From Melioribacter roseus P3M-2 (GTDB lineage Bacteria > Bacteroidota > Ignavibacteria > Ignavibacteriales > Melioribacteraceae): a DNA stretch of 64,000 bases. Under the pieces are notes generated by a model. It was not told the DNA's origin, did no database searches, and saw only the letters and a program-made list of their open reading frames with translations. Position 1 is the stretch's first letter. Each line of letters begins with the position of its first letter. The translations under genes were made by a program, and so were the position numbers. The stretch lies in assembly GCF_000279145.1 (NCBI RefSeq), contig NC_018178.1:1364001-1428000 (forward strand), in the 5' to 3' direction. Below, piece by piece: positions 1 to 64,000 of the stretch.

Positions 1-42
1 GAACTGAAAGACAATCTTCATCAGGATTTCGATAATCACTGA
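1..42 (+). CDS. possible C-terminal tail of an upstream gene
   Basis: Frame 1 is open from the first base and ends at a TGA at 40-42, giving 13 codons. It would converge on the decarboxylase gene and overlap its stop by a few bases. Nothing in so short a piece identifies a family, and an open stretch of this length can occur by chance. It is recorded only because the window edge may cut a real gene here. Confidence 0.25.
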   Translation, partial: ELKDNLHQDFDNH

Positions 43-1478
43 TTATTCAAGAGTGTTTCGTATTCCCTCTTGATTACTTTGCGCGCTTCTTCGACGTGTC
101 TTTCTTCCTGACGGATTCCCGAAACTACGAGTCGAATTGTAAATTTGTCGTTCAAAACCGTGTGAGTAAGGAATAATTCGCCCGTAGAATTTATACGCTC
201 CAGCAAAAGTTTGTTGAATTTGTTCAAATCTTCTTCTTTCAATCCCGGAGGAACCGCTCTGAAACAAACGGCGCTGAACGGCGCCGGCGCCAATAATTCA
301 AATTCGTTCGACTCTCTTATCCAGTCGGCAAAAGATTGAGCCAGACGAATATGTTTTCTTAAAATTTCCTTCAATCCTTCGACGCCGAAATATCTGATTA
401 CGAACCAGAGTTTAAGAGCGCGGAATCGTCTGCCCAGTTGAATGCCGTAATCCATCAGATTTTCAACTTCCGCATCGACTTCCGTTTTGAGATATTCCGG
501 CACAAGCGAAAACGCCCTTTTCAGTGTTTCGGGACGTTTTGTATAAAACACGCTCAGGTCAATCGGAACGAAGAGCCATTTATGAGGATTCGACACAATC
601 GAATCGGCGTTTTCGATGCCCTTGAAATGTATTTTCATTTCCGGCAGCATGGCGGTTACTCCGGCATAGGCGGCGTCGACGTGAAGCCACAAATCGTACT
701 TCCGGCATATCGAACTTATTGCATCGACAGGATCTACGCTCGTTGTCGAAGTCGTTCCGATTGTGGCAACGACGCAAAAAGGATCAATCCCCATTGCAAT
801 GTCTTCGTTGATCGCTTTTTCAAGTTCCGCCGGAATCATCCTGAATTCCGAATCGACTTTGATTTTACGAACGCCTTCAATTCCGACGCCGAGCGCAATC
901 GCGGCTTTTTCTATCGAAGAATGCGCTTGTTCGGAACAGTATAATCTCATAGCCGGAAGCGAGCTCATTCCTTTTGTTCTCGATTCTGGAAATTTATAAT
1001 CCCGCGCCGCGGCTATACCGTGAAAAGAACTTATCGACGCCGTATCGTAAATTATTCCTTTAAAATTTCCGGGCAATCCGAGCATCGAACGATACCATTC
1101 GAGCGTTTTTGCTTCCACTTCGGTCAGCGCGGGAGAAGATTTCCAGACCATTCCGTTCGAATTGAATGTCGAACTTACGATATCCGCCAGGATTCCCGGA
1201 CCGCTGGCGGTCGACGCGAAATACGCCATGAATTTGGGATGCTGCCAGTGAGTAATTCCGGGCATTACAATTCGATCGACGTCTTCAAGAATCTTATCAA
1301 ACTCTTCGCCGAAGTCCGGCGGCGAGTCGGGCATCCGTTTATTAATTTCGCCCGGTTTAATATCGGGCAGCACGCGATACGTTTCGATATCTTTTAAATA
1401 ACGTTCCGCCCATTCGATTACCCGCTTGCCGGCGGCGGAAAATTCTTCCGGCGTCATGTCCGATATTCTTTTGGGCAT
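36..1478 (-). CDS. PLP-dependent group II amino acid decarboxylase (aromatic-L-amino-acid decarboxylase family)
   Basis: This 480-residue protein has the normal length and layout of the group II decarboxylases (aromatic amino acid, tyrosine, tryptophan and glutamate types). The PLP lysine is K300 in SNPHKWL. The ring-stacking histidine is H186 in SEQAHSS, and D268 in HVDAAYAG pairs with the pyridine nitrogen. The N-terminal part carries the usual HWQHPKFMAYF segment. It should release CO2 from an amino acid in the cytoplasm, most likely an aromatic one by overall resemblance, but the substrate cannot be read from the sequence. Its ATG lies one base past the stop of the upstream alpha/beta hydrolase gene, so the two are almost certainly co-transcribed. 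There is no sign of damage. Confidence 0.9.
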   Translation of the reverse strand: MPKRISDMTPEEFSAAGKRVIEWAERYLKDIETYRVLPDIKPGEINKRMPDSPPDFGEEFDKILEDVDRIVMPGITHWQHPKFMAYFASTASGPGILADIVSSTFNSNGMVWKSSPALTEVEAKTLEWYRSMLGLPGNFKGIIYDTASISSFHGIAAARDYKFPESRTKGMSSLPAMRLYCSEQAHSSIEKAAIALGVGIEGVRKIKVDSEFRMIPAELEKAINEDIAMGIDPFCVVATIGTTSTTSVDPVDAISSICRKYDLWLHVDAAYAGVTAMLPEMKIHFKGIENADSIVSNPHKWLFVPIDLSVFYTKRPETLKRAFSLVPEYLKTEVDAEVENLMDYGIQLGRRFRALKLWFVIRYFGVEGLKEILRKHIRLAQSFADWIRESNEFELLAPAPFSAVCFRAVPPGLKEEDLNKFNKLLLERINSTGELFLTHTVLNDKFTIRLVVSGIRQEERHVEEARKVIKREYETLLNNQ

Positions 1479-1479
1479 T

Positions 1480-2319
1480 TTAAAACCTCGTTTTTGTAAG
1501 CCAATTGGAAATTATTCTCGCCAGTTCAATTCTTCTGTCGGCGAACGAATGACCGCAGCGGAGAATATGTTCTTCAAGCAACTCGGCGCCCGTCATTTTC
1601 AGCGAGGCTATAAGCGGCAGGTGATGGATTTCCAACGGCGCCGTTGTATCGTACTCCGCTCCGATAATCAGCAGGTTTTTCAAGGAAAGGTTGCTCGAAT
1701 ATTTCAACAGATTCCAGTCATCGATATGATTTATCAACTGATTTAGAAGACCTTCGGCCGATGCGTTATTAACTATCGTAGCGGCAAATTTTATTTTCTC
1801 GACGCTCAGATTGTAAATTTCCTTATTAATCTTAAGCAGCTCGCCGAATGCCCCGGCATTAAATCCCGCCATCGAAATAACGTTTTTTATTTCATCGCTA
1901 AAAACTGAATAATAGAGCGAAGCAAAACCTCCCATACTGTGCCCGGCGAGGATAATTTTACCGGTGTCGGCTCTTAATTTTTCATTACCCCGGTTCGACT
2001 TTATGAATTCTATTGCGGCGCCAAGGTCATCCGGCAGGTTTTCCCAGGAATAGTCGCCCTGACTTCCCCAGCATCCTCTGTAGTGGAACGTCAGCACGTT
2101 AAATCCCTGCCGCCTGAAAACATGAGCCAAATCAAAATTATTTTCGTTGCCCGGGAATCCGTGAAGCAGAATGATAACCGGATGCGGTCCTTTTCCCGCT
2201 GCCGTAAAATACGTTCCAAGCAGTCTGGAACCTTTGCTCTCAAAAGCGACCGGAATCATCGACGAGGGATAATCCGGATCATAATGTTTCGGGTCGTTTA
2301 TAACCGGGTCGAAATTCAT
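1480..2319 (-). CDS. alpha/beta hydrolase (serine hydrolase/acyl peptidase-like)
   Basis: The 279-residue protein shows the alpha/beta-hydrolase pattern. It has an oxyanion-hole HGFPG motif near residue 53, a nucleophile elbow GHSMGG with S128, a likely acid in GAEYDTTAP and a C-terminal catalytic histidine in CGHSF. No signal peptide is visible, so it is probably cytoplasmic. The fold family includes esterases, thioesterases and dienelactone hydrolase-like enzymes, and the substrate is not predictable. It is the first gene of a two-gene unit with the PLP decarboxylase, which starts one base after it. It is divergent from proS. Confidence 0.8.
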   Translation of the reverse strand: MNFDPVINDPKHYDPDYPSSMIPVAFESKGSRLLGTYFTAAGKGPHPVIILLHGFPGNENNFDLAHVFRRQGFNVLTFHYRGCWGSQGDYSWENLPDDLGAAIEFIKSNRGNEKLRADTGKIILAGHSMGGFASLYYSVFSDEIKNVISMAGFNAGAFGELLKINKEIYNLSVEKIKFAATIVNNASAEGLLNQLINHIDDWNLLKYSSNLSLKNLLIIGAEYDTTAPLEIHHLPLIASLKMTGAELLEEHILRCGHSFADRRIELARIISNWLTKTRF

Positions 2320-2539
2320 AACACTCTTTCCGTAATTATTTTATCGCTAATATAATAATTGAGACGGAAATAAACGGGTCCGTTTAACGGCAACTCAATC
2401 AAAATTACTATGACGCCGCGCCTGCCGGTTTATACTCTCCTCCCGGTTTATTAATAAATGTAACGCATTGGCTCGCATTGCTTATGTTTCCTCAACGGAT
2501 TTATTAAAAAATATTAAACTCCAATTTCCATTTATTTTT

Positions 2540-2547
2540 TATCTTTG
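2540..2547 (+). promoter_or_regulatory. Bacteroidota-type -7 promoter element for proS
   Basis: TATCTTTG matches the TAnnTTTG -7 consensus of Bacteroidota-type primary sigma factor promoters. It lies 31 bases before the proS ATG, which gives a leader of about 25 bases. The TTG-type -33 box is not clear. Use of this consensus in this lineage is an inference, supported by similar elements at 31816, 52286 and 52314. Confidence 0.5.
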
Positions 2548-2578
2548 CACTTAAGTTTTTCACAAGGAACGGAATAAA

Positions 2579-4270
2579 ATGAAATTCAGCAAATCGTTTT
2601 TGCCCACATTGAAAGAAACGCCCGCCGAGGCGGTTATACCGAGTCATATTTTGATGATACGCGCCGGTCTTGTCAGACAACTTTCAGCAGGCATTTATAC
2701 GTGGCTGCCGCTCGGATACAAAGCGCTCAGGAAAGTTATGGACATTATCCGCGAAGAGATGAATGCAATCGGAGGACAGGAATTCCATTATCCGGCATTG
2801 AATCCGAAAGAGATATGGGAACAGACCGGCAGAGTTGAAGCTTTCGGCGATATTATGTTTCACATTAAAAACAGAGATTACGTGCTAGCGCCCACTCACG
2901 AAGAAATAGTAGCATGGCATGCCAAAGGCGCGGTCGCATCATATAAAGAACTTCCTCAAATCTGGTATCAGATACAGACGAAATTCCGGAACGAGCCCCG
3001 TCCGCGTAGCGGCGTTATTCGGGGCAGGCAATTTATTATGAAGGATTCTTACTCGCTCGACCGTTCTTTTGAAGACCTCGACAAGTCGTATGAAATGCAC
3101 GACAAAGCATACAGAAAAATATTCGACAGGTGCGGACTGAAATACTTTGTCGTAGGCGCGTCGAGCGGAGCCATGGGCGGAAGCAAATCGGAAGAATTTA
3201 TGGTGCGCAGCGACGCCGGCGAAGATACAGTCGCTTATTGCGAAAAATGCGGATATGCGGCAAATGTGGAAGTGGCTCAATCGATTGCCGCGCCTGCCAA
3301 ACGCCACGAAGAATCGAAAGAAATTTACGAAATTCATACGCCCGGCGTTAAATCGATCGACGAACTGTGCGAGTTCCTGAAAATCGACGAACACGAAACC
3401 GCCAAATCGAGAATTTATATCTGCGACGGCAAACCCGTCCTGGTATTGATGCTCGGCAACGACGAAGTTAACGAGACCAAACTTCAGGCAGCGCTCGGCG
3501 GAAACGTACGACCGGCTCATCCCGAAGAACTCAAAGAGATAACCGGCGCCGACGCCGGCTCGATAGGACCGGTCGGATTCAAACACAGAATCATTGCCGA
3601 TAATTTGTTAAAAGACGCCAACAATTTATACAGCGGAGCAAATAAAAACGATTATCATATCGGCGGCATCGATCTTAAACGCGACGTTCCTCAAATCGAA
3701 TATTTCGATCTGCGCACGGTCGAAAGCGGAGAAAAATGCGTCCGGTGCAATTCCACACTCGAAGTCTTTAAAGCAATCGAGCTGGGCCACATATTCAAAC
3801 TCGGCACAAAATATTCCGAGGCGCTCGGCGTGAATTATCTCGACGAAAACGGAAAAGAACATCCCGTTGTAATGGGAAGCTACGGCATCGGAGTCGAACG
3901 GGTTCTGGCTTGTTTCCTCGAACAGAATTATGACGAGCGCGGTATCATCTGGAAAAAACCTCTCGCTCCTTTCAACATACATCTTATCGGATTGAATATG
4001 AAAAACCAGACCGTGTCGGAAACTTCAGAGCAATTGTACAAAGAACTTTCAAGCATGGGCTACGAAGTGCTTTTCGACGACAGACTCGACGCCAGCGCGG
4101 GATTCAAATTCAACGACGCCGACCTGCTGGGTATGCCCGTTCAATTAATCGTAGGCGAGAAGAATTTGAAAAATGGAAATGTGGAAGTGAAAATTCGTCA
4201 GTCCGGCGAAAAAATTATTGTTCAATTAAGCGAACTGAAGGATAAATTAAAAGAATTGCTCGACAAATAA
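2579..4270 (+). CDS. proS: prolyl-tRNA synthetase, bacterial type with editing domain
   Basis: This class II aminoacyl-tRNA synthetase charges tRNA-Pro with proline. The 563-residue length and the insertion between motifs 2 and 3 (roughly residues 220-400) match the bacterial ProS form, whose inserted INS domain hydrolyses mischarged Ala-tRNA-Pro. Motif 2 appears as FRNEPRPRSGVIRGRQF and motif 3 as GSYGIGVERVLA. The C-terminal anticodon-binding domain follows (about 465-563). The start is supported by AAGGAA about 8 bases upstream. It leads a plus-strand group with rsmI. Confidence 0.97.
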   Translation: MKFSKSFLPTLKETPAEAVIPSHILMIRAGLVRQLSAGIYTWLPLGYKALRKVMDIIREEMNAIGGQEFHYPALNPKEIWEQTGRVEAFGDIMFHIKNRDYVLAPTHEEIVAWHAKGAVASYKELPQIWYQIQTKFRNEPRPRSGVIRGRQFIMKDSYSLDRSFEDLDKSYEMHDKAYRKIFDRCGLKYFVVGASSGAMGGSKSEEFMVRSDAGEDTVAYCEKCGYAANVEVAQSIAAPAKRHEESKEIYEIHTPGVKSIDELCEFLKIDEHETAKSRIYICDGKPVLVLMLGNDEVNETKLQAALGGNVRPAHPEELKEITGADAGSIGPVGFKHRIIADNLLKDANNLYSGANKNDYHIGGIDLKRDVPQIEYFDLRTVESGEKCVRCNSTLEVFKAIELGHIFKLGTKYSEALGVNYLDENGKEHPVVMGSYGIGVERVLACFLEQNYDERGIIWKKPLAPFNIHLIGLNMKNQTVSETSEQLYKELSSMGYEVLFDDRLDASAGFKFNDADLLGMPVQLIVGEKNLKNGNVEVKIRQSGEKIIVQLSELKDKLKELLDK

Positions 4271-4278
4271 ATTTTATT

Positions 4279-4304
4279 GCGGGAAGAGTAACGCGTCTTC
4301 CCGC
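4279..4304 (+). terminator. hairpin after proS
   Basis: A perfect 9-bp stem (GCGGGAAGA with TCTTCCCGC, 8-base loop) lies 8 bases after the proS stop. Only a pyrimidine-rich stretch follows, not a true T-run, so it may be a weak or leaky terminator before rsmI. Confidence 0.5.
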
Positions 4305-4330
4305 TTTCCCTCTCCCGTTCAAAAGGTAAA

Positions 4331-5008
4331 ATGAAACCGAAGTTATATATTGTTTCGACACCTATCGGCAATTACGAAGACATTACGCTTCGCGCGTTGA
4401 AAATACTGCGCGGCTGCGATTTTATTATATGCGAGGAATACAGGGAAGCCAATCGACTTCTTTCGGAATATGACATTAAGAAAGAACTTTATTCGCTCAA
4501 CGAACATAACGAAGAAGAAAACTCATATACGCTTTTGGAGAAAATACGGCAGGCCGAATCGGTTGCATTAATTTCCGATTGCGGTACGCCTTTGTTTTCG
4601 GATCCCGGAACTTTGCTTGTTCAGCTTGCAATAAAAAACGGAATCGAAGTTATTCCCGTACCCGGCAGCAATTCTCTTATGGCGGCATTGGTCGGTTCCG
4701 GATTCGACTTCAAAAAATTTTATTATGCAGGCTGGATTTCGCCCAAAAAAGATTTACGCCGGCGCGATTTGATGAGATTGAAAGAAATAAAAGAATTGAT
4801 AGTTTTGATGGAAACTCCTTACCGCCTTGTTAAAATACTGGAAGACGTAACAATGCATTTCGGGAGTTCCAAACAGGTCGTACTGGCGTATAATTTAACT
4901 CAAAAAGACGAAGAGTTTATAAGAGGCACTGCAGGAGAAGCGCTGAATGTCGCCAAATCGCGTAATCTCAAAGGCGAATTTGTCTTGATTATTGATAACA
5001 GAAGATAA
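4331..5008 (+). CDS. rsmI: 16S rRNA (cytidine1402-2'-O)-methyltransferase RsmI
   Basis: The 225-residue protein belongs to the tetrapyrrole-methylase-like SAM family. The N-terminus YIVSTPIGNYEDITLRAL and the motif SDCGTPLFSDPG are signatures of RsmI (YraL), which 2'-O-methylates C1402 in the ribosomal P site. RsmI proteins are usually near 280 residues. This one resembles the shorter Bacteroidota versions, which lack the small C-terminal domain. It begins 60 bases after proS, with AAAAGGT just before the ATG. Confidence 0.88.
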   Translation: MKPKLYIVSTPIGNYEDITLRALKILRGCDFIICEEYREANRLLSEYDIKKELYSLNEHNEEENSYTLLEKIRQAESVALISDCGTPLFSDPGTLLVQLAIKNGIEVIPVPGSNSLMAALVGSGFDFKKFYYAGWISPKKDLRRRDLMRLKEIKELIVLMETPYRLVKILEDVTMHFGSSKQVVLAYNLTQKDEEFIRGTAGEALNVAKSRNLKGEFVLIIDNRR

Positions 5009-5112
5009 TTCCTTGAATAGGTGTCCGATTTTTCATATGATTGCAGTTAACGAAATGAGAACTTTCGCACAATTGCGGACGTTTATTTAGTATAAAAAAC
5101 GGAGAGATAAAA

Positions 5113-5658
5113 ATGTTAATGGTTCAGGATGTCGATTTAACGCCGAATCCGCAAGCGCTTAAATTCATATTGAATGAAAAACTGCTTCAAAAAGAAACGC
5201 GCAGTTTCCAGAGCAAAGAAGAAGCCGAGAACGACCCGCTGGCAAAAGGGATATTCGAAATTCCGGGCGTCGTTTCGGTCTTTTATATGGATAAATTCAT
5301 TACTATCGAGAAAGAGCCTTCGGCGTCTTGGGGACAAATCCAGAAACCGCTGGTTGAATTCATCAAGAATTTCGACAAATCCCTGATTCCGCCGGAATCG
5401 GAATTGCCGGGAGTCAGTTCGGAAGAAGAAACCGAGCTTTTGAAAAAAATTAATGATGTAATCAACACTCGCGTTCGTCCCGCGCTTGCAGGCGACGGCG
5501 GAGGATTGGAAATAAGAGGATTGGAAGGTTATACGCTTAAAATCCGTTATCAGGGCGCATGCGGCAGCTGCCCGAGCGCTATTCGAGGCACTTTGATTGC
5601 AATCGAAAACTTACTCAAACGCGAAGTCAATCCCGCAATCGAAGTCGTTTCCGACTGA
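5113..5658 (+). CDS. Nfu-type iron-sulfur cluster carrier (Nfu N domain plus NifU C-terminal domain)
   Basis: The 181-residue protein has an Nfu N-terminal domain (about residues 5-90) followed by a NifU-like C-terminal domain (about 105-180). The cluster-binding CGSC pair is C150 and C153. Such proteins carry a [4Fe-4S] cluster between two subunits and pass it to client apoproteins. The start is supported by GGAGAG about 8 bases upstream. It follows rsmI after a 104-base gap and ends in a strong terminator. SufE, another Fe-S assembly protein, lies far away at 31.8 kb. Confidence 0.9.
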   Translation: MLMVQDVDLTPNPQALKFILNEKLLQKETRSFQSKEEAENDPLAKGIFEIPGVVSVFYMDKFITIEKEPSASWGQIQKPLVEFIKNFDKSLIPPESELPGVSSEEETELLKKINDVINTRVRPALAGDGGGLEIRGLEGYTLKIRYQGACGSCPSAIRGTLIAIENLLKREVNPAIEVVSD

Positions 5659-5684
5659 TAAATTTCTCAAGTATAGAATTAATA

Positions 5685-5709
5685 AAATCCCGCATTTGCG
5701 GGATTTTTT
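5685..5709 (+). terminator. intrinsic terminator of the nfu gene
   Basis: AAATCCCGC and GCGGGATTT pair around an ATTT loop, and the descending arm runs into a T-run. It lies about 27 bases after the nfu stop. It is a textbook Rho-independent terminator. Confidence 0.85.
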
Positions 5710-5739
5710 ATGCCATTTAAATTTGCCCGATATTTGACT

Positions 5740-6290
5740 CGTCTCTGTAATGTTATCGTACTACGAAGTAATACACACCGACGGAATGACAAAAAAATCC
5801 GTACGGCAGATTTTTGAGATTCTTCACCCGCCGATGGCTGGTTCAGAAAGACAGCGTGGAATATTATCTTCATTAATGTTAGCTGATTCGGAAAGACTGT
5901 GTCCTTTGCGCTCTTCGCGCGCTCTGCGGTTTAAATTGAGTTTGCTTCGTCGTTCGCATAAAGCTCACTCCTCGCAAAGACGAAGTTTTGTTTAGAGTTT
6001 GTTTCCCCCGCGTTCTGCGGTGTCGCAAAGACGACTGGCTGTCCTTTCAGAGTTTTCTTTTTCCCGTAGTGGGTGTATCGCTATTTGTCATTACGAGCCA
6101 CGCTTACAGCGGGGCGAAGTAGTCGCACTGGTATTTATAAGAGTTTGCTTCGTCGTTCGCTTTTGCTCGCTCCTCGCAAAGACGAAGTTTAGTTTAGTGT
6201 TTGTTTCCCCCCGCATTCTGGGGTCGCAAAGACGTGGGCGTTCGTTGTTCGGAGCGCTGATGTTCAATGTTCTTCGTTAAAAAGAGGCGC
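5740..6290. repeat. modular intergenic repeat cluster A (no gene seen)
   Basis: About 770 bases separate the convergent nfu and SPFH genes and contain no credible gene. Most of the stretch is built from imperfect palindromic modules that recur at 38.4-38.95, 41.12-41.5 and 45.68-46.15 kb, here in the opposite orientation to the other three. Recognisable modules are CTTTGCGAGGAGTGAGC with its partner GACGAAGCAAACTC, the GTAATGACAAATAGCG module, the GACACAGTCTTTCCGAATC module and the CTGTCTTTCTGAACC module ending in GGCGGGTGAAGAATCTC. Some modules occur twice within the cluster. The last 190 bases up to 6482 are low-complexity, with a repeated GAACATTGAAC word. Short open frames here are products of the repeats. 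Confidence 0.8.
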
Positions 6291-6482
6291 ATATTATACG
6301 TCAAAACTATCAGCCATTGTATATCTACATATAACAAAGAAAAAATAATTTCTGGCCAAGAATCCCTAACCACTAATTCCTAATCCCCGCCTCCTAATTA
6401 CACAACGAACGTTGAACTCCAAAACCAAGAACATTGAACGCCGAACCGAACAATCCTAATATACTTCTTGTCTTAATTATAA

Positions 6483-7349
6483 TTACGGATTCAAAATTAC
6501 AGGAAGTCCCGATTTACCCGAGCCGATAATAATAATTTTGGAATTTTGAGATTTCGACAGGTTTTCCGTAGCTTCGATTCCTTTCCATTTCAACAATTGA
6601 TCGCTGATGCCGCGCGATACGATATCCTGAAAGTCAGCTATTCCTTTTGCTTCGATTCGTTTGCGTTCGGCTTCCTGTTCTTCGCGTTTGAGTACGAACT
6701 GCATCCTCTGGCTTTCCTGCTCGGCTTTTAATTTTTCTTCAATAGCGGCTGTAAGACCGGAGGGCAGGACTATCTGTCGCAGCGGAGAAGCTTCTATCCT
6801 TATTCCGCGGGGAGTAACGAGTTTTTCGAGTTCGTTTCTAATTTCCGTTGCAAGAAGCTCTCTCGAATCCGTATAGAGGGCTTTGGCTTCGTACTTGGCT
6901 GTAATTGCACGGACAACCGATCTGAACTGAGGAATCAAAATTATATTCGTATAATTCTCTCCTACGGTACGATAAATTTTCGACGCGTTTTCAGGATCGA
7001 GACTGTAAAGCAAACTTATTTCGAGTTGAACGGTCAAACCTTCTTTTGATGGCACGTTCATCAGCTCTTTAATTTCCTGAGTTTTAATGCTGAATTTAAT
7101 TACGTTAGCCAAAGGATTGACGAAATTTACTCCCGCTTTCAGCGTTTTTTCGCTTACGTTTCCGAGGAAATCGACTACGCCGACTGTGCCCGCGGGTATG
7201 ACGGTGAACAATTGCGAAAATGCAATTACAATTCCGAGCGCAAGCGCTCCGAGTGAAAATCGCGATTCCTGGTAACGGCCTGTCTTGCGCATGCTTTGGT
7301 AGACAAAAAACGAAGCGGCTGCGATTAATAATGAAATTACAAATAACAT
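6483..7349 (-). CDS. SPFH/prohibitin-family membrane protein
   Basis: The 288-residue protein has one or two N-terminal membrane segments (about residues 2-17 and 31-50), then a band 7/SPFH domain (about 50-210) and a charged coiled-coil (EEKLKAEQESQRM onward, to about 240). This is the prohibitin layout. Such proteins form large rings in the inner membrane and act as scaffolds, often for FtsH-type proteolysis, but no protease gene is next to it. It is the last gene of the minus-strand operon that starts at the MlaF-like ATPase, nine bases after pabC. Confidence 0.85.
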   Translation of the reverse strand: MLFVISLLIAAASFFVYQSMRKTGRYQESRFSLGALALGIVIAFSQLFTVIPAGTVGVVDFLGNVSEKTLKAGVNFVNPLANVIKFSIKTQEIKELMNVPSKEGLTVQLEISLLYSLDPENASKIYRTVGENYTNIILIPQFRSVVRAITAKYEAKALYTDSRELLATEIRNELEKLVTPRGIRIEASPLRQIVLPSGLTAAIEEKLKAEQESQRMQFVLKREEQEAERKRIEAKGIADFQDIVSRGISDQLLKWKGIEATENLSKSQNSKIIIIGSGKSGLPVILNP

Positions 7350-7358
7350 TTTTACCTC

Positions 7359-7952
7359 CTATTGTTTAACCGACTCTGCCGATACCGTAACTTCGTTCAG
7401 ATCGGTCAGAGCGTTTATGAAATGAATTCTTTTAAATCCGGATATGTCATCCGGCTCTATATCGCTTTCAATCAAAAATCCTTCTGCGAGCAATTTTTCT
7501 CTCTTTGTTCCTTTCAAAAGCGGTTGAGCGGGAGTATATAATTTTGCTCCGTCGTCGAATACAAGGTTATATATCGAAGCGTCGGTAACTTTGTTGTTCT
7601 TTACGACTATAATTTCGTCGCTTTCGGCATTTTTCAAAAGCGCGTTGAGCCCGCTTCTGTCTTCGTATTTTAATTTATAGTCGATATCGTCATTGAAGAT
7701 TATTTTGACGGTATTAATTGCCTTCCTTTTATACGGAATATATTCTACGGAATGAATTTTATCCGAATAAACAATTCGGCATTTATATAAGCCATCGGTA
7801 ATATCTTCCGGTATAGTCAAAATTTCCTCAAGATATATTTCGTTCTTAATGCCAAAGAGAAAATACCGAGAGGAATTAAATCGCCGGTTGTGGTAATCGA
7901 TATTGAAAAAATTCTTTTTATATACTTTTATGGTTTCAATTAATCGGGACAT
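7359..7952 (-). CDS. pabC: aminotransferase class IV, probable 4-amino-4-deoxychorismate lyase
   Basis: The 197-residue protein resembles short fold-type IV PLP enzymes of Bacteroidota (LIETIKVYKKNFFNIDYHNRR at the start, VTDASIYNLVFDDG in the middle, TPAQPLLKGTKREKLL later). The expected role is to convert aminodeoxychorismate to p-aminobenzoate and pyruvate for folate synthesis. The family reading rests largely on its place directly after pabB, with which it overlaps by 17 bases. It is shorter than the E. coli enzyme (about 270 residues), as is common for this branch. Confidence 0.72.
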   Translation of the reverse strand: MSRLIETIKVYKKNFFNIDYHNRRFNSSRYFLFGIKNEIYLEEILTIPEDITDGLYKCRIVYSDKIHSVEYIPYKRKAINTVKIIFNDDIDYKLKYEDRSGLNALLKNAESDEIIVVKNNKVTDASIYNLVFDDGAKLYTPAQPLLKGTKREKLLAEGFLIESDIEPDDISGFKRIHFINALTDLNEVTVSAESVKQ

Positions 7953-8901
7953 AAATTTTCTTTAGTAATTCCTCGTATTCCGATTCAACATTGCTCAAGT
8001 GAGTAATGCCCCCGCCGCTTTTATAAAATAGTTTTCCGTCGATCGATTCGATAAACCGGATTAAAACGCAACTGTCGAGCGATTCTCCGTCAAATATACC
8101 AAATATTCCGGTATAAAAACCGCGTTTGTAGTTCTCTGCCCGTTTAATTATATCCACGGTTCGCTTTTTAGGCGCCCCGGTAACCGAGCCAGCGGGCAAA
8201 AGAGAGAATATTATGTCGCCTAAACGGCGTTTGTAATCGGGCGGCAATTCTCCCGTAATTTCCGAACTCACCTGCAAGAGCGTCTTGTCGTGCGTTTCGA
8301 TTATATCGATGTAACGGAATTTTTCAACGCGTACGTTCTTAGCCGTAATCGACAGGTCGTTTCGGATTAAATCGACAATCGTATTGTGTTCGGCGGTTTC
8401 CTTTTCGTCGCTTAATATCAATTCTTCAGCATTCGGAATCGATGCGTCGATTGTGCCCTTCATCGGATAAGAAGAAATCTTGTCGTCTTTAATTTTTACG
8501 AAGATTTCGGGCGAGAAGCAAACAAAGCGGTCTTTAAGCAAAATTTTATACTTGGCGCGGCTCAGTTCGTAAATTTGATCCAGACTCAAATCCGTTTTAA
8601 TCAGAGTGGGAAAGGTAAGATTCAACAAATAAGTGTTGCCGTCGTAGATTTCCTTGAATACAATGTCGAATGCTTTTTTGTAATCCCCGAAAGAAGGCGG
8701 AAATTTTTCGAGTTTTATATTTTCTGATAGTGCGTCTCTTTCTTGTTTTTCATTTATGGAATATTTTAATCCGAATTTATCGGCTTCTTCCGGTTTGCAG
8801 ACAATGGTATTATTCATATCGAAATCGATCAGAAAAACGAATGGTTCGGATGCGCCTCCGTACATGTTCATTAATTTAATAGCTTCGCTCTTGCACTTCA
8901 T
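7936..8901 (-). CDS. pabB: aminodeoxychorismate synthase component I
   Basis: The 321-residue chorismate-binding enzyme carries PMKGT, the PabB/salicylate-type version of the motif that reads PIAGT in TrpE. It also has the ETAEHNTIVDLIRNDL and PAGSVTGAPKKRT signatures. PabB aminates chorismate to aminodeoxychorismate with ammonia supplied by PabA. It lacks the N-terminal extension of the E. coli protein, as do many compact PabB forms. No pabA glutaminase gene lies in the window, so the partner must come from elsewhere (for instance a shared TrpG). It overlaps the MauE-like gene by 4 bases and pabC by 17. Confidence 0.88.
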   Translation of the reverse strand: MKCKSEAIKLMNMYGGASEPFVFLIDFDMNNTIVCKPEEADKFGLKYSINEKQERDALSENIKLEKFPPSFGDYKKAFDIVFKEIYDGNTYLLNLTFPTLIKTDLSLDQIYELSRAKYKILLKDRFVCFSPEIFVKIKDDKISSYPMKGTIDASIPNAEELILSDEKETAEHNTIVDLIRNDLSITAKNVRVEKFRYIDIIETHDKTLLQVSSEITGELPPDYKRRLGDIIFSLLPAGSVTGAPKKRTVDIIKRAENYKRGFYTGIFGIFDGESLDSCVLIRFIESIDGKLFYKSGGGITHLSNVESEYEELLKKIYVPIN

Positions 8902-9770
8902 TTTTGTAAGGTTTCTATGAATTCATCGAAATTATCGTCCAGGATATCTTTTACAACTCCGTTGCGGATGACATAAATTCTCGGCGGGGAAGAACCGATT
9001 AAGTCGAAAAATTCATCGGCGTCGATTAATCTGTACGGATAATCGTAACCGGTCAATGTTTTAAATGAATCGACGTTTACCTCGCCTTCTGAATAAAAGA
9101 GAGTAAAAAGTTTCGAAGCGAATTTGCGGTCTTTGTCCGAGCCGGCAATCTCTCTCGCCAATTCCTGGCAGTGTTCGCATTCCGTATTAAACACCGCTAC
9201 AAATTTATCGCCGCTCGAAAGGTCTGCTCTTCCCGCGCCTTCGAAATGCGTGTAATTAGAGAATGGGAAATCGTCCGCAGATTTAACGGGAACCGCAATG
9301 AATGTAACCGCGACGGCAATAATTAACGCGGCTGCGGGCACCATAAGATTTTTCCGGGATGTCTTCTCATGTCTGTGGACGATATAAACGAGAATAAGCA
9401 GCGCAGCATTTTTAAATGCCGATTCAATGGGCGACATTGCAATCGTGCTGCCGAAACATCCGCAATTTTGCGAGTCGCCGAGGACAAATTCCGTATAAAG
9501 CAAGTAGAAGGTAAAAACAGTCAGAAACAGCGCGGCCAGGGGCAGAGTGAATCTTTTGATTTCGTACGGAAGAAAGAATAAAATACCGAGCCCGAATTCA
9601 AATCCTATTAAAATGCGAGTAAGCGCCGCTGCAATTTCGCGGCTGTCCGTTAGTCCGTGGTCAATAAGAATAATTTCGATTAAGCCGGGTCCGACGGCTT
9701 TGGAATAAGCGGAGAACAAGAACACAACGCCGAGCAGGTATTTAATCGCAACGGAGATTTTATTGTTCAT
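8898..9770 (-). CDS. MauE/DoxX-like membrane protein with thioredoxin-like C-terminal domain
   Basis: About four hydrophobic segments in residues 5-150 resemble the MauE/DoxX family (ISVAIKYLLGVVFLFSAYSK at the start, NCGCFGS in a loop). A further membrane span near 145-165 is followed by an extracytoplasmic domain of about 110 residues. That domain holds FNTECEHCQELAREI, a CxxC placed as in thioredoxin-fold proteins, and ends with a cis-proline-like SSPPRIYVI segment. The layout suggests a membrane-anchored periplasmic thiol oxidoreductase or thiol-transfer protein. Redox direction and partners are unknown. It sits between radA (one base away) and pabB (4-base overlap). Confidence 0.7.
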   Translation of the reverse strand: MNNKISVAIKYLLGVVFLFSAYSKAVGPGLIEIILIDHGLTDSREIAAALTRILIGFEFGLGILFFLPYEIKRFTLPLAALFLTVFTFYLLYTEFVLGDSQNCGCFGSTIAMSPIESAFKNAALLILVYIVHRHEKTSRKNLMVPAAALIIAVAVTFIAVPVKSADDFPFSNYTHFEGAGRADLSSGDKFVAVFNTECEHCQELAREIAGSDKDRKFASKLFTLFYSEGEVNVDSFKTLTGYDYPYRLIDADEFFDLIGSSPPRIYVIRNGVVKDILDDNFDEFIETLQK

Positions 9771-9771
9771 A

Positions 9772-11139
9772 TTATCTCTCGAAACTGTGTTGAAGAGCTT
9801 TATTCAAATCGTCAGTAAAATTAATTTCTAGTTTGTCCCTTAGATCGGAATTTAGCGAAGAAAAATTCTTTTTATTTCCCGCCGGGAGAATAATTTTGCC
9901 GAATCCCAGCTTAGCCGCTTCGTTAATTCTTTTGTCGATATGGGTAACGCTTCTGATTTCGCCGCCGAGTCCCACTTCTCCGATAATTACGAGACCGTTT
10001 TTTGCAATTCGGTTCTGGAAGCTCGAAACAATTGCGACGCATACGGCCAGGTCGATTGCCGGTTCGTCAATTCTCAGACCGCCCGCAATATTCAGAAAAA
10101 CGTTCTGCGAGAATAGTTTCAGTCCGGCTCGTTTTTCCAGAACGGCTAAAAGAATCGCAAGGCGGCGATAGTCGAAACCTGTGGCCACTCGCTGAGGATT
10201 CCCGTAATATGACGGTGTAACCAAAGCCTGGACTTCGATTAATAGGGGTCTGGAACCTTCTATGCTTGCCGTTACTACAGTTCCGCTAATGTCGGTGCTT
10301 CGTTCGTTCAAAAAAATTTCGCTCGGATTTTTAACTTCCTGCAGACCTGTCTCGAGCATTTCGAATATCCCGATTTCGTTTGTATTGCCGAAACGATTTT
10401 TTTGCGAGCGAAGAATCCTGTACGAGTGACTCTTTTCGCCTTCGAACTGCAATACCGTATCAACAATATGTTCGAGAATTTTGGGTCCCGCAATAATTCC
10501 TTCCTTTGTAACGTGTCCGATCAGAACAACCGAGCAATTTTGTTTCTTGGCGACGTTCATCAACTCGGAAGCGGATTCGCGGATTTGAGTAACGGTTCCG
10601 GCGGTATTGTCGAGTTCGGGTTTGTATACCGTTTGAATCGAATCGACGATAACAACATCGGGTTTTTCTTTTTCGACGGCAGTAAGAATATTTTCCAGGT
10701 TTGTTTCGGTAAGAACGGAAAGGGAATCCGAGTTGATCCCGAGTCTTTTTGCGCGCTGGCTGATTTGATTAATCGATTCCTCGCCGGTAACGTATAGCAC
10801 ATTACCGTTTATCCGGGACGCCGCCTGAAGAACGAGCGTCGACTTTCCGATGCCCGGGTCGCCGCCTATCAGAATAACGGAGCCCGGCATCATGCCTCCG
10901 CCCAGAACGCGGTCGAATTCATTAATGCCTGTCTTGATGCGCTTCTCGCTTTCGGCGATTGTTCTGCTCAATTTAAAAGTCTTATAACTGCCGCTGTGTT
11001 TTTCTTTCCGGTGTTTGCCCGTTTCAATTATTTCTTCGGTAAACGAATTCCAGCTTTCGCATTCGGGGCATTTCCCGATCCATCGAATCGTTTCGTATCC
11101 GCAATTGGAGCAGACGTATTTTGTTTTCTTTTTACTCAT
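9772..11139 (-). CDS. radA: DNA repair protein RadA
   Basis: The 455-residue protein has the complete RadA layout. A four-cysteine zinc finger (C10, C13, C24, C27) is followed by a RecA-like ATPase with Walker A GGDPGIGKST (about 92-101), the RadA-specific KNRFG motif and a C-terminal Lon-protease-like domain (about 270-455). RadA drives branch migration during recombinational repair. Its ATG directly follows the stop of the ABC ATPase gene. It is co-transcribed with the folate genes downstream. Confidence 0.96.
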   Translation of the reverse strand: MSKKKTKYVCSNCGYETIRWIGKCPECESWNSFTEEIIETGKHRKEKHSGSYKTFKLSRTIAESEKRIKTGINEFDRVLGGGMMPGSVILIGGDPGIGKSTLVLQAASRINGNVLYVTGEESINQISQRAKRLGINSDSLSVLTETNLENILTAVEKEKPDVVIVDSIQTVYKPELDNTAGTVTQIRESASELMNVAKKQNCSVVLIGHVTKEGIIAGPKILEHIVDTVLQFEGEKSHSYRILRSQKNRFGNTNEIGIFEMLETGLQEVKNPSEIFLNERSTDISGTVVTASIEGSRPLLIEVQALVTPSYYGNPQRVATGFDYRRLAILLAVLEKRAGLKLFSQNVFLNIAGGLRIDEPAIDLAVCVAIVSSFQNRIAKNGLVIIGEVGLGGEIRSVTHIDKRINEAAKLGFGKIILPAGNKKNFSSLNSDLRDKLEINFTDDLNKALQHSFER

Positions 11140-11871
11140 TTAAAATCCAGTCCTTTTAACGAAATTCTTTATTACCGGATCGTTCAATCCGAGCATTTCT
11201 TCAATGTCGCCGGAAAAATAAATTTTTCCTTCGTGTATCATGGCAATCCTCTCGGCGGTCTTTTTTACGCTGAACATGTCGTGCGTTACAATAATCGAGG
11301 TGACGTTCAATTTAGCGTTGAGCTCTTTGATCAACTCGTCGATTGAATCCGATGTAACCGGGTCGAGTCCCGTTGTCGGTTCGTCGTAAAGAATATATTC
11401 GGGATTTGTAATCAACGCTCTGGCGAGTCCCACGCGTTTTTTCATACCGCCGGAAAGTTCGGAAGGTTTTAAGTTTTCCGTTCCCGGCAAGCCTACGAGA
11501 GAGAGTTTTTCTTCGACCAGTTTTTCGATTTCTTCCCCGGTAAAGTTATAATTGTTTTCCACAAGCGGCAGGCTTACATTTTCGAATACGGTCATCGAGT
11601 CGAATAGCGCGGCTCCCTGAAAAAGAAATCCGAAACGCTTCCGTATATCGTACAATTTTTCTTTCGGGAGATTAGTTACGGAATTACCGTCGACAATAAT
11701 ATCGCCTTCGTCGGGCATTATCAGTCCTACAATATGTTTTAACAGTACCGATTTGCCGCATCCGCTCTTGCCGATTATGGCAATCGACTCGCCCGTATTG
11801 ATAGTCAGGTCGATTCCTCGAAGCACTTTATTACCGCCGAATGATTTGTGCAGATTTTTTATTTCAATCAT
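11140..11871 (-). CDS. ABC transporter ATP-binding protein, MlaF-like
   Basis: The 243-residue ATPase has Walker A GKSGCGKSVLLKH, signature LSGGMKKRVGLARAL and Walker B YILYDEPTTGLDP. The wording GMKKRVGLARAL and the overall length match MlaF/Ttg2A, the ATPase of the phospholipid-trafficking Mla system. MlaF normally sits beside the permease MlaE and the MCE protein MlaD. Neither is present here: the 120 bases upstream hold no gene, and the next upstream gene is a cytochrome. It appears to head the radA operon. The permease is presumably encoded elsewhere. Confidence 0.85.
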   Translation of the reverse strand: MIEIKNLHKSFGGNKVLRGIDLTINTGESIAIIGKSGCGKSVLLKHIVGLIMPDEGDIIVDGNSVTNLPKEKLYDIRKRFGFLFQGAALFDSMTVFENVSLPLVENNYNFTGEEIEKLVEEKLSLVGLPGTENLKPSELSGGMKKRVGLARALITNPEYILYDEPTTGLDPVTSDSIDELIKELNAKLNVTSIIVTHDMFSVKKTAERIAMIHEGKIYFSGDIEEMLGLNDPVIKNFVKRTGF

Positions 11872-11991
11872 AACAATAAGAATTATTAACCGAATTGAAA
11901 TATATAAAAGTATGTCGAGTTTATCGAATGGCGACGGGTAAATGTAGGCTGCGCCGGCGCAATGAACGACCGGCGCAGGGTGGAGTAAATT

Positions 11992-13503
11992 TTATGGATT
12001 CAAACCGGTATGGCAGTCGACGCACAACATCTCTTTCCATTGGTCGCCGACGTCTTCTCCCGGATGTCTGAATTCGAGCGAAGAATTTACCGCTGCAACT
12101 TCGAGATTGTCGGGCGGGCCCTGTGCGTTAATCGAATGGCAGATGTTGCAGTCCTTGCTGATAAGCTTGCCCGCGTCGGTTTTGTGACGGTCGTTGTGAC
12201 AGCGGAAGCACCCCATAAATTCCAGGTGTCCGATGTTGTTGGGATAAACCGACCATTTGACTTTCATTTCCGGAAAAATGTTTTTGTCAAATGTTTTCAG
12301 TATTCCGTTTAAGGCTTTATCTATTTTATCTTTTTGATTGGCATATACTTCGGGATAATTGTCCTTGTAAAAAGTATAAATATAATCCGTTATTGCTTTG
12401 TGAGCCGAATCCGTCGTCGGAAAGTCTTCGCCGAGAATATCCATCGATGCGAATTTAATCATCGGTAAATCCCGGGGTATGTCGCCGGCCGTAATTGCAT
12501 CGTTAATGAAAAACGCAGGCGGTCTGTAATTGTGCGAAGGTCGATTGTGACAGTCCATGCAATCCATTGTACGGGTTTCAAGAGTATCGAGTTCCGATTG
12601 AGAAAGCGGATTGTCTTCGTCTTTATAAATAAATACTTTGCCGGTTTTTTTGTTCGTGTATTTCACCCACGGAATCGACTGGCGTTTTTCGTCCGCTGCT
12701 TTATATTCGATTTTAATGTCGGGATTAATATGCCAGTGTATGCCTTCCTGCAAGCCGAGCGCGCTCAGATTGGCTCCAATTTTCATTGTAAGAGTAATAT
12801 CCCATTCGGAATTGTTATAATCCGAAAGATAATGCCGTTCGTTGCGGAGTTTACGGGCGTAGAATTTCTGAGGCCAGTGGCATTCCTCGCAGGTTTCTCT
12901 TGCGGGTCGTAAATTTTTAATCGGCGTTTCGATAGGTTTCGGAACGGCGCCCAATGTAACGGCGTAGACCTGATAGAGTCCGGACATTTTGGATCGCACA
13001 TACCAGCTGGCTCCGGTTCCCACGTGGCATTCGACGCATGCAACCCGAGCGTGGGGCGAATTTTGATAGGCGACATATTCCGGTTTCATAACCGAATGGC
13101 ACACCTTGCCGCAAAACTCGACCGATTCGGTGTAGTGAAACGCTTCATAGCTCCCGACTGCGGAGGCCAGCAGAAATATTGCCGTGCCTACGGAAAAAAT
13201 CATAAAAGCGTTTCTCGTTCGTAAATCGTTAAAATCGATTGTCGGCCAATCCTTGGTTTCTTTTACCCCGTAGCGCTTTTCCTTTCGTATCTTTAACCAC
13301 ATGCCGACCGGAATCAAAATCAATCCGAATACGAGTACTGCAGGCAAAGCTATATATATTATCAGACCGAGGTAAGAATTATCTTTCCCGATAATCGAAC
13401 TGACGGTGAACAGAAAGACTATCATAAAAAAACTGATTAGAGCAATGGTGGCGCCGACAAGCGAAACCCAATTCTGGGTCGAATGAGGAAGTTTTAATTT
13501 CAT
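11992..13503 (-). CDS. membrane-anchored heptaheme cytochrome c, NapC/NirT-like
   Basis: Three membrane segments (about residues 12-35, 43-70 and 95-118) precede a periplasmic domain with seven heme c attachment sites. The first is CGKVCH, with three residues between the cysteines. The others are CVECH, CEECH, CMDCH, CFRCH, CNICH and CVDCH. The segment SPHARVACVECHVGTGASW is typical of NapC/NirT-related quinol-oxidising cytochromes of anaerobic respirers. The expected role is to pass electrons from the membrane quinone pool to periplasmic or outer-membrane acceptors. No terminal reductase lies next to it, so the partner cannot be named. It looks monocistronic. Confidence 0.88.
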   Translation of the reverse strand: MKLKLPHSTQNWVSLVGATIALISFFMIVFLFTVSSIIGKDNSYLGLIIYIALPAVLVFGLILIPVGMWLKIRKEKRYGVKETKDWPTIDFNDLRTRNAFMIFSVGTAIFLLASAVGSYEAFHYTESVEFCGKVCHSVMKPEYVAYQNSPHARVACVECHVGTGASWYVRSKMSGLYQVYAVTLGAVPKPIETPIKNLRPARETCEECHWPQKFYARKLRNERHYLSDYNNSEWDITLTMKIGANLSALGLQEGIHWHINPDIKIEYKAADEKRQSIPWVKYTNKKTGKVFIYKDEDNPLSQSELDTLETRTMDCMDCHNRPSHNYRPPAFFINDAITAGDIPRDLPMIKFASMDILGEDFPTTDSAHKAITDYIYTFYKDNYPEVYANQKDKIDKALNGILKTFDKNIFPEMKVKWSVYPNNIGHLEFMGCFRCHNDRHKTDAGKLISKDCNICHSINAQGPPDNLEVAAVNSSLEFRHPGEDVGDQWKEMLCVDCHTGLNP

Positions 13504-13571
13504 AAACCCGCTCTTTTTATCCTATTATGAAGTGAAAGTTAAAAAAATCAATTGTATTTGAAAAGAAAAAA

Positions 13572-13618
13572 ATGGGACTGTCCGAAAAACGGCGGGAATT
13601 AATTCCGGACAATCCCAT
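13572..13618 (-). terminator. terminator of the Cys-rich periplasmic protein gene
   Basis: ATGGGACTGTCCG pairs with CGGACAATCCCAT with one mismatch. Read on the minus strand, it is followed directly by a T-rich run. It lies 24 bases after the stop of the gene at 13642. Confidence 0.75.
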
Positions 13619-13641
13619 TATAAGGAGTAAAGATGCGTTAA

Positions 13642-14301
13642 TTATTCTTTTTCTTTTCTTTCTTTTTCGATGATTACCTTCTTGTTAATTTTTTTCGGAT
13701 TCGGTACGATATGGTCGTGATGCCGACAGCAACAGCATTCGCATCCGCCCATGAATGGAGGTTCGCCCAATCGAATTCGGAATCTCTTTTGCATGTTTTC
13801 TTTCAGGAAATCTTCGGCTTCTTCGCCTTCATAAACTTTCGTCGTTTCCTTGCCGTCTTTTTTTGTAGTAACTGTTACTTTTTTTACTCCGTCTTTAATT
13901 TCAATCTTGACGTCTTTGTCGGTCTCTGCCTCGGATGAATCGTCAGAATACCAGAACATCATGCGTCCGGGCAGGTCGATGTCGATATCCGGCTCAAAAT
14001 CGAAATCGAATTCGTCGATTCCTTCCCATTCGAATTCATTTGGATCGATATTGATTTTAATCTTCTGCGGAATCATGCCCATCAATCGTATTCTGTCTGC
14101 AAGCATTTGCGCTTCGTCGCCTTCGAATACGACTTTCCCTTCGTCGGTTTCTACCGTAATGCGTTCCACTTCGCCTTTGAGCTTTTTTAATTTGGAACGG
14201 AGTTCATCTCCGGTGTCCTGGGCTTTTAGCGTTATTCCCAGAAGACCGAACAATAAAAGTAAAACGATTAAAAATAATTTTTTGTTGTTTTGCTTTTCCA
14301 T
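13642..14301 (-). CDS. exported acidic protein with Cys/His cluster, unknown function
   Basis: I do not recognise a family. The 219-residue product begins with a signal or anchor segment (about residues 9-27, ending near LKAQ). Two similar units follow, one around ITVETDEGKVVFEGDEAQML and one around VTTKKDGKETTKVYEGEEA. Between them lies an acidic alternating tract (DEFDFDFEPDIDID). A compact CECCCCRHHDH cluster begins near residue 187, followed by a highly basic tail. The cluster could bind a metal ion or react with thiol stress. The gene is divergent from a sensor kinase/regulator pair, and phased TTAAA boxes lie between them, an arrangement like cpxP and cpxRA. A regulatory link is inferred, not shown. 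Confidence 0.75.
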   Translation of the reverse strand: MEKQNNKKLFLIVLLLLFGLLGITLKAQDTGDELRSKLKKLKGEVERITVETDEGKVVFEGDEAQMLADRIRLMGMIPQKIKINIDPNEFEWEGIDEFDFDFEPDIDIDLPGRMMFWYSDDSSEAETDKDVKIEIKDGVKKVTVTTKKDGKETTKVYEGEEAEDFLKENMQKRFRIRLGEPPFMGGCECCCCRHHDHIVPNPKKINKKVIIEKERKEKE

Positions 14302-14357
14302 AGAACAAATCCTCCTTGTTGAATGTCTAATGCGCTGTATGATACATCATGTGTCCG

Positions 14358-14403
14358 TTAAATGATTCTTAAAGAATGTTAAAAAATGTTAAAATCGTTT
14401 AAT
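14358..14403 (+). promoter_or_regulatory. phased TTAAA repeats, probable OmpR-family regulator binding sites
   Basis: TTAAA occurs at 14358, 14369, 14379 and 14389, and TTAAT at 14399, so the spacing is 11, 10, 10 and 10 bases. Direct half-sites spaced one helical turn apart are how OmpR/PhoB-type dimers bind, and CpxR sites read GTAAA-N5-GTAAA. The array is 30 bases before the sensor kinase start and 57 bases before the divergent Cys-rich gene. It is the obvious candidate operator for the regulator at 15944. Confidence 0.6.
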
Positions 14404-14432
14404 TTTTTGATTTCTTCGATTATTATAGACGT

Positions 14433-15947
14433 ATGAAAGAGAAAAAAGTGAAAATATTGATTGCCGTGATGACCGCTTCGTTAATCGGAGTGGCGTTTGT
14501 ACAATTTTACCTTATCGGGAAGTCTCTCAAAATTGAAGAGGAAAAATTCGACCGCAACGCCAGTTATGCGCTAATGAGAGCGACGGACAAACTTGAAAAA
14601 AGACATGCAGCCGAAGCGGTTATAAAAAAATTCGACGACGATCATTTTATCCCTCCTCCCGATTTCGGAAGAGATACGGCGTTCGTTTTCGAACACGGAG
14701 ATGACTTCGACTTCGATATAAACGTGATAGTGAAAGACGATTCGAACAGAATTAAGATAAATGCAAGAAACATCCGGAAACTTCCCGCGCATCCTACCGC
14801 CCTCTGGATTCAAAAAGTCGATACCATTATTCAAAAAAAACTCGTAGCGAACGTCTTGAAAGATTTGCTGGCAGACAGGGACAGTATCGAAAATAAATTG
14901 AACAAGGATGAAATAGAAAAATCTCTTAAAGAAGAATTATCGGACGGTTCGATCGAAACGGATTTTTATTTCGGCGTTCATAAACTTAACGAAGACAGGT
15001 TAATTCTTGTTAAAGAAGGCGCGGACACGACCGAACTGATAAAAAGCAAGTACAGAGCGCCTCTGTTCCCGCGCAGAATCTTTGCCTCGCCGTACGAATT
15101 GATTGTATATTTCCCCGATAAAGATTATTACATTTTCAAATCCCTCGCTTTAATGCTGGCGATGTCTTTTGTTTTCATTGCGGTTATTGCGTACGCTTTT
15201 TATCTAACAGTGCGTATGTTCATAAGGCAGAAGAAATTAACCGAAGTAAAGAACGATTTGATAAACAATATAACGCACGAATTCAAAACGCCGATATCGA
15301 CAATTTCGATTGCGTGCGAGGCGCTGGGCGACCCCGAACTTGCAGTTAACGAAAAAATAGTAATAAGATATTCCGGTATTGTAAGAGAGGAAAACGAACG
15401 TCTAAAGAGACTCGTCGAAAGTTTGCTTACTACCGCAGCGCTCGAAAAAAACGGAGGTTCGTCATTAAACCTCGTTAAGAAAGAAGTCTCCATCGACGAC
15501 GTCGTCAACGAATGCGTAAAGAGTTTCAGAGAAAGAGGACGCGCGGATAATTTCTCAATCGAAACGATAGGAATTCCTTCCGGTATTACTATTAACGGCG
15601 ATAAGTACCATTTGATTAATGTAATCGGAAATCTGATCGATAATGCGATCAAGTATAATTTGAGAGCCCCGGATATTAAAATATCGGTTTCGACAAACGA
15701 CGATTATTGCAAAGTGGAAGTCAAAGATAACGGCATCGGCATACCGCGAAATGAAATCGATAAAATCTTCGAGACATTCTACAGAATTCCCACTGGGAAT
15801 ATTCATAATGTAAGGGGAAACGGACTGGGTCTAAGTTATTGCAAAAATATTGTGGAACTTCACGGCGGGAAAATTAAAGTGGAAAGCAAACCGAACGAAG
15901 GAAGCGCGTTCATTATTTTATTGCCAATAGCAGGAAAGAAATCATGA
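14433..15947 (+). CDS. two-component sensor histidine kinase
   Basis: The 504-residue protein has a membrane segment at about residues 7-28 and a periplasmic sensor region (about 30-235) rich in acidic residues. A second span lies at about 238-262. A HisKA helix with phospho-acceptor in NITHEFKTPIS follows, then a HATPase domain with N-box NLIDNAIKYN, G1 DNGIGIP and G2 GNGLGLSY. It should autophosphorylate in response to an envelope signal and phosphorylate the regulator that overlaps its end by 4 bases. The sensor region shows no recognised domain. The FEHGDDFDFDINV stretch resembles the acidic tract of the divergent exported protein. Confidence 0.92.
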   Translation: MKEKKVKILIAVMTASLIGVAFVQFYLIGKSLKIEEEKFDRNASYALMRATDKLEKRHAAEAVIKKFDDDHFIPPPDFGRDTAFVFEHGDDFDFDINVIVKDDSNRIKINARNIRKLPAHPTALWIQKVDTIIQKKLVANVLKDLLADRDSIENKLNKDEIEKSLKEELSDGSIETDFYFGVHKLNEDRLILVKEGADTTELIKSKYRAPLFPRRIFASPYELIVYFPDKDYYIFKSLALMLAMSFVFIAVIAYAFYLTVRMFIRQKKLTEVKNDLINNITHEFKTPISTISIACEALGDPELAVNEKIVIRYSGIVREENERLKRLVESLLTTAALEKNGGSSLNLVKKEVSIDDVVNECVKSFRERGRADNFSIETIGIPSGITINGDKYHLINVIGNLIDNAIKYNLRAPDIKISVSTNDDYCKVEVKDNGIGIPRNEIDKIFETFYRIPTGNIHNVRGNGLGLSYCKNIVELHGGKIKVESKPNEGSAFIILLPIAGKKS

Positions 15948-16615
15948 AAAAAATTCTTCTCGTCGAAGACGACAATAATCTAGGCGCCATTCTTTCGGAA
16001 TTCTTGGCGTTCAAGGGCTTTGAGGTTAGTCGTCATATTAACGGGGAAGATGCATGGAAAGCTTTTAATTCCGATAAATACGACATCTGTATAATCGATA
16101 TTATGATGCCAAGAATGGACGGGTTTACTCTGGCAAAGAAAATAAGAACCGCCGGCAATGTCCCTTTCCTTTTTTTGACGGCAAAATCGATGATCGAAGA
16201 TAAAATAGAAGGATTCAAACTGGGCGCGGACGATTATATTACAAAACCCTTCAGTATGGAAGAGCTGATGATGAGAATTAATGCTATTTTGAACAGATAT
16301 AATAATGCGGCCATTAACGGCAGCGCTACGCTCGGCAAGTATGTTTTTAATTACGACGAACGCATTCTGAAAACGGAAGACAATATCAAAAAACTGACTG
16401 CAAAAGAGGCGGACTTGCTAAAAATTCTTTTCGACAATAAAAACAAGGTAGTCGAAAAACAATTTATCCTGAAAAAAATATGGGGCGAGGATTCCTATTT
16501 TGCGGCAAGAAGTATGGACGTATACGTTTCCAAACTCAGAAATTACCTCAAAGACGACAATTCGATAGAAATTTCCACTCTATACGGAACGGGCATTAAA
16601 TTGATTGTCAAATAA
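15944..16615 (+). CDS. OmpR/PhoB-family response regulator
   Basis: The 223-residue protein has a receiver domain with acidic pocket VEDD, phospho-acceptor Asp in CIIDIMMPRMDGF, the conserved Thr in FLTAK and Lys in ITKPF. A winged-helix DNA-binding domain follows (about 125-223). It starts within the stop of the kinase gene (ATGA overlap), so the pair is translationally coupled. The likely target is the phased TTAAA array at 14358-14403, which would give autoregulation and control of the divergent Cys-rich gene. Confidence 0.93.
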   Translation: MKKILLVEDDNNLGAILSEFLAFKGFEVSRHINGEDAWKAFNSDKYDICIIDIMMPRMDGFTLAKKIRTAGNVPFLFLTAKSMIEDKIEGFKLGADDYITKPFSMEELMMRINAILNRYNNAAINGSATLGKYVFNYDERILKTEDNIKKLTAKEADLLKILFDNKNKVVEKQFILKKIWGEDSYFAARSMDVYVSKLRNYLKDDNSIEISTLYGTGIKLIVK

Positions 16616-16710
16616 ATTATTACATTTCCCGCCGCTCAAATCGAACGGCAAAGAATTCCGTTAATAATTAATCATCTTTCTGATTATATTGCCTTCAAAA
16701 AATAAAATTT

Positions 16711-17520
16711 ATGGGCAGATTCAGACTCGATATAGAATACGCCGGCACGCGTTACAGCGGATGGCAAAAGCAGAAAAACGGCAGGACGATTCAGGGCAAA
16801 TTGATCGAAGCGGCCGAAAAAATATTTAAGGGCGAAAGAATCGATATTCAGGGGTCGGGCAGAACCGACGCCGGAGTGCATGCGTTGAATCAAGTCGCTC
16901 ATTTGGAAGTTAAAACGATGCTTGCGCCAGAAATAATAAAAATGAAATTAAACGATTTACTGCCTGCCGACATAAATATACTGGAAGTATCGAAAGCCGG
17001 CAAAAATTTCCACGCGCGACACGACGCCGTTTCTCGCAGTTATATCTATCAAATATCAAGAAGAAGAACCGCATTCGGGAAACAATTCGTATGGTGGATT
17101 AAAGACGAACTCGATTTCGAGTATATGAAGCGTGTCGGAGGTTTGTTCGAAGGGATGCACGATTTCGCTTCTTTTGCCGATAAAGATTCCGAAGACAAAT
17201 CCACTAAAGCGCTTATAGAATCGATTCAATTTAAGGAAGTGGGGGAGCTAATCCTGATTCGTATTGTCGGTTCGCATTTTTTATGGAAAATGGTCCGAAG
17301 AATCGTAGGAGTTCTTGCCGAAGCGGGACGGCATAAGTTAAACGAGAATGACGTAGAATCATATTTGAATGTTTTTTCGCGCGAACCGGCTAAGTATACC
17401 GCCCCGCCGTCGGGACTGTTTCTCGAAAAGGTGATTTATGAAAAAAATTATCAATGGGAAGAATTAGAACCTGTTATTAATCTCATACCGACAATAAAAT
17501 TCGGAAGGAGGGAAAAATGA
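16711..17520 (+). CDS. truA: tRNA pseudouridine(38-40) synthase TruA
   Basis: The 269-residue protein contains the TruA active-site motif GSGRTDAGVHA with catalytic D53, preceded by YAGTRYSGWQKQ. It isomerises uridines 38-40 in the anticodon stem of tRNAs. Length is normal. It starts a plus-strand group. The next gene, mscS, overlaps its stop by 4 bases. Confidence 0.95.
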   Translation: MGRFRLDIEYAGTRYSGWQKQKNGRTIQGKLIEAAEKIFKGERIDIQGSGRTDAGVHALNQVAHLEVKTMLAPEIIKMKLNDLLPADINILEVSKAGKNFHARHDAVSRSYIYQISRRRTAFGKQFVWWIKDELDFEYMKRVGGLFEGMHDFASFADKDSEDKSTKALIESIQFKEVGELILIRIVGSHFLWKMVRRIVGVLAEAGRHKLNENDVESYLNVFSREPAKYTAPPSGLFLEKVIYEKNYQWEELEPVINLIPTIKFGRREK

Positions 17521-18440
17521 GCGAGGTTATTCACAGATATCTCGGAATAGACGCGGCTACTCAAATAAAACTTTTGAGTACGTTTATTTTATTTCTCATC
17601 CTTTCTTTTATTTACCGGATAATTTCAAAATATATTATAGGCAGGCTGGACGACGTTAAGCAAAAATATCAATGGCGGAAAATCGCTTTATATCTGAATG
17701 CGTTTATTGGTTTCTTATTGTTATTAAGAATTTGGTTCGGTACGGTTCAAGGATTAACTACTTATCTGGGACTCCTTTCGGCGGGCGTTGCAATTGCGTT
17801 CAAAGATCCGCTTGTAAATCTCGGCGGCTGGATTTTTATTGTAATAAGAAAACCGTTTAGGCTCGGGGACAGAATTCAAATAAACAATGTTATAGGCGAT
17901 GTGGTGGATATCAGAATCTTTCAGTTTTCGGTGATGGAAATCGGCAATTGGGTGGACGCCGAACAGAGCACCGGCAGAATAGTGCATATTCCCAACAGCG
18001 TTGTTTTTACTACTCCGCAGGCTAATTATACAGCGGGGTTCGAATATATCTGGGACGAAATACCGGTTCTTGTCACTTTCGAAAGTAATTGGAAAAAAGC
18101 CAAGAAAATACTCGAAGATATACTCGACAAACATACCGAGCACTTCAGCGAAGCTGCGGAAAAACAGATAAAAGAAGCGGCAAAAAAGTATTTGATTTAT
18201 TACACCAAACTGACTCCGATTGTTTATGTGTCTGTCAAAGACAGCGGGGTAATGCTTACTTTGAGATATCTTACGCGCACGCGCCAGCGAAGAGCTACGG
18301 AAAATGTCATCTGGCAGGCAATACTCGATCAGTTTGCATTGCACAACGACATCGATTTTGCTTATCCCACGCAAAGATTTTATAATAATCTGTTGGAAGG
18401 AAAACCCGGTACGAAACCAAGCAATCAATCAGGCGAGTAA
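17517..18440 (+). CDS. MscS-family mechanosensitive ion channel
   Basis: The 307-residue protein has three membrane helices (about residues 18-40, 58-75 and 83-105). The pore-lining helix is glycine/alanine-rich (LGLLSAGVAIAFKDPLVNLGG), and a MscS beta domain follows (FRLGDRIQINNVIGDVVDI). These channels open under membrane tension to release solutes during hypo-osmotic shock. One of three distinct MscS-type genes in the window, it overlaps truA by 4 bases, which probably reflects compact packing rather than shared function. Confidence 0.9.
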   Translation: MSEVIHRYLGIDAATQIKLLSTFILFLILSFIYRIISKYIIGRLDDVKQKYQWRKIALYLNAFIGFLLLLRIWFGTVQGLTTYLGLLSAGVAIAFKDPLVNLGGWIFIVIRKPFRLGDRIQINNVIGDVVDIRIFQFSVMEIGNWVDAEQSTGRIVHIPNSVVFTTPQANYTAGFEYIWDEIPVLVTFESNWKKAKKILEDILDKHTEHFSEAAEKQIKEAAKKYLIYYTKLTPIVYVSVKDSGVMLTLRYLTRTRQRRATENVIWQAILDQFALHNDIDFAYPTQRFYNNLLEGKPGTKPSNQSGE

Positions 18441-18449
18441 CTCAAAAAA

Positions 18450-19310
18450 ATGAAATCGTATTGGAAACCCCTTGCGTCTGTAGTTATCTGGGGCGCTTCG
18501 TTTATTGCAACCAAATACCTGCTCGACAGTCTGAAACCCCTGACGATCATTCTGGCGCGTCAAATTCTGGCGGTTATGCTGTTGACCGTCATTGCATTGA
18601 AAAGAGGAAGAAGCTTCAAAATCAATCTTCGCGACCATTCGTGGATTTTTGCGCTCGCGTTGATCGCTTCTTTTCATTTGTGGATTCAGGTAACGGGAAT
18701 GCAATTTACTTCAGCCTCCAATACGGGATGGATAATCGGTATAACGCCTGTTTTTATGGCGCTGCTCGGAATGATCTTCTTCCGGGAAAAACTTACCGGC
18801 GGGCAGTGGAGCGGTATCTTAATTGCATTTGCCGGTCTGCTTCTTTTGATAAGCAACGGGAAAATTTCATCCGTAAGTTTAATTGAAAATAAAGGAGATT
18901 TTTTAATACTTGCCAGCGCATTTACGTGGAGCGTCTATTCGCTTGTGGGAAAAAAAATTACTTTGAATTATCCCGCCTTGATGACAATTCTTTATTTATT
19001 CCTTTTTATGTCGCTTATACTTGCACCGTTTACGATTAACGCAGAAAATATTAACGCCATTGTTAATTTATCGGTTGAAAGTATTGCGGCTCTATTGTTT
19101 CTCGGATTCTTCTGTTCGGGCATAGCATACGTGCTCTGGGCGGAAGCTATGAACGAAATGCCTTCGTCGCACGTGGGAGCGTTTTTATATATTGAACCGT
19201 TCGTTACCGTATTCACGGCTTGGATTCTTCTTTCGGAAAGAATATCTTTATTAACGTTGATAAGCGGAATTATCATTATTATCGGAGTAATCATAGTCAA
19301 CAGAAAATGA
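18450..19310 (+). CDS. EamA/DMT-family transporter
   Basis: The 286-residue protein has about ten hydrophobic helices arranged as two EamA repeats (about 5-135 and 150-285). The first repeat shows VVIWGASFIATKYLL and the second AFTWSVYSLVGKKI. Drug/metabolite transporters of this type move small organic solutes, often exporting amino acids or metabolites. The substrate is not predictable. It lies 9 bases after mscS, and its stop overlaps the start of the amidohydrolase gene by 4 bases. Confidence 0.87.
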   Translation: MKSYWKPLASVVIWGASFIATKYLLDSLKPLTIILARQILAVMLLTVIALKRGRSFKINLRDHSWIFALALIASFHLWIQVTGMQFTSASNTGWIIGITPVFMALLGMIFFREKLTGGQWSGILIAFAGLLLLISNGKISSVSLIENKGDFLILASAFTWSVYSLVGKKITLNYPALMTILYLFLFMSLILAPFTINAENINAIVNLSVESIAALLFLGFFCSGIAYVLWAEAMNEMPSSHVGAFLYIEPFVTVFTAWILLSERISLLTLISGIIIIIGVIIVNRK

Positions 19311-21034
19311 GAATGAGAATGATTAAAAATATTTTTGTATTATCCGTTTTGATCGGTTTGCTCTTTGCCAGCGGCTGCGGGGAAAATAAAATGAACGACA
19401 ACTGCGATCTGGTTCTCCTGAACGGAGAAATTTATACGGTCAACGATTCGATTCCCTGGGCGGAAGCCCTCGCCGTTAAAGGAGACAGAATCTATAAAGT
19501 CGGGTCGAACGAGGAGATTGAGATGTATATCGGCGATTCGACTGCGATAATAGATCTGAACGGCAGATTCGTTATGCCCGGGTTCATCGACAGTCACGCG
19601 CACTTGATTGGAATCGGCGAAAATTTGATCGATGTCGACCTAAGAGACGCCCAAAACTGGGACGAAGTGATTGCCGCCGTGGCAAAAGCAGCTTCGGAAC
19701 GAAGACCCGGCGAATGGATTGTGGGACGAGGATGGCATCAGGAAAAATTCGATCCCGAGCCCGAGCCGAATGTGGAAGGCTATCCCGTTCATAATGCGCT
19801 GAGTAATGCCGTTCCTTATAATCCGGTTATGCTTGTGCACGCCAGCGGACACGCAGTCTTCGCCAATGCAAAGGCAATGGAAATTGCGGGCGCGGATACT
19901 ATTACGTCAAACCCGCCGGGCGGCGTTATTGTGCGCGATTCTACGGGCAAGCCGATAGGAGTATTCGAAGAAAACGCTGAAAATATAATCAGAAGCGCAT
20001 ACGAAAGATATCTTAACGATAGAAGCCTGGATGAGTTGAACGCAGAGGTAATTAAGAAAATTAAATTCGCTTCCGACCTCTGCTTGAAAAACGGCGTAAC
20101 TACTTTGCACGATGCCGGAGAAGATCTCGAGACAATAGAGCTTATAAAAAAATCGGTCGACTCGAATTATGTTAAAATCCGTCTCTATGTAATGATAAAC
20201 GATGCTTTGGATAAATTGAAAGGTAAATTAAAAGATTATAAACTCGTCGGCTACGGGGAGAACCGGTTGACTGTGCGGGCAATAAAACAGTATATCGACG
20301 GAGCGCTCGGTTCGCGAGGAGCCTGGCTGCTTGAACCGTACTCGGATTTGCCGGACAGCTACGGCTCGAATGTTACTCCTATTAAAACGCTCGACGACTA
20401 CTGCAGACTGGCGGCGGAAAACGGCTTCCAAATGTGTATTCATACAATTGGCGACAGGGGCAACCGCGAGGCGCTCAACTTGTATGAAAAGTATTCAAGG
20501 CAATATGAAAATTTCGACCAAATGAGATGGCGTATTGAACATGCTCAGCATGTCACGCCGTTCGACATTAAGAGATTTGCGCGCCTGAATGTAATTGCCG
20601 CTATGCAAGGAATTCACTGCACTTCCGATGCGCCGTTTGTAATCGAAAGACTCGGGAACGAAAGAGCGGCTTCCGGAGCTTATGTATGGCGCAGCATGCT
20701 CGACCGCGGGGTTGTAATTTGCAACGGCACCGACGCTCCGGTTGAATCTGTAAATCCGATAGCTTCGTTTTACGCGTCGGTTACGAGAAAAAACAAAGAC
20801 GGCGTCGGATTCTATACCAAACAAAAAATGACGCGCGAAGAAGCCATTAAAACCTATACGATTAACGGAGCCTATGCCGCTTTCGAAGAAAATTTGAAAG
20901 GCTCGCTCGTAGAAGGAAAACTTGCCGATTTAGTCGTATTGTCGAATAATTTGATGAAGTGCTCCGAGGACGATATTCTTAAGACCGAAGTCGTTTATAC
21001 GATTGTCGGCGGTAAAATTGTATATAAAAAATAA
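19307..21034 (+). CDS. amidohydrolase-family lipoprotein (YtcJ-like)
   Basis: The protein begins at 19307 (ATG overlapping the previous stop) or at an in-frame ATG at 19319, giving about 575 residues. A lipoprotein signal ends at the lipobox FASGC. The amidohydrolase 3 core follows, with metal-binding DSHAHL, the YtcJ-type segment PGEWIVGRGWHQEKF, later HTIGDRGNREALN and IEHAQHV, and a C-terminal DLVVLSNN strand. These enzymes hydrolyse amide or ester bonds, usually with zinc. The substrate is unknown. The lipoprotein signal places it in the envelope. It is co-transcribed with an M28 peptidase. Confidence 0.87.
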   Translation: MRMRMIKNIFVLSVLIGLLFASGCGENKMNDNCDLVLLNGEIYTVNDSIPWAEALAVKGDRIYKVGSNEEIEMYIGDSTAIIDLNGRFVMPGFIDSHAHLIGIGENLIDVDLRDAQNWDEVIAAVAKAASERRPGEWIVGRGWHQEKFDPEPEPNVEGYPVHNALSNAVPYNPVMLVHASGHAVFANAKAMEIAGADTITSNPPGGVIVRDSTGKPIGVFEENAENIIRSAYERYLNDRSLDELNAEVIKKIKFASDLCLKNGVTTLHDAGEDLETIELIKKSVDSNYVKIRLYVMINDALDKLKGKLKDYKLVGYGENRLTVRAIKQYIDGALGSRGAWLLEPYSDLPDSYGSNVTPIKTLDDYCRLAAENGFQMCIHTIGDRGNREALNLYEKYSRQYENFDQMRWRIEHAQHVTPFDIKRFARLNVIAAMQGIHCTSDAPFVIERLGNERAASGAYVWRSMLDRGVVICNGTDAPVESVNPIASFYASVTRKNKDGVGFYTKQKMTREEAIKTYTINGAYAAFEENLKGSLVEGKLADLVVLSNNLMKCSEDDILKTEVVYTIVGGKIVYKK

Positions 21035-21049
21035 AGCCGGGAGGCAAAG

Positions 21050-22426
21050 ATGAAAAAGATTTACCGTTTGATGATTTTGCCGGCAATTGTAACGCTGCTT
21101 ACGGTACAGACAGCAACGGCTCAAAATGCTATTGTAAGGGATATGTCGATAACTGAAATGATAAACAAAATATCGGCGGACAGTCTGAGAGCTTATGTCG
21201 TACGATTGACGGAATTTAAAACGCGTCATTCTCTCAGCAGCCGCTCCAGTGAAAAGGAAGGAATCGGCGCCGCTGCAAGGTGGGTAAAAAATAAATTTGA
21301 ACAGTTTTCAATGAAATCAGACGGTCGCATGACAGCCGAAATCGATTATTTTGAAGTTCTACCCGACGGCAGAAGAATAGATCGTAAAATAAATCTGATG
21401 AATGTTGTGGCTACGTTAAAAGGAGTTGACGCCAACGATAAACGGTTGATAATTGTGGGAGCTCATCTCGATTCGCGCGTAGCCGACATAATGGACAGCG
21501 TCTCGTACGCTCCGGGCGCAAACGACGATTTGTCGGGAGTTGCCGCCGTGCTGGAATTGGCGAGGGTTATGTCTTCTTCAAAATTTCCCGCCACCGTAAT
21601 GTTCGCAGCTTTTACGGGCGAAGAACAAGGATTATACGGCTCGAGTCATCTGGCGAACAAAATTAAATCGCTCGAAAAGGAAGACAAATATCGTTTGATT
21701 GCAATGCTCAATAACGATATGATCGGAAATACGGTTTCGAGTCAAACTAAATTGAAAGACAATATAAACGTAAGAGTTTTCAGCGAAAGCGTTCCTGCCG
21801 TAGAATCGGAAGAGGAAAAGAGAAATCGTATATTATCCGGCTCGGACTACGACGGGGTATCAAGACAACTGGCAAGATATATTAAAGAAATTGGCGAGAG
21901 ATATGTCGACCAGATAAACGTAAAATTAATATTCAGACGCGACCGCTTTTTGAGAGGCGGCGACCATACTCCTTTTAATCGCATGGGCTTTGCCGCCGTT
22001 CGATTTTGTGAAATGAACGAAAATTATTTTCATCAACATGAATACGTTCGAAATGAAAACGGAATTCAGTACGGCGATCTGCCCGAATTCATCGATTTTG
22101 AATACGCGCGCAAAATAACCGCAGTTAATTGCGCTGTTATAGCAAATTTGGCGTCGGCTCCGCCTCAGCCGGAAAACGTCAAGGTCGACGTTAAGCAATT
22201 ATCGAACACGACAAAACTTACGTGGGACGAACCCGAGGGAATTGAACCCGCAGGTTACTATGTCCTTGTGCGGGAAACTTACATGCCGCTCTGGGAAAAG
22301 AAAATTTACACGGAGTCGAACAGTATCGAACTGCCGTATTCCAAAGATAACTATTTGTTTGCGGTTCAGTCCGTAGACAAGGATGGGCACGAGAGTCTGC
22401 CGGTTTTCCCCGTGCCCGATTTTTAG
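21050..22426 (+). CDS. secreted M28-family zinc peptidase with C-terminal fibronectin III-like domain
   Basis: The 458-residue protein has a signal peptide (about residues 1-25) and an M28 catalytic domain with the expected two-zinc ligands: H in GAHLDSR, D in PGANDDLSG, E in TGEEQGLYGS, D in NNDMIGN and H in GGDHTPFNRMGF. A fibronectin III-like domain (about 370-458) closes the protein. The family removes N-terminal residues from peptides, so it likely scavenges peptides outside the cytoplasm. GGGAGG lies 8 bases before the ATG. It is the last gene of the run that starts at truA and ends 3 bases from the convergent ktrA stop. Confidence 0.9.
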   Translation: MKKIYRLMILPAIVTLLTVQTATAQNAIVRDMSITEMINKISADSLRAYVVRLTEFKTRHSLSSRSSEKEGIGAAARWVKNKFEQFSMKSDGRMTAEIDYFEVLPDGRRIDRKINLMNVVATLKGVDANDKRLIIVGAHLDSRVADIMDSVSYAPGANDDLSGVAAVLELARVMSSSKFPATVMFAAFTGEEQGLYGSSHLANKIKSLEKEDKYRLIAMLNNDMIGNTVSSQTKLKDNINVRVFSESVPAVESEEEKRNRILSGSDYDGVSRQLARYIKEIGERYVDQINVKLIFRRDRFLRGGDHTPFNRMGFAAVRFCEMNENYFHQHEYVRNENGIQYGDLPEFIDFEYARKITAVNCAVIANLASAPPQPENVKVDVKQLSNTTKLTWDEPEGIEPAGYYVLVRETYMPLWEKKIYTESNSIELPYSKDNYLFAVQSVDKDGHESLPVFPVPDF

Positions 22427-22429
22427 TTG

Positions 22430-23119
22430 TCAATCGATAACTTTTTTGATGTCTTTTTCTTTGCCGAAGAGAACAAGGATGTCGTTTTCTTCGACGATTG
22501 TTGTGGAAGTGGGAACTCCGTAAATTCTTTGTTTTGTTAATTCTTCGCCCGTCGCTTCGTCGACCACTTTATATTCTCTTTTGATTGTAATCAAATTCAG
22601 ATTGTAGCGGATACGCAAGTCGATTTCCTGAAGCGATTTTCCTATAAATGCTTTCGGGGCGCGTATCTGGAAAATGCTGTACTCTTCTCCGATAGAAACA
22701 AAGTCGAGAATATCGTCGCTCATTAAAGTATTTGCTACTTTATTGGCAATTTCGAAATCCGGCGAGATTACCTGATCGACGCCGAGCTTGGTCAAAATCT
22801 TCTCGTGAATTTTCGATGTCGCTCTTGCAATTACTTTTTTGACTTTCATCTGCAGAAGTAAAACCGATGTAAGGATTGTATCTTCGAAATTCGTTCCCAT
22901 CGAAATGATGACGGCGTCCACTTTATCGACGCCGAGCGATCTTAGGGCTTTTTCGTCGGTAGAATCCATTCGTACGGCATAAGTTACTTTATCTTTGATG
23001 TCTTCGATTATTTCCATATCGCGGTCGATGGCAATCACTTCGGCGCCTTTTTCCGCCAGCGAAAGGGCAACGCTCAATCCGAAATCGCCAAGACCGATAA
23101 CTGCAAATTTCTTATTCAT
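22430..23119 (-). CDS. ktrA: KtrA/TrkA-type potassium channel regulatory subunit
   Basis: The 229-residue protein has one RCK unit: a Rossmann fold with GLGDFGLSVALSLAEKG binding NAD or ATP (residues 7-140), then a TrkA-C domain (about 145-229). A single-RCK protein of this length is typical of KtrA, whose octameric ring gates the KtrB membrane subunit. It is the last gene of the minus-strand ion operon, 15 bases after ktrB. Confidence 0.93.
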   Translation of the reverse strand: MNKKFAVIGLGDFGLSVALSLAEKGAEVIAIDRDMEIIEDIKDKVTYAVRMDSTDEKALRSLGVDKVDAVIISMGTNFEDTILTSVLLLQMKVKKVIARATSKIHEKILTKLGVDQVISPDFEIANKVANTLMSDDILDFVSIGEEYSIFQIRAPKAFIGKSLQEIDLRIRYNLNLITIKREYKVVDEATGEELTKQRIYGVPTSTTIVEENDILVLFGKEKDIKKVID

Positions 23120-23134
23120 GTCGATACCTTTTAA

Positions 23135-23479
23135 TTAGAGTATTGAAATGTTTTCATGAGGCAATTCGTAATAATCTTCCTTCGCGCCGCTCATAAAAGT
23201 ATAAAGAAAAGCGAGGGGACCGACTCTGCCTATAAACATAAGCAGAACAACTATTATCTTTCCGCCCCACGTTAGCTCCTGTGTTAATCCCATAGACAGT
23301 CCAACAGTGCCGAATGCGCTGAATGCTTCAAAAGCAACTTTTGTTAAGTCAGCGCGCTCGGTTATGGTCAAAAGAAAAATACCGAAAGTAATAAAAAAAA
23401 TCGAGAGACCGGCTTTGATCAGCGCTTTTATTATTATTTCGTTTGGAATCGCTCTGTTGTATATGTAGACTTCTTTTTG
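23135..23479 (-). CDS. C-terminal part of KtrB, in the -1 frame relative to the main reading frame
   Basis: Reading on from 23479 gives QKEVYIYNRAIPNEIIIKAL and then about 95 more residues, including FEAFSAFGTVGLSMGL and LMFIGRVGPLAFLYTF, the closing segments of TrkH/KtrB. No start codon with a ribosome site is evident, so it is not an independent gene. It is the displaced end of the preceding frame. The join point is the heptamer A_AAA_AAC at 23479-23485. Either a programmed -1 shift, a real single-base deletion or a sequence error explains it. The loss of this part would remove the last pore repeat. Confidence 0.8.
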   Translation of the reverse strand, partial: QKEVYIYNRAIPNEIIIKALIKAGLSIFFITFGIFLLTITERADLTKVAFEAFSAFGTVGLSMGLTQELTWGGKIIVVLLMFIGRVGPLAFLYTFMSGAKEDYYELPHENISIL

Positions 23480-24894
23480 TTTTTTAGTATGGCAATCGAA
23501 CCGTAGAACAAAAGAGCAAACGTTGTGGTCTTAACGCCGCCGCCCGTACCGCCGGGAGAAGCTCCTATAAACATCAGTAGAAAAAACAACACGGCGGTGG
23601 GCGTGGTAATCAGTCCGAAATCGATTGTGTTGAATCCGGCTGTGCGTGCCGTTACCGACTGAAAATATGATGCGTTTAACTTTTCGAATAAATTCAAATT
23701 CTTCAAAGTGTTGTGCTGCTCCAGAAAATAAAACGAAGCCGCGCCGAAAACTATCAATAAAATTGTGCTGACGACTACGATGCGCGTTTGAAGAGGCAGC
23801 TTGATGGATAGTTTTCCCATCTTGCTGGTAATATTTTTGAATTTTAGAAAGGATATAATAGTGGGAAATCCCAATCCGCCCAGTATAATCAATATTGATA
23901 TGGTTGTGGTAAAAACATGATTGTAGCGTACGGCGGGGTCCATCAAGTTCATTGTAAAGAGTGAAAACCCGGCGTTGCAAAATGCGGAAACGGAATGAAA
24001 AATCGAAATGAATGCTGCGTTCTCTATGCTGTCGAAAGAGTTTCTTGAACTGTAAAATAAAATTGCCGCGCCGACCGCTTCGATTATGAAAGTGATGGCA
24101 AGCAGATAAGTTAATACTTTTGTTATAGCGCCGATATTTTCTTCTTCGAGTAAATCGTGGAGTAATATCCTTTCTTTAATTCCAAGTCCTCCCGATAAGA
24201 AGATTGCAAAAAACGTTGTGAACGTCATCAAACCGAGTCCGCCGATCTGGAATAACGCCATAATCGTCATTTTTCCGAAAGTGGTAAAATAAGTAGCCGT
24301 GTCGACGGTAATTAATCCCGTAACGCATACCGCGCTGGTCGAAGTAAAAAGCGCATCGACAAATGAAATTTTCCCTTCAACTGTGGCTGCGGGTAGCATT
24401 AACGCGAAAGTGCCGACTATTATTGTAAATAGAAAGCTGAATATGAAAAGTCGCGACGGGTGAATTTGCGACTGAAGCAATTTAATGTTGTAACGGAGCG
24501 TTCCGGAAATTATCCCGACGACAATAAATATTTGAGCGAAGACTATATATAAATAGGTAATGTCTTTGAGTTTTAAAGCCGCTCCTATTCTCTCTACCAG
24601 ACTTAAATTGAAAAAAGAAAGCAAACCTTCTATAAAAATGAAGGAGATAATAATCATTTCGAACTTGTGCGATTTTATGTGGGCTACCTTGTCTTCGGCA
24701 ATGTATAATTGGAGGATATGGTAGAGAATGAATACTATAATAACGCCGATAGTAATAAAATGAAGCGTTCCGGCATCGCTGCTCTTTATCCGGAAACCAT
24801 ATTCCACAATAATCGAAGCAATGCCGAGTAAACTCGAAATGATTACGATTATTTTGGAGAACCTGGCTATATTTTCACGAAGTTCTTTTTTCAA
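23434..24894 (-). CDS. ktrB: KtrB/TrkH potassium uptake membrane subunit (frame interrupted near its 3' end)
   Basis: The 486-residue product covers most of a KtrB-type protein. After an N-terminal extension of four or five helices come pore repeats with filter-like sequences SAVCVTGLITVDTATYF, SAFCNAGFSLFT and TARTAGFNTIDFG. The motif MFIGASPGGTGGGVKTT follows. The frame then stops at 23434, while the homologous sequence continues in the -1 frame. A single extra A, or -1 slippage at A_AAA_AAC (23479-23485), would give an intact protein of about 586 residues. Potassium uptake would follow membrane potential or sodium. Its start overlaps the MscS-like gene stop by 4 bases. Confidence 0.88.
   Translation of the reverse strand: MKKELRENIARFSKIIVIISSLLGIASIIVEYGFRIKSSDAGTLHFITIGVIIVFILYHILQLYIAEDKVAHIKSHKFEMIIISFIFIEGLLSFFNLSLVERIGAALKLKDITYLYIVFAQIFIVVGIISGTLRYNIKLLQSQIHPSRLFIFSFLFTIIVGTFALMLPAATVEGKISFVDALFTSTSAVCVTGLITVDTATYFTTFGKMTIMALFQIGGLGLMTFTTFFAIFLSGGLGIKERILLHDLLEEENIGAITKVLTYLLAITFIIEAVGAAILFYSSRNSFDSIENAAFISIFHSVSAFCNAGFSLFTMNLMDPAVRYNHVFTTTISILIILGGLGFPTIISFLKFKNITSKMGKLSIKLPLQTRIVVVSTILLIVFGAASFYFLEQHNTLKNLNLFEKLNASYFQSVTARTAGFNTIDFGLITTPTAVLFFLLMFIGASPGGTGGGVKTTTFALLFYGSIAILKNKKKSTYTTERFQTK
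23479..23485 (-). promoter_or_regulatory. candidate -1 frameshift heptamer within ktrB
   Basis: On the minus strand the bases are A AAA AAC in the zero frame (codons CTA AAA AAC). This has the X XXY YYZ form of a -1 slippery site. Slippage here joins the long frame precisely to the frame that encodes the conserved KtrB C-terminus. A short A-run (AAAAAG) follows at once. Stimulatory structure was not established. Confidence 0.45.
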
Positions 24895-25895
24895 TTAACG
24901 ATTTTAAATTTGTTTGCCACAATTTGATTAAAATGATTTACGGTTTCTTCGTAAAATTGCCTGTCAAAAATATAAAAATTTACTTCATATGTATAGGTGT
25001 TTTTTAGAGCGTCGAATCTTTTAAGAAACACTTCCGTTTTCTTGCGCGTATATAAATAAGGATTGGAGAGCGAAGCTTCCCTCAAAATGTTCATAACAGA
25101 GTCGTTCTCAATCGACGTAGGAAGCTCTATTTCGAGCGTAATCAGTTGCTCGCGATTGCCGATATTTATATTCTCCACCGGATTACTCAAAAAAACCGAA
25201 TTGGGCAGCGAGACGTTCGAACCGTTGTCCGTTACAATTATTGTGTGTCTCCAATTAATGTCCGTAACTTTTCCGGTATATTCGCCGACTTGAATTATAT
25301 CCCCTTTTTCGAAGGGCGGATTGTAAGTCAAAAGAAAACCCCCGATCAGATTCTTTATTACCGGCACCGAAGCGACAGCCAATGTGACGACGATAATAAC
25401 TAAAAATGCCAGCAGTATTTCCTTCGAAATTCCGAAAATCAGATTAATGAGTATATATAATACCAGCACAACCGTCATTGCCTTCAGCGTAGGAACGAAG
25501 CGCGTCGAGTAAAACGGGAATCGCCGGGCAAAAGCCGATTTGTTGCTTCTGTTAAGCAATCGGAAAATTGTAAATGTAATAAATATCAGAAGCAGAGCTT
25601 CGAGTATAGTTATCAAATCGACTGATTTGAAAATATCAACAACGCGCTTTGATTGTAGGAGTTGCGTGTGATTCGTCTCTTGAGCCTTTACCTCTCCGAC
25701 TGTATCTTTTACGGCATAAACGGAATCTTTCGGCTCTCCGATTTGATGAACGGGCGCGGATTTCAGCCCTGTGTCCTGAGTATAGACCGCCGGATTTAGC
25801 GCGCGCATTGTGTCCGGCGTGTATGAGCTGTCCTGCGAAAAAGCATTGCCTGCGATTAGCAGCGCCAATAACGTTATGTAATATTTTGTCTTCAC
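24891..25895 (-). CDS. MscS-family channel with cleavable signal peptide, in the ion operon
   Basis: The 334-residue protein starts with a signal peptide (about residues 1-20, ending near AFSQ). A periplasmic stretch of about 65 residues follows, then membrane helices at about 91-112, 135-150 and 156-180. The MscS core comes next (VPVIKNLIGGFLLTYNPPFEKGD, VGEYTGKVTDINWRHT, SLPNSVFL). It may sense tension or act as a small-conductance ion release channel. It is embedded between the antiporter-ATPase fusion and ktrB. It overlaps the latter by 4 bases and abuts the former, so it is co-translated with potassium transporters. This supports a volume or ion homeostasis role. Confidence 0.88.
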   Translation of the reverse strand: MKTKYYITLLALLIAGNAFSQDSSYTPDTMRALNPAVYTQDTGLKSAPVHQIGEPKDSVYAVKDTVGEVKAQETNHTQLLQSKRVVDIFKSVDLITILEALLLIFITFTIFRLLNRSNKSAFARRFPFYSTRFVPTLKAMTVVLVLYILINLIFGISKEILLAFLVIIVVTLAVASVPVIKNLIGGFLLTYNPPFEKGDIIQVGEYTGKVTDINWRHTIIVTDNGSNVSLPNSVFLSNPVENINIGNREQLITLEIELPTSIENDSVMNILREASLSNPYLYTRKKTEVFLKRFDALKNTYTYEVNFYIFDRQFYEETVNHFNQIVANKFKIVN

Positions 25896-28800
25896 TATAT
25901 GATGTTTCTCTTCTTTAATTCTCTTTCGATTAATTTGAAAAAGAAGCGGTTGATGAAAAAGTGCGCCGAGCTAATGCTCCATTCGTGTTTTTCGATTAAG
26001 TTTTTCGTGTGCAAGTAATCGAGTATTTCTTTCGACTTGCTTACCGGCAGATTAAACAGGGTGGCGTGCTCGTCGTATGTCAAAGTTCCGTGCAAAATTA
26101 TACTGAACAGGGAGAGCAGATAAATATCTTCGAGTTTTCCGAGAAGCGCCGACTCTATTTTCCTGGGCACTTTAATGAATACTTTGTTGTCTTTGATTCC
26201 TTCGATGGAAAGCAGCCAGAAAAACATGGCGGCGATAATATTGCCCTCCGCAAATTTTTCGAGTTTGTCGAAGTAGAGCGAAGAGAGCTCTTTTTGCTCG
26301 TCTTCGAGCGATTTCGGTTTTACGAATTTCGACTTGAATTTGTATAACTCCGAGGGTTTGAATACAAGGTTATAACCGGTTGCGTTATGCCTGGTTATTA
26401 TGATTGTACGCAGGTCTTTTTTATGAAGGTCGTTTGCAATTATTTCTCTTTCGAATACGTGTCTGTATTCGAAATTGTCCCTTATAAATTCCCAGCTGTA
26501 TTTATCCGAAGTGCAAATCCACAATGTGTTTTCCGAAGTCGAATTTATGAGATAACGCAATGCGTTCAGGGCGTCGTAACCGGAAAGCTTGCGGAGGTAT
26601 AGTTCGTTTAGATTCTCCAGAACAATAACTCTCTTGTTGCTCTTGTCGTTTAAGAGAAATACGAGTTCGTTTAGCGAATAAGTGTGATTATATCCCAATT
26701 CCCTGCATAATAATCCCAGCAATTCGCGCTCTGCGGTGACTGTATTTGTAAATTCATAACGGACGATGCTATATGGCTTTAAATAATTGTTGATAATAAA
26801 ATTCAACAAACTTGATTTTCCGCTGCCTGTTTCGCCTGCAATAAGGAGCGAAGATTTTTCATTTCTTTTATGTCGTTCTATAATATGTTTTATTGTCTTT
26901 TCAACCTGGTCGAGCCCGACAAACAGATTGTAAGTTTCGATCGGAGTGCCGTCGAACAGTTTTTTATAGATAAAGGGAAGTTTCTCGATTTTCGATTTAT
27001 CGAACAGGGATTCCGAATCGGCGTCGCCTACTTCGATCTTGATAATATTGTATTTAACCAATAAATCGTTGATGACGTACTTGAAATACAGGTCGTAATT
27101 ACGTTTTAAGATTACTTTGTATTTTCTGAAAAAGTAGTTTAATTCGTCGCGTATCTGATTGTATGCTTCTATCAGTTTACCCTTTTGCTCGGTTTTAACA
27201 AGGTAGGCTTTGATGTCGCCGTACGATTTTTTCATTATTAAATTGTTAATCGACTCGAGGCTTGCGGAGACTCTTTCCGTAAGGCGTTTGTTGATATCCG
27301 TTTCAATGCGGTCGATTAACTTGTTGACCTCGTCGATGCGGAAGGACATTTTTTCGTAAAATGAATTGGCGAGATTAATTGCCAGCTGTCTGTCCGGTTC
27401 GGGCTTCTCCAATTCCTGAATTGCGGTGTCGAAGTGGAAATTAATGATAAGCAGATAATTTTTTACCTCTTCCGTTATGAGAGAAAACTGGTTTACCATC
27501 AACTCGTTAATTTCGCCGATATCGACTGAAAGTTTATTGTGCAGAATAGTATTGGCTATTGAGCGAATCGGAACCGCCTTTAGGGATTGAAGTTTGGGAA
27601 TCCTCTCTTCTAAAACAAGATCTTCTTCTTCGAGGAGTTCGATCGTTTCTGGCAGAGCCGCGGCAATACTTTTGAATCTGCCTATAAAATGGTCGAACAG
27701 GAAATCGATTTTCTTTCCTTCGTTGACTTCCCTTAATATTTTAAGCTGCCGTTCTATGACATTTATAAAGTGGGAATATTTTTCCTCGTGAAACAGCTGT
27801 TCGAGCTCCTCGTTGTTTAACGAATCGATGTCGGTTAATTTCTGCCTGAAAAATTTTAATTCTTTCTGGAGCAGCGCGTTTGTCTCGCGTATGTCCTTGT
27901 TGATTTCTTCCGATACGCTAATAAGCGATTCTGCGAGCGTTACGTCGATATCGACTTTCATTTTGTCGATATACGCTTCTTTCTGGAAAAGCCCGATAAT
28001 TCCTGCGTAATAGATTGTCCAATAGCGTATCGATTGAAGAGCCAGCTCTTTTGCCTGCTCGCTCTTTTCGAATACTTTCGAAAAACGGTACTGCCGTTCG
28101 TTGAATTTGTGCGTGCCCGCTATATGAAGCGCATCAATCAATTTGTTGAAAGGATTGGCGACTGCATAGAAAAGACGCCTTCCTATCTCTTCTACGGTGG
28201 CGTTTATTTCATTTGTATAAACGGTTATGGAAGAGGTCATCTGTTGATGAATTTCGTCGAGTTTTTCGACCAGAAGCATAGGAAGCGCAACGTTGTCCTT
28301 TTCGTTCAACGCCGTTTCGAGAAGTTGGTCGAGCTCTTCGTTTGTCTGTTTGTAGAAAGTCCTCAGAATTTTCAACGTGGTAAGTCTTTCAATTCCCACA
28401 AGATTTACCGATTCGAGAATTTCATGGGAAGATTCGCCTACAAGATAATATTTTGTCAGGTTGCGATACTTAACTCTCCTTTTGAGCTTGTATTCTTTAT
28501 TAAAGAACCTGTTGATATAGAGTTTGGAGCGCAGTAAAAACTTTCTCAGTTTGAGTATGGTTCCGTCTTCCGGCGACGGAGTGTATTTTTCTTCTTCGAG
28601 ATCGATGAGATATTCGTATTTCAAACCGTCTGTCAGATCGATGAAAGCATAAAAGAGGTCTTTTATTAACGGTTCGAGGTTAAGAATTCTTTTTTCGGTT
28701 TTCTTTCTTTCCTCGCAAAGGGAGATGAGCCACTCGGAAAGATTCTTTTTAGCCCGCAATATTTCCATTCGTATTTTCGAATGAGTTATTGCCGGATCGC

Positions 28801-30382
28801 TGAGAAGCTTTTTGAGCGACTGATATTCGTCGGAATATTTTTCCGTCAAACTGACGAGAAGTTCGAGAGATTCTTCTCCGCGCACCTGAATAAACTTTTT
28901 ATCGAAATCCGTCAGAATGTTGTTTGCTTTGATTAATATATTGTAGAGCGATTTATTGAGTTCGTCATGTCTGAGGTCGGGCTCTCTGAATTTTGCTTTA
29001 ACTTTAGCGGGTTTTATAACCTTTTCGATTTCTTCTTTTGGGAGTTCCGCCGTTTGAGCCTCGTCGGCTTGAGAATACGATTTTGCTTTTGCAATTCCGA
29101 TTTTAAATAATACGGGACCGATAAAAATATTCAACGCCACGACAGAAGTAATCAGATTTTTCAGTTCGTTTCCAAGTCCCGGCAATTTTTGACTTATTAT
29201 AATTGCCAGCCCGAGCATCAGTCCGCCGATAGAAATAAATCCCATCCAGCTGAATTTGGTTATTTCAACCGGCTCGCGGGTCGTTTTGGCTGCCAATGTA
29301 ATCGAGAGATAGAAAGCGAGCGCTCTGACCGCCACGATTATTATACCGATTACAATCGCTTCGGAAACCGAAATAAGATTGAGAGAGGCTCCGGCTATAG
29401 TGAAAAATGTAATAAATATCGGCAGTGAAATTTTTTCGAGTGGTTTGTGTATCTGCTCGCCGAAATCGCTGAAATTTTGAATTATAAATCCTGCGGTTAC
29501 AAATGTAACAAGCATTTCAAGATGAAGCATGGTTGCAATTTCGCTGCCGAAGACCACGAATGCAACTAAAAATAGCAGCAATTCCTTGTTAATATATTTC
29601 ATGTAGAGCAAACCCGCGCCGCCGAGAATTCCCCCGAAAAGTATCGAGAAAAGAAGCTCTTTCCCGAGCGCAATAAACGGGGACTCGCTTCCTGTTGAAA
29701 TCGACAGAATGGACGCCGAAATCGTCAGCACGACTGCAAGCAAAAGTATTACTAATATATCTTTCAGTATGGCGGTGCTCAATATCAAATCGACAAACCT
29801 GCCTTTTGCATTCGATTCGTTGGCTACTACAAGCGTAAGTTCAATCGACGTGCCGAGCGCTATTACGGAAAGTAACAGTCCCGAAGCCAATTTTGGAGCC
29901 CAACTTTCGCCTGCCAGGAACGGAATGAACGGCGACAACAGATAAACCGTTCCGGTTATCAATATAAATATCGTAATGGTTTTGAAAAGGAGAATAAGCA
30001 GCGAGGATTTCAAAAAAGATTTTATCGCATTGACTTTCAATTCCAACCCTGCGGTAAGAGCGATAAGCGCAAGCGTGACGTTGTTGACCAGACTGATGTC
30101 TTGGATTACCTGATTGTTAAAGACCTGAAGAAGTTTGGAGCCGAATATAAAGTAAGAATACGGACCGAAAATTATGCCGATTAAAAGATATCCGATTACG
30201 CGCGGCAGTTTAATCAAAGCAAAGATTTCGCCGAGCGCAAACGAAGCTATAATCAGAAATCCTAGAACGGCGAGCGTTTTGGGATTTATAATACCCGTCG
30301 ATTCTACCTGAATAGTTTCGACAAACAGAAATATCGAGAATAAAATCGATATAACAATAATTCTTCTTAGAACAGAAATCAT
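25895..30382 (-). CDS. CPA2-type cation/proton antiporter fused to long helical region and C-terminal AAA+/P-loop ATPase
   Basis: The 1495-residue protein has three parts. Residues 35-432 form a CPA2 (KefC/NapA-like) exchanger with about 12 helices, including LPRVIGYLLIGIIFGP and an Asp at residue 208 in STAILKDIL. Residues about 440-1150 are charged and largely helical with coiled-coil character and no recognised domain. Residues about 1155-1495 form a P-loop ATPase: Walker A GETGSGKSS at 1183-1191, a Walker B-like strand RVIVLEN near 1251-1257 with Glu where Asp is usual, a sensor-1-like ICTSD near 1290, and a winged-helix-like end (about 1430-1490). CPA2 proteins usually end in RCK/TrkA domains. 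Here an ATPase takes that position. Its start overlaps a second antiporter gene by 4 bases. Confidence 0.85.
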   Translation of the reverse strand: MISVLRRIIVISILFSIFLFVETIQVESTGIINPKTLAVLGFLIIASFALGEIFALIKLPRVIGYLLIGIIFGPYSYFIFGSKLLQVFNNQVIQDISLVNNVTLALIALTAGLELKVNAIKSFLKSSLLILLFKTITIFILITGTVYLLSPFIPFLAGESWAPKLASGLLLSVIALGTSIELTLVVANESNAKGRFVDLILSTAILKDILVILLLAVVLTISASILSISTGSESPFIALGKELLFSILFGGILGGAGLLYMKYINKELLLFLVAFVVFGSEIATMLHLEMLVTFVTAGFIIQNFSDFGEQIHKPLEKISLPIFITFFTIAGASLNLISVSEAIVIGIIIVAVRALAFYLSITLAAKTTREPVEITKFSWMGFISIGGLMLGLAIIISQKLPGLGNELKNLITSVVALNIFIGPVLFKIGIAKAKSYSQADEAQTAELPKEEIEKVIKPAKVKAKFREPDLRHDELNKSLYNILIKANNILTDFDKKFIQVRGEESLELLVSLTEKYSDEYQSLKKLLSDPAITHSKIRMEILRAKKNLSEWLISLCEERKKTEKRILNLEPLIKDLFYAFIDLTDGLKYEYLIDLEEEKYTPSPEDGTILKLRKFLLRSKLYINRFFNKEYKLKRRVKYRNLTKYYLVGESSHEILESVNLVGIERLTTLKILRTFYKQTNEELDQLLETALNEKDNVALPMLLVEKLDEIHQQMTSSITVYTNEINATVEEIGRRLFYAVANPFNKLIDALHIAGTHKFNERQYRFSKVFEKSEQAKELALQSIRYWTIYYAGIIGLFQKEAYIDKMKVDIDVTLAESLISVSEEINKDIRETNALLQKELKFFRQKLTDIDSLNNEELEQLFHEEKYSHFINVIERQLKILREVNEGKKIDFLFDHFIGRFKSIAAALPETIELLEEEDLVLEERIPKLQSLKAVPIRSIANTILHNKLSVDIGEINELMVNQFSLITEEVKNYLLIINFHFDTAIQELEKPEPDRQLAINLANSFYEKMSFRIDEVNKLIDRIETDINKRLTERVSASLESINNLIMKKSYGDIKAYLVKTEQKGKLIEAYNQIRDELNYFFRKYKVILKRNYDLYFKYVINDLLVKYNIIKIEVGDADSESLFDKSKIEKLPFIYKKLFDGTPIETYNLFVGLDQVEKTIKHIIERHKRNEKSSLLIAGETGSGKSSLLNFIINNYLKPYSIVRYEFTNTVTAERELLGLLCRELGYNHTYSLNELVFLLNDKSNKRVIVLENLNELYLRKLSGYDALNALRYLINSTSENTLWICTSDKYSWEFIRDNFEYRHVFEREIIANDLHKKDLRTIIITRHNATGYNLVFKPSELYKFKSKFVKPKSLEDEQKELSSLYFDKLEKFAEGNIIAAMFFWLLSIEGIKDNKVFIKVPRKIESALLGKLEDIYLLSLFSIILHGTLTYDEHATLFNLPVSKSKEILDYLHTKNLIEKHEWSISSAHFFINRFFFKLIERELKKRNII

Positions 30383-31623
30383 TTTGCCGCTCCCCTGATT
30401 TCGCCGGCGTCAATCAACAATCGCTTGGACAATCTGTAACTGATCAATCCGAAGAAAATCATGGATGTTAATATACAGCTTACAACAAGATTTGTGAACT
30501 CGTTCTGATATACGTTTATGTAATCGACTATCATTGCGCATACGATTATATCCTGAGGCAACAAGCCGAGTCCGATGTTAGGTATCAATTTATCCTTTTC
30601 GAACGACGAAGCGTAAGCCAGATAGCCCGAAAATCGTTTCGATACAAAGCGAATTAATATGAACGCCGCAGCGGCAACAATAAAGAATATCGGCGGCAAC
30701 GGAATCCAGTTGAACCCGGCCATAATTACAACAAGTATTCCGACCGGATCGCTTATTTTTGTGAGCGGCTTTTCTATTTTACCCGCTATTTTGGAAAAAT
30801 TTGCGAGTATAAAACCGAGAATGAAATTCATAAAAAGTGGAGAGATGTTGATGAAATAACCGATTCCGCTCGTAAATACTATTGTGCCGATAATTGCCAC
30901 AAAAAATTTTTTTTCGTCTTCCTCTCTGCCTAAAAATAAATTGAGTAAAATTCCGATTAACAAAGCAAGCAGTATGCTCGTTACTATCCACTCTATGGGC
31001 GATTTGATAAACGTATTCGTCGAGCCGATGTGAATAATTCCAAAGAGAAGTCCGAAGAGAAAAATGTTTATGTCCAGATTGATTTTTGTAGATACGTCGA
31101 GCGCGGATGTGATTTTACCCGTGATCTGATATCGATTCATAATCGATTTGATCAATGAATTCGAAGAAACCGAACCCATAATGCCGAGCGCCGCCGAAGC
31201 CGCCAGAATATTCTCTATTTTGGAGCCCGGAAAAAGATAAAAATAGAAAACGAAAAAGGATATCCCGCCAATTACCAATACTGAAATAATAATATCGAAA
31301 GTAGCTACGCGAATGTGTTCCGAGTCGGCGTTTTGGAAATCGCTTACTTTGAATCTGAGTCCGTATACCAAGCCGATTATACCGGTGGCTGCCGCAATGC
31401 CGGGCGCCATCTGCCGCAGCATGTTGTCGTCTACCAGATTGGGTATGTTTAACCCGAAATTGACGTTCAACCAGCCGGAAAACGAAGGACCGAGCAGTAT
31501 TCCGAGCAATATATATTCCAAACCCGCAGGCAGGTAAACTTTCGTTAATAGTTTTTGCCTGAATAGGTTTGCGCCTAAAAATCCAACAACAAGAACAATT
31601 AAGAAAATAAAAAGAGGCGACAT
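30379..31623 (-). CDS. CPA2-like cation/proton antiporter, first gene of the ion operon
   Basis: The 414-residue protein is almost wholly hydrophobic, with about 12 helices. Features such as LPAGLEYILLGILLGPSFSG and a charged residue within the predicted core helices (KINLDINIFLFG) fit the CPA2 exchanger fold. It has no cytoplasmic regulatory domain. Its stop overlaps the start of the antiporter-ATPase fusion by 4 bases, so the two are co-translated and might pair as unlike halves of one dimer. Transported ion unknown, with K+ or Na+ against H+ expected from the neighbours. Confidence 0.8.
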   Translation of the reverse strand: MSPLFIFLIVLVVGFLGANLFRQKLLTKVYLPAGLEYILLGILLGPSFSGWLNVNFGLNIPNLVDDNMLRQMAPGIAAATGIIGLVYGLRFKVSDFQNADSEHIRVATFDIIISVLVIGGISFFVFYFYLFPGSKIENILAASAALGIMGSVSSNSLIKSIMNRYQITGKITSALDVSTKINLDINIFLFGLLFGIIHIGSTNTFIKSPIEWIVTSILLALLIGILLNLFLGREEDEKKFFVAIIGTIVFTSGIGYFINISPLFMNFILGFILANFSKIAGKIEKPLTKISDPVGILVVIMAGFNWIPLPPIFFIVAAAAFILIRFVSKRFSGYLAYASSFEKDKLIPNIGLGLLPQDIIVCAMIVDYINVYQNEFTNLVVSCILTSMIFFGLISYRLSKRLLIDAGEIRGAAK

Positions 31624-31726
31624 AGCCTTATCGTATTATTCTGAAAAATCATCCGTTAATTTAACGAAAAAAGTTGTTTTTTCTGAATAAAACATTTTAT
31701 CCCATACCCTAGACAGGACGCAATTT

Positions 31727-31738
31727 AAAAGCGCTTTT
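31727..31738. promoter_or_regulatory. perfect palindrome AAAAGCGCTTTT between the ion operon and sufE
   Basis: A 12-base perfect palindrome lies about 104 bases before the antiporter start and 78 bases before the sufE promoter element. A second A/T palindrome, GAAAAAAGTTGTTTTTTC, lies near 31664-31682. Either could be an operator. No regulator gene is adjacent, so this is only a candidate. Confidence 0.3.
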
Positions 31739-31815
31739 TACATTTTTTTTAGTCTGTTGTAAAATTGCCGGAACAAGACCTGCTCTTTTTAACGAAATCC
31801 GTAAACTTAATTTTT

Positions 31816-31823
31816 TATATTTG
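31816..31823 (+). promoter_or_regulatory. -7 promoter element for sufE
   Basis: TATATTTG fits TAnnTTTG. Its last base is the G of a GTG that could otherwise serve as the sufE start. Transcription would begin a few bases further on, so that GTG should not be in the mRNA. This supports the ATG at 31844. Confidence 0.5.
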
Positions 31824-31843
31824 TGTCAAAAAAAACAATTGTT

Positions 31844-32272
31844 ATGACGATAGCCGAAAAACAGAAAAAGTTAGTCGAGGAGTTCGAACAATATACCGAC
31901 TGGGAAGAACGCTACAAACACTTAATTGAACTGGGGCGGCAGATGCCCGAAATGAGCGAAGAACTGAAAATCGACAAATATAAACTCGACGGATGCCAGT
32001 CGCAGGTTTGGATTAAAGCCGAATTGAAAGACGGTAAAATTTATTTCGTAGCCGACAGCGACGCGGCAATAGTTAAAGGCTTGATTGCGCTTCTTCTGAA
32101 AGTTTATTCGGGGCACACGCCCGATGAAATATTGTCCAATCCTCCCGAATTTTTAAAACAAATAGGTATCGACAAACACCTTTCGCCAACTCGCAAAAAC
32201 GGTTTGGCTGCAATGATGAAGCAAATTCAGATGTACGCGGTCGCTTTCAAAACCCTTGCTGGAAAGAAATGA
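31844..32272 (+). CDS. sufE: SufE-family cysteine desulfurase sulfur acceptor
   Basis: The 142-residue protein (counted from ATG 31844) has the SufE pattern EQYTDWEERYKHLIELGRQ and the sulfur-accepting Cys in DGCQSQVWI. It takes persulfide sulfur from SufS-type desulfurases and boosts their activity in Fe-S assembly. A GTG at 31823 would add seven residues, but it overlaps the promoter element. No other suf gene is adjacent. It is convergent with the CDF exporter gene, whose stop follows directly. Confidence 0.92.
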   Translation: MTIAEKQKKLVEEFEQYTDWEERYKHLIELGRQMPEMSEELKIDKYKLDGCQSQVWIKAELKDGKIYFVADSDAAIVKGLIALLLKVYSGHTPDEILSNPPEFLKQIGIDKHLSPTRKNGLAAMMKQIQMYAVAFKTLAGKK

Positions 32273-33181
32273 CTATCTGTGTTGTTCGATCAGATCGGAT
32301 TCCGGGCACTGATTGCACTCGAATTGCAGCGTAATATGGTGAATGTCGAATCTGTCGTGCAGCCGATCGATTATCTTTTTTCGAAGCCTGTCGCTTTCGC
32401 TTATTTTCATATCCTGAACGTTAACATGCGCTTCGAGGTGTATGTCGTTTTCGCCCACCATCCACATGTGTATGTGGTGGATGTTTTCCACTTCCGGGAA
32501 TTTTTCCACTTCCAGTTGAATTTCTTCGATTGAAATATTGGTCGGAGCTCCTTCCATCAATACATGAATCGCTTCGAGAAGTATCGAGTAGCTTTCTCTA
32601 ATAATATAAACGCCGATGAGTATCGTCAAAAGCGGATCGATCCAGTGAATTTGCCAGAGTATTATTGCAATACCTCCGCCCAGCACCGCCACCGACGAAA
32701 TTGTATCGCCCAGTAAATGCAGATACGAAGACCGGATGTTCATGCTCGATTTGGAATCTTTTCTGAGAAGCAATACGGCCAGCAAATTTGCCAGCAATCC
32801 CACAAGCGCAACTATGCTCATTATTCCCGGTTCGATGACGACCGGCTCTGAGAATCTCTTTACGGCTTCGTAAAAAAGATAGAAAGATATCACAATCAAC
32901 ACTGCCGAGTTAATAACTGCGGCAAGTATCTCGGCGCGTTTAAGTCCGAACGTATGACGGGGCGAGTTTTGGCGATGTTTCAGTTTTAATGCAATGTAAC
33001 TGATTACAATCGAAATACTGTCGGAAAAATTGTGAAGCGCGTCGGATATCAGCGCCAAACTTCCCGATATCAATCCCCCTATTACTTCCGCCGCGGTAAT
33101 GACGAGATTCAGCAGTATTACGAAAATCAGTCTTCCTTTGGTAGCCGTAAGTACGTCGCTATGTGAATGATTGTGTCCCAA
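32273..33181 (-). CDS. CDF-family cation efflux protein (CzcD/ZitB-like)
   Basis: The 302-residue protein has six membrane helices, a short His-rich N-terminus (MGHNHSHSD) and the paired metal-site motifs SDALHNFSD and HLLGDTISS. A cytoplasmic domain (about 205-302) with HIHMWMVGENDIHLEAHV follows. The HxxxD pairs indicate Zn2+ transport, with Cd2+ or Co2+ possible, exchanged for protons. It stands alone, convergent with sufE and divergent from dgt. Confidence 0.92.
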   Translation of the reverse strand: MGHNHSHSDVLTATKGRLIFVILLNLVITAAEVIGGLISGSLALISDALHNFSDSISIVISYIALKLKHRQNSPRHTFGLKRAEILAAVINSAVLIVISFYLFYEAVKRFSEPVVIEPGIMSIVALVGLLANLLAVLLLRKDSKSSMNIRSSYLHLLGDTISSVAVLGGGIAIILWQIHWIDPLLTILIGVYIIRESYSILLEAIHVLMEGAPTNISIEEIQLEVEKFPEVENIHHIHMWMVGENDIHLEAHVNVQDMKISESDRLRKKIIDRLHDRFDIHHITLQFECNQCPESDLIEQHR

Positions 33182-33227
33182 TTGTAATTATTTATTATTT
33201 TAATGTACAAAAATCAACATAGACGAG

Positions 33228-34493
33228 ATGAAAAACAAATTTTACAATAATTTCGATATCAAACGTCTGAAAGAGAGCGAGCGTTCAAACGACTATCGAA
33301 CGCCGTTTCAAATAGACAGAGACAGAATAATCCATTCCTCGGAATTCAGAAGGTTGCAGGGCAAAACTCAGGTTTTTTTGCCGGGAGAATACGATTTCTA
33401 TCGCACGCGCTTGACGCATTCGATTGAGGTGGCTCAGATCGGCAGGTCTATTTGTAATTACTTGTGCAAATCGCAAAAAGAGTTTTTCAATGATGAATTT
33501 CATATCGACTCCGACCTGGTCGAAGCAATTTGCCTGGCTCACGATCTCGGGCATCCGCCGTTCGGACACGCAGGCGAGAGAATATTGAATAAATTGATGC
33601 TTGACTACGGCGGTTTCGAAGGGAACGCTCAAACTTTGAGATTGGTAACCGAAATCTTTTACCGCGACGGAAATCGTTACCGCGGTATGAATCCCACGCG
33701 CGCTTTCCTCGACGGCGTATTGAAATACAAAGCCCTGTTCAGCCAATTCGAAAGACCGGAGAATCATTTCCTTTACGACGAACAGGCAATCTATATCGAT
33801 TTTATCTGGGAAAACGGATATGAATCTATTAAGAATGATACGGAGCTATTGAACAACTTCCGCAGTATCGAATGTCAGATAATGGACTGGGCAGACGACA
33901 CGGCTTATGCTGTAAACGATCTGGTCGACAGCATCTCGGGCGGATTCATCAATATTGCCAAACTTTCCAAGTGGAAACAAATTAATTGCAAAACGGACGA
34001 AGAAGAAAAAATCGTCGAGGAAATAATTGATTGGATAAAAGAGGATAATTACAAGCAAAAATTCGGAGCCCAAATCGGCGAGTTTATTGCGGCGTGCTCG
34101 GTCAAAAAAAGAACCACTTTTATGGACGATTATACAAACAGATACGGGTTCGAACTCGTCGTTCCCGAAGAGATAAAAAAGCGGGTTGAAATTTACAAAA
34201 AGATTTCGGTCGATCTGGTATTCCGTTCGCCCACGCTCCATCAAATCGAATTCAAAGGTAATTCGATGATCGAAAAAGTGTTCAAACTGCTCGAAGAAAA
34301 TTATATCGTAGAGCCGGGCTCGAGCAAACTTCTGCCCGATTTCAACGACAGAATAATTCGAACCGAATCCGAAAAGAACCGCAGGGCTCGTTTGGTTTGC
34401 GATTATATTGCCGGCGCTACCGATTCTTACGCGATGAGGATTTACAGAAGGCTCTTCGACCCGGACTACAGCTCGCTTACAGACCTTGTGTAA
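33228..34493 (+). CDS. dgt: deoxyguanosinetriphosphate triphosphohydrolase-like protein
   Basis: The 421-residue HD-domain enzyme carries RTRLTHSIEVAQIGRS with a metal His, then AICLAHDLGHPPFGHAGE with the HD pair, and MDWADDTAYAVND with the last Asp. These are the dGTPase/SAMHD1-type metal ligands. It splits dNTPs to nucleoside and triphosphate and controls dNTP pools. The opening FKRLKES-type segment and YRTPFQIDRDRIIHS are typical. Its last 28 bases overlap the 3' end of convergent ispH. Confidence 0.9.
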   Translation: MKNKFYNNFDIKRLKESERSNDYRTPFQIDRDRIIHSSEFRRLQGKTQVFLPGEYDFYRTRLTHSIEVAQIGRSICNYLCKSQKEFFNDEFHIDSDLVEAICLAHDLGHPPFGHAGERILNKLMLDYGGFEGNAQTLRLVTEIFYRDGNRYRGMNPTRAFLDGVLKYKALFSQFERPENHFLYDEQAIYIDFIWENGYESIKNDTELLNNFRSIECQIMDWADDTAYAVNDLVDSISGGFINIAKLSKWKQINCKTDEEEKIVEEIIDWIKEDNYKQKFGAQIGEFIAACSVKKRTTFMDDYTNRYGFELVVPEEIKKRVEIYKKISVDLVFRSPTLHQIEFKGNSMIEKVFKLLEENYIVEPGSSKLLPDFNDRIIRTESEKNRRARLVCDYIAGATDSYAMRIYRRLFDPDYSSLTDLV

Positions 34494-35701
34494 TTGCTCA
34501 AAATATCGGGAGTGAATTCGGCGTCGTAAAAAGAGAGTAGTTTTCGGATAACCGCTTCTACGAGCGAGTCGGGACACGACGCGCCGCTTGTTATTGCAAT
34601 AACGGGCGGTCTGTCCTTCGGCAGAAAATTCTTGCCGGTCGCCTCTTTCTTTTGTTCAATATCGAAGTACAGAATTTCTTCTTTCGAAATTATTTTGGAA
34701 GGGTCGGAAATAAAATAGGTGGGGAACTTGGCCGAAAGTATTTCGACCAGATGCGATGTGTTCGAGCTGTTATAACCGCCCACAACAATTGCCGCATCGG
34801 CGTTTTGTTTTGTAAGTTCGTATGTAGCCGATTGATTGTCGTTTGTGGCATAGCAAAGAGTGTCGCGAGTGTCCGCAAAACGCTCTTTCAGATTTTCCTC
34901 TCCGTATTTTTGCAGCATAGTTTGTTTTAGGAGGTTTGCAATTTCTTCGGTCTCTTCCGCCAGCATTGTTGTTTGATTGACCACGCCGATTCTTTCCAGA
35001 TCTTCCGGAAATTTGAAATGCGGAGTAAGTTTGCCTTCGAAAAACCGGTAAAATTCTTTTTCGTTTTTATATCCCAATATAAATTCGGAAAGAATGCGCG
35101 CTTCTTTTAAGTCGCGCACGATAACCGAAGGCGAATTAAGCGAAGTGTGCGAAAATGTGGCTCGCGTTTCCTCGTGATAATGTTTGCCGTGAATTACGAT
35201 CGTATAGCCTTTGCCGCCAAGGGCTGCCGAACGGTTCCAAACTTTCTCTACAAACGGACACGTAGTGTTATACGTTACAATGTCGATGTTTTTGCTTTTG
35301 AGCAGGTTTTCGGTTTCGACAGTGGTTCCGAATGCGGGAATAATTACGATATCGTCGCTCGTTATTTCATCCCACGGCACAAATTGATTGCCGTGGTTAT
35401 CCATAATAAAATTGACGCCGTTGCTTTTTAAATCTTCGTTGACGTGAGGGTTGTGAATCATTTCGCTCAGCAAAAAAATTCTTTTGCCCGGATTCGAACG
35501 CACTGTTTTGTAAGCTATTTCGATGGCGTTTTCGACGCCGTAACAAAAGCCGAAATGACGCGCAATTAATAGAGTGATATTACCGAATTCCAGACGCGTC
35601 GGCGAAAAATCCTTTTTCAACGGGTCGGCGGTTTTGCGGTATGCTTTAATTGCCGAAATAATCGGACTTCTGTAAAAATCGGGTATATCGAACTTTTTCA
35701 T
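34466..35701 (-). CDS. ispH: 4-hydroxy-3-methylbut-2-enyl diphosphate reductase, long cyanobacterial/plant type
   Basis: IspH makes IPP and DMAPP in the last step of the MEP pathway using a [4Fe-4S] cluster. Its three cluster cysteines are in FGFCYGVENA, NTTCPFVEKVW and SGASCPDSLVE. At 411 residues it is about 100 longer than the E. coli enzyme, with an N-terminal extension of about 60 residues and the IHGKHYHEETRATFSH segment. Both are features of the cyanobacterial and plastid form. It overlaps dgt convergently by 28 bases and lies 1 base after the DUF2911 gene. Confidence 0.93.
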   Translation of the reverse strand: MKKFDIPDFYRSPIISAIKAYRKTADPLKKDFSPTRLEFGNITLLIARHFGFCYGVENAIEIAYKTVRSNPGKRIFLLSEMIHNPHVNEDLKSNGVNFIMDNHGNQFVPWDEITSDDIVIIPAFGTTVETENLLKSKNIDIVTYNTTCPFVEKVWNRSAALGGKGYTIVIHGKHYHEETRATFSHTSLNSPSVIVRDLKEARILSEFILGYKNEKEFYRFFEGKLTPHFKFPEDLERIGVVNQTTMLAEETEEIANLLKQTMLQKYGEENLKERFADTRDTLCYATNDNQSATYELTKQNADAAIVVGGYNSSNTSHLVEILSAKFPTYFISDPSKIISKEEILYFDIEQKKEATGKNFLPKDRPPVIAITSGASCPDSLVEAVIRKLLSFYDAEFTPDILSNYTRSVSEL

Positions 35702-35702
35702 A

Positions 35703-36542
35703 TTAATTCAGCTTTTCACGAATTCTTTTTTCGAGAAGATCGACTTCGTAAACGTACCCGGGATAGTCGTCGTTGTTTCTTCCGGCTTCTCTGCAAAGCT
35801 CAAGCGTATCGAGCGCTTCGGCAAATTTTCCCTGGCGGTAAAGGAGTTTTGCTTTTATCAGGTACGTATAGAAATTTTTTGTAATCGAGAGAGCCTTTTC
35901 TATCCATTCCCCGGCTTCGTCCAGGAATACGCCGTTTTCGGCGGCGTAACGAGCGGCAACCAGATATACCTGCCAGTCGTCCGAACCGGCTTTTGCGAGA
36001 GCTTCTTTGATTCGTTTATAAACTTCTTCGTTTAATTTAATTGTGATGTCGAAAGAAATTTTAAGATTTTCCCAGCGCATTTCGACTGTGCAAACGGAAT
36101 CCGAAATTTCGGGAATTAGAAAGAGGAGACGCTCCGTAAAGTCCGTCTTTTCGGGTTTTACTTTAAATCTCATGAGATCTAATTCCGGATCGTAATCGAG
36201 TCCCCAGCCCAGCTTTTTGTTAAGGATGACCGTCCATTCGTTATGAGACGGAATCGTAAAAATCGAATAGATTCCGGCAGGAACCGTTTGACCGTTTATA
36301 ATAACGTCGGTGGTAAATTTGATTCTGGTCGACTCGTTTGCGCCCGTTCGCCAAACTTTGTCGTAGGGCACCAATCCGCCCCAGATTTTACGTCCTTTAA
36401 CGCTGGGACGAGAATATTCGATTGAAATGTCGGTATAACCGATTCGTTGATAAACTTCGGCTTTCGGACTCAAACGCGGAAGTTCCAGTTGACCATATAT
36501 TATGCTCGAGGCTAAAATTAAAATGGATAATATCTTTTTCAT
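35703..36542 (-). CDS. exported DUF2911 protein with C-terminal TPR-like tail
   Basis: I chose ATG 36542, which follows AAAGG and opens directly into a signal peptide (MKKILSILILASSIIYGQ). An upstream in-frame ATG at 36578 would place 12 extra residues before it. The product is about 279 residues. Residues about 20-165 form DUF2911, with GRKIWGGLVPYDKVWRTGAN and PAGIYSIFTIP. The remainder is helical and TPR-like. The function of DUF2911 is not known. It directly precedes ispH, probably in one transcript. Confidence 0.8.
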   Translation of the reverse strand: MKKILSILILASSIIYGQLELPRLSPKAEVYQRIGYTDISIEYSRPSVKGRKIWGGLVPYDKVWRTGANESTRIKFTTDVIINGQTVPAGIYSIFTIPSHNEWTVILNKKLGWGLDYDPELDLMRFKVKPEKTDFTERLLFLIPEISDSVCTVEMRWENLKISFDITIKLNEEVYKRIKEALAKAGSDDWQVYLVAARYAAENGVFLDEAGEWIEKALSITKNFYTYLIKAKLLYRQGKFAEALDTLELCREAGRNNDDYPGYVYEVDLLEKRIREKLN

Positions 36543-36647
36543 CGGGTTACCTTTCCAAAAAATTAATCGGGTTATCAATAATAATAAAGTTTCGTAAAAT
36601 AAAACAAACGGCGGAGTATTTAAGTTCTTATAAAATGCGGTTGAAGT

Positions 36648-36682
36648 TGAATAATAAAAAAGAGGCTGCCTGAAAGGCAGCC
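36648..36682 (-). terminator. terminator of pruA
   Basis: Read on the minus strand, GGCTGCC and GGCAGCC form a 7-bp stem with a 5-base loop, followed by TCTTTTTT. It lies about 10 bases after the pruA stop. Confidence 0.85.
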
Positions 36683-36692
36683 CCCGGATAAA

Positions 36693-38330
36693 CTATTTAT
36701 CCTGCATAAAAGGATATCTGTAATCCTTTGGCGGAATGAAGTTTTCCTTGATTGTTCTGGCCGAGACCCATCTGAGCAGATTTAGATAGCTGCCGGCTTT
36801 GTCGTTCGTGCCGCTGGCGCGCGCGCCTCCGAAAGGCTGTTGACCGACCACCGCGCCTGTCGGTTTGTCGTTTATATAGAAATTGCCGGCTGCATTTGTA
36901 AGAATTTGGTCCGCAAGTTCGATTGCTTTTCTGTCCTGCGCGAAGATTGCGCCCGTCAGCGAATAAGGCGATGTCTCGTCGCAAAGATGGAGCGTCTCTT
37001 CGTATTTATCGTCGTCGTAAACGTAGAGGGTCAAAACCGGACCGAATATTTCTTCTTCCATAGTTTTGAATTTGGGATTCGTAGTAAGAACAACAGTCGG
37101 TTCGATGAAATATCCGATTGAATCGTCGTAGTTTCCGCCGAACAGAATTTCGGCTTCGTTCGAATTCTTGGCGTACTCGATATAACTTGTAATCGAATCG
37201 AAAGCGTTTTTGTCGATAACCGCGTTCATAAAATTCGAAAAGTCCTGAACGTCGCCCATCCGCACTGTTTTAAGTTCGTCTATCATAAATTCTTTAAGCG
37301 AATTCCAGATCGATTTTGGGATATAAGCTCTCGAAGCCGCGGAGCATTTTTGACCCTGGTATTCGAATGCGCCTCTGATGAGCGCCGTTCCGAGCGCTTT
37401 GAGATCCGCGCTTGCATGAGCAAAGATGAAATCCTTTCCGCCTGTTTCGCCGACAATACGCGGATACGATTTGTATTTCGACAAATTATTGGCAGCTGTT
37501 TTCCACATCGACTGGAATGTGGGCGTGCTGCCGGTAAAATGAATTCCGCCGAAGTCGGGCGAATCCATGACTATTTTGCCGACAATGGAGCCTGAGCCGG
37601 GTATAAAATTGATTACGCCTTCGGGTAGTCCCGCCGCTTCAAGGAGCTTCATAATCCAGTAGGCAGAATAGACCGAGCTCGAAGCCGGTTTAAGAAGCGC
37701 TACGTTTCCCATCAACGCAGGCGATGTCGGCAGATTTCCGCAGATCGACGTAAAGTTGAAAGGAGCCACTGCAAAAATAAATCCTTCGAGCGGGCGGTAT
37801 TCCATTCGGTTCCACATGCCGGGCGGCGAGTGGAGCGGCTGGTCTTCATAAATTTTCATGGCGTAATATGCGTTGAACCGGAAGAAATCCGCCAGCTCCG
37901 CAGCCGAATCGATTTCAGCCTGGAATACGTTTTTGCTTTGACCGAGCATTGTGGCGGCGTTGAGTATATAACGCCATTCGGTTGAAGAAAGAAGATCGGC
38001 GGCTTTAAGGAATACAGCAATTCTGTCGTGCCATTCCATTCTCGACCAGGCTTTGTGAGCCTTCATCGAGGATTCGATTGCCATTTGAATCTCTTTCTCG
38101 CCGGCTTTATGGTATTTAGCCAGTACGGTTTTGTGGTCGTGCGGACAGACGGAATCGGCGGTGTCGCCTGTTTTAATTTCTTTGCCGTCGATAATCAACG
38201 GAATTTCGATTGTCTGCCGCGCCATTGAACTGAGCTGCTTTTTCAAGGCGTCGCGTTCCGGGGTGCCCGGAGCATAACTTTTTACCGGCTCGTTGGGTGG
38301 CGCCGGTACGCTGAATTTTGCATTTGCCAT
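36693..38330 (-). CDS. pruA: L-glutamate gamma-semialdehyde (1-pyrroline-5-carboxylate) dehydrogenase
   Basis: ATG 38330 (MANAKFSVPAPPNEPV) was chosen because AAGGGATG precedes it. The 37 residues that a further upstream start would add do not look like the family. The 545-residue aldehyde dehydrogenase contains the catalytic Cys in YQGQKCSAASR, the glutamate in GETGGKD, and NAGNFYINDKPTGAVVGQQPFGG-type end motifs of P5C dehydrogenases. It oxidises the proline catabolism intermediate to glutamate with NAD. No proline dehydrogenase gene is adjacent. Confidence 0.93.
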   Translation of the reverse strand: MANAKFSVPAPPNEPVKSYAPGTPERDALKKQLSSMARQTIEIPLIIDGKEIKTGDTADSVCPHDHKTVLAKYHKAGEKEIQMAIESSMKAHKAWSRMEWHDRIAVFLKAADLLSSTEWRYILNAATMLGQSKNVFQAEIDSAAELADFFRFNAYYAMKIYEDQPLHSPPGMWNRMEYRPLEGFIFAVAPFNFTSICGNLPTSPALMGNVALLKPASSSVYSAYWIMKLLEAAGLPEGVINFIPGSGSIVGKIVMDSPDFGGIHFTGSTPTFQSMWKTAANNLSKYKSYPRIVGETGGKDFIFAHASADLKALGTALIRGAFEYQGQKCSAASRAYIPKSIWNSLKEFMIDELKTVRMGDVQDFSNFMNAVIDKNAFDSITSYIEYAKNSNEAEILFGGNYDDSIGYFIEPTVVLTTNPKFKTMEEEIFGPVLTLYVYDDDKYEETLHLCDETSPYSLTGAIFAQDRKAIELADQILTNAAGNFYINDKPTGAVVGQQPFGGARASGTNDKAGSYLNLLRWVSARTIKENFIPPKDYRYPFMQDK

Positions 38331-38439
38331 AACATCCCTTTTTATTGTGAAAGGATAATTTAATTTATGCCATAAAATTAGAAAAAATATGACAATTAAA
38401 AACCGGAATCGACAGGAAAGGAAAAGATTTGGATTGTCC

Positions 38440-38960
38440 AATGCCTGCTTGAAGAAACATTTTTGAGGTGGACTAAAAGATTGTCTTTGTGAGGAGTCCT
38501 GACATTGGTGGGACGACGAAGCAAACTCAAATTAATGTCAGCAGAGATTACTTCGCCCGCTGCAAGCGGGGCTCGTAATGACAAATAGCGAATAGAAATC
38601 GCCGGCTACGGAAAAAACAAACTCTGAAAGGACAGCCAGCCGTCTTTGCGACCCCGCAGAATGCGAGGGATACAAATTCTAAACAAAGCTTCGTCTTTGC
38701 GAGGAGTGAGCTTTATGCGAACGACGAAGCAAACTCAATTTAAGCCGTAGATCGCGCGAAGAGCGCAAAGGACACAGTCTTTCCGAATCAGCCAAAACTA
38801 ATGGAGATAATATTCCACGCTGTCTTTCTGAACCCGCCAACGGCGGGTGAAGAATCTCGAAAAATTGTCGTGCGGATTATGCGTCATTCCGTCAGCGGCG
38901 GGTGAAGAAACTCTGTCTTTTCCCTTATCATTCAGCATGTAGCGGCATTCCTCAAAATTG
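38440..38960. repeat. modular intergenic repeat cluster B (no gene seen)
   Basis: The 830 bases between the pruA start and the YD-type lipoprotein gene hold no credible gene. From about 38440 to 38960 they consist of the same modules as clusters A, C and D, in the order: GACGAAGCAAACTC module, AGCGGGGCTCGTAATGAC module, CCCCGCAGAATGCG module, CTTTGCGAGGAGTGAGC module, GACACAGTCTTTCCG module and CGGCGGGTGAAGAATCTC module. A stretch of about 45 bases around GAAATCGCCGGCTACGG is also found in cluster D. The last 200 bases before 39160 show nothing recognised. Confidence 0.8.
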
Positions 38961-39159
38961 TAAGAGGATGTGTTTGTTGATGTGAGTCGGAAAATGAAGA
39001 CTACTCAAAAGCTACGGCAATTTATTTTGAAATATATAAGCAAAGTAAAACAAATTCCGTATCATACCCCTTCTTTTTTCAAAAAAGAAGCGGCTCGCAC
39101 GCGTATTTTAAATGGACGGATATCCATTCAAAATGTAAGCGTAGGAGCCGCGACTTATT

Positions 39160-39915
39160 TTATTCATATTGATAAGTCATGCTCAAAGAATGTTTTCCGT
39201 CGCCTGTAAAAATTGTTTCGGTTAACGGAAAACCGTCCGGGTCATATGTGTATGTAAAACCGATTCCGTTTGATGAGCCTTCTGACGTAGTAACTTTATT
39301 GATAATGTTGTTTTTACTTTGCGTTGCAGGTTCATACAGAATATCTTTAAAATTATGCCAGGGATTAATTTTGTCGTCGTATTGCATGATGTGCCGGGAA
39401 GTCAATTTATTAGAGTAAAATTCTCTTATTTCGACTACGTTGTCAGCGTTATCATAATCATATTCGATGTAATAAAACAGGCTGTCCTGAGTAAGATACT
39501 GTTCTTTTTTAATCAGTCTGTTTTGATCGTCGTAAATGAATTTAAGATAGCCGTAGGGAGTGGAATCACTTCCTATATACAAATCCTGTTTATCCAGTCT
39601 GCCGTTCGAATCGTAGATAAACTTTTTAAGTATTGGGGTTCCGTAATTGTAGTGTAATTCATGTTGAAGTTTGCCGTCGTCGCCGTATTCGAATTCGATA
39701 GAAGTAGAAATTTCCGAATTGATAATCTGTTCGTATTTTATCAGGCGGTTGTCTTCATAATAGAACGCGGAATAGTTTTGTTCATCCTGAACTATTTTTG
39801 AAAGGCGTTTTGATACGAGTTCATTCTCGGGCATAACGCTATGGCTTTCTTTGCAGCCCTGGAATAGAACAGCCGCGAGAAGAGATATAAAGAAAAATGA
39901 TCTTGTGCGTAACAT
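39160..39915 (-). CDS. lipoprotein with YD/RHS-like repeats, unknown function
   Basis: The 251-residue protein has a lipoprotein signal (FFFISLLAAVLFQGC). Several YD-type beta repeats follow, with wording such as FEYGDDGKLQHELHYN, FIYDSNGRLDKQDLY, FIYDDQNRLIKKEQY and YDYDNADNVVEIREFY. These repeats resemble those of RHS/wall-associated proteins, but the protein is far too short to form an RHS shell. It is probably a small surface or periplasmic beta-structure protein. No neighbour suggests a role. Confidence 0.75.
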   Translation of the reverse strand: MLRTRSFFFISLLAAVLFQGCKESHSVMPENELVSKRLSKIVQDEQNYSAFYYEDNRLIKYEQIINSEISTSIEFEYGDDGKLQHELHYNYGTPILKKFIYDSNGRLDKQDLYIGSDSTPYGYLKFIYDDQNRLIKKEQYLTQDSLFYYIEYDYDNADNVVEIREFYSNKLTSRHIMQYDDKINPWHNFKDILYEPATQSKNNIINKVTTSEGSSNGIGFTYTYDPDGFPLTETIFTGDGKHSLSMTYQYE

Positions 39916-40036
39916 TTTACTACTCCTTTTTTTGTATGTTGAAAAAAAGAAGTAGAATTATTTCATTTTATCCTCGTTATTAATTATAGAACATTCTCTT
40001 TTCATAGTCGTTTCGAAATACCGGTTCGGGATCATC

Positions 40037-40066
40037 GCGAAGCCGGTAATTTCTGACCGGCTTCGC
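40037..40066. terminator. perfect 11-bp hairpin between two envelope-protein genes
   Basis: GCGAAGCCGGT pairs exactly with ACCGGCTTCGC around an 8-base loop. It lies 58 bases after the beta-barrel gene stop on the minus strand. There is no T-run on that strand, so it may be an mRNA end-protecting hairpin rather than a classic terminator. Confidence 0.45.
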
Positions 40067-40123
40067 TGTCTAAATTTATTTCCGTTCGATTTCTTGAATT
40101 ATAATATCTTACTTAAACGAATA

Positions 40124-40753
40124 TTAGAAATAAACGCTTAAACCGAATAACACCAAAGTAGTCATTGATAAAGCGTTCGATTTTTCTTTTACCATCGGAA
40201 GTTGTTGACCATTGGCAGTTAATTTCCGTTCGTTTTTATTCCAGCTATACGACAGATACATTAAGTATTCGGCGTGCACGCTTATATTCTTACGTATGAA
40301 CCATTCTGTTCCCAGGATTCCTCTTAATCCGGCAGTAAAGCCGGTTCGATCCTCTTCATTTTTGTTGTTGGAAAAACTGCTTTCATTGCTATAACTTGTA
40401 AATGAAAACATTAGCCCGCTGCCGCCGTACATAATTAAGTCGCCTTTTTTTATCAGTTGCCATATATAATCCGTTCCAACGCCCAGAACAAAGCCTTTTA
40501 AGTCGTTTTCCGAAACGAGAACGCTGTCTTCCACTGAAGAGTTATATGTATCAATCGAGGGGGAAATAAAAAATCTTAGTTGATTTGAATTTTCCAGCAT
40601 TTTCTTCAAAGCAATATCCATATGGAATTTGCTCAGAGTGAAATTATCCGAAATGCCGAAAGTAAGCGCGTATCGTGAATTCGACGTATCGCTTTGAGCC
40701 GATACAAATGACGATAACAACAAAGAGACAATTACTCCTAATGCGGTTTTCAT
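40124..40753 (-). CDS. small outer-membrane beta-barrel protein
   Basis: I chose ATG 40753, which follows GGAGCAG and starts a signal peptide (MKTALGVIVSLLLSSFVSAQ). The frame is open for 30 more codons upstream, but those look unrelated. The 209-residue product has alternating hydrophobic strands, repeated GxGxxY-type turns such as GVGTDYIWQL, and an aromatic C-terminal residue (GLSVYF). This is the standard ending of outer-membrane barrels. Ligand and role are unknown. Confidence 0.72.
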   Translation of the reverse strand: MKTALGVIVSLLLSSFVSAQSDTSNSRYALTFGISDNFTLSKFHMDIALKKMLENSNQLRFFISPSIDTYNSSVEDSVLVSENDLKGFVLGVGTDYIWQLIKKGDLIMYGGSGLMFSFTSYSNESSFSNNKNEEDRTGFTAGLRGILGTEWFIRKNISVHAEYLMYLSYSWNKNERKLTANGQQLPMVKEKSNALSMTTLVLFGLSVYF

Positions 40754-40789
40754 TTTCTGCTCCTCTAATTGTGGTATAATGATTTTACT

Positions 40790-40826
40790 CATACGCTTTC
40801 TTAAAAAAGAAAAAGAAAGACGTATG
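40790..40826. repeat. inverted repeat upstream of the beta-barrel gene
   Basis: CATACGCTTTCTT pairs with AAGAAAGACGTATG with a single bulged A and a 10-base loop. It lies 37 bases upstream of the barrel gene's ATG. If it is transcribed, it would form a leader hairpin. A regulatory role is possible but not shown. Confidence 0.45.
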
Positions 40827-41123
40827 AAAGAATCCGGACCCATAAATTTTAAACCCTTCCGTTTTAATCAGCGCAAGAAATAAAAATAGAAACGTAATGC
40901 TGCCGCTGTATTTGTCGAAATTAAAACGGCTTCTTATTGAATCCGGTAGAAATTTTTTGTACGGTAAACCCTCGTTAAATATTTCTAAAGTATGAACGTC
41001 TTCAAAATATTTGCATTGAATATAATTTAACCTAATAAAAATGTCAAGAATAATGTGTAATTAATACGGAGGTTATTCACTATCAAAAGTAAGATGGAAA
41101 TTTTGCGGCTTTCCCGCGTTCCA

Positions 41124-41500
41124 TGCCGGGCCCCTGCATTCCCTTGTTTCAAACACAAATTCGTATTTGCGACCCCGCAGAATGCGGGGGGATACAAACT
41201 CTAAACAAAACTTCGTCTTTGCGAGGAGGTCCGAAGAAGACGGAACGACGAAGCAAACTCAAATGAATACAGGTGAGATACTTCCCCGCCTGCGGCGGGG
41301 TCTGTATGACAAATTAGGGATCGAGTAGGTCTTTGTGGACGAGTGGTATGTGGGAAGCAAACACATATTAAACCGCTGAGCTCGCCAAGGACACAGTCTT
41401 TCCGAATCAGCCAAAACTAATGAAGATAATATTCCACGTTGTCTTTCTGAACCCGCCAACGGCGGGTGAAGAATCTCAATTCTTGAAAACCGAAACGCCT
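41124..41500. repeat. modular intergenic repeat cluster C (no gene seen)
   Basis: The 880 bases between the barrel gene and the lipoprotein gene at 41638 hold no credible gene. 41124-41362 is nearly identical to 45681-45912 (cluster D) and in the same orientation. It includes TGCCGGGCCCCTGCATTCCC, AAACTTCGTCTTTGCGAGGA, CCTGCGGCGGGGTCTGTATG and GGGATCGAGTAGGTC. 41385-41490 repeats the GACACAGTCTTTCCG and GGCGGGTGAAGAATCTC modules of A and B. 40850-41100 is AT-rich, with nothing recognised. Confidence 0.8.
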
Positions 41501-41637
41501 GATAAGCTGCAGACAAAATAACGAAGAATAAAAAACAATAAATTTAAACTAGAGAGTTGATTTTTTTTTCTAATTGTTATTATCTTGTCAAAGTAAAATT
41601 AATTAGTTTAATACGAGGGTAAAACGGGGGCAATCCG

Positions 41638-42639
41638 ATGAAAAACCTGATAAAATCATTTCTTATTGTAGTAATACTGCTTGTAAATTCCTGCGGAGAA
41701 GGAATAACCGAACCCGAACCGGGAAGACGGGATTATGTATGGGAAAGAGATACTTTGCGCTCAGATGAATTCGGATTCCAATTCCTGAGCAGCATATGGG
41801 CTTCTTCGCCAAATGATGTATGGGTTGTAGGAGATGCTGCCGCACAAGCCAATAAAGTATGGCGATACGATGGGATAAAATGGAGAAATTACCATTTTGA
41901 AAAATTCATAACGCCTATTAGTATACACGGCATTTCAGGCAGCGAAGTATGGATGGTAACAACACTAAGCGAAATATGGAAGTGGAACGGATTTGAATGG
42001 AAGAAGGATACTACAATAATACCTGAGGGATATCAAAGAATATTATTTGAAGATATCTACGGATATAAAAATGATATATATGCTGTAGGAATTGCCGAGA
42101 AAACGAACGGAGACTACACGGGTGTTATAGTTCATTACGACGGAAAGAAATGGAAGATTTTAAGTACCCCGAAAATAAAAGAATATTTTGTCAGGGTATT
42201 ATTTTTAGAAAAGGAGGATATACTAATAACAGCCTATACATTTAATGACCCGCTTGAACCAGCCCGGTTGTATAAATATGAAAATGAAGAATTAATTTTA
42301 TTAGATAAAAGCTGGATTGATTACATATTAGGAATATTGAATGGTAAGCTATATGTAAACACAGATAGAAAAGTATATGAATATACAGGCGGCGAATTAA
42401 TATTGAAGATAGATTTATCGAATACTAATTATGCAGGCGGATTAATAGGTCGTTCTATAAATGATTTTTTTGCAGGCAATTATGGTTGGAATTTAGGTCA
42501 TTATAATGGTAAAAGTATTATCGATTTGTATTATATGAATGGCAATTTAGTAGATGGTATAGTTTTCGATAAAGATGTTTTTTTTATTTGTCATGATAAT
42601 AGTGGACCTTACTATATTTTACACGGAAAACTAAAATAG
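41638..42639 (+). CDS. lipoprotein with beta-propeller-like repeats
   Basis: The 333-residue protein has a lipoprotein signal ending in LVNSCGEG. Repeated blades follow with the pattern SIWASSPNDVWVVGD, RYDGIKWRNY, GISGSEVWMVTT, KWNGFEWKKD, IYGYKNDIYAVGI and HYDGKKWKILS. Such VW-G-D and Y-DG-W units are typical of secreted propeller proteins. The second half becomes very AT-rich (many ATA and TAT codons) compared with the core genes. The neighbours suggest an accessory surface locus. Function unknown. Confidence 0.8.
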   Translation: MKNLIKSFLIVVILLVNSCGEGITEPEPGRRDYVWERDTLRSDEFGFQFLSSIWASSPNDVWVVGDAAAQANKVWRYDGIKWRNYHFEKFITPISIHGISGSEVWMVTTLSEIWKWNGFEWKKDTTIIPEGYQRILFEDIYGYKNDIYAVGIAEKTNGDYTGVIVHYDGKKWKILSTPKIKEYFVRVLFLEKEDILITAYTFNDPLEPARLYKYENEELILLDKSWIDYILGILNGKLYVNTDRKVYEYTGGELILKIDLSNTNYAGGLIGRSINDFFAGNYGWNLGHYNGKSIIDLYYMNGNLVDGIVFDKDVFFICHDNSGPYYILHGKLK

Positions 42640-42668
42640 GAGGTGAGATCAATAAAATGAATATAGGA

Positions 42669-42694
42669 GGGAAAGATGCGGGCACATCTTTCCC
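42669..42694 (+). terminator. 10-bp hairpin after the propeller lipoprotein gene
   Basis: GGGAAAGATG pairs exactly with CATCTTTCCC around a six-base loop, 30 bases after the stop. A second, weaker stem (AAGGC with GCCTT, 42711-42752) leads into TTTTTAT. The pair together probably ends transcription. Confidence 0.55.
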
Positions 42695-43146
42695 CTTCAG
42701 CAAATAAAAACAAGGCCGATCACCTTTCGCTAAGCATAAGCTTCGCCTTTTTATTTGCAACACAAACTTGCATAAAATTTAAAAAATAATCAAGGAGCTT
42801 AATTATGAATAAGACAAATTTTATTTTTTCTTCATGATTATATTCATGTATCAGATAGTTTTTGGGCAAACATTTACATACTCCGGGCCAACAACTGTTA
42901 CTATTTATTACGGCAATACATCAGCTCAAGCAGGCTATAGTTTTTCATATTCAGGTTTACAGAGTTTATTTTATCCATCTTTGCATATAGCTGTTGATGG
43001 GGAATTAATTTTATGACCTGAATATTGTACGGGAGTAACTTATTTGCCCGGTAGTTATACTATTGAATTTTCAAGTCCAGGTAGCCATACGGTAAAATTT
43101 ATGTTGTCAACATTAGTGGACAATGGAACTCCATGCGGAAAAAGAG

Positions 43147-43150
43147 AATT
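43147..43150 (+). repeat. target site duplication AATT, left copy
   Basis: AATT directly precedes the left inverted repeat and recurs at 44430-44433 after the right one. The host reading frame is continuous when one copy and the element are removed. Confidence 0.8.
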
Positions 43151-43225
43151 GATCTTGCCCCCATCTTGTAGACAGACAGAAAAGCAACTATATTTAAATT
43201 AAAACAAATATAGGAGAACACTAAG

Positions 43226-43522
43226 ATGGGACAAACAAGAAGAACCTACGACAAAGAGTTTAAGCTATCGGCAGTCAAAATGGTAACCGAAGAAGGAATG
43301 TCGGTGGCAGAAGTATCCAGAGACTTGGGCATAAGCGAGAACTCGATTCATAAATGGAAGAAGAAATATCTCGAAGACAAGAATAATGCATTTCCGGGAA
43401 AAGGGAAATTAAAACCGGAAGATGAAGAAATAAGACGACTTGAGAGGGAGCTCAAGCGAGTAAAAATGGAAAGAGACATATTAAAAAAAGCCATATCTTT
43501 TTTTTCAAAGGATACGGAGTAA
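43226..43522 (+). CDS. IS3-family transposase OrfA (helix-turn-helix)
   Basis: The 98-residue protein has the IS3 OrfA layout: a helix-turn-helix at about residues 9-50 (FKLSAVKMVTEEGMSVAEVS) and a leucine-zipper-like helix (about 65-90) ending in ILKKAISFF. It binds the element ends. A run A_AAA_AAA within the ILKKA codons allows -1 slippage, which leads in an open frame (SHIFFFKGYGVKYMFI) into orfB and would make the OrfAB fusion. Confidence 0.92.
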   Translation: MGQTRRTYDKEFKLSAVKMVTEEGMSVAEVSRDLGISENSIHKWKKKYLEDKNNAFPGKGKLKPEDEEIRRLERELKRVKMERDILKKAISFFSKDTE

Positions 43523-43527
43523 AATAT

Positions 43528-44400
43528 ATGTTCATAAAAGAGAACCGAAGGAATTATCCTTTAGAGTTAATGTGCCGGGTATTACGGGTCAGCCGCTCCG
43601 GGTATTATAATTGGCTAAAAAGGAAATTAAGTAGTAGAGAGATAGAAGATCGGAAATTATTAGAGATAATAAGATTTCATTACAATAGAAGCGATGGCAG
43701 GTATGGATCGCCAAGGATAACGGCGTCGATCAGAAGGAATGGAATAATTGTAAACAGGAAGAAAGTGGCAAGGTTGATGAGGCTACACAATATACGAGCC
43801 AAGATGAAGAAGAGATACAAATCAACGACGCGTCAGAATCGAAAAGCGGAGGTGAGCGAAAATTTGGTAAAAGGCAATTTTCGTTTGGAAGAGAAAGATA
43901 AGGTCTGGACGAGCGATATAACATATTTGTGGACATCAGAAGGCTGGTTGTATTTGGCAGTGATAATGGATATTTACTCAAGAAAGATAGTGGGATGGTC
44001 GGTAAGTCAGAGATTGAGCGCTGAAATAATAAATAGAGCTTTAAGGATTGCCGTAATTCATAGAAATCCACCGGCGGGGTTAATTTTTCACAGTGACAGA
44101 GGCAGTCAGTATACGAGCAAATCATTCAGAGAACAATTGAAAAGCTATCAGATGAAACAATCGATGAGTTCGAGCGGCAATTGTTATGACAATGCAATTA
44201 CGGAATCGTTTTTTCATACATTGAAAACCGAATTGGTGAATTTTGAGAAATATGAAACGCGTGACGAAGCCAGGCAAAGTATATTTAGATACATTGAAAT
44301 ATTTTACAACAGGCAGAGATTACATTCAGCTTTGGGTTATTTATCTCCGGTTGAATTCGAAGAAAAAAATAAGGAAGAAATTAAAGAAAGAGTTGCTTAA
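43528..44400 (+). CDS. IS3-family transposase OrfB (DDE integrase domain)
   Basis: The 290-residue protein is an rve-type integrase core. The N-terminal region YPLELMCRVLRVSRSGYYNW is the usual OrfB opening. The catalytic residues are Asp in VWTSDITYLW, Asp in IFHSDRGSQYTS and Glu in NCYDNAITESFFHTLK. It is most likely produced as a fusion with OrfA by -1 frameshifting. No stop or gap interrupts it. Confidence 0.93.
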   Translation: MFIKENRRNYPLELMCRVLRVSRSGYYNWLKRKLSSREIEDRKLLEIIRFHYNRSDGRYGSPRITASIRRNGIIVNRKKVARLMRLHNIRAKMKKRYKSTTRQNRKAEVSENLVKGNFRLEEKDKVWTSDITYLWTSEGWLYLAVIMDIYSRKIVGWSVSQRLSAEIINRALRIAVIHRNPPAGLIFHSDRGSQYTSKSFREQLKSYQMKQSMSSSGNCYDNAITESFFHTLKTELVNFEKYETRDEARQSIFRYIEIFYNRQRLHSALGYLSPVEFEEKNKEEIKERVA

Positions 44401-44429
44401 CTTGTTGTATACTTTTTGGGGGAAAGATC

Positions 44430-44433
44430 AATT
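44430..44433 (+). repeat. target site duplication AATT, right copy
   Basis: This matches the left copy at 43147-43150 and follows the right inverted repeat directly. Confidence 0.8.
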
Positions 44434-45680
44434 TGTTAAAGAGTATGAATTTACGGTTAATGTGAAGTTTCAAGTAAGTGTAGAAAATATTTTTGGCGGT
44501 GGTGAAATAATGGTGGATGGAACTACAAGAAATTCTCCACTATATAGAACTTCCTCTGTGGGTGATAATATATCATTGGGAGCAATTGAACAGGATTATG
44601 GCTATTATCATTGGATTTGGAATTTAAACGGTATTAATAATAGTGAATGGAGAAAAGAAAATATTGTTACTGGAAATGCTAGCTTCAGCAATGCTCAATA
44701 TACTTCATACACAGTTCAAAGTAATGATGTAAATACTAAACTAATAGCCGGATTGCGTAAGGTTTGCAACGTAACCTTCGAGAATAATTTCACAAGCGTG
44801 GGCAACGGAGGCACGATTAAAGTCAACGGGGTTCAATACAGTTCTCCCACGTCCCAATTTCAGGTCGTGGAAGGCAACACAATAACAGCCGAGGCTGAAT
44901 ATTATTACCACATAAACGGTATTAACTATACTTTCCTGAATTGGAGCGACGGATCGACTTCGCGCAGCCATGCGTTTTCGATTAGCCAGCACGAAGCAAT
45001 AAAAGCAAATTACAGAGGCAAACCGACAAATACCGGCGAGTATATCCATTTCGGAACGCAGGTGGGACAACCCATAGTAATATACTGGACGGACAATCCG
45101 AATGCGAACGTAACTCAATATCAAATATGGAGAAAAGTAAAACATAACGGAGTAATGGGTAGCGAACAATTAATAGCGACGGTAAGCAGAGGAACGGGAC
45201 AATATACCGACCGCGATTACGTATTGACGTCGGGTTACACTGACGACATAATCTACTACGATGTCAGGGGCTATTATTCGGTGGAAAGCACGTATTCCGA
45301 TCCGGATTACGTATCGGTCTACGGCCCGAGCCGCTTTATAAGTCGGGTTTATCGGGAAAGCCTACGGAGTATTCGATCGGAGCATATCCGAATCCGTTTA
45401 ATCCGGCAACCACAATAAAATATCAATTGCCGGAGAGAGGACACGTGACGATAAAGTTATATGACGTAACGGGCAAAGAGGTAAAGGAGCTGGTAAATGA
45501 GATAAGAGATTCGGGATATTATGAAGTAGAGTTGAACGGAAGAGATTTGTCGAGCGGAGTATATATATGCACGATAAAAGCGAACAAATATAATAAGAGC
45601 ATAAAACTGATGATGGTAAAATAAATAGAATGAATAAGCCGTTGGTCATCTGCAAATTGCGCAGGGGTTCGTGCGCTCAA

Positions 45681-46150
45681 TGCCGGGCCCCTGCATTCCC
45701 TTGCTTCAAACACAAACTCGTCTTTGCGACCCCAGAATGCGGGGGGAAACAAACTCTAAACAAAACTTCGTCTTTGCGAGGAGCGAGCAAAGCGAACAAC
45801 GAAGCAAGCTCAAATGAATACAGGTGAGATACTTCCCCGCCTGCGGCGGGGTCTGTATGACAAATTAGGGATCGAGTAGGTCTTTGTGTACGTGTGGTAT
45901 GTGGGAAGCAAACTCAAATTAATGTCAGCAGAGATTACTTAGCCCCGCTGCGAGCGTGACTCGTAATGACAAATAGCGAAAAGAAATTATGCCGGCGCCA
46001 GCTACTGAAAAAAGCAAACTCTAATTAAGGTAAGCAGAGATTACTTCGCCCCGCTGAAAGCGGGGCTCGTAATGACAAATAGCGAATAGAAATCGCCGGC
46101 TACGGAAAAAACAAACTCTGAAAGAACGGGGAAAGCAAACTCTAATTAAC
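45681..46150. repeat. modular intergenic repeat cluster D (no gene seen)
   Basis: The 564 bases between the T9SS pseudogene and the convergent secreted-protein gene contain only repeats. 45681-45912 is a direct copy of cluster C 41124-41362. Then come two copies of the GTAATGACAAATAGCGAA module (about 45960 and 46070) and the GAAATCGCCGGCTACGG stretch shared with cluster B. Hairpin-forming arms (CCCGCCTGCGGCGGGG, CCCCGCTGAAAGCGGGG) recur. Confidence 0.8.
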
Positions 46151-46188
46151 CGCTGAGATCGATTTGAGGGAAGGAAATTATAATTTCT

Positions 46189-47439
46189 TTATGTCTTCTG
46201 TTTTTTCTTTTTGGCGGCGGGGAATAGAATGTTATTGAGGATTAAACGATATCCCGGCGAGTTTTTATGAAAACTCAAATCCGTGGGCGGATCGCCCACC
46301 GCGTGCTGGTAATCTTCCGGGTCGTGTCCCCCGTAAAACGTGAATGTGCCCCTGCCGTAATTTCCGTGTATATATTTAACCTGGTCGGCGCCTTCGCGTT
46401 CGGCTAAAATATAAACGGACTTTTTAATTAGACTTTTTCGAAACATTGTCGTCTGTCCCATAAATCCGTGAATCACATTGACGTGATTTTGCGTGAGCAT
46501 TGTCGGAACGGGGTCGTATTTGGCGGAGAAATCGAAGAGGGTAAAATAATCGTTCTGTTCGGGACCGACTTCCGCGGGTTGTATGTCGATATCGCTGTAC
46601 TCGTAAATCAACGGATTCATCTCGAGTTTGAAATTTTCGAAAGCCAAAGTTTCGGAAAAATCGAGCTTGTTCTGAGCGTCGGGATCGGGAGGGTCGCCGT
46701 CGTAAATTCTGTCGACTATATCGACCCGAAGAGCCGCTAGCGCAATATCGTAAGAATCGGTAGCCGAACACATTGCAAACAGAAAACCGCCGCGGGCAAT
46801 ATAATTCCGGATTTCAAGAACCACGGCTTTTTCCATATCGGATACTTTTTTGAAACCGAGTTTTTGGGCTTCCGATTCGTAGAGTCGCTGCTGTTCGATA
46901 TACCACGGAGCGCCGCTGAACGAAGCGTAAAACTTGCCGTATTGACCCGTAAAATCTTCGTGATGCAGATGCAGCCAGTCGTATTTATCGAGCGCTCCTC
47001 CTAGTATTTCGGCAATCCAGATTTTATCGTAAGGCACTTCGGCATAATCGAGCGCCAGCGTAACGGCGTCGTCCCACGGCTTGAAATTCGGCGGAACATA
47101 AACCGCAATTTTCGGCGCCTTTTCGAGTCGGACTACGTCCATGTTTTGATCGGGACTCTGAACAAACGCATAAATCGAAACGGCTTGTTGAGACGATATT
47201 TTTTCAAACGCCACTCCTTTCAATCTGCATCGCAACGCGAGTTCCTCGCTGTAGTCGAACATGAACGAGCCGCCTCTGTAATTCAAAAGCCAATCGCCTT
47301 TGTAGCCCTGTACGAGTGCGTTGAATGCAATTCCGTAAGCTTTCAGATGGTCGGTCTGCGTATTGTCCATGTAGATTAGGATTTTCGACTGGGCTGAAAT
47401 CTGGAGCGAAACGATAAAAATTAATAGAAGTTTTTTCAT
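46189..47439 (-). CDS. exported protein of unknown function (type often labelled asparagine synthetase B in this phylum)
   Basis: I chose ATG 47439, which opens a signal peptide (MKKLLLIFIVSLQISAQ). The frame is open 39 codons further, without a plausible start. The 416-residue product contains IYMDNTQTDHLKAYGIAFN at the beginning, WLHLHHEDFTGQYGKFY in the middle and GTFTFYGGHDPEDY near the end. I recall similar Bacteroidota proteins carrying an asparagine synthetase B label. A signal peptide and the lack of an N-terminal catalytic Cys or an SGGxDS pyrophosphate loop argue against that activity. Conserved His/Asp-rich segments suggest an enzyme or metal-binding protein. It is last in the clpX run. 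Confidence 0.65.
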   Translation of the reverse strand: MKKLLLIFIVSLQISAQSKILIYMDNTQTDHLKAYGIAFNALVQGYKGDWLLNYRGGSFMFDYSEELALRCRLKGVAFEKISSQQAVSIYAFVQSPDQNMDVVRLEKAPKIAVYVPPNFKPWDDAVTLALDYAEVPYDKIWIAEILGGALDKYDWLHLHHEDFTGQYGKFYASFSGAPWYIEQQRLYESEAQKLGFKKVSDMEKAVVLEIRNYIARGGFLFAMCSATDSYDIALAALRVDIVDRIYDGDPPDPDAQNKLDFSETLAFENFKLEMNPLIYEYSDIDIQPAEVGPEQNDYFTLFDFSAKYDPVPTMLTQNHVNVIHGFMGQTTMFRKSLIKKSVYILAEREGADQVKYIHGNYGRGTFTFYGGHDPEDYQHAVGDPPTDLSFHKNSPGYRLILNNILFPAAKKKKQKT

Positions 47440-47480
47440 TTTTATAAGAGAGGGCCGTTCAAAGAACAGCCCCGTTAAAT

Positions 47481-48734
47481 CTAAGCGGTTTTCCTGTCGG
47501 ATTCGATATAAATCGGCTTTTCGCCTTTGAGCACCACGTCTTCGGTAATAAGGCATTTGTCGATATTGTCTAAACCGGGCAGTTCGTACATAACGTCGAG
47601 CAAAATACTTTCGACAATCGAACGCAATCCTCGGGCGCCTGTTTTTCTTTCGAGAGCTTTATTAACAATTGCGTCGAGCGCGCGGGGATCGAATTCGAGT
47701 TCGACTCCTTCGAGCGCAAACAGTTTTTTGTATTGTTTAATGATCGCGTTTTTCGGTTCCGTCAGGATATTCTTGAGAGCTTCGGCGCTCAATGCGTGCA
47801 ACGGAGCGATTATCGGAATTCTGCCCACTAGTTCGGGAATCATTCCGTATTTAATAAGATCCTCGGGCTGAACTTTTTCAACGAGATTGTCCCGGTCGAG
47901 TTCTTCGTTGCTTTCGATGTTGGCGTCGAATCCGATCACGTTTCTGTTGATTCGCGATGCGATAATATTTTCGATGCCTTCGAAAGCTCCGCCGCAGATG
48001 AAAAGGATATTTTTCGTATTGACGTTAATTAGGCTTTGTTCGGGATGTTTTCTGCCTCCTCTCGGAGGAACGCCTGCAATTGTGCCTTCCAGAATTTTGA
48101 GCAATGCCTGCTGAACGCCTTCGCCCGAAACGTCGCGGGTAATCGAAACGCTTTCGCTTTTGCGCGCAATTTTATCGATTTCGTCGATATAAACGATGCC
48201 TTTTTGAGCCTTTTCGAGATTGTAATCGGCGGCTTGAAGCAGGCGCACCAGAACCGTCTCGACGTCGTCGCCGACATAACCGGCTTCGGTAATTGTGGTC
48301 GCGTCGGCAATTGCAAAGGGAACGTCGAGTATTCTTGCCAATGTCTGCGCCAGCAGCGTTTTTCCGACGCCAGTAGGTCCGATTAACAATATATTGCTTT
48401 TTTCGATTTCGACGTCGTCAACGTCGAAAAAAGACGCAGGCGCGTTTATTCTTTTATAATGATTATAAACAGCCACTGCCAGAATCTTTTTTGCGTTTTC
48501 CTGGTCGATTACGTATTCGTCGAGATTCTTTTTAATAATTTCCGGGGTAATCGATAGATTTACTGTTTCCTTTTTGTTGAAATTCGAAAGGTTGTTTTTC
48601 AGTATTTCAACGCTGGTTTTAATACAGATATCGCAAATATACACATCGGGACCGGCAACCATACTCGATACTTCGCTTCCGTCCCTTCCGCAAAATGAGC
48701 ATTTAATCGTTTTGGGTTCTCTTTTATTAGCCAT
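47481..48734 (-). CDS. clpX: ATP-dependent Clp protease ATP-binding subunit ClpX
   Basis: The 417-residue AAA+ unfoldase has an N-terminal zinc-binding domain (C12, C15, C34, C37), Walker A GPTGVGKT, Walker [11 protein letters not shown] and the substrate-gripping RKH motif in RGGRKHPEQ. It unfolds tagged proteins and feeds them to ClpP. clpP is normally upstream, but here the upstream gene encodes a TPR protein that overlaps by 8 bases. No clpP gene is in the window. Confidence 0.96.
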
Positions 48735-50574
48735 CTTTGCCTTTTTTTGTTTGTATGTAATTTAAATTTTGTATTGCCGTTTCAAGATATAATGAATCGG
48801 GATATTTCTCAAGAAAATTTTCGTATAATTCGCCGGCTTTGCTCTCGTCTTTCAAGCCGTACTGATAAATTTGCGCCGTTAGTAAAAGAGCTTTGTCGCT
48901 CAAAATACCGTTTTCCGACTTACCGGTTAATTCTTTCAAATATTCTAACGCTTCTCCGTAACTTTTCGTATAAATATTGACTTCGGCAAGCCTGTATAAT
49001 GCAAAGTCCTTTAAAATAAACAAATTATCGCGTTTAATTAAATCTTTTAATAAAGCGACCGCTTCTTCGTACTTTTTTTGAAATGCAAATAAATCACTTT
49101 TTGCATAAATAGCAAGATTCGAAGAATCTCGTTTTAAAGTGGAAATAAGAGCCGAGAGTTCAATAGCGTCGTTAGCAAAAGCAGACGACAGGTCTCCGGA
49201 AGCAGATTTCAGATTCGACAGCGCCGACTCGAAATAATTCTGCCAGAAATCGATTTTGGCTTTCCGGAAATAAGCTTCGGCTTTTAAATCCGCAGACAGT
49301 TTGTTATTCAACAATATATTATCGAAAAAAGTTTTGGCTTGTTCAAGATTATCCGAATAAATTGCAATTAAGCCTCGCTTGAGGAAAGCTTTGGCGGAAT
49401 ATTCGGTTCCCGGCGCGCGCAGATTTATAATAGTAAATATCGAATCGGCAAGACGGTAATTTCGAAGGTTCTCGAATTCAATCTCGGCTCTCGAATAGAG
49501 GGCTTGAATAAAAATGTTACTGTTGACGTATTCGCCGGCAATCTTTTTATATTCTTCCGAAAGCCTTTTGTATTCGACCGTATCGATAATTTTCGCATAA
49601 TGCCATAAATCGTTTTTTGGGTTCTTGTTCAATTTCGCCCTTAACGTTTCTACGCGCGATATTTTGGCAATCGGAACTATATTTGACCCGGGAAAATTAT
49701 CGACAATATATCTGTAGCCGGTCAGGGCTGCGTCGTAAGCCTTGCTTCTCAGTGCGGTTTGAGCCATAGAATAAATCGAAGCCCCGTTGCCGTTTATCTT
49801 TTTTTCGTATTCGATGGTGAAGTTCAACGCAGCATTATAATTGCCGTTTAACATATTGCAGTATGCAATCAAATCGAGATAAATCGGCTGAGGGTTCTCT
49901 TTGTAGTACGATTCCAACGTTTCGGTAATTTCGTCGAGCGCTTTTTTATTGCCCGAATAAGAGTTGAATTTGGTTTTGACCAGACCGATCTGGTCGGGTT
50001 TGATCGAAAGGAGATAACAATATTCAAGCGTAGCTTCCTTGTAGCGGAGAGTTAAGGAATAGATATTAGCCAGATCAAGCGTGAAGATCGATTTGTCGCT
50101 CGACAATTGGCGTCCCATTTTCAAATACTCGAGAGCGCGGTCGAGCGCCCTGCTTTCGATAGCGTAATTAGCAATTATTCTGTACGTGGAAATCGAGGAG
50201 GGATTCGTTTCGATTCCCTTGTCCCAATAAAAATAAGCCGAATCGGACATCTCTTTCATAAAATAGACGGAACCCATTAAACCGTAGAGCGACGGGTCGT
50301 TCGGAGAATAAGTAAGTCTTTGGGAAATTATCCCGACCGCCTCGTCGTATTTCTTTTGTTTTATGTAGATATTGTAGAGAGAATTAAAATAGGAATAGTT
50401 CCACGGCTGTTGTTCGATTAGTTCGTTTAAAAGGTTTTCCGCTTTTTCGAAATTGCCGGAGCGTTCGTAGTTCTGAGCGAGTTTGTATTTTGTTTCGGCG
50501 TCCTGCCCTGAAATTACCGAAGGTAAAACAAGAAAACTTACTAATAGAATTTTATATAAGATACTTCTCTTCAA
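48727..50574 (-). CDS. exported tetratricopeptide-repeat protein
   Basis: The 615-residue protein begins with a signal peptide (about 1-23, ending VISGQ) and is built of TPR-like helical pairs almost throughout (for example [20 protein letters not shown]-type and [15 protein letters not shown]-type units). It is probably a periplasmic or outer-membrane-associated scaffold, perhaps for envelope assembly. Its start lies 23 bases inside the FAD oxidase gene, and its stop lies 8 bases inside clpX, so expression is tightly coupled to both. Confidence 0.8.
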
Positions 50575-52021
50575 AAATATTACCTATGTTTAATATGCGA
50601 TTCGGGTCGAAAGCCAGTTTAATCAACGCCATTTTTTTAATTGTATCGTCGTTGTACATCAGTTTGAGGTACTCGCGTTTTAGTTTTCCGATGCCGTGCT
50701 CTGCGGATACGGTGCCTTTGAGCTTGACTGCATTGGCGCAGATCTGCCTGTAAGTTTCTACTGCCCGATTGTATTGCCCGGCGTCGTCAGGCAGCATATT
50801 CAAATGGATGTGGGAGTCGCCGGCATGACCGTAAACTACGTAATTGAGCCCAGCGTCCGATACCAATTTAATTGTGTCGAAATAAAATCTTTTGAACGAT
50901 TCGAACGGAACCGCTACGTCGGTGCCTACTTTCTTGAGTCCTCTCTGCGACATGTAATCATTAACTTTCAGGGCGATGGCGTGCCGGAAATCTTTGAATT
51001 TGTCCATCTCTTTCCTGTCGTTGGCAATCCAGGACTCTTCTTCCATTCCGTTATGCTTGCTAATAAGTTCCATCCATCCGGAAATTAATTCGTCTTCGTT
51101 GTCGTCGATTTCCTGTTCGAACCAGACGGCGGCATTCGCGTTTTCCGGAATATTGGAATAATCGCCTCGCAGAAATTTGAGCGTAAACTTGTCGAACAAT
51201 TCAACTCCCCGCGCCGAGATAATTGAATCTTCGTTAAACCTCGAAAGTCGTGTCGCATCTTCGATAAAGTCGAGAGCGTCTTCTTCCGATTCGAAAAATA
51301 TTATGCACGATAAAATATTCTGCGGAAGATCGATTAATTTCAATTTAATTTCTGTAATAACGCCGAGCGTGCCTTCGGCTCCGATAAAAAGATCGATTAA
51401 ATCCATCTTTTCTTTGCAGTAGTAACCGGCTGCGTTTTTTGTGTCAGGCATTTCGTAGCGCGGCAATTCAAATGAAATAATGGAGCCGTCTTCGGTCGGG
51501 AGAATTGCGTGCGAACCGTCCGCAATATGCTGTCCCCGTTCGATATTCAATTTTCTGCCGTCGGGCAGAACGATCTTAAGTCCGAGAACGTAAGAGCGCG
51601 TGGGACCGTATTTGAACGTTCTGGCGCCGGAAGCATTCGTTGCGACCGTTCCGCCTATAAAACAATTCCTTTCAGTCGGGTCGGGGGGATAAAATAAATT
51701 TTTGCTTTCCGCTTCATGCTGGAATTCGCTTAAAATTACAGAAGGCTGAACGATAGCGTATTTGTCGTCTGAATTTATTTCGATAATTTTATTCAGTTTT
51801 TCCATTGAAAGAACGACGCCTTCTTCGGGAACGCGCGCTCCTGTAAGTCCCGTGCCGTTTCCCGCAACGGTTATTTTAATTTTTTCGGCGTTGCAGTTTT
51901 TGACTATTTCCGAAATTTCGTCTTCCGATTCGGGTATATAAACAGCGTCGCATTTACCCGAATAATTCGAAGCGTCCGTAAGATAGTTTTGTATTTCGTC
52001 CGGATTCGATTTTATGATCAT
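50552..52021 (-). CDS. FAD-binding oxidase, GlcD/D-lactate dehydrogenase type
   Basis: The 489-residue flavoprotein has a PCMH-type FAD domain (about 30-215) with VAGNGTGLTGARVPEEGVV and NCFIGGTVATNASGARTFKYG, and a C-terminal substrate domain (about 220-460). The latter holds VYGHAGDSHIHLNML and SAEHGIGKLKREYL, whose histidines bind the 2-hydroxy acid. Candidates are D-lactate or glycolate dehydrogenase, and the substrate is undecided. No Fe-S partner (GlcF type) is next to it. It lies 19 bases after the Trm112-like gene. Confidence 0.9.
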   Translation of the reverse strand: MIIKSNPDEIQNYLTDASNYSGKCDAVYIPESEDEISEIVKNCNAEKIKITVAGNGTGLTGARVPEEGVVLSMEKLNKIIEINSDDKYAIVQPSVILSEFQHEAESKNLFYPPDPTERNCFIGGTVATNASGARTFKYGPTRSYVLGLKIVLPDGRKLNIERGQHIADGSHAILPTEDGSIISFELPRYEMPDTKNAAGYYCKEKMDLIDLFIGAEGTLGVITEIKLKLIDLPQNILSCIIFFESEEDALDFIEDATRLSRFNEDSIISARGVELFDKFTLKFLRGDYSNIPENANAAVWFEQEIDDNEDELISGWMELISKHNGMEEESWIANDRKEMDKFKDFRHAIALKVNDYMSQRGLKKVGTDVAVPFESFKRFYFDTIKLVSDAGLNYVVYGHAGDSHIHLNMLPDDAGQYNRAVETYRQICANAVKLKGTVSAEHGIGKLKREYLKLMYNDDTIKKMALIKLAFDPNRILNIGNIFEEKYLI

Positions 52022-52040
52022 ATCAGAAGATTCCCTTGTT

Positions 52041-52256
52041 TTAATCGACTGGTTTTCCGTGTTTTATCATTATTTCTTTCCAGGTCTCATAATCGAGCTG
52101 TTCTGATTCTTCAATAAGAAGAACCGGAATGTCGTTCTCAATTCGATAGCGTCTCCGCGTTTCTCTGTCGGTCGAAACCAAAAAATCGCCGTCCAGAATC
52201 AGGTCGGCTTTCGATTCGGGACAGCAGATAATATCTAATAATTCCTTGGAAATCAT
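52041..52256 (-). CDS. Trm112-like zinc-ribbon protein
   Basis: The 71-residue protein matches the Trm112/YcaR (UPF0434) family: LLDIICCPESKADLI at the start, a DGDFLVSTDRETRRRYRIENDIPVLL core and an acidic end. In eukaryotes and archaea Trm112 is an obligate activator of methyltransferases. The bacterial form is less understood. Only one half of the usual zinc cysteine set (CC) is present. It is divergent from a class I methyltransferase gene 84 bases away. Confidence 0.82.
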   Translation of the reverse strand: MISKELLDIICCPESKADLILDGDFLVSTDRETRRRYRIENDIPVLLIEESEQLDYETWKEIMIKHGKPVD

Positions 52257-52285
52257 TATTCCTCCAATGCTGGAAAACTGGTATG

Positions 52286-52293
52286 CAAAGATA
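52286..52293 (-). promoter_or_regulatory. -7 promoter element for the trm112-like operon
   Basis: On the minus strand TATCTTTG fits TAnnTTTG and lies 30 bases before the start. This places transcription of the five-gene minus-strand run about 22 bases before the first ATG. Confidence 0.5.
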
Positions 52294-52313
52294 CGAAACT
52301 TAAGCGAAATCGT

Positions 52314-52321
52314 TATATTTG
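52314..52321 (+). promoter_or_regulatory. -7 promoter element for the methyltransferase gene
   Basis: TATATTTG fits TAnnTTTG and lies 19 bases before the ATG, with AAAGGA in between as ribosome site. Together with the opposite element at 52286 it makes a compact divergent promoter. Confidence 0.5.
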
Positions 52322-52340
52322 AGAAACAAAAGGACTCGAC

Positions 52341-53078
52341 ATGAAAGCCGAAAAATTCTACGACGGTATCTCTTCTTTTTACGACGAAATGATTTCTTTT
52401 GAATCGAATTTAGCCAGGAGAGAAGAATTTTATAAAAAAATATTCGATACAGAAAAAGGCAAAGTCGCCGACATAGGATGCGGCAGCGGGCTCGATTCGA
52501 TAGCTCTGGCTAAATCGGGTTTCGACGTTGCGGCTTTCGATCCGTCGGATAAGATGATCGAAGCGTTAAAAAGGAAAGCGGAGTCATTCAGGCTTCAAAT
52601 TGAAACCGGGAAATTCGGAATGGAAAATATTCCGGGAAAATTCGATGATAATTTCGATTATGCGGTTTCGATGGGAAATACTATTGCGCACCTTAACAAA
52701 AAAAATCTTGCGGAAGGAATTAAAAGGATCTATGAAATATTAAAGCCCGGAGGAACGCTCTTTTTGCATCAGCTCAATTACGATTTCTTTATAAAGAATT
52801 CAATCAGAATAAACAGTATTAAAACGGGCGAAAGAATAATCATACGTTTTTACGATTTCGGGAGAAAAAAAGCGCGTTTCAATATTCTTGAATTTGCAGT
52901 CGGCAGTCCTAAAGATTACAGGCTCCATTCAGTCACGCATTATATTCATAATCAAGAAGAGTTGAAGTCGATGCTTGCGGAGGCGGGATTTCAGAGCGTC
53001 GCTTTTTATGCCGATATGAATTTGAAACCATTCGAAAACAAGATTTCAAAAGAGATGTTTATTCTGTGCCGGAAATAA
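52341..53078 (+). CDS. class I SAM-dependent methyltransferase
   Basis: The 245-residue protein has the Rossmann SAM-binding motif I VADIGCGSGLDSIALAKSG (about residues 39-57), an acidic residue at the end of strand 2 (AAFDPSD) and the motif III-type segment ILKPGGTLFLHQLNYD. The substrate is unknown and may be a metabolite, protein or RNA. Its divergent neighbour is Trm112-like. This suggests a possible enzyme/activator pair. Confidence 0.87.
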   Translation: MKAEKFYDGISSFYDEMISFESNLARREEFYKKIFDTEKGKVADIGCGSGLDSIALAKSGFDVAAFDPSDKMIEALKRKAESFRLQIETGKFGMENIPGKFDDNFDYAVSMGNTIAHLNKKNLAEGIKRIYEILKPGGTLFLHQLNYDFFIKNSIRINSIKTGERIIIRFYDFGRKKARFNILEFAVGSPKDYRLHSVTHYIHNQEELKSMLAEAGFQSVAFYADMNLKPFENKISKEMFILCRK

Positions 53079-53079
53079 A

Positions 53080-53511
53080 TTAAAGGCTCAGAATTTTTTT
53101 TACCGTTTTTTCCTTCAGTTGCGCCAGGCTTTCCTTTTTAAACATTTTGTATGCTTCGTCTCTTAGACGCCCCCACTTATTGTGAACAGGGCAGGGATTC
53201 TCGTTGGAGCAGCCCGGAAAACCGAGCACGCAGCTTTTGAAAATTTTATCGCCGTCGATGGCTTCAATGATGTCGATGAGATAAATGTTGTTCGGATTTT
53301 TTGCCAGATAAAAACCGCCGTTTTTGCCTTTTTTTGAGCCGACAATCCCTTTATGGGTAAGCGTTTGCAGTACCTTCGAGACGAACTCTTTCGGCACTTT
53401 CAACTCTTTCGATATTTCCTCGGCATTGAATACGACTTTTTCTTTTTTGATTGAAAGAAAGAGAACCGCCTGAATGCCCAATTCGCATGCTTTCGAAAAG
53501 AAAACGGTCAT
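53080..53511 (-). CDS. Rrf2-family transcriptional regulator, probable Fe-S cluster type
   Basis: The 143-residue protein has a winged helix (about residues 1-75; FSKACELGIQAVLFL, KEFVSKVLQTLTHKGIVGSKKGKNGGF). Three cysteines (CVLGFPGC and CSNENPC) lie in the position used to bind [2Fe-2S] or [4Fe-4S] clusters in IscR, NsrR and RsrR. It may sense iron-sulfur status, NO or redox. It starts within the stop of the MscS gene (4-base overlap), so the two are co-expressed. Its targets are not known. Confidence 0.88.
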   Translation of the reverse strand: MTVFFSKACELGIQAVLFLSIKKEKVVFNAEEISKELKVPKEFVSKVLQTLTHKGIVGSKKGKNGGFYLAKNPNNIYLIDIIEAIDGDKIFKSCVLGFPGCSNENPCPVHNKWGRLRDEAYKMFKKESLAQLKEKTVKKILSL

Positions 53512-54575
53512 TGTTTGCTCCCCGGATCTGTATTGGCTTCCTGATTGACGAATATTGTTTGAGTAGGATAAGCGAATTCGATTCCTTCTCGCTCGAAGAG
53601 TTTATAAATTTCCAGATTAATGCTTTGTTGAATGTCGAGATAGACGACCATTTCCGGAGACAGAACATAGTAGACAAATTCGTAATTGAGACTGAAATCT
53701 CCGTAACTTATGAAATGACCTCTGTCGTATTGAACAAGTTCGTGTCGCGTAATGATTTCTTTTACCATTTCCGGAATGGCTTTTAATTTGTCGTGAGGAG
53801 TTTGATAAACCACGCCGATTCTTAGCACAGCTCTTCTTTTTTCCATCCGTTTGAAATTATGAACCGTAGCGGTTGTAAGGCGCGAATTGTTAACGATAAT
53901 TTGTTCGCCCGATAGCGCTCTTATTTTAGTAGTTTTGAGACCGATTTTTTCGATATTACCCAACTGACCTTCGAAATTGACAAAATCCCCGACCTCAAAG
54001 GGTTTATCGAAAAAGAGAACAAAGTAACTGAAAAGGTCGCCCAGAATAGCCTGAGCAGCCAAAGCCACCGCCACGCCTGATATACCGAGTCCGGTAACTA
54101 CCGCGGAAACCTCAAAACCGAAGTTGTCGAGTAAAAATATTACGCCAACCGACCACACTGTCAAATCGACCAATCCCAGCAGGGGTTGAATGCGGATGTA
54201 ATCCGATTCGCGGTCGCGTTGAATAAAATAACGCTCAATAAAATACTTGATAATAACAACCGTGAAGCGCACAACGAAATAGGTAATTAAAACGGAATAG
54301 ACTGCTGAAACTATTTTCTCCGTTTCTTCGCTTAATTTCAGACGCCCTATTATCAGATAGAGTATGCCGAGATAAATGGCGGGAACAAAAAATTTATTAA
54401 TGCTTTTGTTCAGAAAGTTGTATTTCGAAATATAAGAAGATTCAAAACGTTCCTTCAGTCTATGAAGCACGAATTTCTTAATAATCTTTATTACTATGAA
54501 TACGGCGAGAAAAACGCCCAACGCCAACAAATAATCTTCGATTGTGTTGCCCAAGAATTCTTTCTTTAAAAACAT
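53508..54575 (-). CDS. MscS-family mechanosensitive channel
   Basis: The 355-residue protein has five hydrophobic spans (the first at about residues 14-33), a pore helix of the MscS type (GLGISGVAVALAAQAILGDLFSYF) and beta domain FEVGDFVNFEGQLGNIEKIG. The C-terminal part shows FEREGIEFAYPTQTIFV, the usual ending. It differs from the two other MscS genes in helix number and linkers. Downstream and overlapping is an Rrf2 regulator, an uncommon pairing. Confidence 0.9.
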   Translation of the reverse strand: MFLKKEFLGNTIEDYLLALGVFLAVFIVIKIIKKFVLHRLKERFESSYISKYNFLNKSINKFFVPAIYLGILYLIIGRLKLSEETEKIVSAVYSVLITYFVVRFTVVIIKYFIERYFIQRDRESDYIRIQPLLGLVDLTVWSVGVIFLLDNFGFEVSAVVTGLGISGVAVALAAQAILGDLFSYFVLFFDKPFEVGDFVNFEGQLGNIEKIGLKTTKIRALSGEQIIVNNSRLTTATVHNFKRMEKRRAVLRIGVVYQTPHDKLKAIPEMVKEIITRHELVQYDRGHFISYGDFSLNYEFVYYVLSPEMVVYLDIQQSINLEIYKLFEREGIEFAYPTQTIFVNQEANTDPGSKQ

Positions 54576-54605
54576 TAATTCCTCATAAAAATAGCGCTGA
54601 TAAAT

Positions 54606-54636
54606 ATAAAAAAACCCGCATTAAAAAATGCGGGTT
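54606..54636 (-). terminator. terminator of the rlpA gene
   Basis: On the minus strand AACCCGCATT and AATGCGGGTT pair around a four-base loop and lead into a T-run. It lies 28 bases after the RlpA stop. Confidence 0.85.
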
Positions 54637-54663
54637 ATATCTAATTTGTTAGATTCGTCGTTT

Positions 54664-55146
54664 TTAATTGAGAGCATAGACAGGCAGAACCTCTTCGCTC
54701 GGTTTTAGCTTTTCGATGCGCACTTTAATGACGCCCGGATGAATCATACCGAGAGCCGTCGCTGCGCCTTTAGATAAATCGATATCGCGTCCTTCGATAT
54801 ACGGACCGCGGTCGTTGATTTTAACCACAACGCTTTTTCCGTTTCTTAAATTGGTAACGCGGAGATATGTGCCGAACGGCAATTCTTTATGTGCCGCGGT
54901 CAATGCCATCTGGTCGTAAATTTCGCCGTTCGCCGTTAATCTGCCGTGGAATCCGGGTCCGTACCAGGATGCTACCCAGTTGCCTACCGGCTCGTATTCC
55001 ACATCGGCAATTGTAGGACTTGAATCTATGCTGAGAATCACTTTTGAATCCTCGTCGTTTACGCTTGCTGACGAGCTTCCTATGTCTACCAGTCCTATTA
55101 CCAATGCTGCTGTCGTAATTATAAGTGTCGTTTTAATTATACGCAA
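54664..55146 (-). CDS. rlpA: RlpA-like septal/peptidoglycan lytic protein
   Basis: The 160-residue protein has a signal peptide (about 1-28) and a double-psi beta-barrel (about 60-155) with [33 protein letters not shown] and [19 protein letters not shown], all RlpA hallmarks. RlpA in some bacteria cleaves naked glycan strands at septa. This version lacks a C-terminal SPOR domain. It ends in a strong terminator and appears to be transcribed alone or with the small gene upstream. Confidence 0.9.
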
Positions 55147-55218
55147 ATATTACCTCTGTTTTGTTATACATAACCGTTAATTGAATGAGAATAAATCAGA
55201 ATAGTAAAATCGGGGATA

Positions 55219-55515
55219 CTATATTTTCAGGTTTCTTCTGAGCGCTCTTTGAGCCTCGTCTTTGTGAATGGAGTTGTTGGAGCTGTTATCGTTATACTGA
55301 ATTGTACGTGCGATATATTCCGGCTTGAACTCCGTATATGTCATATTAGTTTCCGCCGAAACTATATTTACGGTTTCATCCGAAATTATGTTTTCAATTA
55401 CCGGAATAGCTGAATTATTCTGAAGCGCATGTTGATTGGTTGTAATTCCCGTATGATATGCGAACAATAGACCGGCAAATGCTAAAAAACTATATTTCCT
55501 GAATTTCGTTTTCAT
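55219..55515 (-). CDS. small exported protein, unknown
   Basis: The 98-residue product has a signal or anchor segment (about residues 7-24), then a polar region of about 70 residues without a recognised motif and a basic end (ALRRNLKI). A TATATTTG element at 55525-55532 on the minus strand lies only about 10 bases before the ATG. The transcript may have almost no leader. It precedes rlpA by 72 bases on the same strand. A role in the envelope is only a guess from location. Confidence 0.55.
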   Translation of the reverse strand: MKTKFRKYSFLAFAGLLFAYHTGITTNQHALQNNSAIPVIENIISDETVNIVSAETNMTYTEFKPEYIARTIQYNDNSSNNSIHKDEAQRALRRNLKI

Positions 55516-55524
55516 TATAGCCTA

Positions 55525-55532
55525 CAAATATA
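55525..55532 (-). promoter_or_regulatory. -7 promoter element close to the small exported protein gene
   Basis: On the minus strand the bases read TATATTTG, a match to TAnnTTTG. With a start point a few bases on, the mRNA would begin nearly at the ATG at 55515. Confidence 0.4.
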
Positions 55533-55692
55533 TGTTAAAGCAGACAAAGAAGCAATACATAGTTAAACATTGAATTATTTAATAAAAAATGCCTGATCGC
55601 ATTAACGATTATCAATGACAAGTTTCTCGTAATTTTATTTTATTTTGTACTTATAAAATTAGTTTAGACTATTCAACAAATTAAAGGAGCGT

Positions 55693-57180
55693 ATGGTTTC
55701 GGTAGTATTAGAAAATCTGCGTGAATCAACGACAAGGAATTTGATAAACGATTTCGAAAAGCTCGGCGACGATATGGAGTTTATCTCTTTCGGGTCGGCA
55801 ATAAACGACGAAAGACTCATAAATATTGCCGAAATCGAACCGTTTTCTTCTAAGGCGGTAAAAAAAGCTGCGGAATTGATTTCGAATAAATTTGTAGTGT
55901 GGATAAGAGAATACGAGAACAAAAAAATCAATAGAATAAATTTTAACGGCAAAACCCTGCAAAAATTAATTGATGTATTGTCAATACAAAATGCCGGTAT
56001 GGTTTACTCGAACTTCGCGGAATATGATACTGAGACCGGAAAAAAATACGAACACCCGCTTATTCCCTATCAAACAGGGAGTATAAGAGACGATTTCGAC
56101 TTTGGTATGGCGATTGTTTTGAACGGCGAGTTAATTAAAAAAATAGCAGTGGAAATGAAAGAAGATTACTTATACGCGGGTTTTTACGATTTGCGTCTGA
56201 GACTTTCGGAAATTTCGGGTTTGATTCATATTAGCGAATTTCTCTATTCCGTCGACATTGAGCGGAAAACAGAGGCAATGGAAGAACATTTTAAATATGT
56301 GTCTGCCGAAAGGAAAACGATGCAAATCGAATTCGAGAAAGCGGCTACGGAACATCTGAAAAGAATCGGCGCTTATATTAAACCCGGCGGAGAATTAATC
56401 GATTTCGAAAATCCGAAAGAAAATTTTCCGGTCGAAGCCTCCGTTGTTATACCGGTTAAAAACAGAGAAAAGACTATCGCATCTGCCGTCAATTCCGCTT
56501 TGTCGCAAAAAACCGACTTTGATTTTAACGTTATTGTTGTCGACAATCATTCCGACGACGCCACTACGGAGATTTTGAAAAAAACAGCGTCTTCGAACAA
56601 AAAACTGATACATCTGATTCCGGATGAAAGAAATCTGCAAATAGGCGGCTGCTGGAAATATGCGGTTAACAGCGGTCATTGCGGCAAATTTGCGGTTCAG
56701 CTAGACAGCGACGATCTTTATTACGACGAAAACACGCTGGTCAAAATAATTAAAACGTTCTACGATGAAAATTCGGCGATGGTAATCGGGTCATACAAAT
56801 TGACCGATTTTAATCTCAACGAAATTCCGCCGGGCATTGTAGATCATCGCGAATGGACTGACGAGAACGGCGCAAACAATGCATTGCGAATAAACGGTCT
56901 GGGAGCTCCCCGGGCTTTTTATACGCCTCTATTGAGGCAAATTGATATCCCGAACGTAAGTTACGGAGAAGATTATTATCTCGGCATTACCATCTCGCGC
57001 AATTATAAAATATCGAGAATCTATGAACCTATTTACATCTGCCGAAGGTGGGAGGGAAATTCCGACGCCAATCTTTCTCAAGAGAAAATAAATAAAAACA
57101 ACTACTATAAAGACTCACTCAGAACAAACGAAATAATCGAAAGACAAAAGATGAATAAATATGCTGACCAACAAAATTGA
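55693..57180 (+). CDS. glycosyltransferase family 2 protein with extra N-terminal GT-like region
   Basis: The 495-residue protein has a GT-A catalytic domain in its second half (about residues 252-470). It shows [35 protein letters not shown] and the metal-binding [11 protein letters not shown], and also [14 protein letters not shown]. The first half (about 1-240) includes [18 protein letters not shown] and [16 protein letters not shown]. This reads like a second, degenerate GT fold without a DxD. The enzyme should transfer a sugar from a nucleotide donor. Acceptor unknown. AAGGAG precedes the ATG. Its end overlaps the DUF4922 gene by 20 bases. Confidence 0.85.
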
Positions 57181-58144
57181 GAAAAACGAATTCAGATTAG
57201 CCGATGAAGCAGCCGGACTGCTGGAAATGCAGTTGGCGGAATGGGAGTTCTTAAAAGCTAATTACGAAAAGCTCGCCGATATAATTGCCAAAGAAATTCG
57301 TTACGAGGATTATAAATTTATAGCGTTGCATAACCCGGAACGAATTAAATCGACGGCGGCGGATGTATCCGATTCGGGAATAAAAAACAGAAAATGTTTT
57401 CTGTGCAAAGAAAACCTTCCGGTCGAACAAAGAGGAATCGTTTACGATAAAAAATATTACTTGCTATGTAATCCTTATCCGGTTGTCGGAAAACATTATA
57501 CGATAGTCAAGCTGAAACACATGCCCCAGCAAATTGTCGGCAACATTGAAGATTTGCTCGATTTGACGCGACATATGAGCAAATATTTTACGCTTTTTTA
57601 TAACGGTCCCAAATGCGGGGCATCGGCTCCCGACCATATGCATTTTCAGGCAATCGAAAAAAAGAAAATGCCGTTGGAGGATGATTTTAAAAAACTAATC
57701 GGCGATTCGAGAAATTTCAGAATTGACAAATCCCGCATTTCTATTACTGCAGCCGAGACGTATCCGGGTAAACCTGTTATTGTAGAATCGGAACATAAAG
57801 GCGAAATACTGAAAGCCTTCAGAACCATTCTTAACGGATTAAAAAAAATATACGAACCGAAAGAAGAACCGATGATAAATATTGTGTCCACTTACGAAGG
57901 GAATAAATGGAGCCTGTTTATTTTTCCTAGAAGGGAACACCGCCCTGCCGAATTTTATTCGGGCGAATTGATTGTCAGTCCAGCGGCTCTCGATATGGCG
58001 GGATTGGTTATAGTTCCCCGTAAGGAAGATCTCGATAAAATCGATCGGGATAAGTTAATCGATATTTACAAACAGGTTTCCTTTACGAAAGAATATTACG
58101 AATTTCTGAAGAAAAAGCTTTTCGAGAAATATATACGCGTTTAG
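57161..58144 (+). CDS. DUF4922 protein, HIT-superfamily nucleotide phosphorylase-like
   Basis: The 327-residue protein has [33 protein letters not shown] and the HIT-type signature APDHMHFQA. These are arranged as in Ap4A phosphorylase and GDP-galactose phosphorylase relatives. The expected chemistry is phosphorolysis or nucleotidyl transfer on a nucleoside diphosphate compound through the HxHxQ histidine. Its start lies 20 bases inside the glycosyltransferase gene, so the two are translationally linked and probably act in one sugar-nucleotide pathway. It is convergent with the SpoIIE gene (4-base overlap). Confidence 0.8.
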
Positions 58145-59277
58145 AGAATCTTTATTGCAATCACGCTTACGTCGTCTTCCAGTTCGCCGCCAGTAAATTT
58201 CAATAATTCTTCTCGCAGCAAATCTACGGTGTTGTCTTCGGGACTGACGTTTCCAATGAAATCAAGCAGCCGTTGATTGCCGAATAATTCTCCTTCTTTA
58301 TTTCTCGACTCCGTAATTCCGTCTGTAAAAAGTATTATCTCGTCGCCGCTTTTTATATCGATAATTTTGTTCGAATATTGGCCGTCGGGATTAAAGCCGA
58401 GAAGGAGTCCGGAGGATTCGATAAACTCCGCTTTGTTTCCGGATCGGTATATAATAGGCAAGTCGCCTGCGCCTGAATATTTGGCGGTTTTATTTTTGGT
58501 GTCGATGATTACTACCGAAAGAGTAATAAATACTTCCGAAATGCGCTCGTCTCTGTAAACTGATTCGTTAATACGTTGAAGTATTATATCCGGATTTAAT
58601 TCAGCGGTGGATTCAAGCACTATTCTTGCGGCGGTTCTAACGTAGCCCGCGTATGCAACCGCAAAGTACCATGCGCCCCACCGTTTTCCCATTACGTCGC
58701 CTAATATAACGGCGATGCTTTCGTCGTTGATTTTTATGTAATCGATAAAATCGCCGCCCGGAACATTTTTATAGGGCGCGTGCCATTGCAGAACTTTAAG
58801 TCCGTTAAATTGAGGCGGCGATTCGGGCACAACTTTTGCCGCCATTGAATCGGCTGCTTTCTGTACTTCGTCTACGACTTTTTCCCTTTCTTTTTCGAGG
58901 CTTTTAAGAATTGCCGATACTTTGGCAATTACAATTTTGGGGCTGGACGTCTTTACTATATAATCTTCGATTTCAAGGTCGTAACCCAAGAGCATATCTT
59001 CTTCGCCGCTTTTGGCCGTAAGGAATACAAATGGGATCGATTTATATTCGGGATAGCTTAGCAGTTCTTTTCGGAATTCGAATCCGTCCATGACAGGCAT
59101 CATTATATCGCTTATAATTAATGCGGGTTGAACTTCGTCGATCATATCGAGAGCCGCTTTGCCGTTCTCGGCGTGAACGCATTCAAACCCCGCCTTTGTT
59201 AAATTGTGAATAAATAATCTGGCGATATTCGGTTCGTCTTCTACGAGTAATATTTTATTTGAAGATAAAGTTGCCAT
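58141..59277 (-). CDS. receiver-SpoIIE (PP2C) phosphatase
   Basis: The 378-residue protein joins a receiver domain (about 5-125; LIISDIMMPVMDGFEF with phospho-acceptor Asp, FLTAK) to a short coiled linker and a PP2C/SpoIIE phosphatase (about 165-378). Metal-binding aspartates appear in GGDFIDY, ILGDVMGKRWGAW and LFTDGITESR. Such proteins are RsbU/RssB-like switches that dephosphorylate STAS proteins. The STAS gene directly upstream is the natural substrate. Confidence 0.92.
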   Translation of the reverse strand: MATLSSNKILLVEDEPNIARLFIHNLTKAGFECVHAENGKAALDMIDEVQPALIISDIMMPVMDGFEFRKELLSYPEYKSIPFVFLTAKSGEEDMLLGYDLEIEDYIVKTSSPKIVIAKVSAILKSLEKEREKVVDEVQKAADSMAAKVVPESPPQFNGLKVLQWHAPYKNVPGGDFIDYIKINDESIAVILGDVMGKRWGAWYFAVAYAGYVRTAARIVLESTAELNPDIILQRINESVYRDERISEVFITLSVVIIDTKNKTAKYSGAGDLPIIYRSGNKAEFIESSGLLLGFNPDGQYSNKIIDIKSGDEIILFTDGITESRNKEGELFGNQRLLDFIGNVSPEDNTVDLLREELLKFTGGELEDDVSVIAIKIL

Positions 59278-59293
59278 AGTTCCTGCGTTCCGA

Positions 59294-59632
59294 TTATTTA
59301 AAACTGTTGATTGCGGAATTATTGTCTGTATAAACTTCGAATACTCTGTGAAGTCGCGTTAGTTCGAACATGGCGCGTACGTTCTGTCTCAGACCGACGA
59401 GTTTAAGGTCGCCGCCTTGATTTATCGTCCTTTTTAATGCGCTTACCAGCACGCCCAGAAAAGTAGAATCGATAAAATCGACTTTGCTCAGATCTATAAT
59501 AACTTTTTTAAAACCCTGTTCAATTTTTGCGTAAAATATTTTTTTTAGCTGTTCGGCGTCTTTTATTGTAGCTCTGTCGATGTCGAGCTTTATTAATACT
59601 ATATCATCGTAAGTTCTTTCTTGTACGTTCAT
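59294..59632 (-). CDS. STAS-domain anti-anti-sigma factor-like protein
   Basis: The 112-residue protein is a single STAS domain with the phospho-acceptor site DFIDSTFLGVLVSALKR. In partner switching an HPK-type kinase phosphorylates this serine and a PP2C phosphatase removes the phosphate. No RsbW-type kinase or sigma factor gene lies in the window. It lies between the NtrC-type regulator and the SpoIIE phosphatase, with gaps of 12 and 16 bases. Confidence 0.9.
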   Translation of the reverse strand: MNVQERTYDDIVLIKLDIDRATIKDAEQLKKIFYAKIEQGFKKVIIDLSKVDFIDSTFLGVLVSALKRTINQGGDLKLVGLRQNVRAMFELTRLHRVFEVYTDNNSAINSFK

Positions 59633-59644
59633 GGCTTTCCCCGA

Positions 59645-61021
59645 TTATTTTTTATAATCGATATTATATTTTTCCATTAGCCGGTAAAGAGTAGCGCGTC
59701 CGATTTTCAATTTTTTCGAGGCTTCCACAATATTGCCGTCTGTAACTTTCAGAGCGTGTTTTATAGCCTCCTCTTTTAACTTTTCAAGCGGAATAATCGG
59801 AGAATTGTCGTCGAACAGGATACCGTTGGAAGGCAAAACCGCGGAGATTTCGTCCGACGTAATCGAGGGCGGCAGAACGTCGGTGTCGATGTAATCGCCC
59901 TCGGTAAGTATAATGCATCTCTCGATTGTATTCTCCAGTTCGCGCACATTGCCCGGCCAGTCGTAGTCGTAGAGGAGTTTTAGCGCTTTTTTGGTAACGC
60001 CTTTGACATTTTTTCCGAGTTTCTCATTGTTCTTTTTGATGAAGTGATCTATCAAAACTACAATGTCGCCCCTTCTCTCTCTGAGAGGAGGGATTGTGAT
60101 TGGGAAAGAGCTGAGTCGATAATAAAGGTCTTCCCTGAAGAGTTTCTTCTCGACGCATTCGCGCAGGTCGCGGTTTGTAGCGGAGATTATTCTTACGTCG
60201 GTTTTAATGATCTCGTTGCCCCCGACCCGTTCGAATTCTTTCTCTTGAATTACGCGCAGAATTTTTGCCTGCAATGCGATGTCCATCTCTCCGATTTCAT
60301 CGAGAAAAATCGTTCCGCCGTTGGCAAGCTCGAACTTGCCGATCTTTCTTTGATGCGCTCCGGTAAACGCTCCTTTTTCGTGACCGAAGAGTTCGCTTTC
60401 GAGCAATTCTCTGGGTATCGAAGCGCAGTTGACGACGACAAACGGAGCGTCTTTTCTGCTGCCGTTGTAATGAATTGCGCGCGCAATCAATTCTTTTCCC
60501 GTTCCGCTCTCGCCCTGAATCAAGACCGTAATGTCGTTATGCAGAACTTTGGAAACCATTCTGAAGGCTTCCTGCATTTTTTTATCTGCGGAAATTATAT
60601 TGTCGAAACTGAATTCTTTTCTTATATCCTCTTTAAGATTTTTAAGCTCGCGTTCGAGGTCGTAATTTTTGATCGCATTCCGAACGGATGATTCAAGTCT
60701 GTTTTTGTCGATCGGCTTAGGGAAGTAATCGAATGCGCCCAATCGGATCGATTCGAGCGCCACTTCCACGCTTCCCTGAGCGGACAACATTATTACCGGT
60801 AAGCTGGGCTCGTAAGTTTTGATTTTTGAGAGTATCTCGTTGCCGTTTATATCCGGCAGCATAATGTCGAGCAGAACCAGGTCGGGATTTTCGTTTAAGG
60901 ATTTCAGAAAATCCTTCCCGTTCGAAAATGTTTTTACATTGTAACCCCACTGATTTTTACACCAGTGCGTCAGCATCTTCAGAATCGATTCTTCGTCGTC
61001 TACAATATAAATTGTTTTCAT
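59645..61021 (-). CDS. NtrC-family sigma-54-dependent response regulator
   Basis: The 458-residue protein has a receiver (about 1-120; LVLLDIMLPDINGNE), a sigma-54 AAA+ domain (about 145-385) with GESGTGKELIARAIH, the sigma-54 contacting GAFTGA, Walker B GTIFLDEIGEMD and the arginine-containing LFREDLYYRLSSF segment. A Fis-type helix-turn-helix (about 415-455) closes it. It activates RpoN promoters when phosphorylated. The kinase is almost surely the gene 3 bases upstream. Confidence 0.95.
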   Translation of the reverse strand: MKTIYIVDDEESILKMLTHWCKNQWGYNVKTFSNGKDFLKSLNENPDLVLLDIMLPDINGNEILSKIKTYEPSLPVIMLSAQGSVEVALESIRLGAFDYFPKPIDKNRLESSVRNAIKNYDLERELKNLKEDIRKEFSFDNIISADKKMQEAFRMVSKVLHNDITVLIQGESGTGKELIARAIHYNGSRKDAPFVVVNCASIPRELLESELFGHEKGAFTGAHQRKIGKFELANGGTIFLDEIGEMDIALQAKILRVIQEKEFERVGGNEIIKTDVRIISATNRDLRECVEKKLFREDLYYRLSSFPITIPPLRERRGDIVVLIDHFIKKNNEKLGKNVKGVTKKALKLLYDYDWPGNVRELENTIERCIILTEGDYIDTDVLPPSITSDEISAVLPSNGILFDDNSPIIPLEKLKEEAIKHALKVTDGNIVEASKKLKIGRATLYRLMEKYNIDYKK

Positions 61022-61024
61022 AGC

Positions 61025-62914
61025 TCAGTCTTTCTTCTTTGGAAGTCGTATGATAAAAGTCGAACCTTTGTTTTCCTGACTGATAACGCGTATAACGCCT
61101 TTGTGAAGGTCGACAATTTGCTTTACGAGCGTAAGCCCGAATCCGGCTCCCGGCTGTAGCGTTCCCTGCCGGTATATTTTTGTAAATTTTTGGAATAGTT
61201 TGGGAATCTCTTTTTCGGGAATACCTATTCCTGTGTCGTTAACGGCAATTTCAATTTCCTTGTCGAAGTTTTCTACAATTACAGATATTCTGCCGTTTGA
61301 CGGCGTGAATTTAATGGCGTTCGATATCAGATTTCCTATTGCCTGCATTAGACGGTTCTTGTCCGCATAGATTACGATTTTTTCTTCGGGGAACCGTACG
61401 GACAGGCTCAATTCTTTTGTTTTGATATGTTCGCTGTATGAAGCGAGCAATTCGTTTAGAGCGTCGGTTAAATCGAATTCTTCTTTTAATAATTTTTCTT
61501 CGCCCGATTCGAGCTTCGAAAAATCGAGCACGTCGTTTATCAATTTGGCCAACCTTTTGCCTTCGGTCAGTATAATATTGCTGAACTCCCGGATTGTTTC
61601 CGGAGGCAGTTCGCTGTCCGTAGAGATAGTTTCGGCGAAACCCACAATCGAAGCCAGGGGAGTTCTGAGCTCGTGCGATATGTTCGATATAAATTCGCTC
61701 TTGAGTTTGCTTACTTCTTCGAGCACGTTAATTTTTTGTTTTGCCCGTTCTCTCTCTATTGATATGATTCTGTTTGCTTCGATCAATTTTGAATTGAGTT
61801 CTTTTATTTTCTTTTCGTCGGCTTTACGGGCGGAGATATTTCTTCCCACGCATACAATGCCAGTGACCTCGTCGTCGATTATCAGCGGTTTGGCATGAAC
61901 TTCGAATATTATCGGATTGCCGTGCTTGTCCATAAACTCGACTTCGAAAAACACTTTGTCCCGCGAGTCGATAAGTTTGGAAAAAGCGTCGGCTACAATA
62001 AATTCGTTGTCTTTATTGACAAATTCGAGTATATGTTTGCCGGTCATTTCCTGGGGATTATAACCGAGCGTTTTTGAACCGTTTTTGTTGATCGTACTGA
62101 TGTATCCGAAACCGTTCAATATGAAAATCAGGTCGTCGGCTGTGTCGACCAGCACCCTCAATTTCTCTTCGGAATTTTCGAGCTTCAGCTGGTTTATCTT
62201 TTCTTCGGTAATGTCGATTATCATCCCGATAATTTTTTGAACTTTTCCGTCGCGTATTATCGGAATGCCGTTATGCCGCACCCAATGTTCTTTGCCGTAA
62301 CGATCTTTCATTTGATATTCCACGCAGGCCGCGTCGCCGCCGCGAAGCGTATCGATAAATTCTTTGAATCTGCCGAAGTGTTCCTTTTTGATAGTCCTGA
62401 GAATCAGAAATTTGTTTTCATAAATTTCCTGAGGCGTAAAGCCGAAGATCATTCTTACCGCGCCGCTGATATAATAATATTCGCTCCCGTCATAATTGGT
62501 GGAAAATACAACCGCGTTGAGGTTGTCTACAGTTTCCCGCAGATTTTCTTCTCCGTCCGGTTTTTCGGCTTCTCTGAAAATAGCCAGTAGTCTCGACAAG
62601 TTCTTACCGCCCAAAAAAATAGAATCGATGTAAAAAGATTTTTCAATTTTTCCGTTTTTGTAAATTAACGGCGAGTTCAATATACTTTTACCGTTTTTGA
62701 AAGCCTTAATAAACGGCAATTTGTCGAAGGCAATCTTTTCTCCCTTGTCGTCGTAGAACAGATCGGAATCAAAGAATTCTGTTGTCGGTTCCTTACGGAT
62801 TCCCAAAAGGCTCTTGAGTTTTTTGGACACGAATAAATTATCCGTGCTTTCCACAATTTCGAGAGCCGGCAAATTCAGGTTCTCGGTATATTTTTCGACT
62901 TTGGTTTTTGTCAT
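61025..62914 (-). CDS. multi-PAS sensor histidine kinase (cytoplasmic)
   Basis: The 629-residue protein has no clear membrane span. PAS-like domains lie at about 20-120, 130-245 and 250-370, including EENLRETVDNLNAVVFSTNYDG and VDTADDLIFILNGFGYIS. A HisKA helix with NISHELRTPLASIVG and a HATPase domain (NLISNAIKFTP, DTGIGIP, GAGFGLTL) follow. It should sense an internal signal, perhaps redox or a small ligand, and phosphorylate the NtrC-type regulator. It is first in the four-gene signalling cluster. Confidence 0.93.
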   Translation of the reverse strand: MTKTKVEKYTENLNLPALEIVESTDNLFVSKKLKSLLGIRKEPTTEFFDSDLFYDDKGEKIAFDKLPFIKAFKNGKSILNSPLIYKNGKIEKSFYIDSIFLGGKNLSRLLAIFREAEKPDGEENLRETVDNLNAVVFSTNYDGSEYYYISGAVRMIFGFTPQEIYENKFLILRTIKKEHFGRFKEFIDTLRGGDAACVEYQMKDRYGKEHWVRHNGIPIIRDGKVQKIIGMIIDITEEKINQLKLENSEEKLRVLVDTADDLIFILNGFGYISTINKNGSKTLGYNPQEMTGKHILEFVNKDNEFIVADAFSKLIDSRDKVFFEVEFMDKHGNPIIFEVHAKPLIIDDEVTGIVCVGRNISARKADEKKIKELNSKLIEANRIISIERERAKQKINVLEEVSKLKSEFISNISHELRTPLASIVGFAETISTDSELPPETIREFSNIILTEGKRLAKLINDVLDFSKLESGEEKLLKEEFDLTDALNELLASYSEHIKTKELSLSVRFPEEKIVIYADKNRLMQAIGNLISNAIKFTPSNGRISVIVENFDKEIEIAVNDTGIGIPEKEIPKLFQKFTKIYRQGTLQPGAGFGLTLVKQIVDLHKGVIRVISQENKGSTFIIRLPKKKD

Positions 62915-62984
62915 TTACTTTTTTGAAAAAATTATTATGAACGGTATAAAATAAATCTATTTTTGTTTAAAAACACATTTTTTG

Positions 62985-64000
62985 CTACGACGCAGTCAGA
63001 TTACCTCCTCCTTCTTTTTTATTGCTACGTAAAATAAGCCAGAAGAACAGACATAAAAACGAAGCAAAGATCCAATAGGCGACTTTTGTCTCGATGTCAA
63101 TCATAAGCGATCCGACGACGGGTCCTGCAATAGTGCCGATACCGTAAAACATGACATAGTATCCGTTTGCTTCCGCAATATAATGTCGGTTCACTTTTTC
63201 CATTGTATAATTAAGTCCCAGTGTATAATATGCCGGCACTATTCCGCCAATTAAGAAAAATAGAACGACCAAGTAAACAAAATTTGTGTGAAAAAGCGGA
63301 AAGACGAAAAGCAGGGCTAATATTAAGGATACGGCGGAAAGGAGATTCGTTTTGTTTACTTTATCTGCCATGTATCCGATAAGATAAAGCAGTATTATGC
63401 CTCCAATCACGAACGACGTTAAAAAAGAAGACACTTCGGTTGTGTCGTAGGAGCTTCTCAAACCGTATATCGGTATTACAACCACAAGCGAAGACTCCAT
63501 TATGCCGTAAACTGCGGAGGAGACTAAACTGATTAAAGGCATATCCCTCAACCGCATTTTACGATTATTTGAATTTCCGCCGGCGAATTGAAAATCTTCA
63601 AAGAACAAAAAATATAAGATCCAGACTATAAACATTACCGCCGAACCGATAACGAAAGGCACCCAGTCGGAAATTTCCAATGTCCATATTAAAAGCGTTC
63701 CCAGGGCAATTCCGATGGATAAAAGCACTACATAAATTCCTGTGTTTTTTCCGCGGTTGGAAGAGTCGCTGTAGTAATTTATTATGAACTCGGTAGATAC
63801 GAAAATTATCGTACCGCCTATACCCATTAAAAATTTAACCGATAGCAAGACAGGATAATTGTGCCAATATATATGTGCAAGAGCTCCGGCTGTCCATATA
63901 AAGAATCCGATTAACCCAATTTTCCTAATGCTGTATTTTTTAAGCAGCCTGCCCGCAAGCGGGGAAAACAACACGATGCTGACGTAACCGGCAGTAGTGG
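62985..64000 (-). CDS. MFS transporter, 5' end outside the window
   Basis: The frame stays open through the right edge of the window: residues such as GYVSIVLFSPLAGRLLKKY are encoded up to base 64000, so the start codon lies further on. At least 338 residues with about ten predicted helices remain, including the MFS loop region LMGIGGTIIFVSTEF and YMADKVNKTNLL. The substrate is unknown. The family could be a drug or sugar exporter. It appears to be transcribed separately from the histidine kinase. Confidence 0.87.
   Translation of the reverse strand, partial: TTAGYVSIVLFSPLAGRLLKKYSIRKIGLIGFFIWTAGALAHIYWHNYPVLLSVKFLMGIGGTIIFVSTEFIINYYSDSSNRGKNTGIYVVLLSIGIALGTLLIWTLEISDWVPFVIGSAVMFIVWILYFLFFEDFQFAGGNSNNRKMRLRDMPLISLVSSAVYGIMESSLVVVIPIYGLRSSYDTTEVSSFLTSFVIGGIILLYLIGYMADKVNKTNLLSAVSLILALLFVFPLFHTNFVYLVVLFFLIGGIVPAYYTLGLNYTMEKVNRHYIAEANGYYVMFYGIGTIAGPVVGSLMIDIETKVAYWIFASFLCLFFWLILRSNKKEGGGNLTAS

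Follow-up and report, generated by a model that had tools for sequence, protein, structure and literature searches.

A CPA2 exchanger fused to a predicted AAA+ ATPase in Melioribacter roseus, and the pairing of related ATPases with MscS channel genes

In the window, i.e., the whole stretch of 64,000 nucleotides from Melioribacter roseus P3M-2 analyzed in the present study, the gene designated P0001 raises the question of what a P-loop ATPase does at the end of a cation/proton exchanger. KefB and KefC are CPA2 K+/H+ antiporters with a KTN (RCK) domain and a role in K+ efflux. P0001 resembles them in that its CPA2 membrane domain is joined to a cytoplasmic part that binds nucleotides, whereas it differs in lacking a TrkA_N or KTN match and in having as its predicted regulatory part a AAA+ ATPase on a helical stalk. 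A sequence-only reading of this DNA had interpreted the protein as an ATP-driven gate on ion exchange, an interpretation to which we return below.

The fusion protein and its predicted folds

P0001 is encoded by a single unbroken frame of 1495 residues, as the sequence-only reading had stated, and the strand has been corrected to minus; the plus-strand translation of the same interval contains many stops (Table 1). The N-terminal exchanger that had been recognized from the sequence was confirmed by Pfam (PF00999, 75.8 bits against a cut-off of 26.2). The CPA2 transport site generally contains a conserved acid within a DD, ND, or QD motif. In the alignment, P0001 has a K-D pair at residues 207-208, and the ion-site acid, a site set by motif and not by structure, is Asp in every aligned fusion protein except L049, which has Glu (10 of 11); it is preceded by Lys in 10 of the 11, an unusual choice, and by Gly in L222.

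Table 1. Features of the P0001 gene cluster (positions in the window)
Feature	Position	Strand	Basis
TrkA regulatory subunit, 229 aa	22430..23119	-	TrkA_N + TrkA_C (Pfam)
TrkH K+ transporter, 486 aa	23434..24894	-	PF02386, E 1e-35
MscS-family channel, 334 aa	24891..25895	-	PF00924 MS_channel_2nd beta-domain, E 2.9e-17
Fusion gene P0001: CPA2 exchanger, tandem helical stalk, Orc/Cdc6-like AAA+ ATPase, winged-helix-like end	25895..30382	-	ORF, Pfam, model, fold matches
C-terminal winged-helix-like end, residues 1412-1495	25898..26149	-	model secondary structure; some Orc/TnsC chains aligned there
AAA+ ATPase core, residues 1133-1411	26150..26986	-	AAA_22, Orc/Cdc6 chain match
Walker B-like VIVLEN, residues 1252-1257, Glu replacing the usual Asp	26612..26629	-	motif position, family alignment
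Walker A GETGSGKS, residues 1183-1190	26813..26836	-	motif position
Helical stalk, residues 473-1110, two similar units and a long helix	27053..28966	-	AF2 model, hhalign
CPA2 exchanger domain, residues 45-427	29102..30250	-	PF00999 Na_H_Exchanger, E 3.7e-21
P2, 414-aa CPA2-like membrane protein	30379..31623	-	own-genome search, P2 profile, alignment

Regarding the remainder of the protein, the earlier description of about 700 charged helical residues followed by Walker motifs and a winged-helix-like end agrees with our results. K, R, D, and E make up 32% of residues 436-1175, the predicted structure is almost all helix from 436 to approximately 1110, both Walker motifs lie where they had been placed, and the last 85 or so residues are modeled as a small helix and strand unit at the position of the winged helix in Orc chains. 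AAA_22 (PF13401) matches residues 1175-1281 above the cut-off (E 1.2e-7), and LPFIYKK (1135-1141) and ITRHNATGY (1329-1337) are further motifs of the core. Besides AAA_22, the C-terminal part gave weak P-loop matches in Pfam, including nSTAND3 below its cut-off (20.3 against 27.2 bits), and weak matches in NCBIfam, PADLOC, and PHROGs. A PDB sequence search with the whole protein returned no match at E up to 1, nor did Pfam return TrkA_N or KTN at that threshold; judged from its sequence, the C-terminal part does not appear to fit any known CPA2 regulatory family.

The structural model indicates that this part is a AAA+ ATPase, with Orc/Cdc6/TnsC as the nearest fold. The best match was the Orc/Cdc6 chain 7jgr_G (Z 15.4, rmsd 3.5 over 248, model residues 698-976), while 1w5s_B (Z 14.7, rmsd 5.7 over 277) extended to model residue 1059, and some Orc and TnsC chains aligned through to 1058-1060. 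Foldseek also placed Orc/Cdc6 chains first (7tji_I, E 3.2e-8), with ClpB, ClpA, Cdc48, Apaf-1, and NRC3 among its matches. Since NSF D2 was close (Z 14.2), the AAA+ fold is more certain than the subfamily. Among the best 50 matches listed, NSF D2 included, Z ranged from 13.7 to 15.4 over approximately 205-300 residues; Orc1/Cdc6, TnsC, MuB, and Apaf-1/STAND proteins share the AAA+ core and, in several chains, the C-terminal end. The P0001-type ATPase differs from all of these in that a membrane transporter or a stalk carries it or a channel gene adjoins it, with no DNA role indicated.

The stalk was modeled separately (AF2, residues 464-1112, pLDDT 92.6, pTM 0.81), and its halves constitute an internal duplication (hhalign probability 96.1, E 3e-9, 13% identity over 215 columns), the position of the stalk relative to the ATPase being uncertain (pTM 0.58). 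Foldseek found no match to the stalk at E 0.001 or better (best 0.32). VIA-align ranked designed helical bundles at the top (Z 15.0) and bacterial dynamin (Z 9.6) and vinculin (Z 9.5) lower, scores that, by the tool's own note, may reflect a mere common arrangement. We do not claim a new fold for the modeled stalk, the first unit of which (model residues 1-336) was barely covered by these comparisons.

Gene neighborhood and the pairing with MscS

In M. roseus, the fusion gene overlaps the P2 gene by 4 nt at its start and the MscS gene by 1 nt at its end, and the five genes from P2 to TrkA may be co-transcribed. Scans for promoters (26, with a background mean of 23.0) and for terminators (14 vs. 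12.0) did not rise beyond the background level, and Rfam gave no match within positions 21000-33500. TrkH-TrkA is a K+ transport system governed by a separate nucleotide-binding subunit; its genes belong to this cluster, and the Trk regulator is an RCK protein, not a AAA+ protein. P2 had no Pfam match, shares 24% identity with the exchanger domain of P0001 in the own-genome search, and its profile matched six of eight fusion orthologues (E 2e-12 to 2e-17). The ion-site column is without an acid in the seven aligned rows of P2 homologues, which could be an alignment effect because P2 and L061P2 carry Asp one residue later.

MscS is the textbook tension-gated valve, and MscK is K+-dependent; the partner channel shares the MscS beta-domain with both (PF00924, 63 bits against a cut-off of 20.2). 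The M. roseus genome has six MscS-domain genes, the background against which the pairing described below is to be read. A profile trained on partner channels scored the partner at 266 bits and the five paralogues at 31-96 bits; in the MscS tree, these paralogues lie on long branches, and the split between partners and paralogues requires four changes.

The domain order of P0001 was searched for in other genomes and was found in full-length orthologues of eight (31-89% identity, with MscS, TrkH, and TrkA genes adjoining) and also in Myxococcota. The TrkH frame next to P0001 is broken near its 3' end in M. roseus (582-594 aa in relatives), so errors may exist nearby, and this is the one point in favor of two genes having been merged by an assembly or sequencing error. 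We rejected such a fusion, the probability of which is negligible, because the orthologues are full length in eight further genomes and Myxococcota share the domain order; the M. roseus assembly is, in addition, a single complete contig of 3,300,414 bp (99.94% complete).

Some relatives of the ATPase, which were found in Bacteroidota, Myxococcota, and Pseudomonadota, are soluble; others carry a CPA2 exchanger, a transporter of the AA_permease/SLC12-like type, or different membrane segments in the same chain. Carriers of the ATPase-MscS pair include Rhodohalobacter, Novosphingobium pentaromativorans, and a Caulobacter sp. Most of those in Bacteroidota look soluble (0-1 hydrophobic segments in 68 of 80 loci). 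AA_permease (PF00324) was far above the cut-off in all five SLC12-like fusions scanned (L058, L060, L079, L198, and L211); SLC12 (PF03522) exceeded its cut-off of 27 in L058 (29.0), fell just below it in L079 (26.5), and was absent from the matches of the other three. The MscS pairing is also retained in eight short forms, which measure 440-466 residues from stop to stop and are without most of the stalk.

The most constant partner of the ATPase is the MscS gene, not the exchanger. Across 127 loci, MscS adjoins the ATPase on the same strand, up- or downstream, in 121; contig ends truncate three loci, and in three others, from Myxococcota, a Na_H_Exchanger-Usp gene adjoins the ATPase module instead. 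The same-strand neighbor is present in 77 of 80 Bacteroidota loci (76 within 300 nt and L082 at 340 nt; the misses are the truncated loci, among them L151, which may belong to one gene together with L152, at another contig end of G260, both being counted) and in 41 of 42 loci from Pseudomonadota and Myxococcota. In L076, MscS is located just upstream in another frame overlapped by a longer ORF. The order is MscS upstream in 14 loci and downstream in most, and the adjacency has thus survived rearrangement. The trees of the ATPase and of its MscS neighbor group according to the same architectures, showing joint inheritance. One scan for relatives gave at least six loci. Part of the set is a sample: from a listing of 73 rows (two genes occupying two rows each) 28 were examined, with L158 already in the set. 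Three of the six listed proteins of 694-696 aa were examined (L213, then L230 and L231 picked on purpose, leaving out G846, G851, and G860), and all three were without MscS. Trk genes and P2 genes each occur near 12 of 122 loci, almost only with CPA2 fusions; the four Myxococcota CPA2 fusions all have Trk and/or P2-like genes alongside in a different order, and soluble and SLC12-type forms, except for L080, have neither.

A possible regulator of ion release and transport

Considering these results, the earlier proposal of an ATP-driven gate on ion exchange holds as far as the fusion to an exchanger, the AAA+ nature of the ATPase, and the recurrence of the domain order in other genomes are concerned, and is too narrow because the module is mostly exchanger-free in Bacteroidota, MscS is its near-constant neighbor, and SLC12-like fusions exist. 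P0001 itself has the Walker A Lys and the Walker B acid. Among 117 of the 122 rows (L054, L070, L071, L151, and L152 were dropped before the ATPase tree was built), the Walker A Lys is present in 81 and missing in 36 (35 other residues and one gap), and ATP hydrolysis is, therefore, not universal in the family. At the Walker B column, an acid is present in 107 and missing in 10; in seven of these 10, all of SLC12 type, an acid follows one column later.

We consider it rather probable that P0001 represents one of several architectures of a widespread AAA+ regulator, apparently not yet described, that works with MscS and matches release through this channel to K+/H+ or cation-chloride transport in a nucleotide-dependent manner. 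The regulator would sense the nucleotide state, with turgor or ionic strength as further possible cues received via the stalk or membrane part; by docking on MscS from the cytoplasm, it would alter the readiness of the channel to open. In fusions to CPA2 (M. roseus) or AA_permease/SLC12-like transporters (elsewhere), the same switch would set transporter flux. In the putative M. roseus operon, a single control would then govern TrkAH for the uptake of K+, the fusion protein for K+ or Na+/H+ exchange, and MscS for release in an emergency; P2 may be a partner of the fusion protein that is not itself catalytic. Weighing against this reading are the loss of Walker residues in part of the family, the near restriction of Trk and P2 genes to CPA2 fusions, the three Myxococcota loci without MscS, the uncertain position of the stalk, and the short forms that keep MscS with little of the stalk. 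SUR-Kir6 (the KATP channel), in which an ATPase-fold subunit makes a channel answer to the nucleotide state, offers a functional analogy only, the folds being unrelated.

Alternatively, the AAA+ protein may be a chaperone that inserts, assembles, or removes MscS or the transporter rather than controlling its activity, in which case the close pairing with MscS would look identical. The near equality of NSF D2 and Orc as fold matches (Z 14.2 vs. 15.4) and the ClpB, ClpA, and Cdc48 matches are consistent with this reading, which appears unlikely considering that Orc/Cdc6 chains rank first in Foldseek, that the loss of the Walker A Lys in 36 of 117 members does not suit an energy-driven remodeler, and that covalent fusion to a transporter better suits a subunit. 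The top fold matches, DNA-binding initiators and TnsC, may instead point to a membrane-tethered regulator that binds DNA through its Orc-like AAA+ and winged-helix domains, with the exchanger as an anchor or sensor; most Bacteroidota relatives look soluble, yet the MscS pairing stays, and STAND proteins, too, commonly have a winged helix, which makes this reading very unlikely.

An anti-phage conflict system, with the STAND-like ATPase as the sensor and MscS as a membrane-permeabilizing effector, is unlikely. The fold matches to the STAND-like Apaf-1 and NRC3 argue for it, as does a weak match of P0001 to PADLOC mad8 (E 6.1e-6, 24 bits); this match lies in the P-loop region, and PADLOC otherwise gave only mad3 for P0001 (16.1 bits) and none for P2. 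Also in its favor, relatives occurred in three of 72,556 plasmid records, one of them lying close to a DEAD/DEAH helicase gene on a plasmid of 104 kb. On the other side, the L064 domain had no match in 50,697 phage records and a search that reached close relatives only found none in viral contigs. Amidase and uridine-kinase-like genes flank the pair in 37 of 80 Bacteroidota loci, a constancy that vertical inheritance predicts, and the association with TrkAH, CPA2, and SLC12-like transporters also argues against a defense role.

If the coordinating regulator is correct, ion release and uptake would be jointly controlled by one switch protein. To our knowledge, MscS and MscK have no dedicated ATPase partner, and topical literature searches yielded neither such a partner nor a description of the ATPase-MscS pairing. 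A conserved ATPase stands beside MscS in three phyla and forms covalent fusions with transporters of two unrelated folds, and the gene pair suggests an undescribed control of cell salt and turgor. More tentatively, and with somewhat less than an even chance in our estimation, AAA+ proteins of the Orc/STAND kind may bind MscS such that the release valve and the attached exchanger or cotransporter answer to the nucleotide state; channels regarded as "purely mechanical" would then be centrally controlled in several phyla, as a new class of ion-homeostasis machine. The pairing also provides a possible role for genes with minimal annotation: two annotated public records hold the ATPase-MscS pair, the ATPase being labeled merely "AAA family ATPase" or "ATP-binding protein".

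The exchanger-ATPase fusion and its gene cluster

The M. roseus genome, assembled as one contig of 3,300,414 bp, contains the uninterrupted 1495-residue frame described in the sequence-only reading, on the minus strand. That reading had placed an exchanger and an ATPase in one protein, as was borne out by Pfam, in which Na_H_Exchanger (residues 45-427) and AAA_22 (1175-1281) both scored above the cut-off; the same scan of the fusion protein returned no further family above it. The ORFs of P2, a CPA2-like membrane protein, the fusion protein, the mechanosensitive channel MscS, and the potassium uptake protein TrkH overlap successively, end to start, by 1-4 nt.

Genes of the fusion cluster and other MscS-family genes in the window
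Feature	Coordinates	Strand	Remark
P2	30379-31623	-	first gene of the row
Fusion gene	25895-30382	-	second gene, 1495 aa
MscS	24891-25895	-	third gene
TrkH	23434-24894	-	fourth gene
TrkA	22430-23119	-	fifth gene
MscS family	17517-18440	+	
MscS family	53508-54575	-	

The possibility that the frame is an assembly fusion of two genes was ruled out by its orthologues. The protein was found at full length in 8 of the 58 genomes searched, its own included, and in one more, G114, out of 395 searched from the phylum. In all eight loci besides the window (L043-L050), MscS, TrkH, and TrkA follow the fusion gene in the same order, and P2 precedes it in seven, the contig of L048 ending at that point. The same domain order, which the earlier reading had proposed to seek in other genomes, thus recurs in these loci, and CPA2 fusions also occur in Myxococcota.

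TrkH in the window ends at 486 aa, versus 582-594 aa in its orthologues, and its remainder runs on in a different frame past a lysine-rich stretch, reflecting either a sequencing error or a real break; the sister genome (L043) carries an intact copy. M. roseus has six MscS-domain genes genome-wide. The two further MscS-family genes in the window lack an ATPase of this family, of which the window holds one member.

Pairing of the ATPase family with MscS

A profile built on the final 370 residues of the fusion protein, searched against 393 genomes of the phylum, matched 73 places in 70 genomes at E <= 8.1e-35; below a gap, the remaining matches (E >= 2.8e-17) were all partial. These 73 places and seven from the earlier 58-genome search make up the Bacteroidota set of 80 loci. 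By a simple hydropathy count, 12 have at least ten membrane segments and 68 have none or one. In the latter group, most ATPases span approximately 930-1160 residues between stop codons, eight short forms have 440-466, and several are truncated by contig ends. The short forms (L070-L075, L120, L121) lack most of the helical stalk, yet are paired with MscS; AAA+ together with MscS is the smallest unit retained.

When all six frames of the 80 loci were searched with a profile built from the MscS neighbours, a same-strand MscS gene lay within 300 nt of the ATPase in 76 and at 340 nt in L082; none was found in L145, L149, and L151, all cut by contig ends. MscS lies downstream in most loci and upstream in 14, including L076. 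Outside the phylum we examined 42 loci: 13 from those of the 299 genomes in the phylum of an Alcanivorax MAG that gave a match, and 29 sampled from the 73 rows that matched in 43 of the 144 genomes belonging to the class of a Myxococcales MAG. A same-strand MscS gene follows the ATPase in 41 of these Pseudomonadota and Myxococcota loci, within 160 nt in 39 (L221, 251 nt; L225, 516 nt), and is divided over two frames in L207. The exception, L213, has no MscS, nor do its relatives L230 and L231, which were fetched on purpose; a Na_H_Exchanger-Usp gene directly follows the ATPase in all three. These Myxococcota ATPases have 694-696 aa, and L230 has a second Na_H_Exchanger-Usp gene next.

In total, MscS adjoins the ATPase in 121 of 127 loci, with three cut by contig ends and three having an exchanger instead. 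This count includes L156 and the annotated records of Novosphingobium pentaromativorans US6-1 and Caulobacter sp. NIBR2454, excludes the window, and leaves out L153-L155, whose contigs match those of L124, L125, and L130 in length. As a yardstick, given six MscS-domain genes among the 2838 ORFs reported for M. roseus, a random gene would have an MscS neighbour in approximately 0.4% of cases. The loci share ancestry and are not independent trials. The flipped gene order, the spread over three phyla, and the trees form a better argument for pairing than the raw count.

Transporter fusions and joint inheritance

L058, L060, and L079 encode proteins of 1686-1703 aa with an AA_permease-type transporter at the N-terminus (PF00324, E = 5.3e-48, 1.2e-49, and 1.3e-48), as do two scanned Myxococcota proteins (L198, 3e-43; L211, 8.5e-45), and all five adjoin MscS. 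The name SLC12 rests on PF03522, above the cut-off in L058, just below it in L079, and unproven for other members; seven more Myxococcota rows were so labelled by length and membrane pattern only. Myxococcota CPA2 fusions were identified by Pfam in L222 (3.1e-18) and L223 (4.9e-27); L224 and L225 were assigned to CPA2 by alignment, a Pfam scan of L224 giving no exchanger match. In L223 and L224, TrkA and TrkH lie upstream of the fusion gene. A P2-like gene lies upstream of it in L222 and L225, and that of L223 ends just ahead of TrkA. The order in L061 is P2-TrkA-TrkH-fusion-MscS, and its ten-segment membrane part had no Pfam match. Retention of gene content while order changes speaks for a functional link. 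Trk genes and P2 genes each occur near 12 of 122 loci, almost all CPA2 fusions, and hence belong to this architecture rather than to the whole family.

Several hydrophobic segments precede the ATPase in L157, L158, L187-L191, L205-L210, and L212 (Pseudomonadota, Myxococcota); in the four scanned (L157, L187, L191, L205) this part received no Pfam name. At the start of L157 and L158 there is a signal-like stretch as well as a long hydrophilic region. Hydrophobic segments of this kind are absent from L192 and L197.

In a tree of 117 ATPase domains, the 12 SLC12-type fusions form one clade (SH-aLRT 100), and the CPA2 fusions fall into an eight-row clade (98) and within a five-row Myxococcota clade (99), which also contains the unfused L213 with its adjoining exchanger gene. 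The CPA2 fusion may have arisen in one or two events. The 118 neighbouring MscS sequences group by ATPase architecture, with four changes for five groups, the fewest possible, and SLC12-linked MscS form one clade (support 97). Both trees come from quick searches and have long branches, which leaves their details uncertain. Five genomes (G010, G028, G783, G790, G857) carry two systems of different kinds.

Predicted structure and possible function

A structure prediction, suggested earlier for residues 430-1495, was run on 436-1495 (AlphaFold2, 64 sequences; pLDDT 87.8, pTM 0.58). Its ATPase part resembles Orc/Cdc6 and TnsC (best Z 15.4), with NSF D2 slightly lower (14.2) and Apaf-1 also among the fold matches. 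The stalk alone (464-1112) reached pLDDT 92.6 and pTM 0.81, and a structural search of the PDB gave no convincing entry for it. Its halves look homologous in profile-profile comparison (probability 96.1, E 3e-9), and duplication therefore probably gave rise to the stalk. The Walker A Lys is conserved in 81 of 117 ATPase family members, the Walker B-column acid in 107, and the RH-motif Arg in 115.

The predicted ion-site pair of the fusion protein is K-D; in an alignment of 11 fusion proteins, the first residue is K in ten and G in one, and the second D in ten and E in one. None of seven aligned P2-type rows has an acid at the ion-site column, two having Asp one residue later, and P2 may thus be a non-transporting, perhaps non-catalytic, dimer partner. 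P2 is CPA2-like with no Pfam match, and adjoins CPA2-ATPase fusions in two phyla.

The ATPase-MscS pair occupies a fixed setting, with an amidase and a uridine-kinase-like gene adjoining, in 37 of 80 loci, and the phage records searched contained no match. Considering these findings and the potassium transport neighbours of the CPA2 form, a housekeeping role is favoured over defence. The best reading is that the ATPase regulates MscS, and any transporter to which it is fused, in response to nucleotides. The evidence is genomic and structural, and from it we infer contact, the direction of control, the ions, and the use of ATP. Among the PMC papers listed, titles and abstract openings revealed no AAA+ protein partnering MscS and no exchanger joined to an ATPase of this kind, and a description elsewhere is possible because preprints and most subscription journals lie outside this coverage. 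The words "mechanosensitive", "potassium", and "antiporter" do not occur in the main text of the M. roseus genome paper (PMC3534657). A transporter survey including Myxococcus xanthus names MscS and CPA2 proteins, with no mention of an ATPase link in the part consulted (PMC3924187). Some loci have MscS-type genes close together beside one ATPase, namely, two in L059 (9767-12877) and L227 and three in L052 (3779-7917), which suggests more than one channel per regulator.
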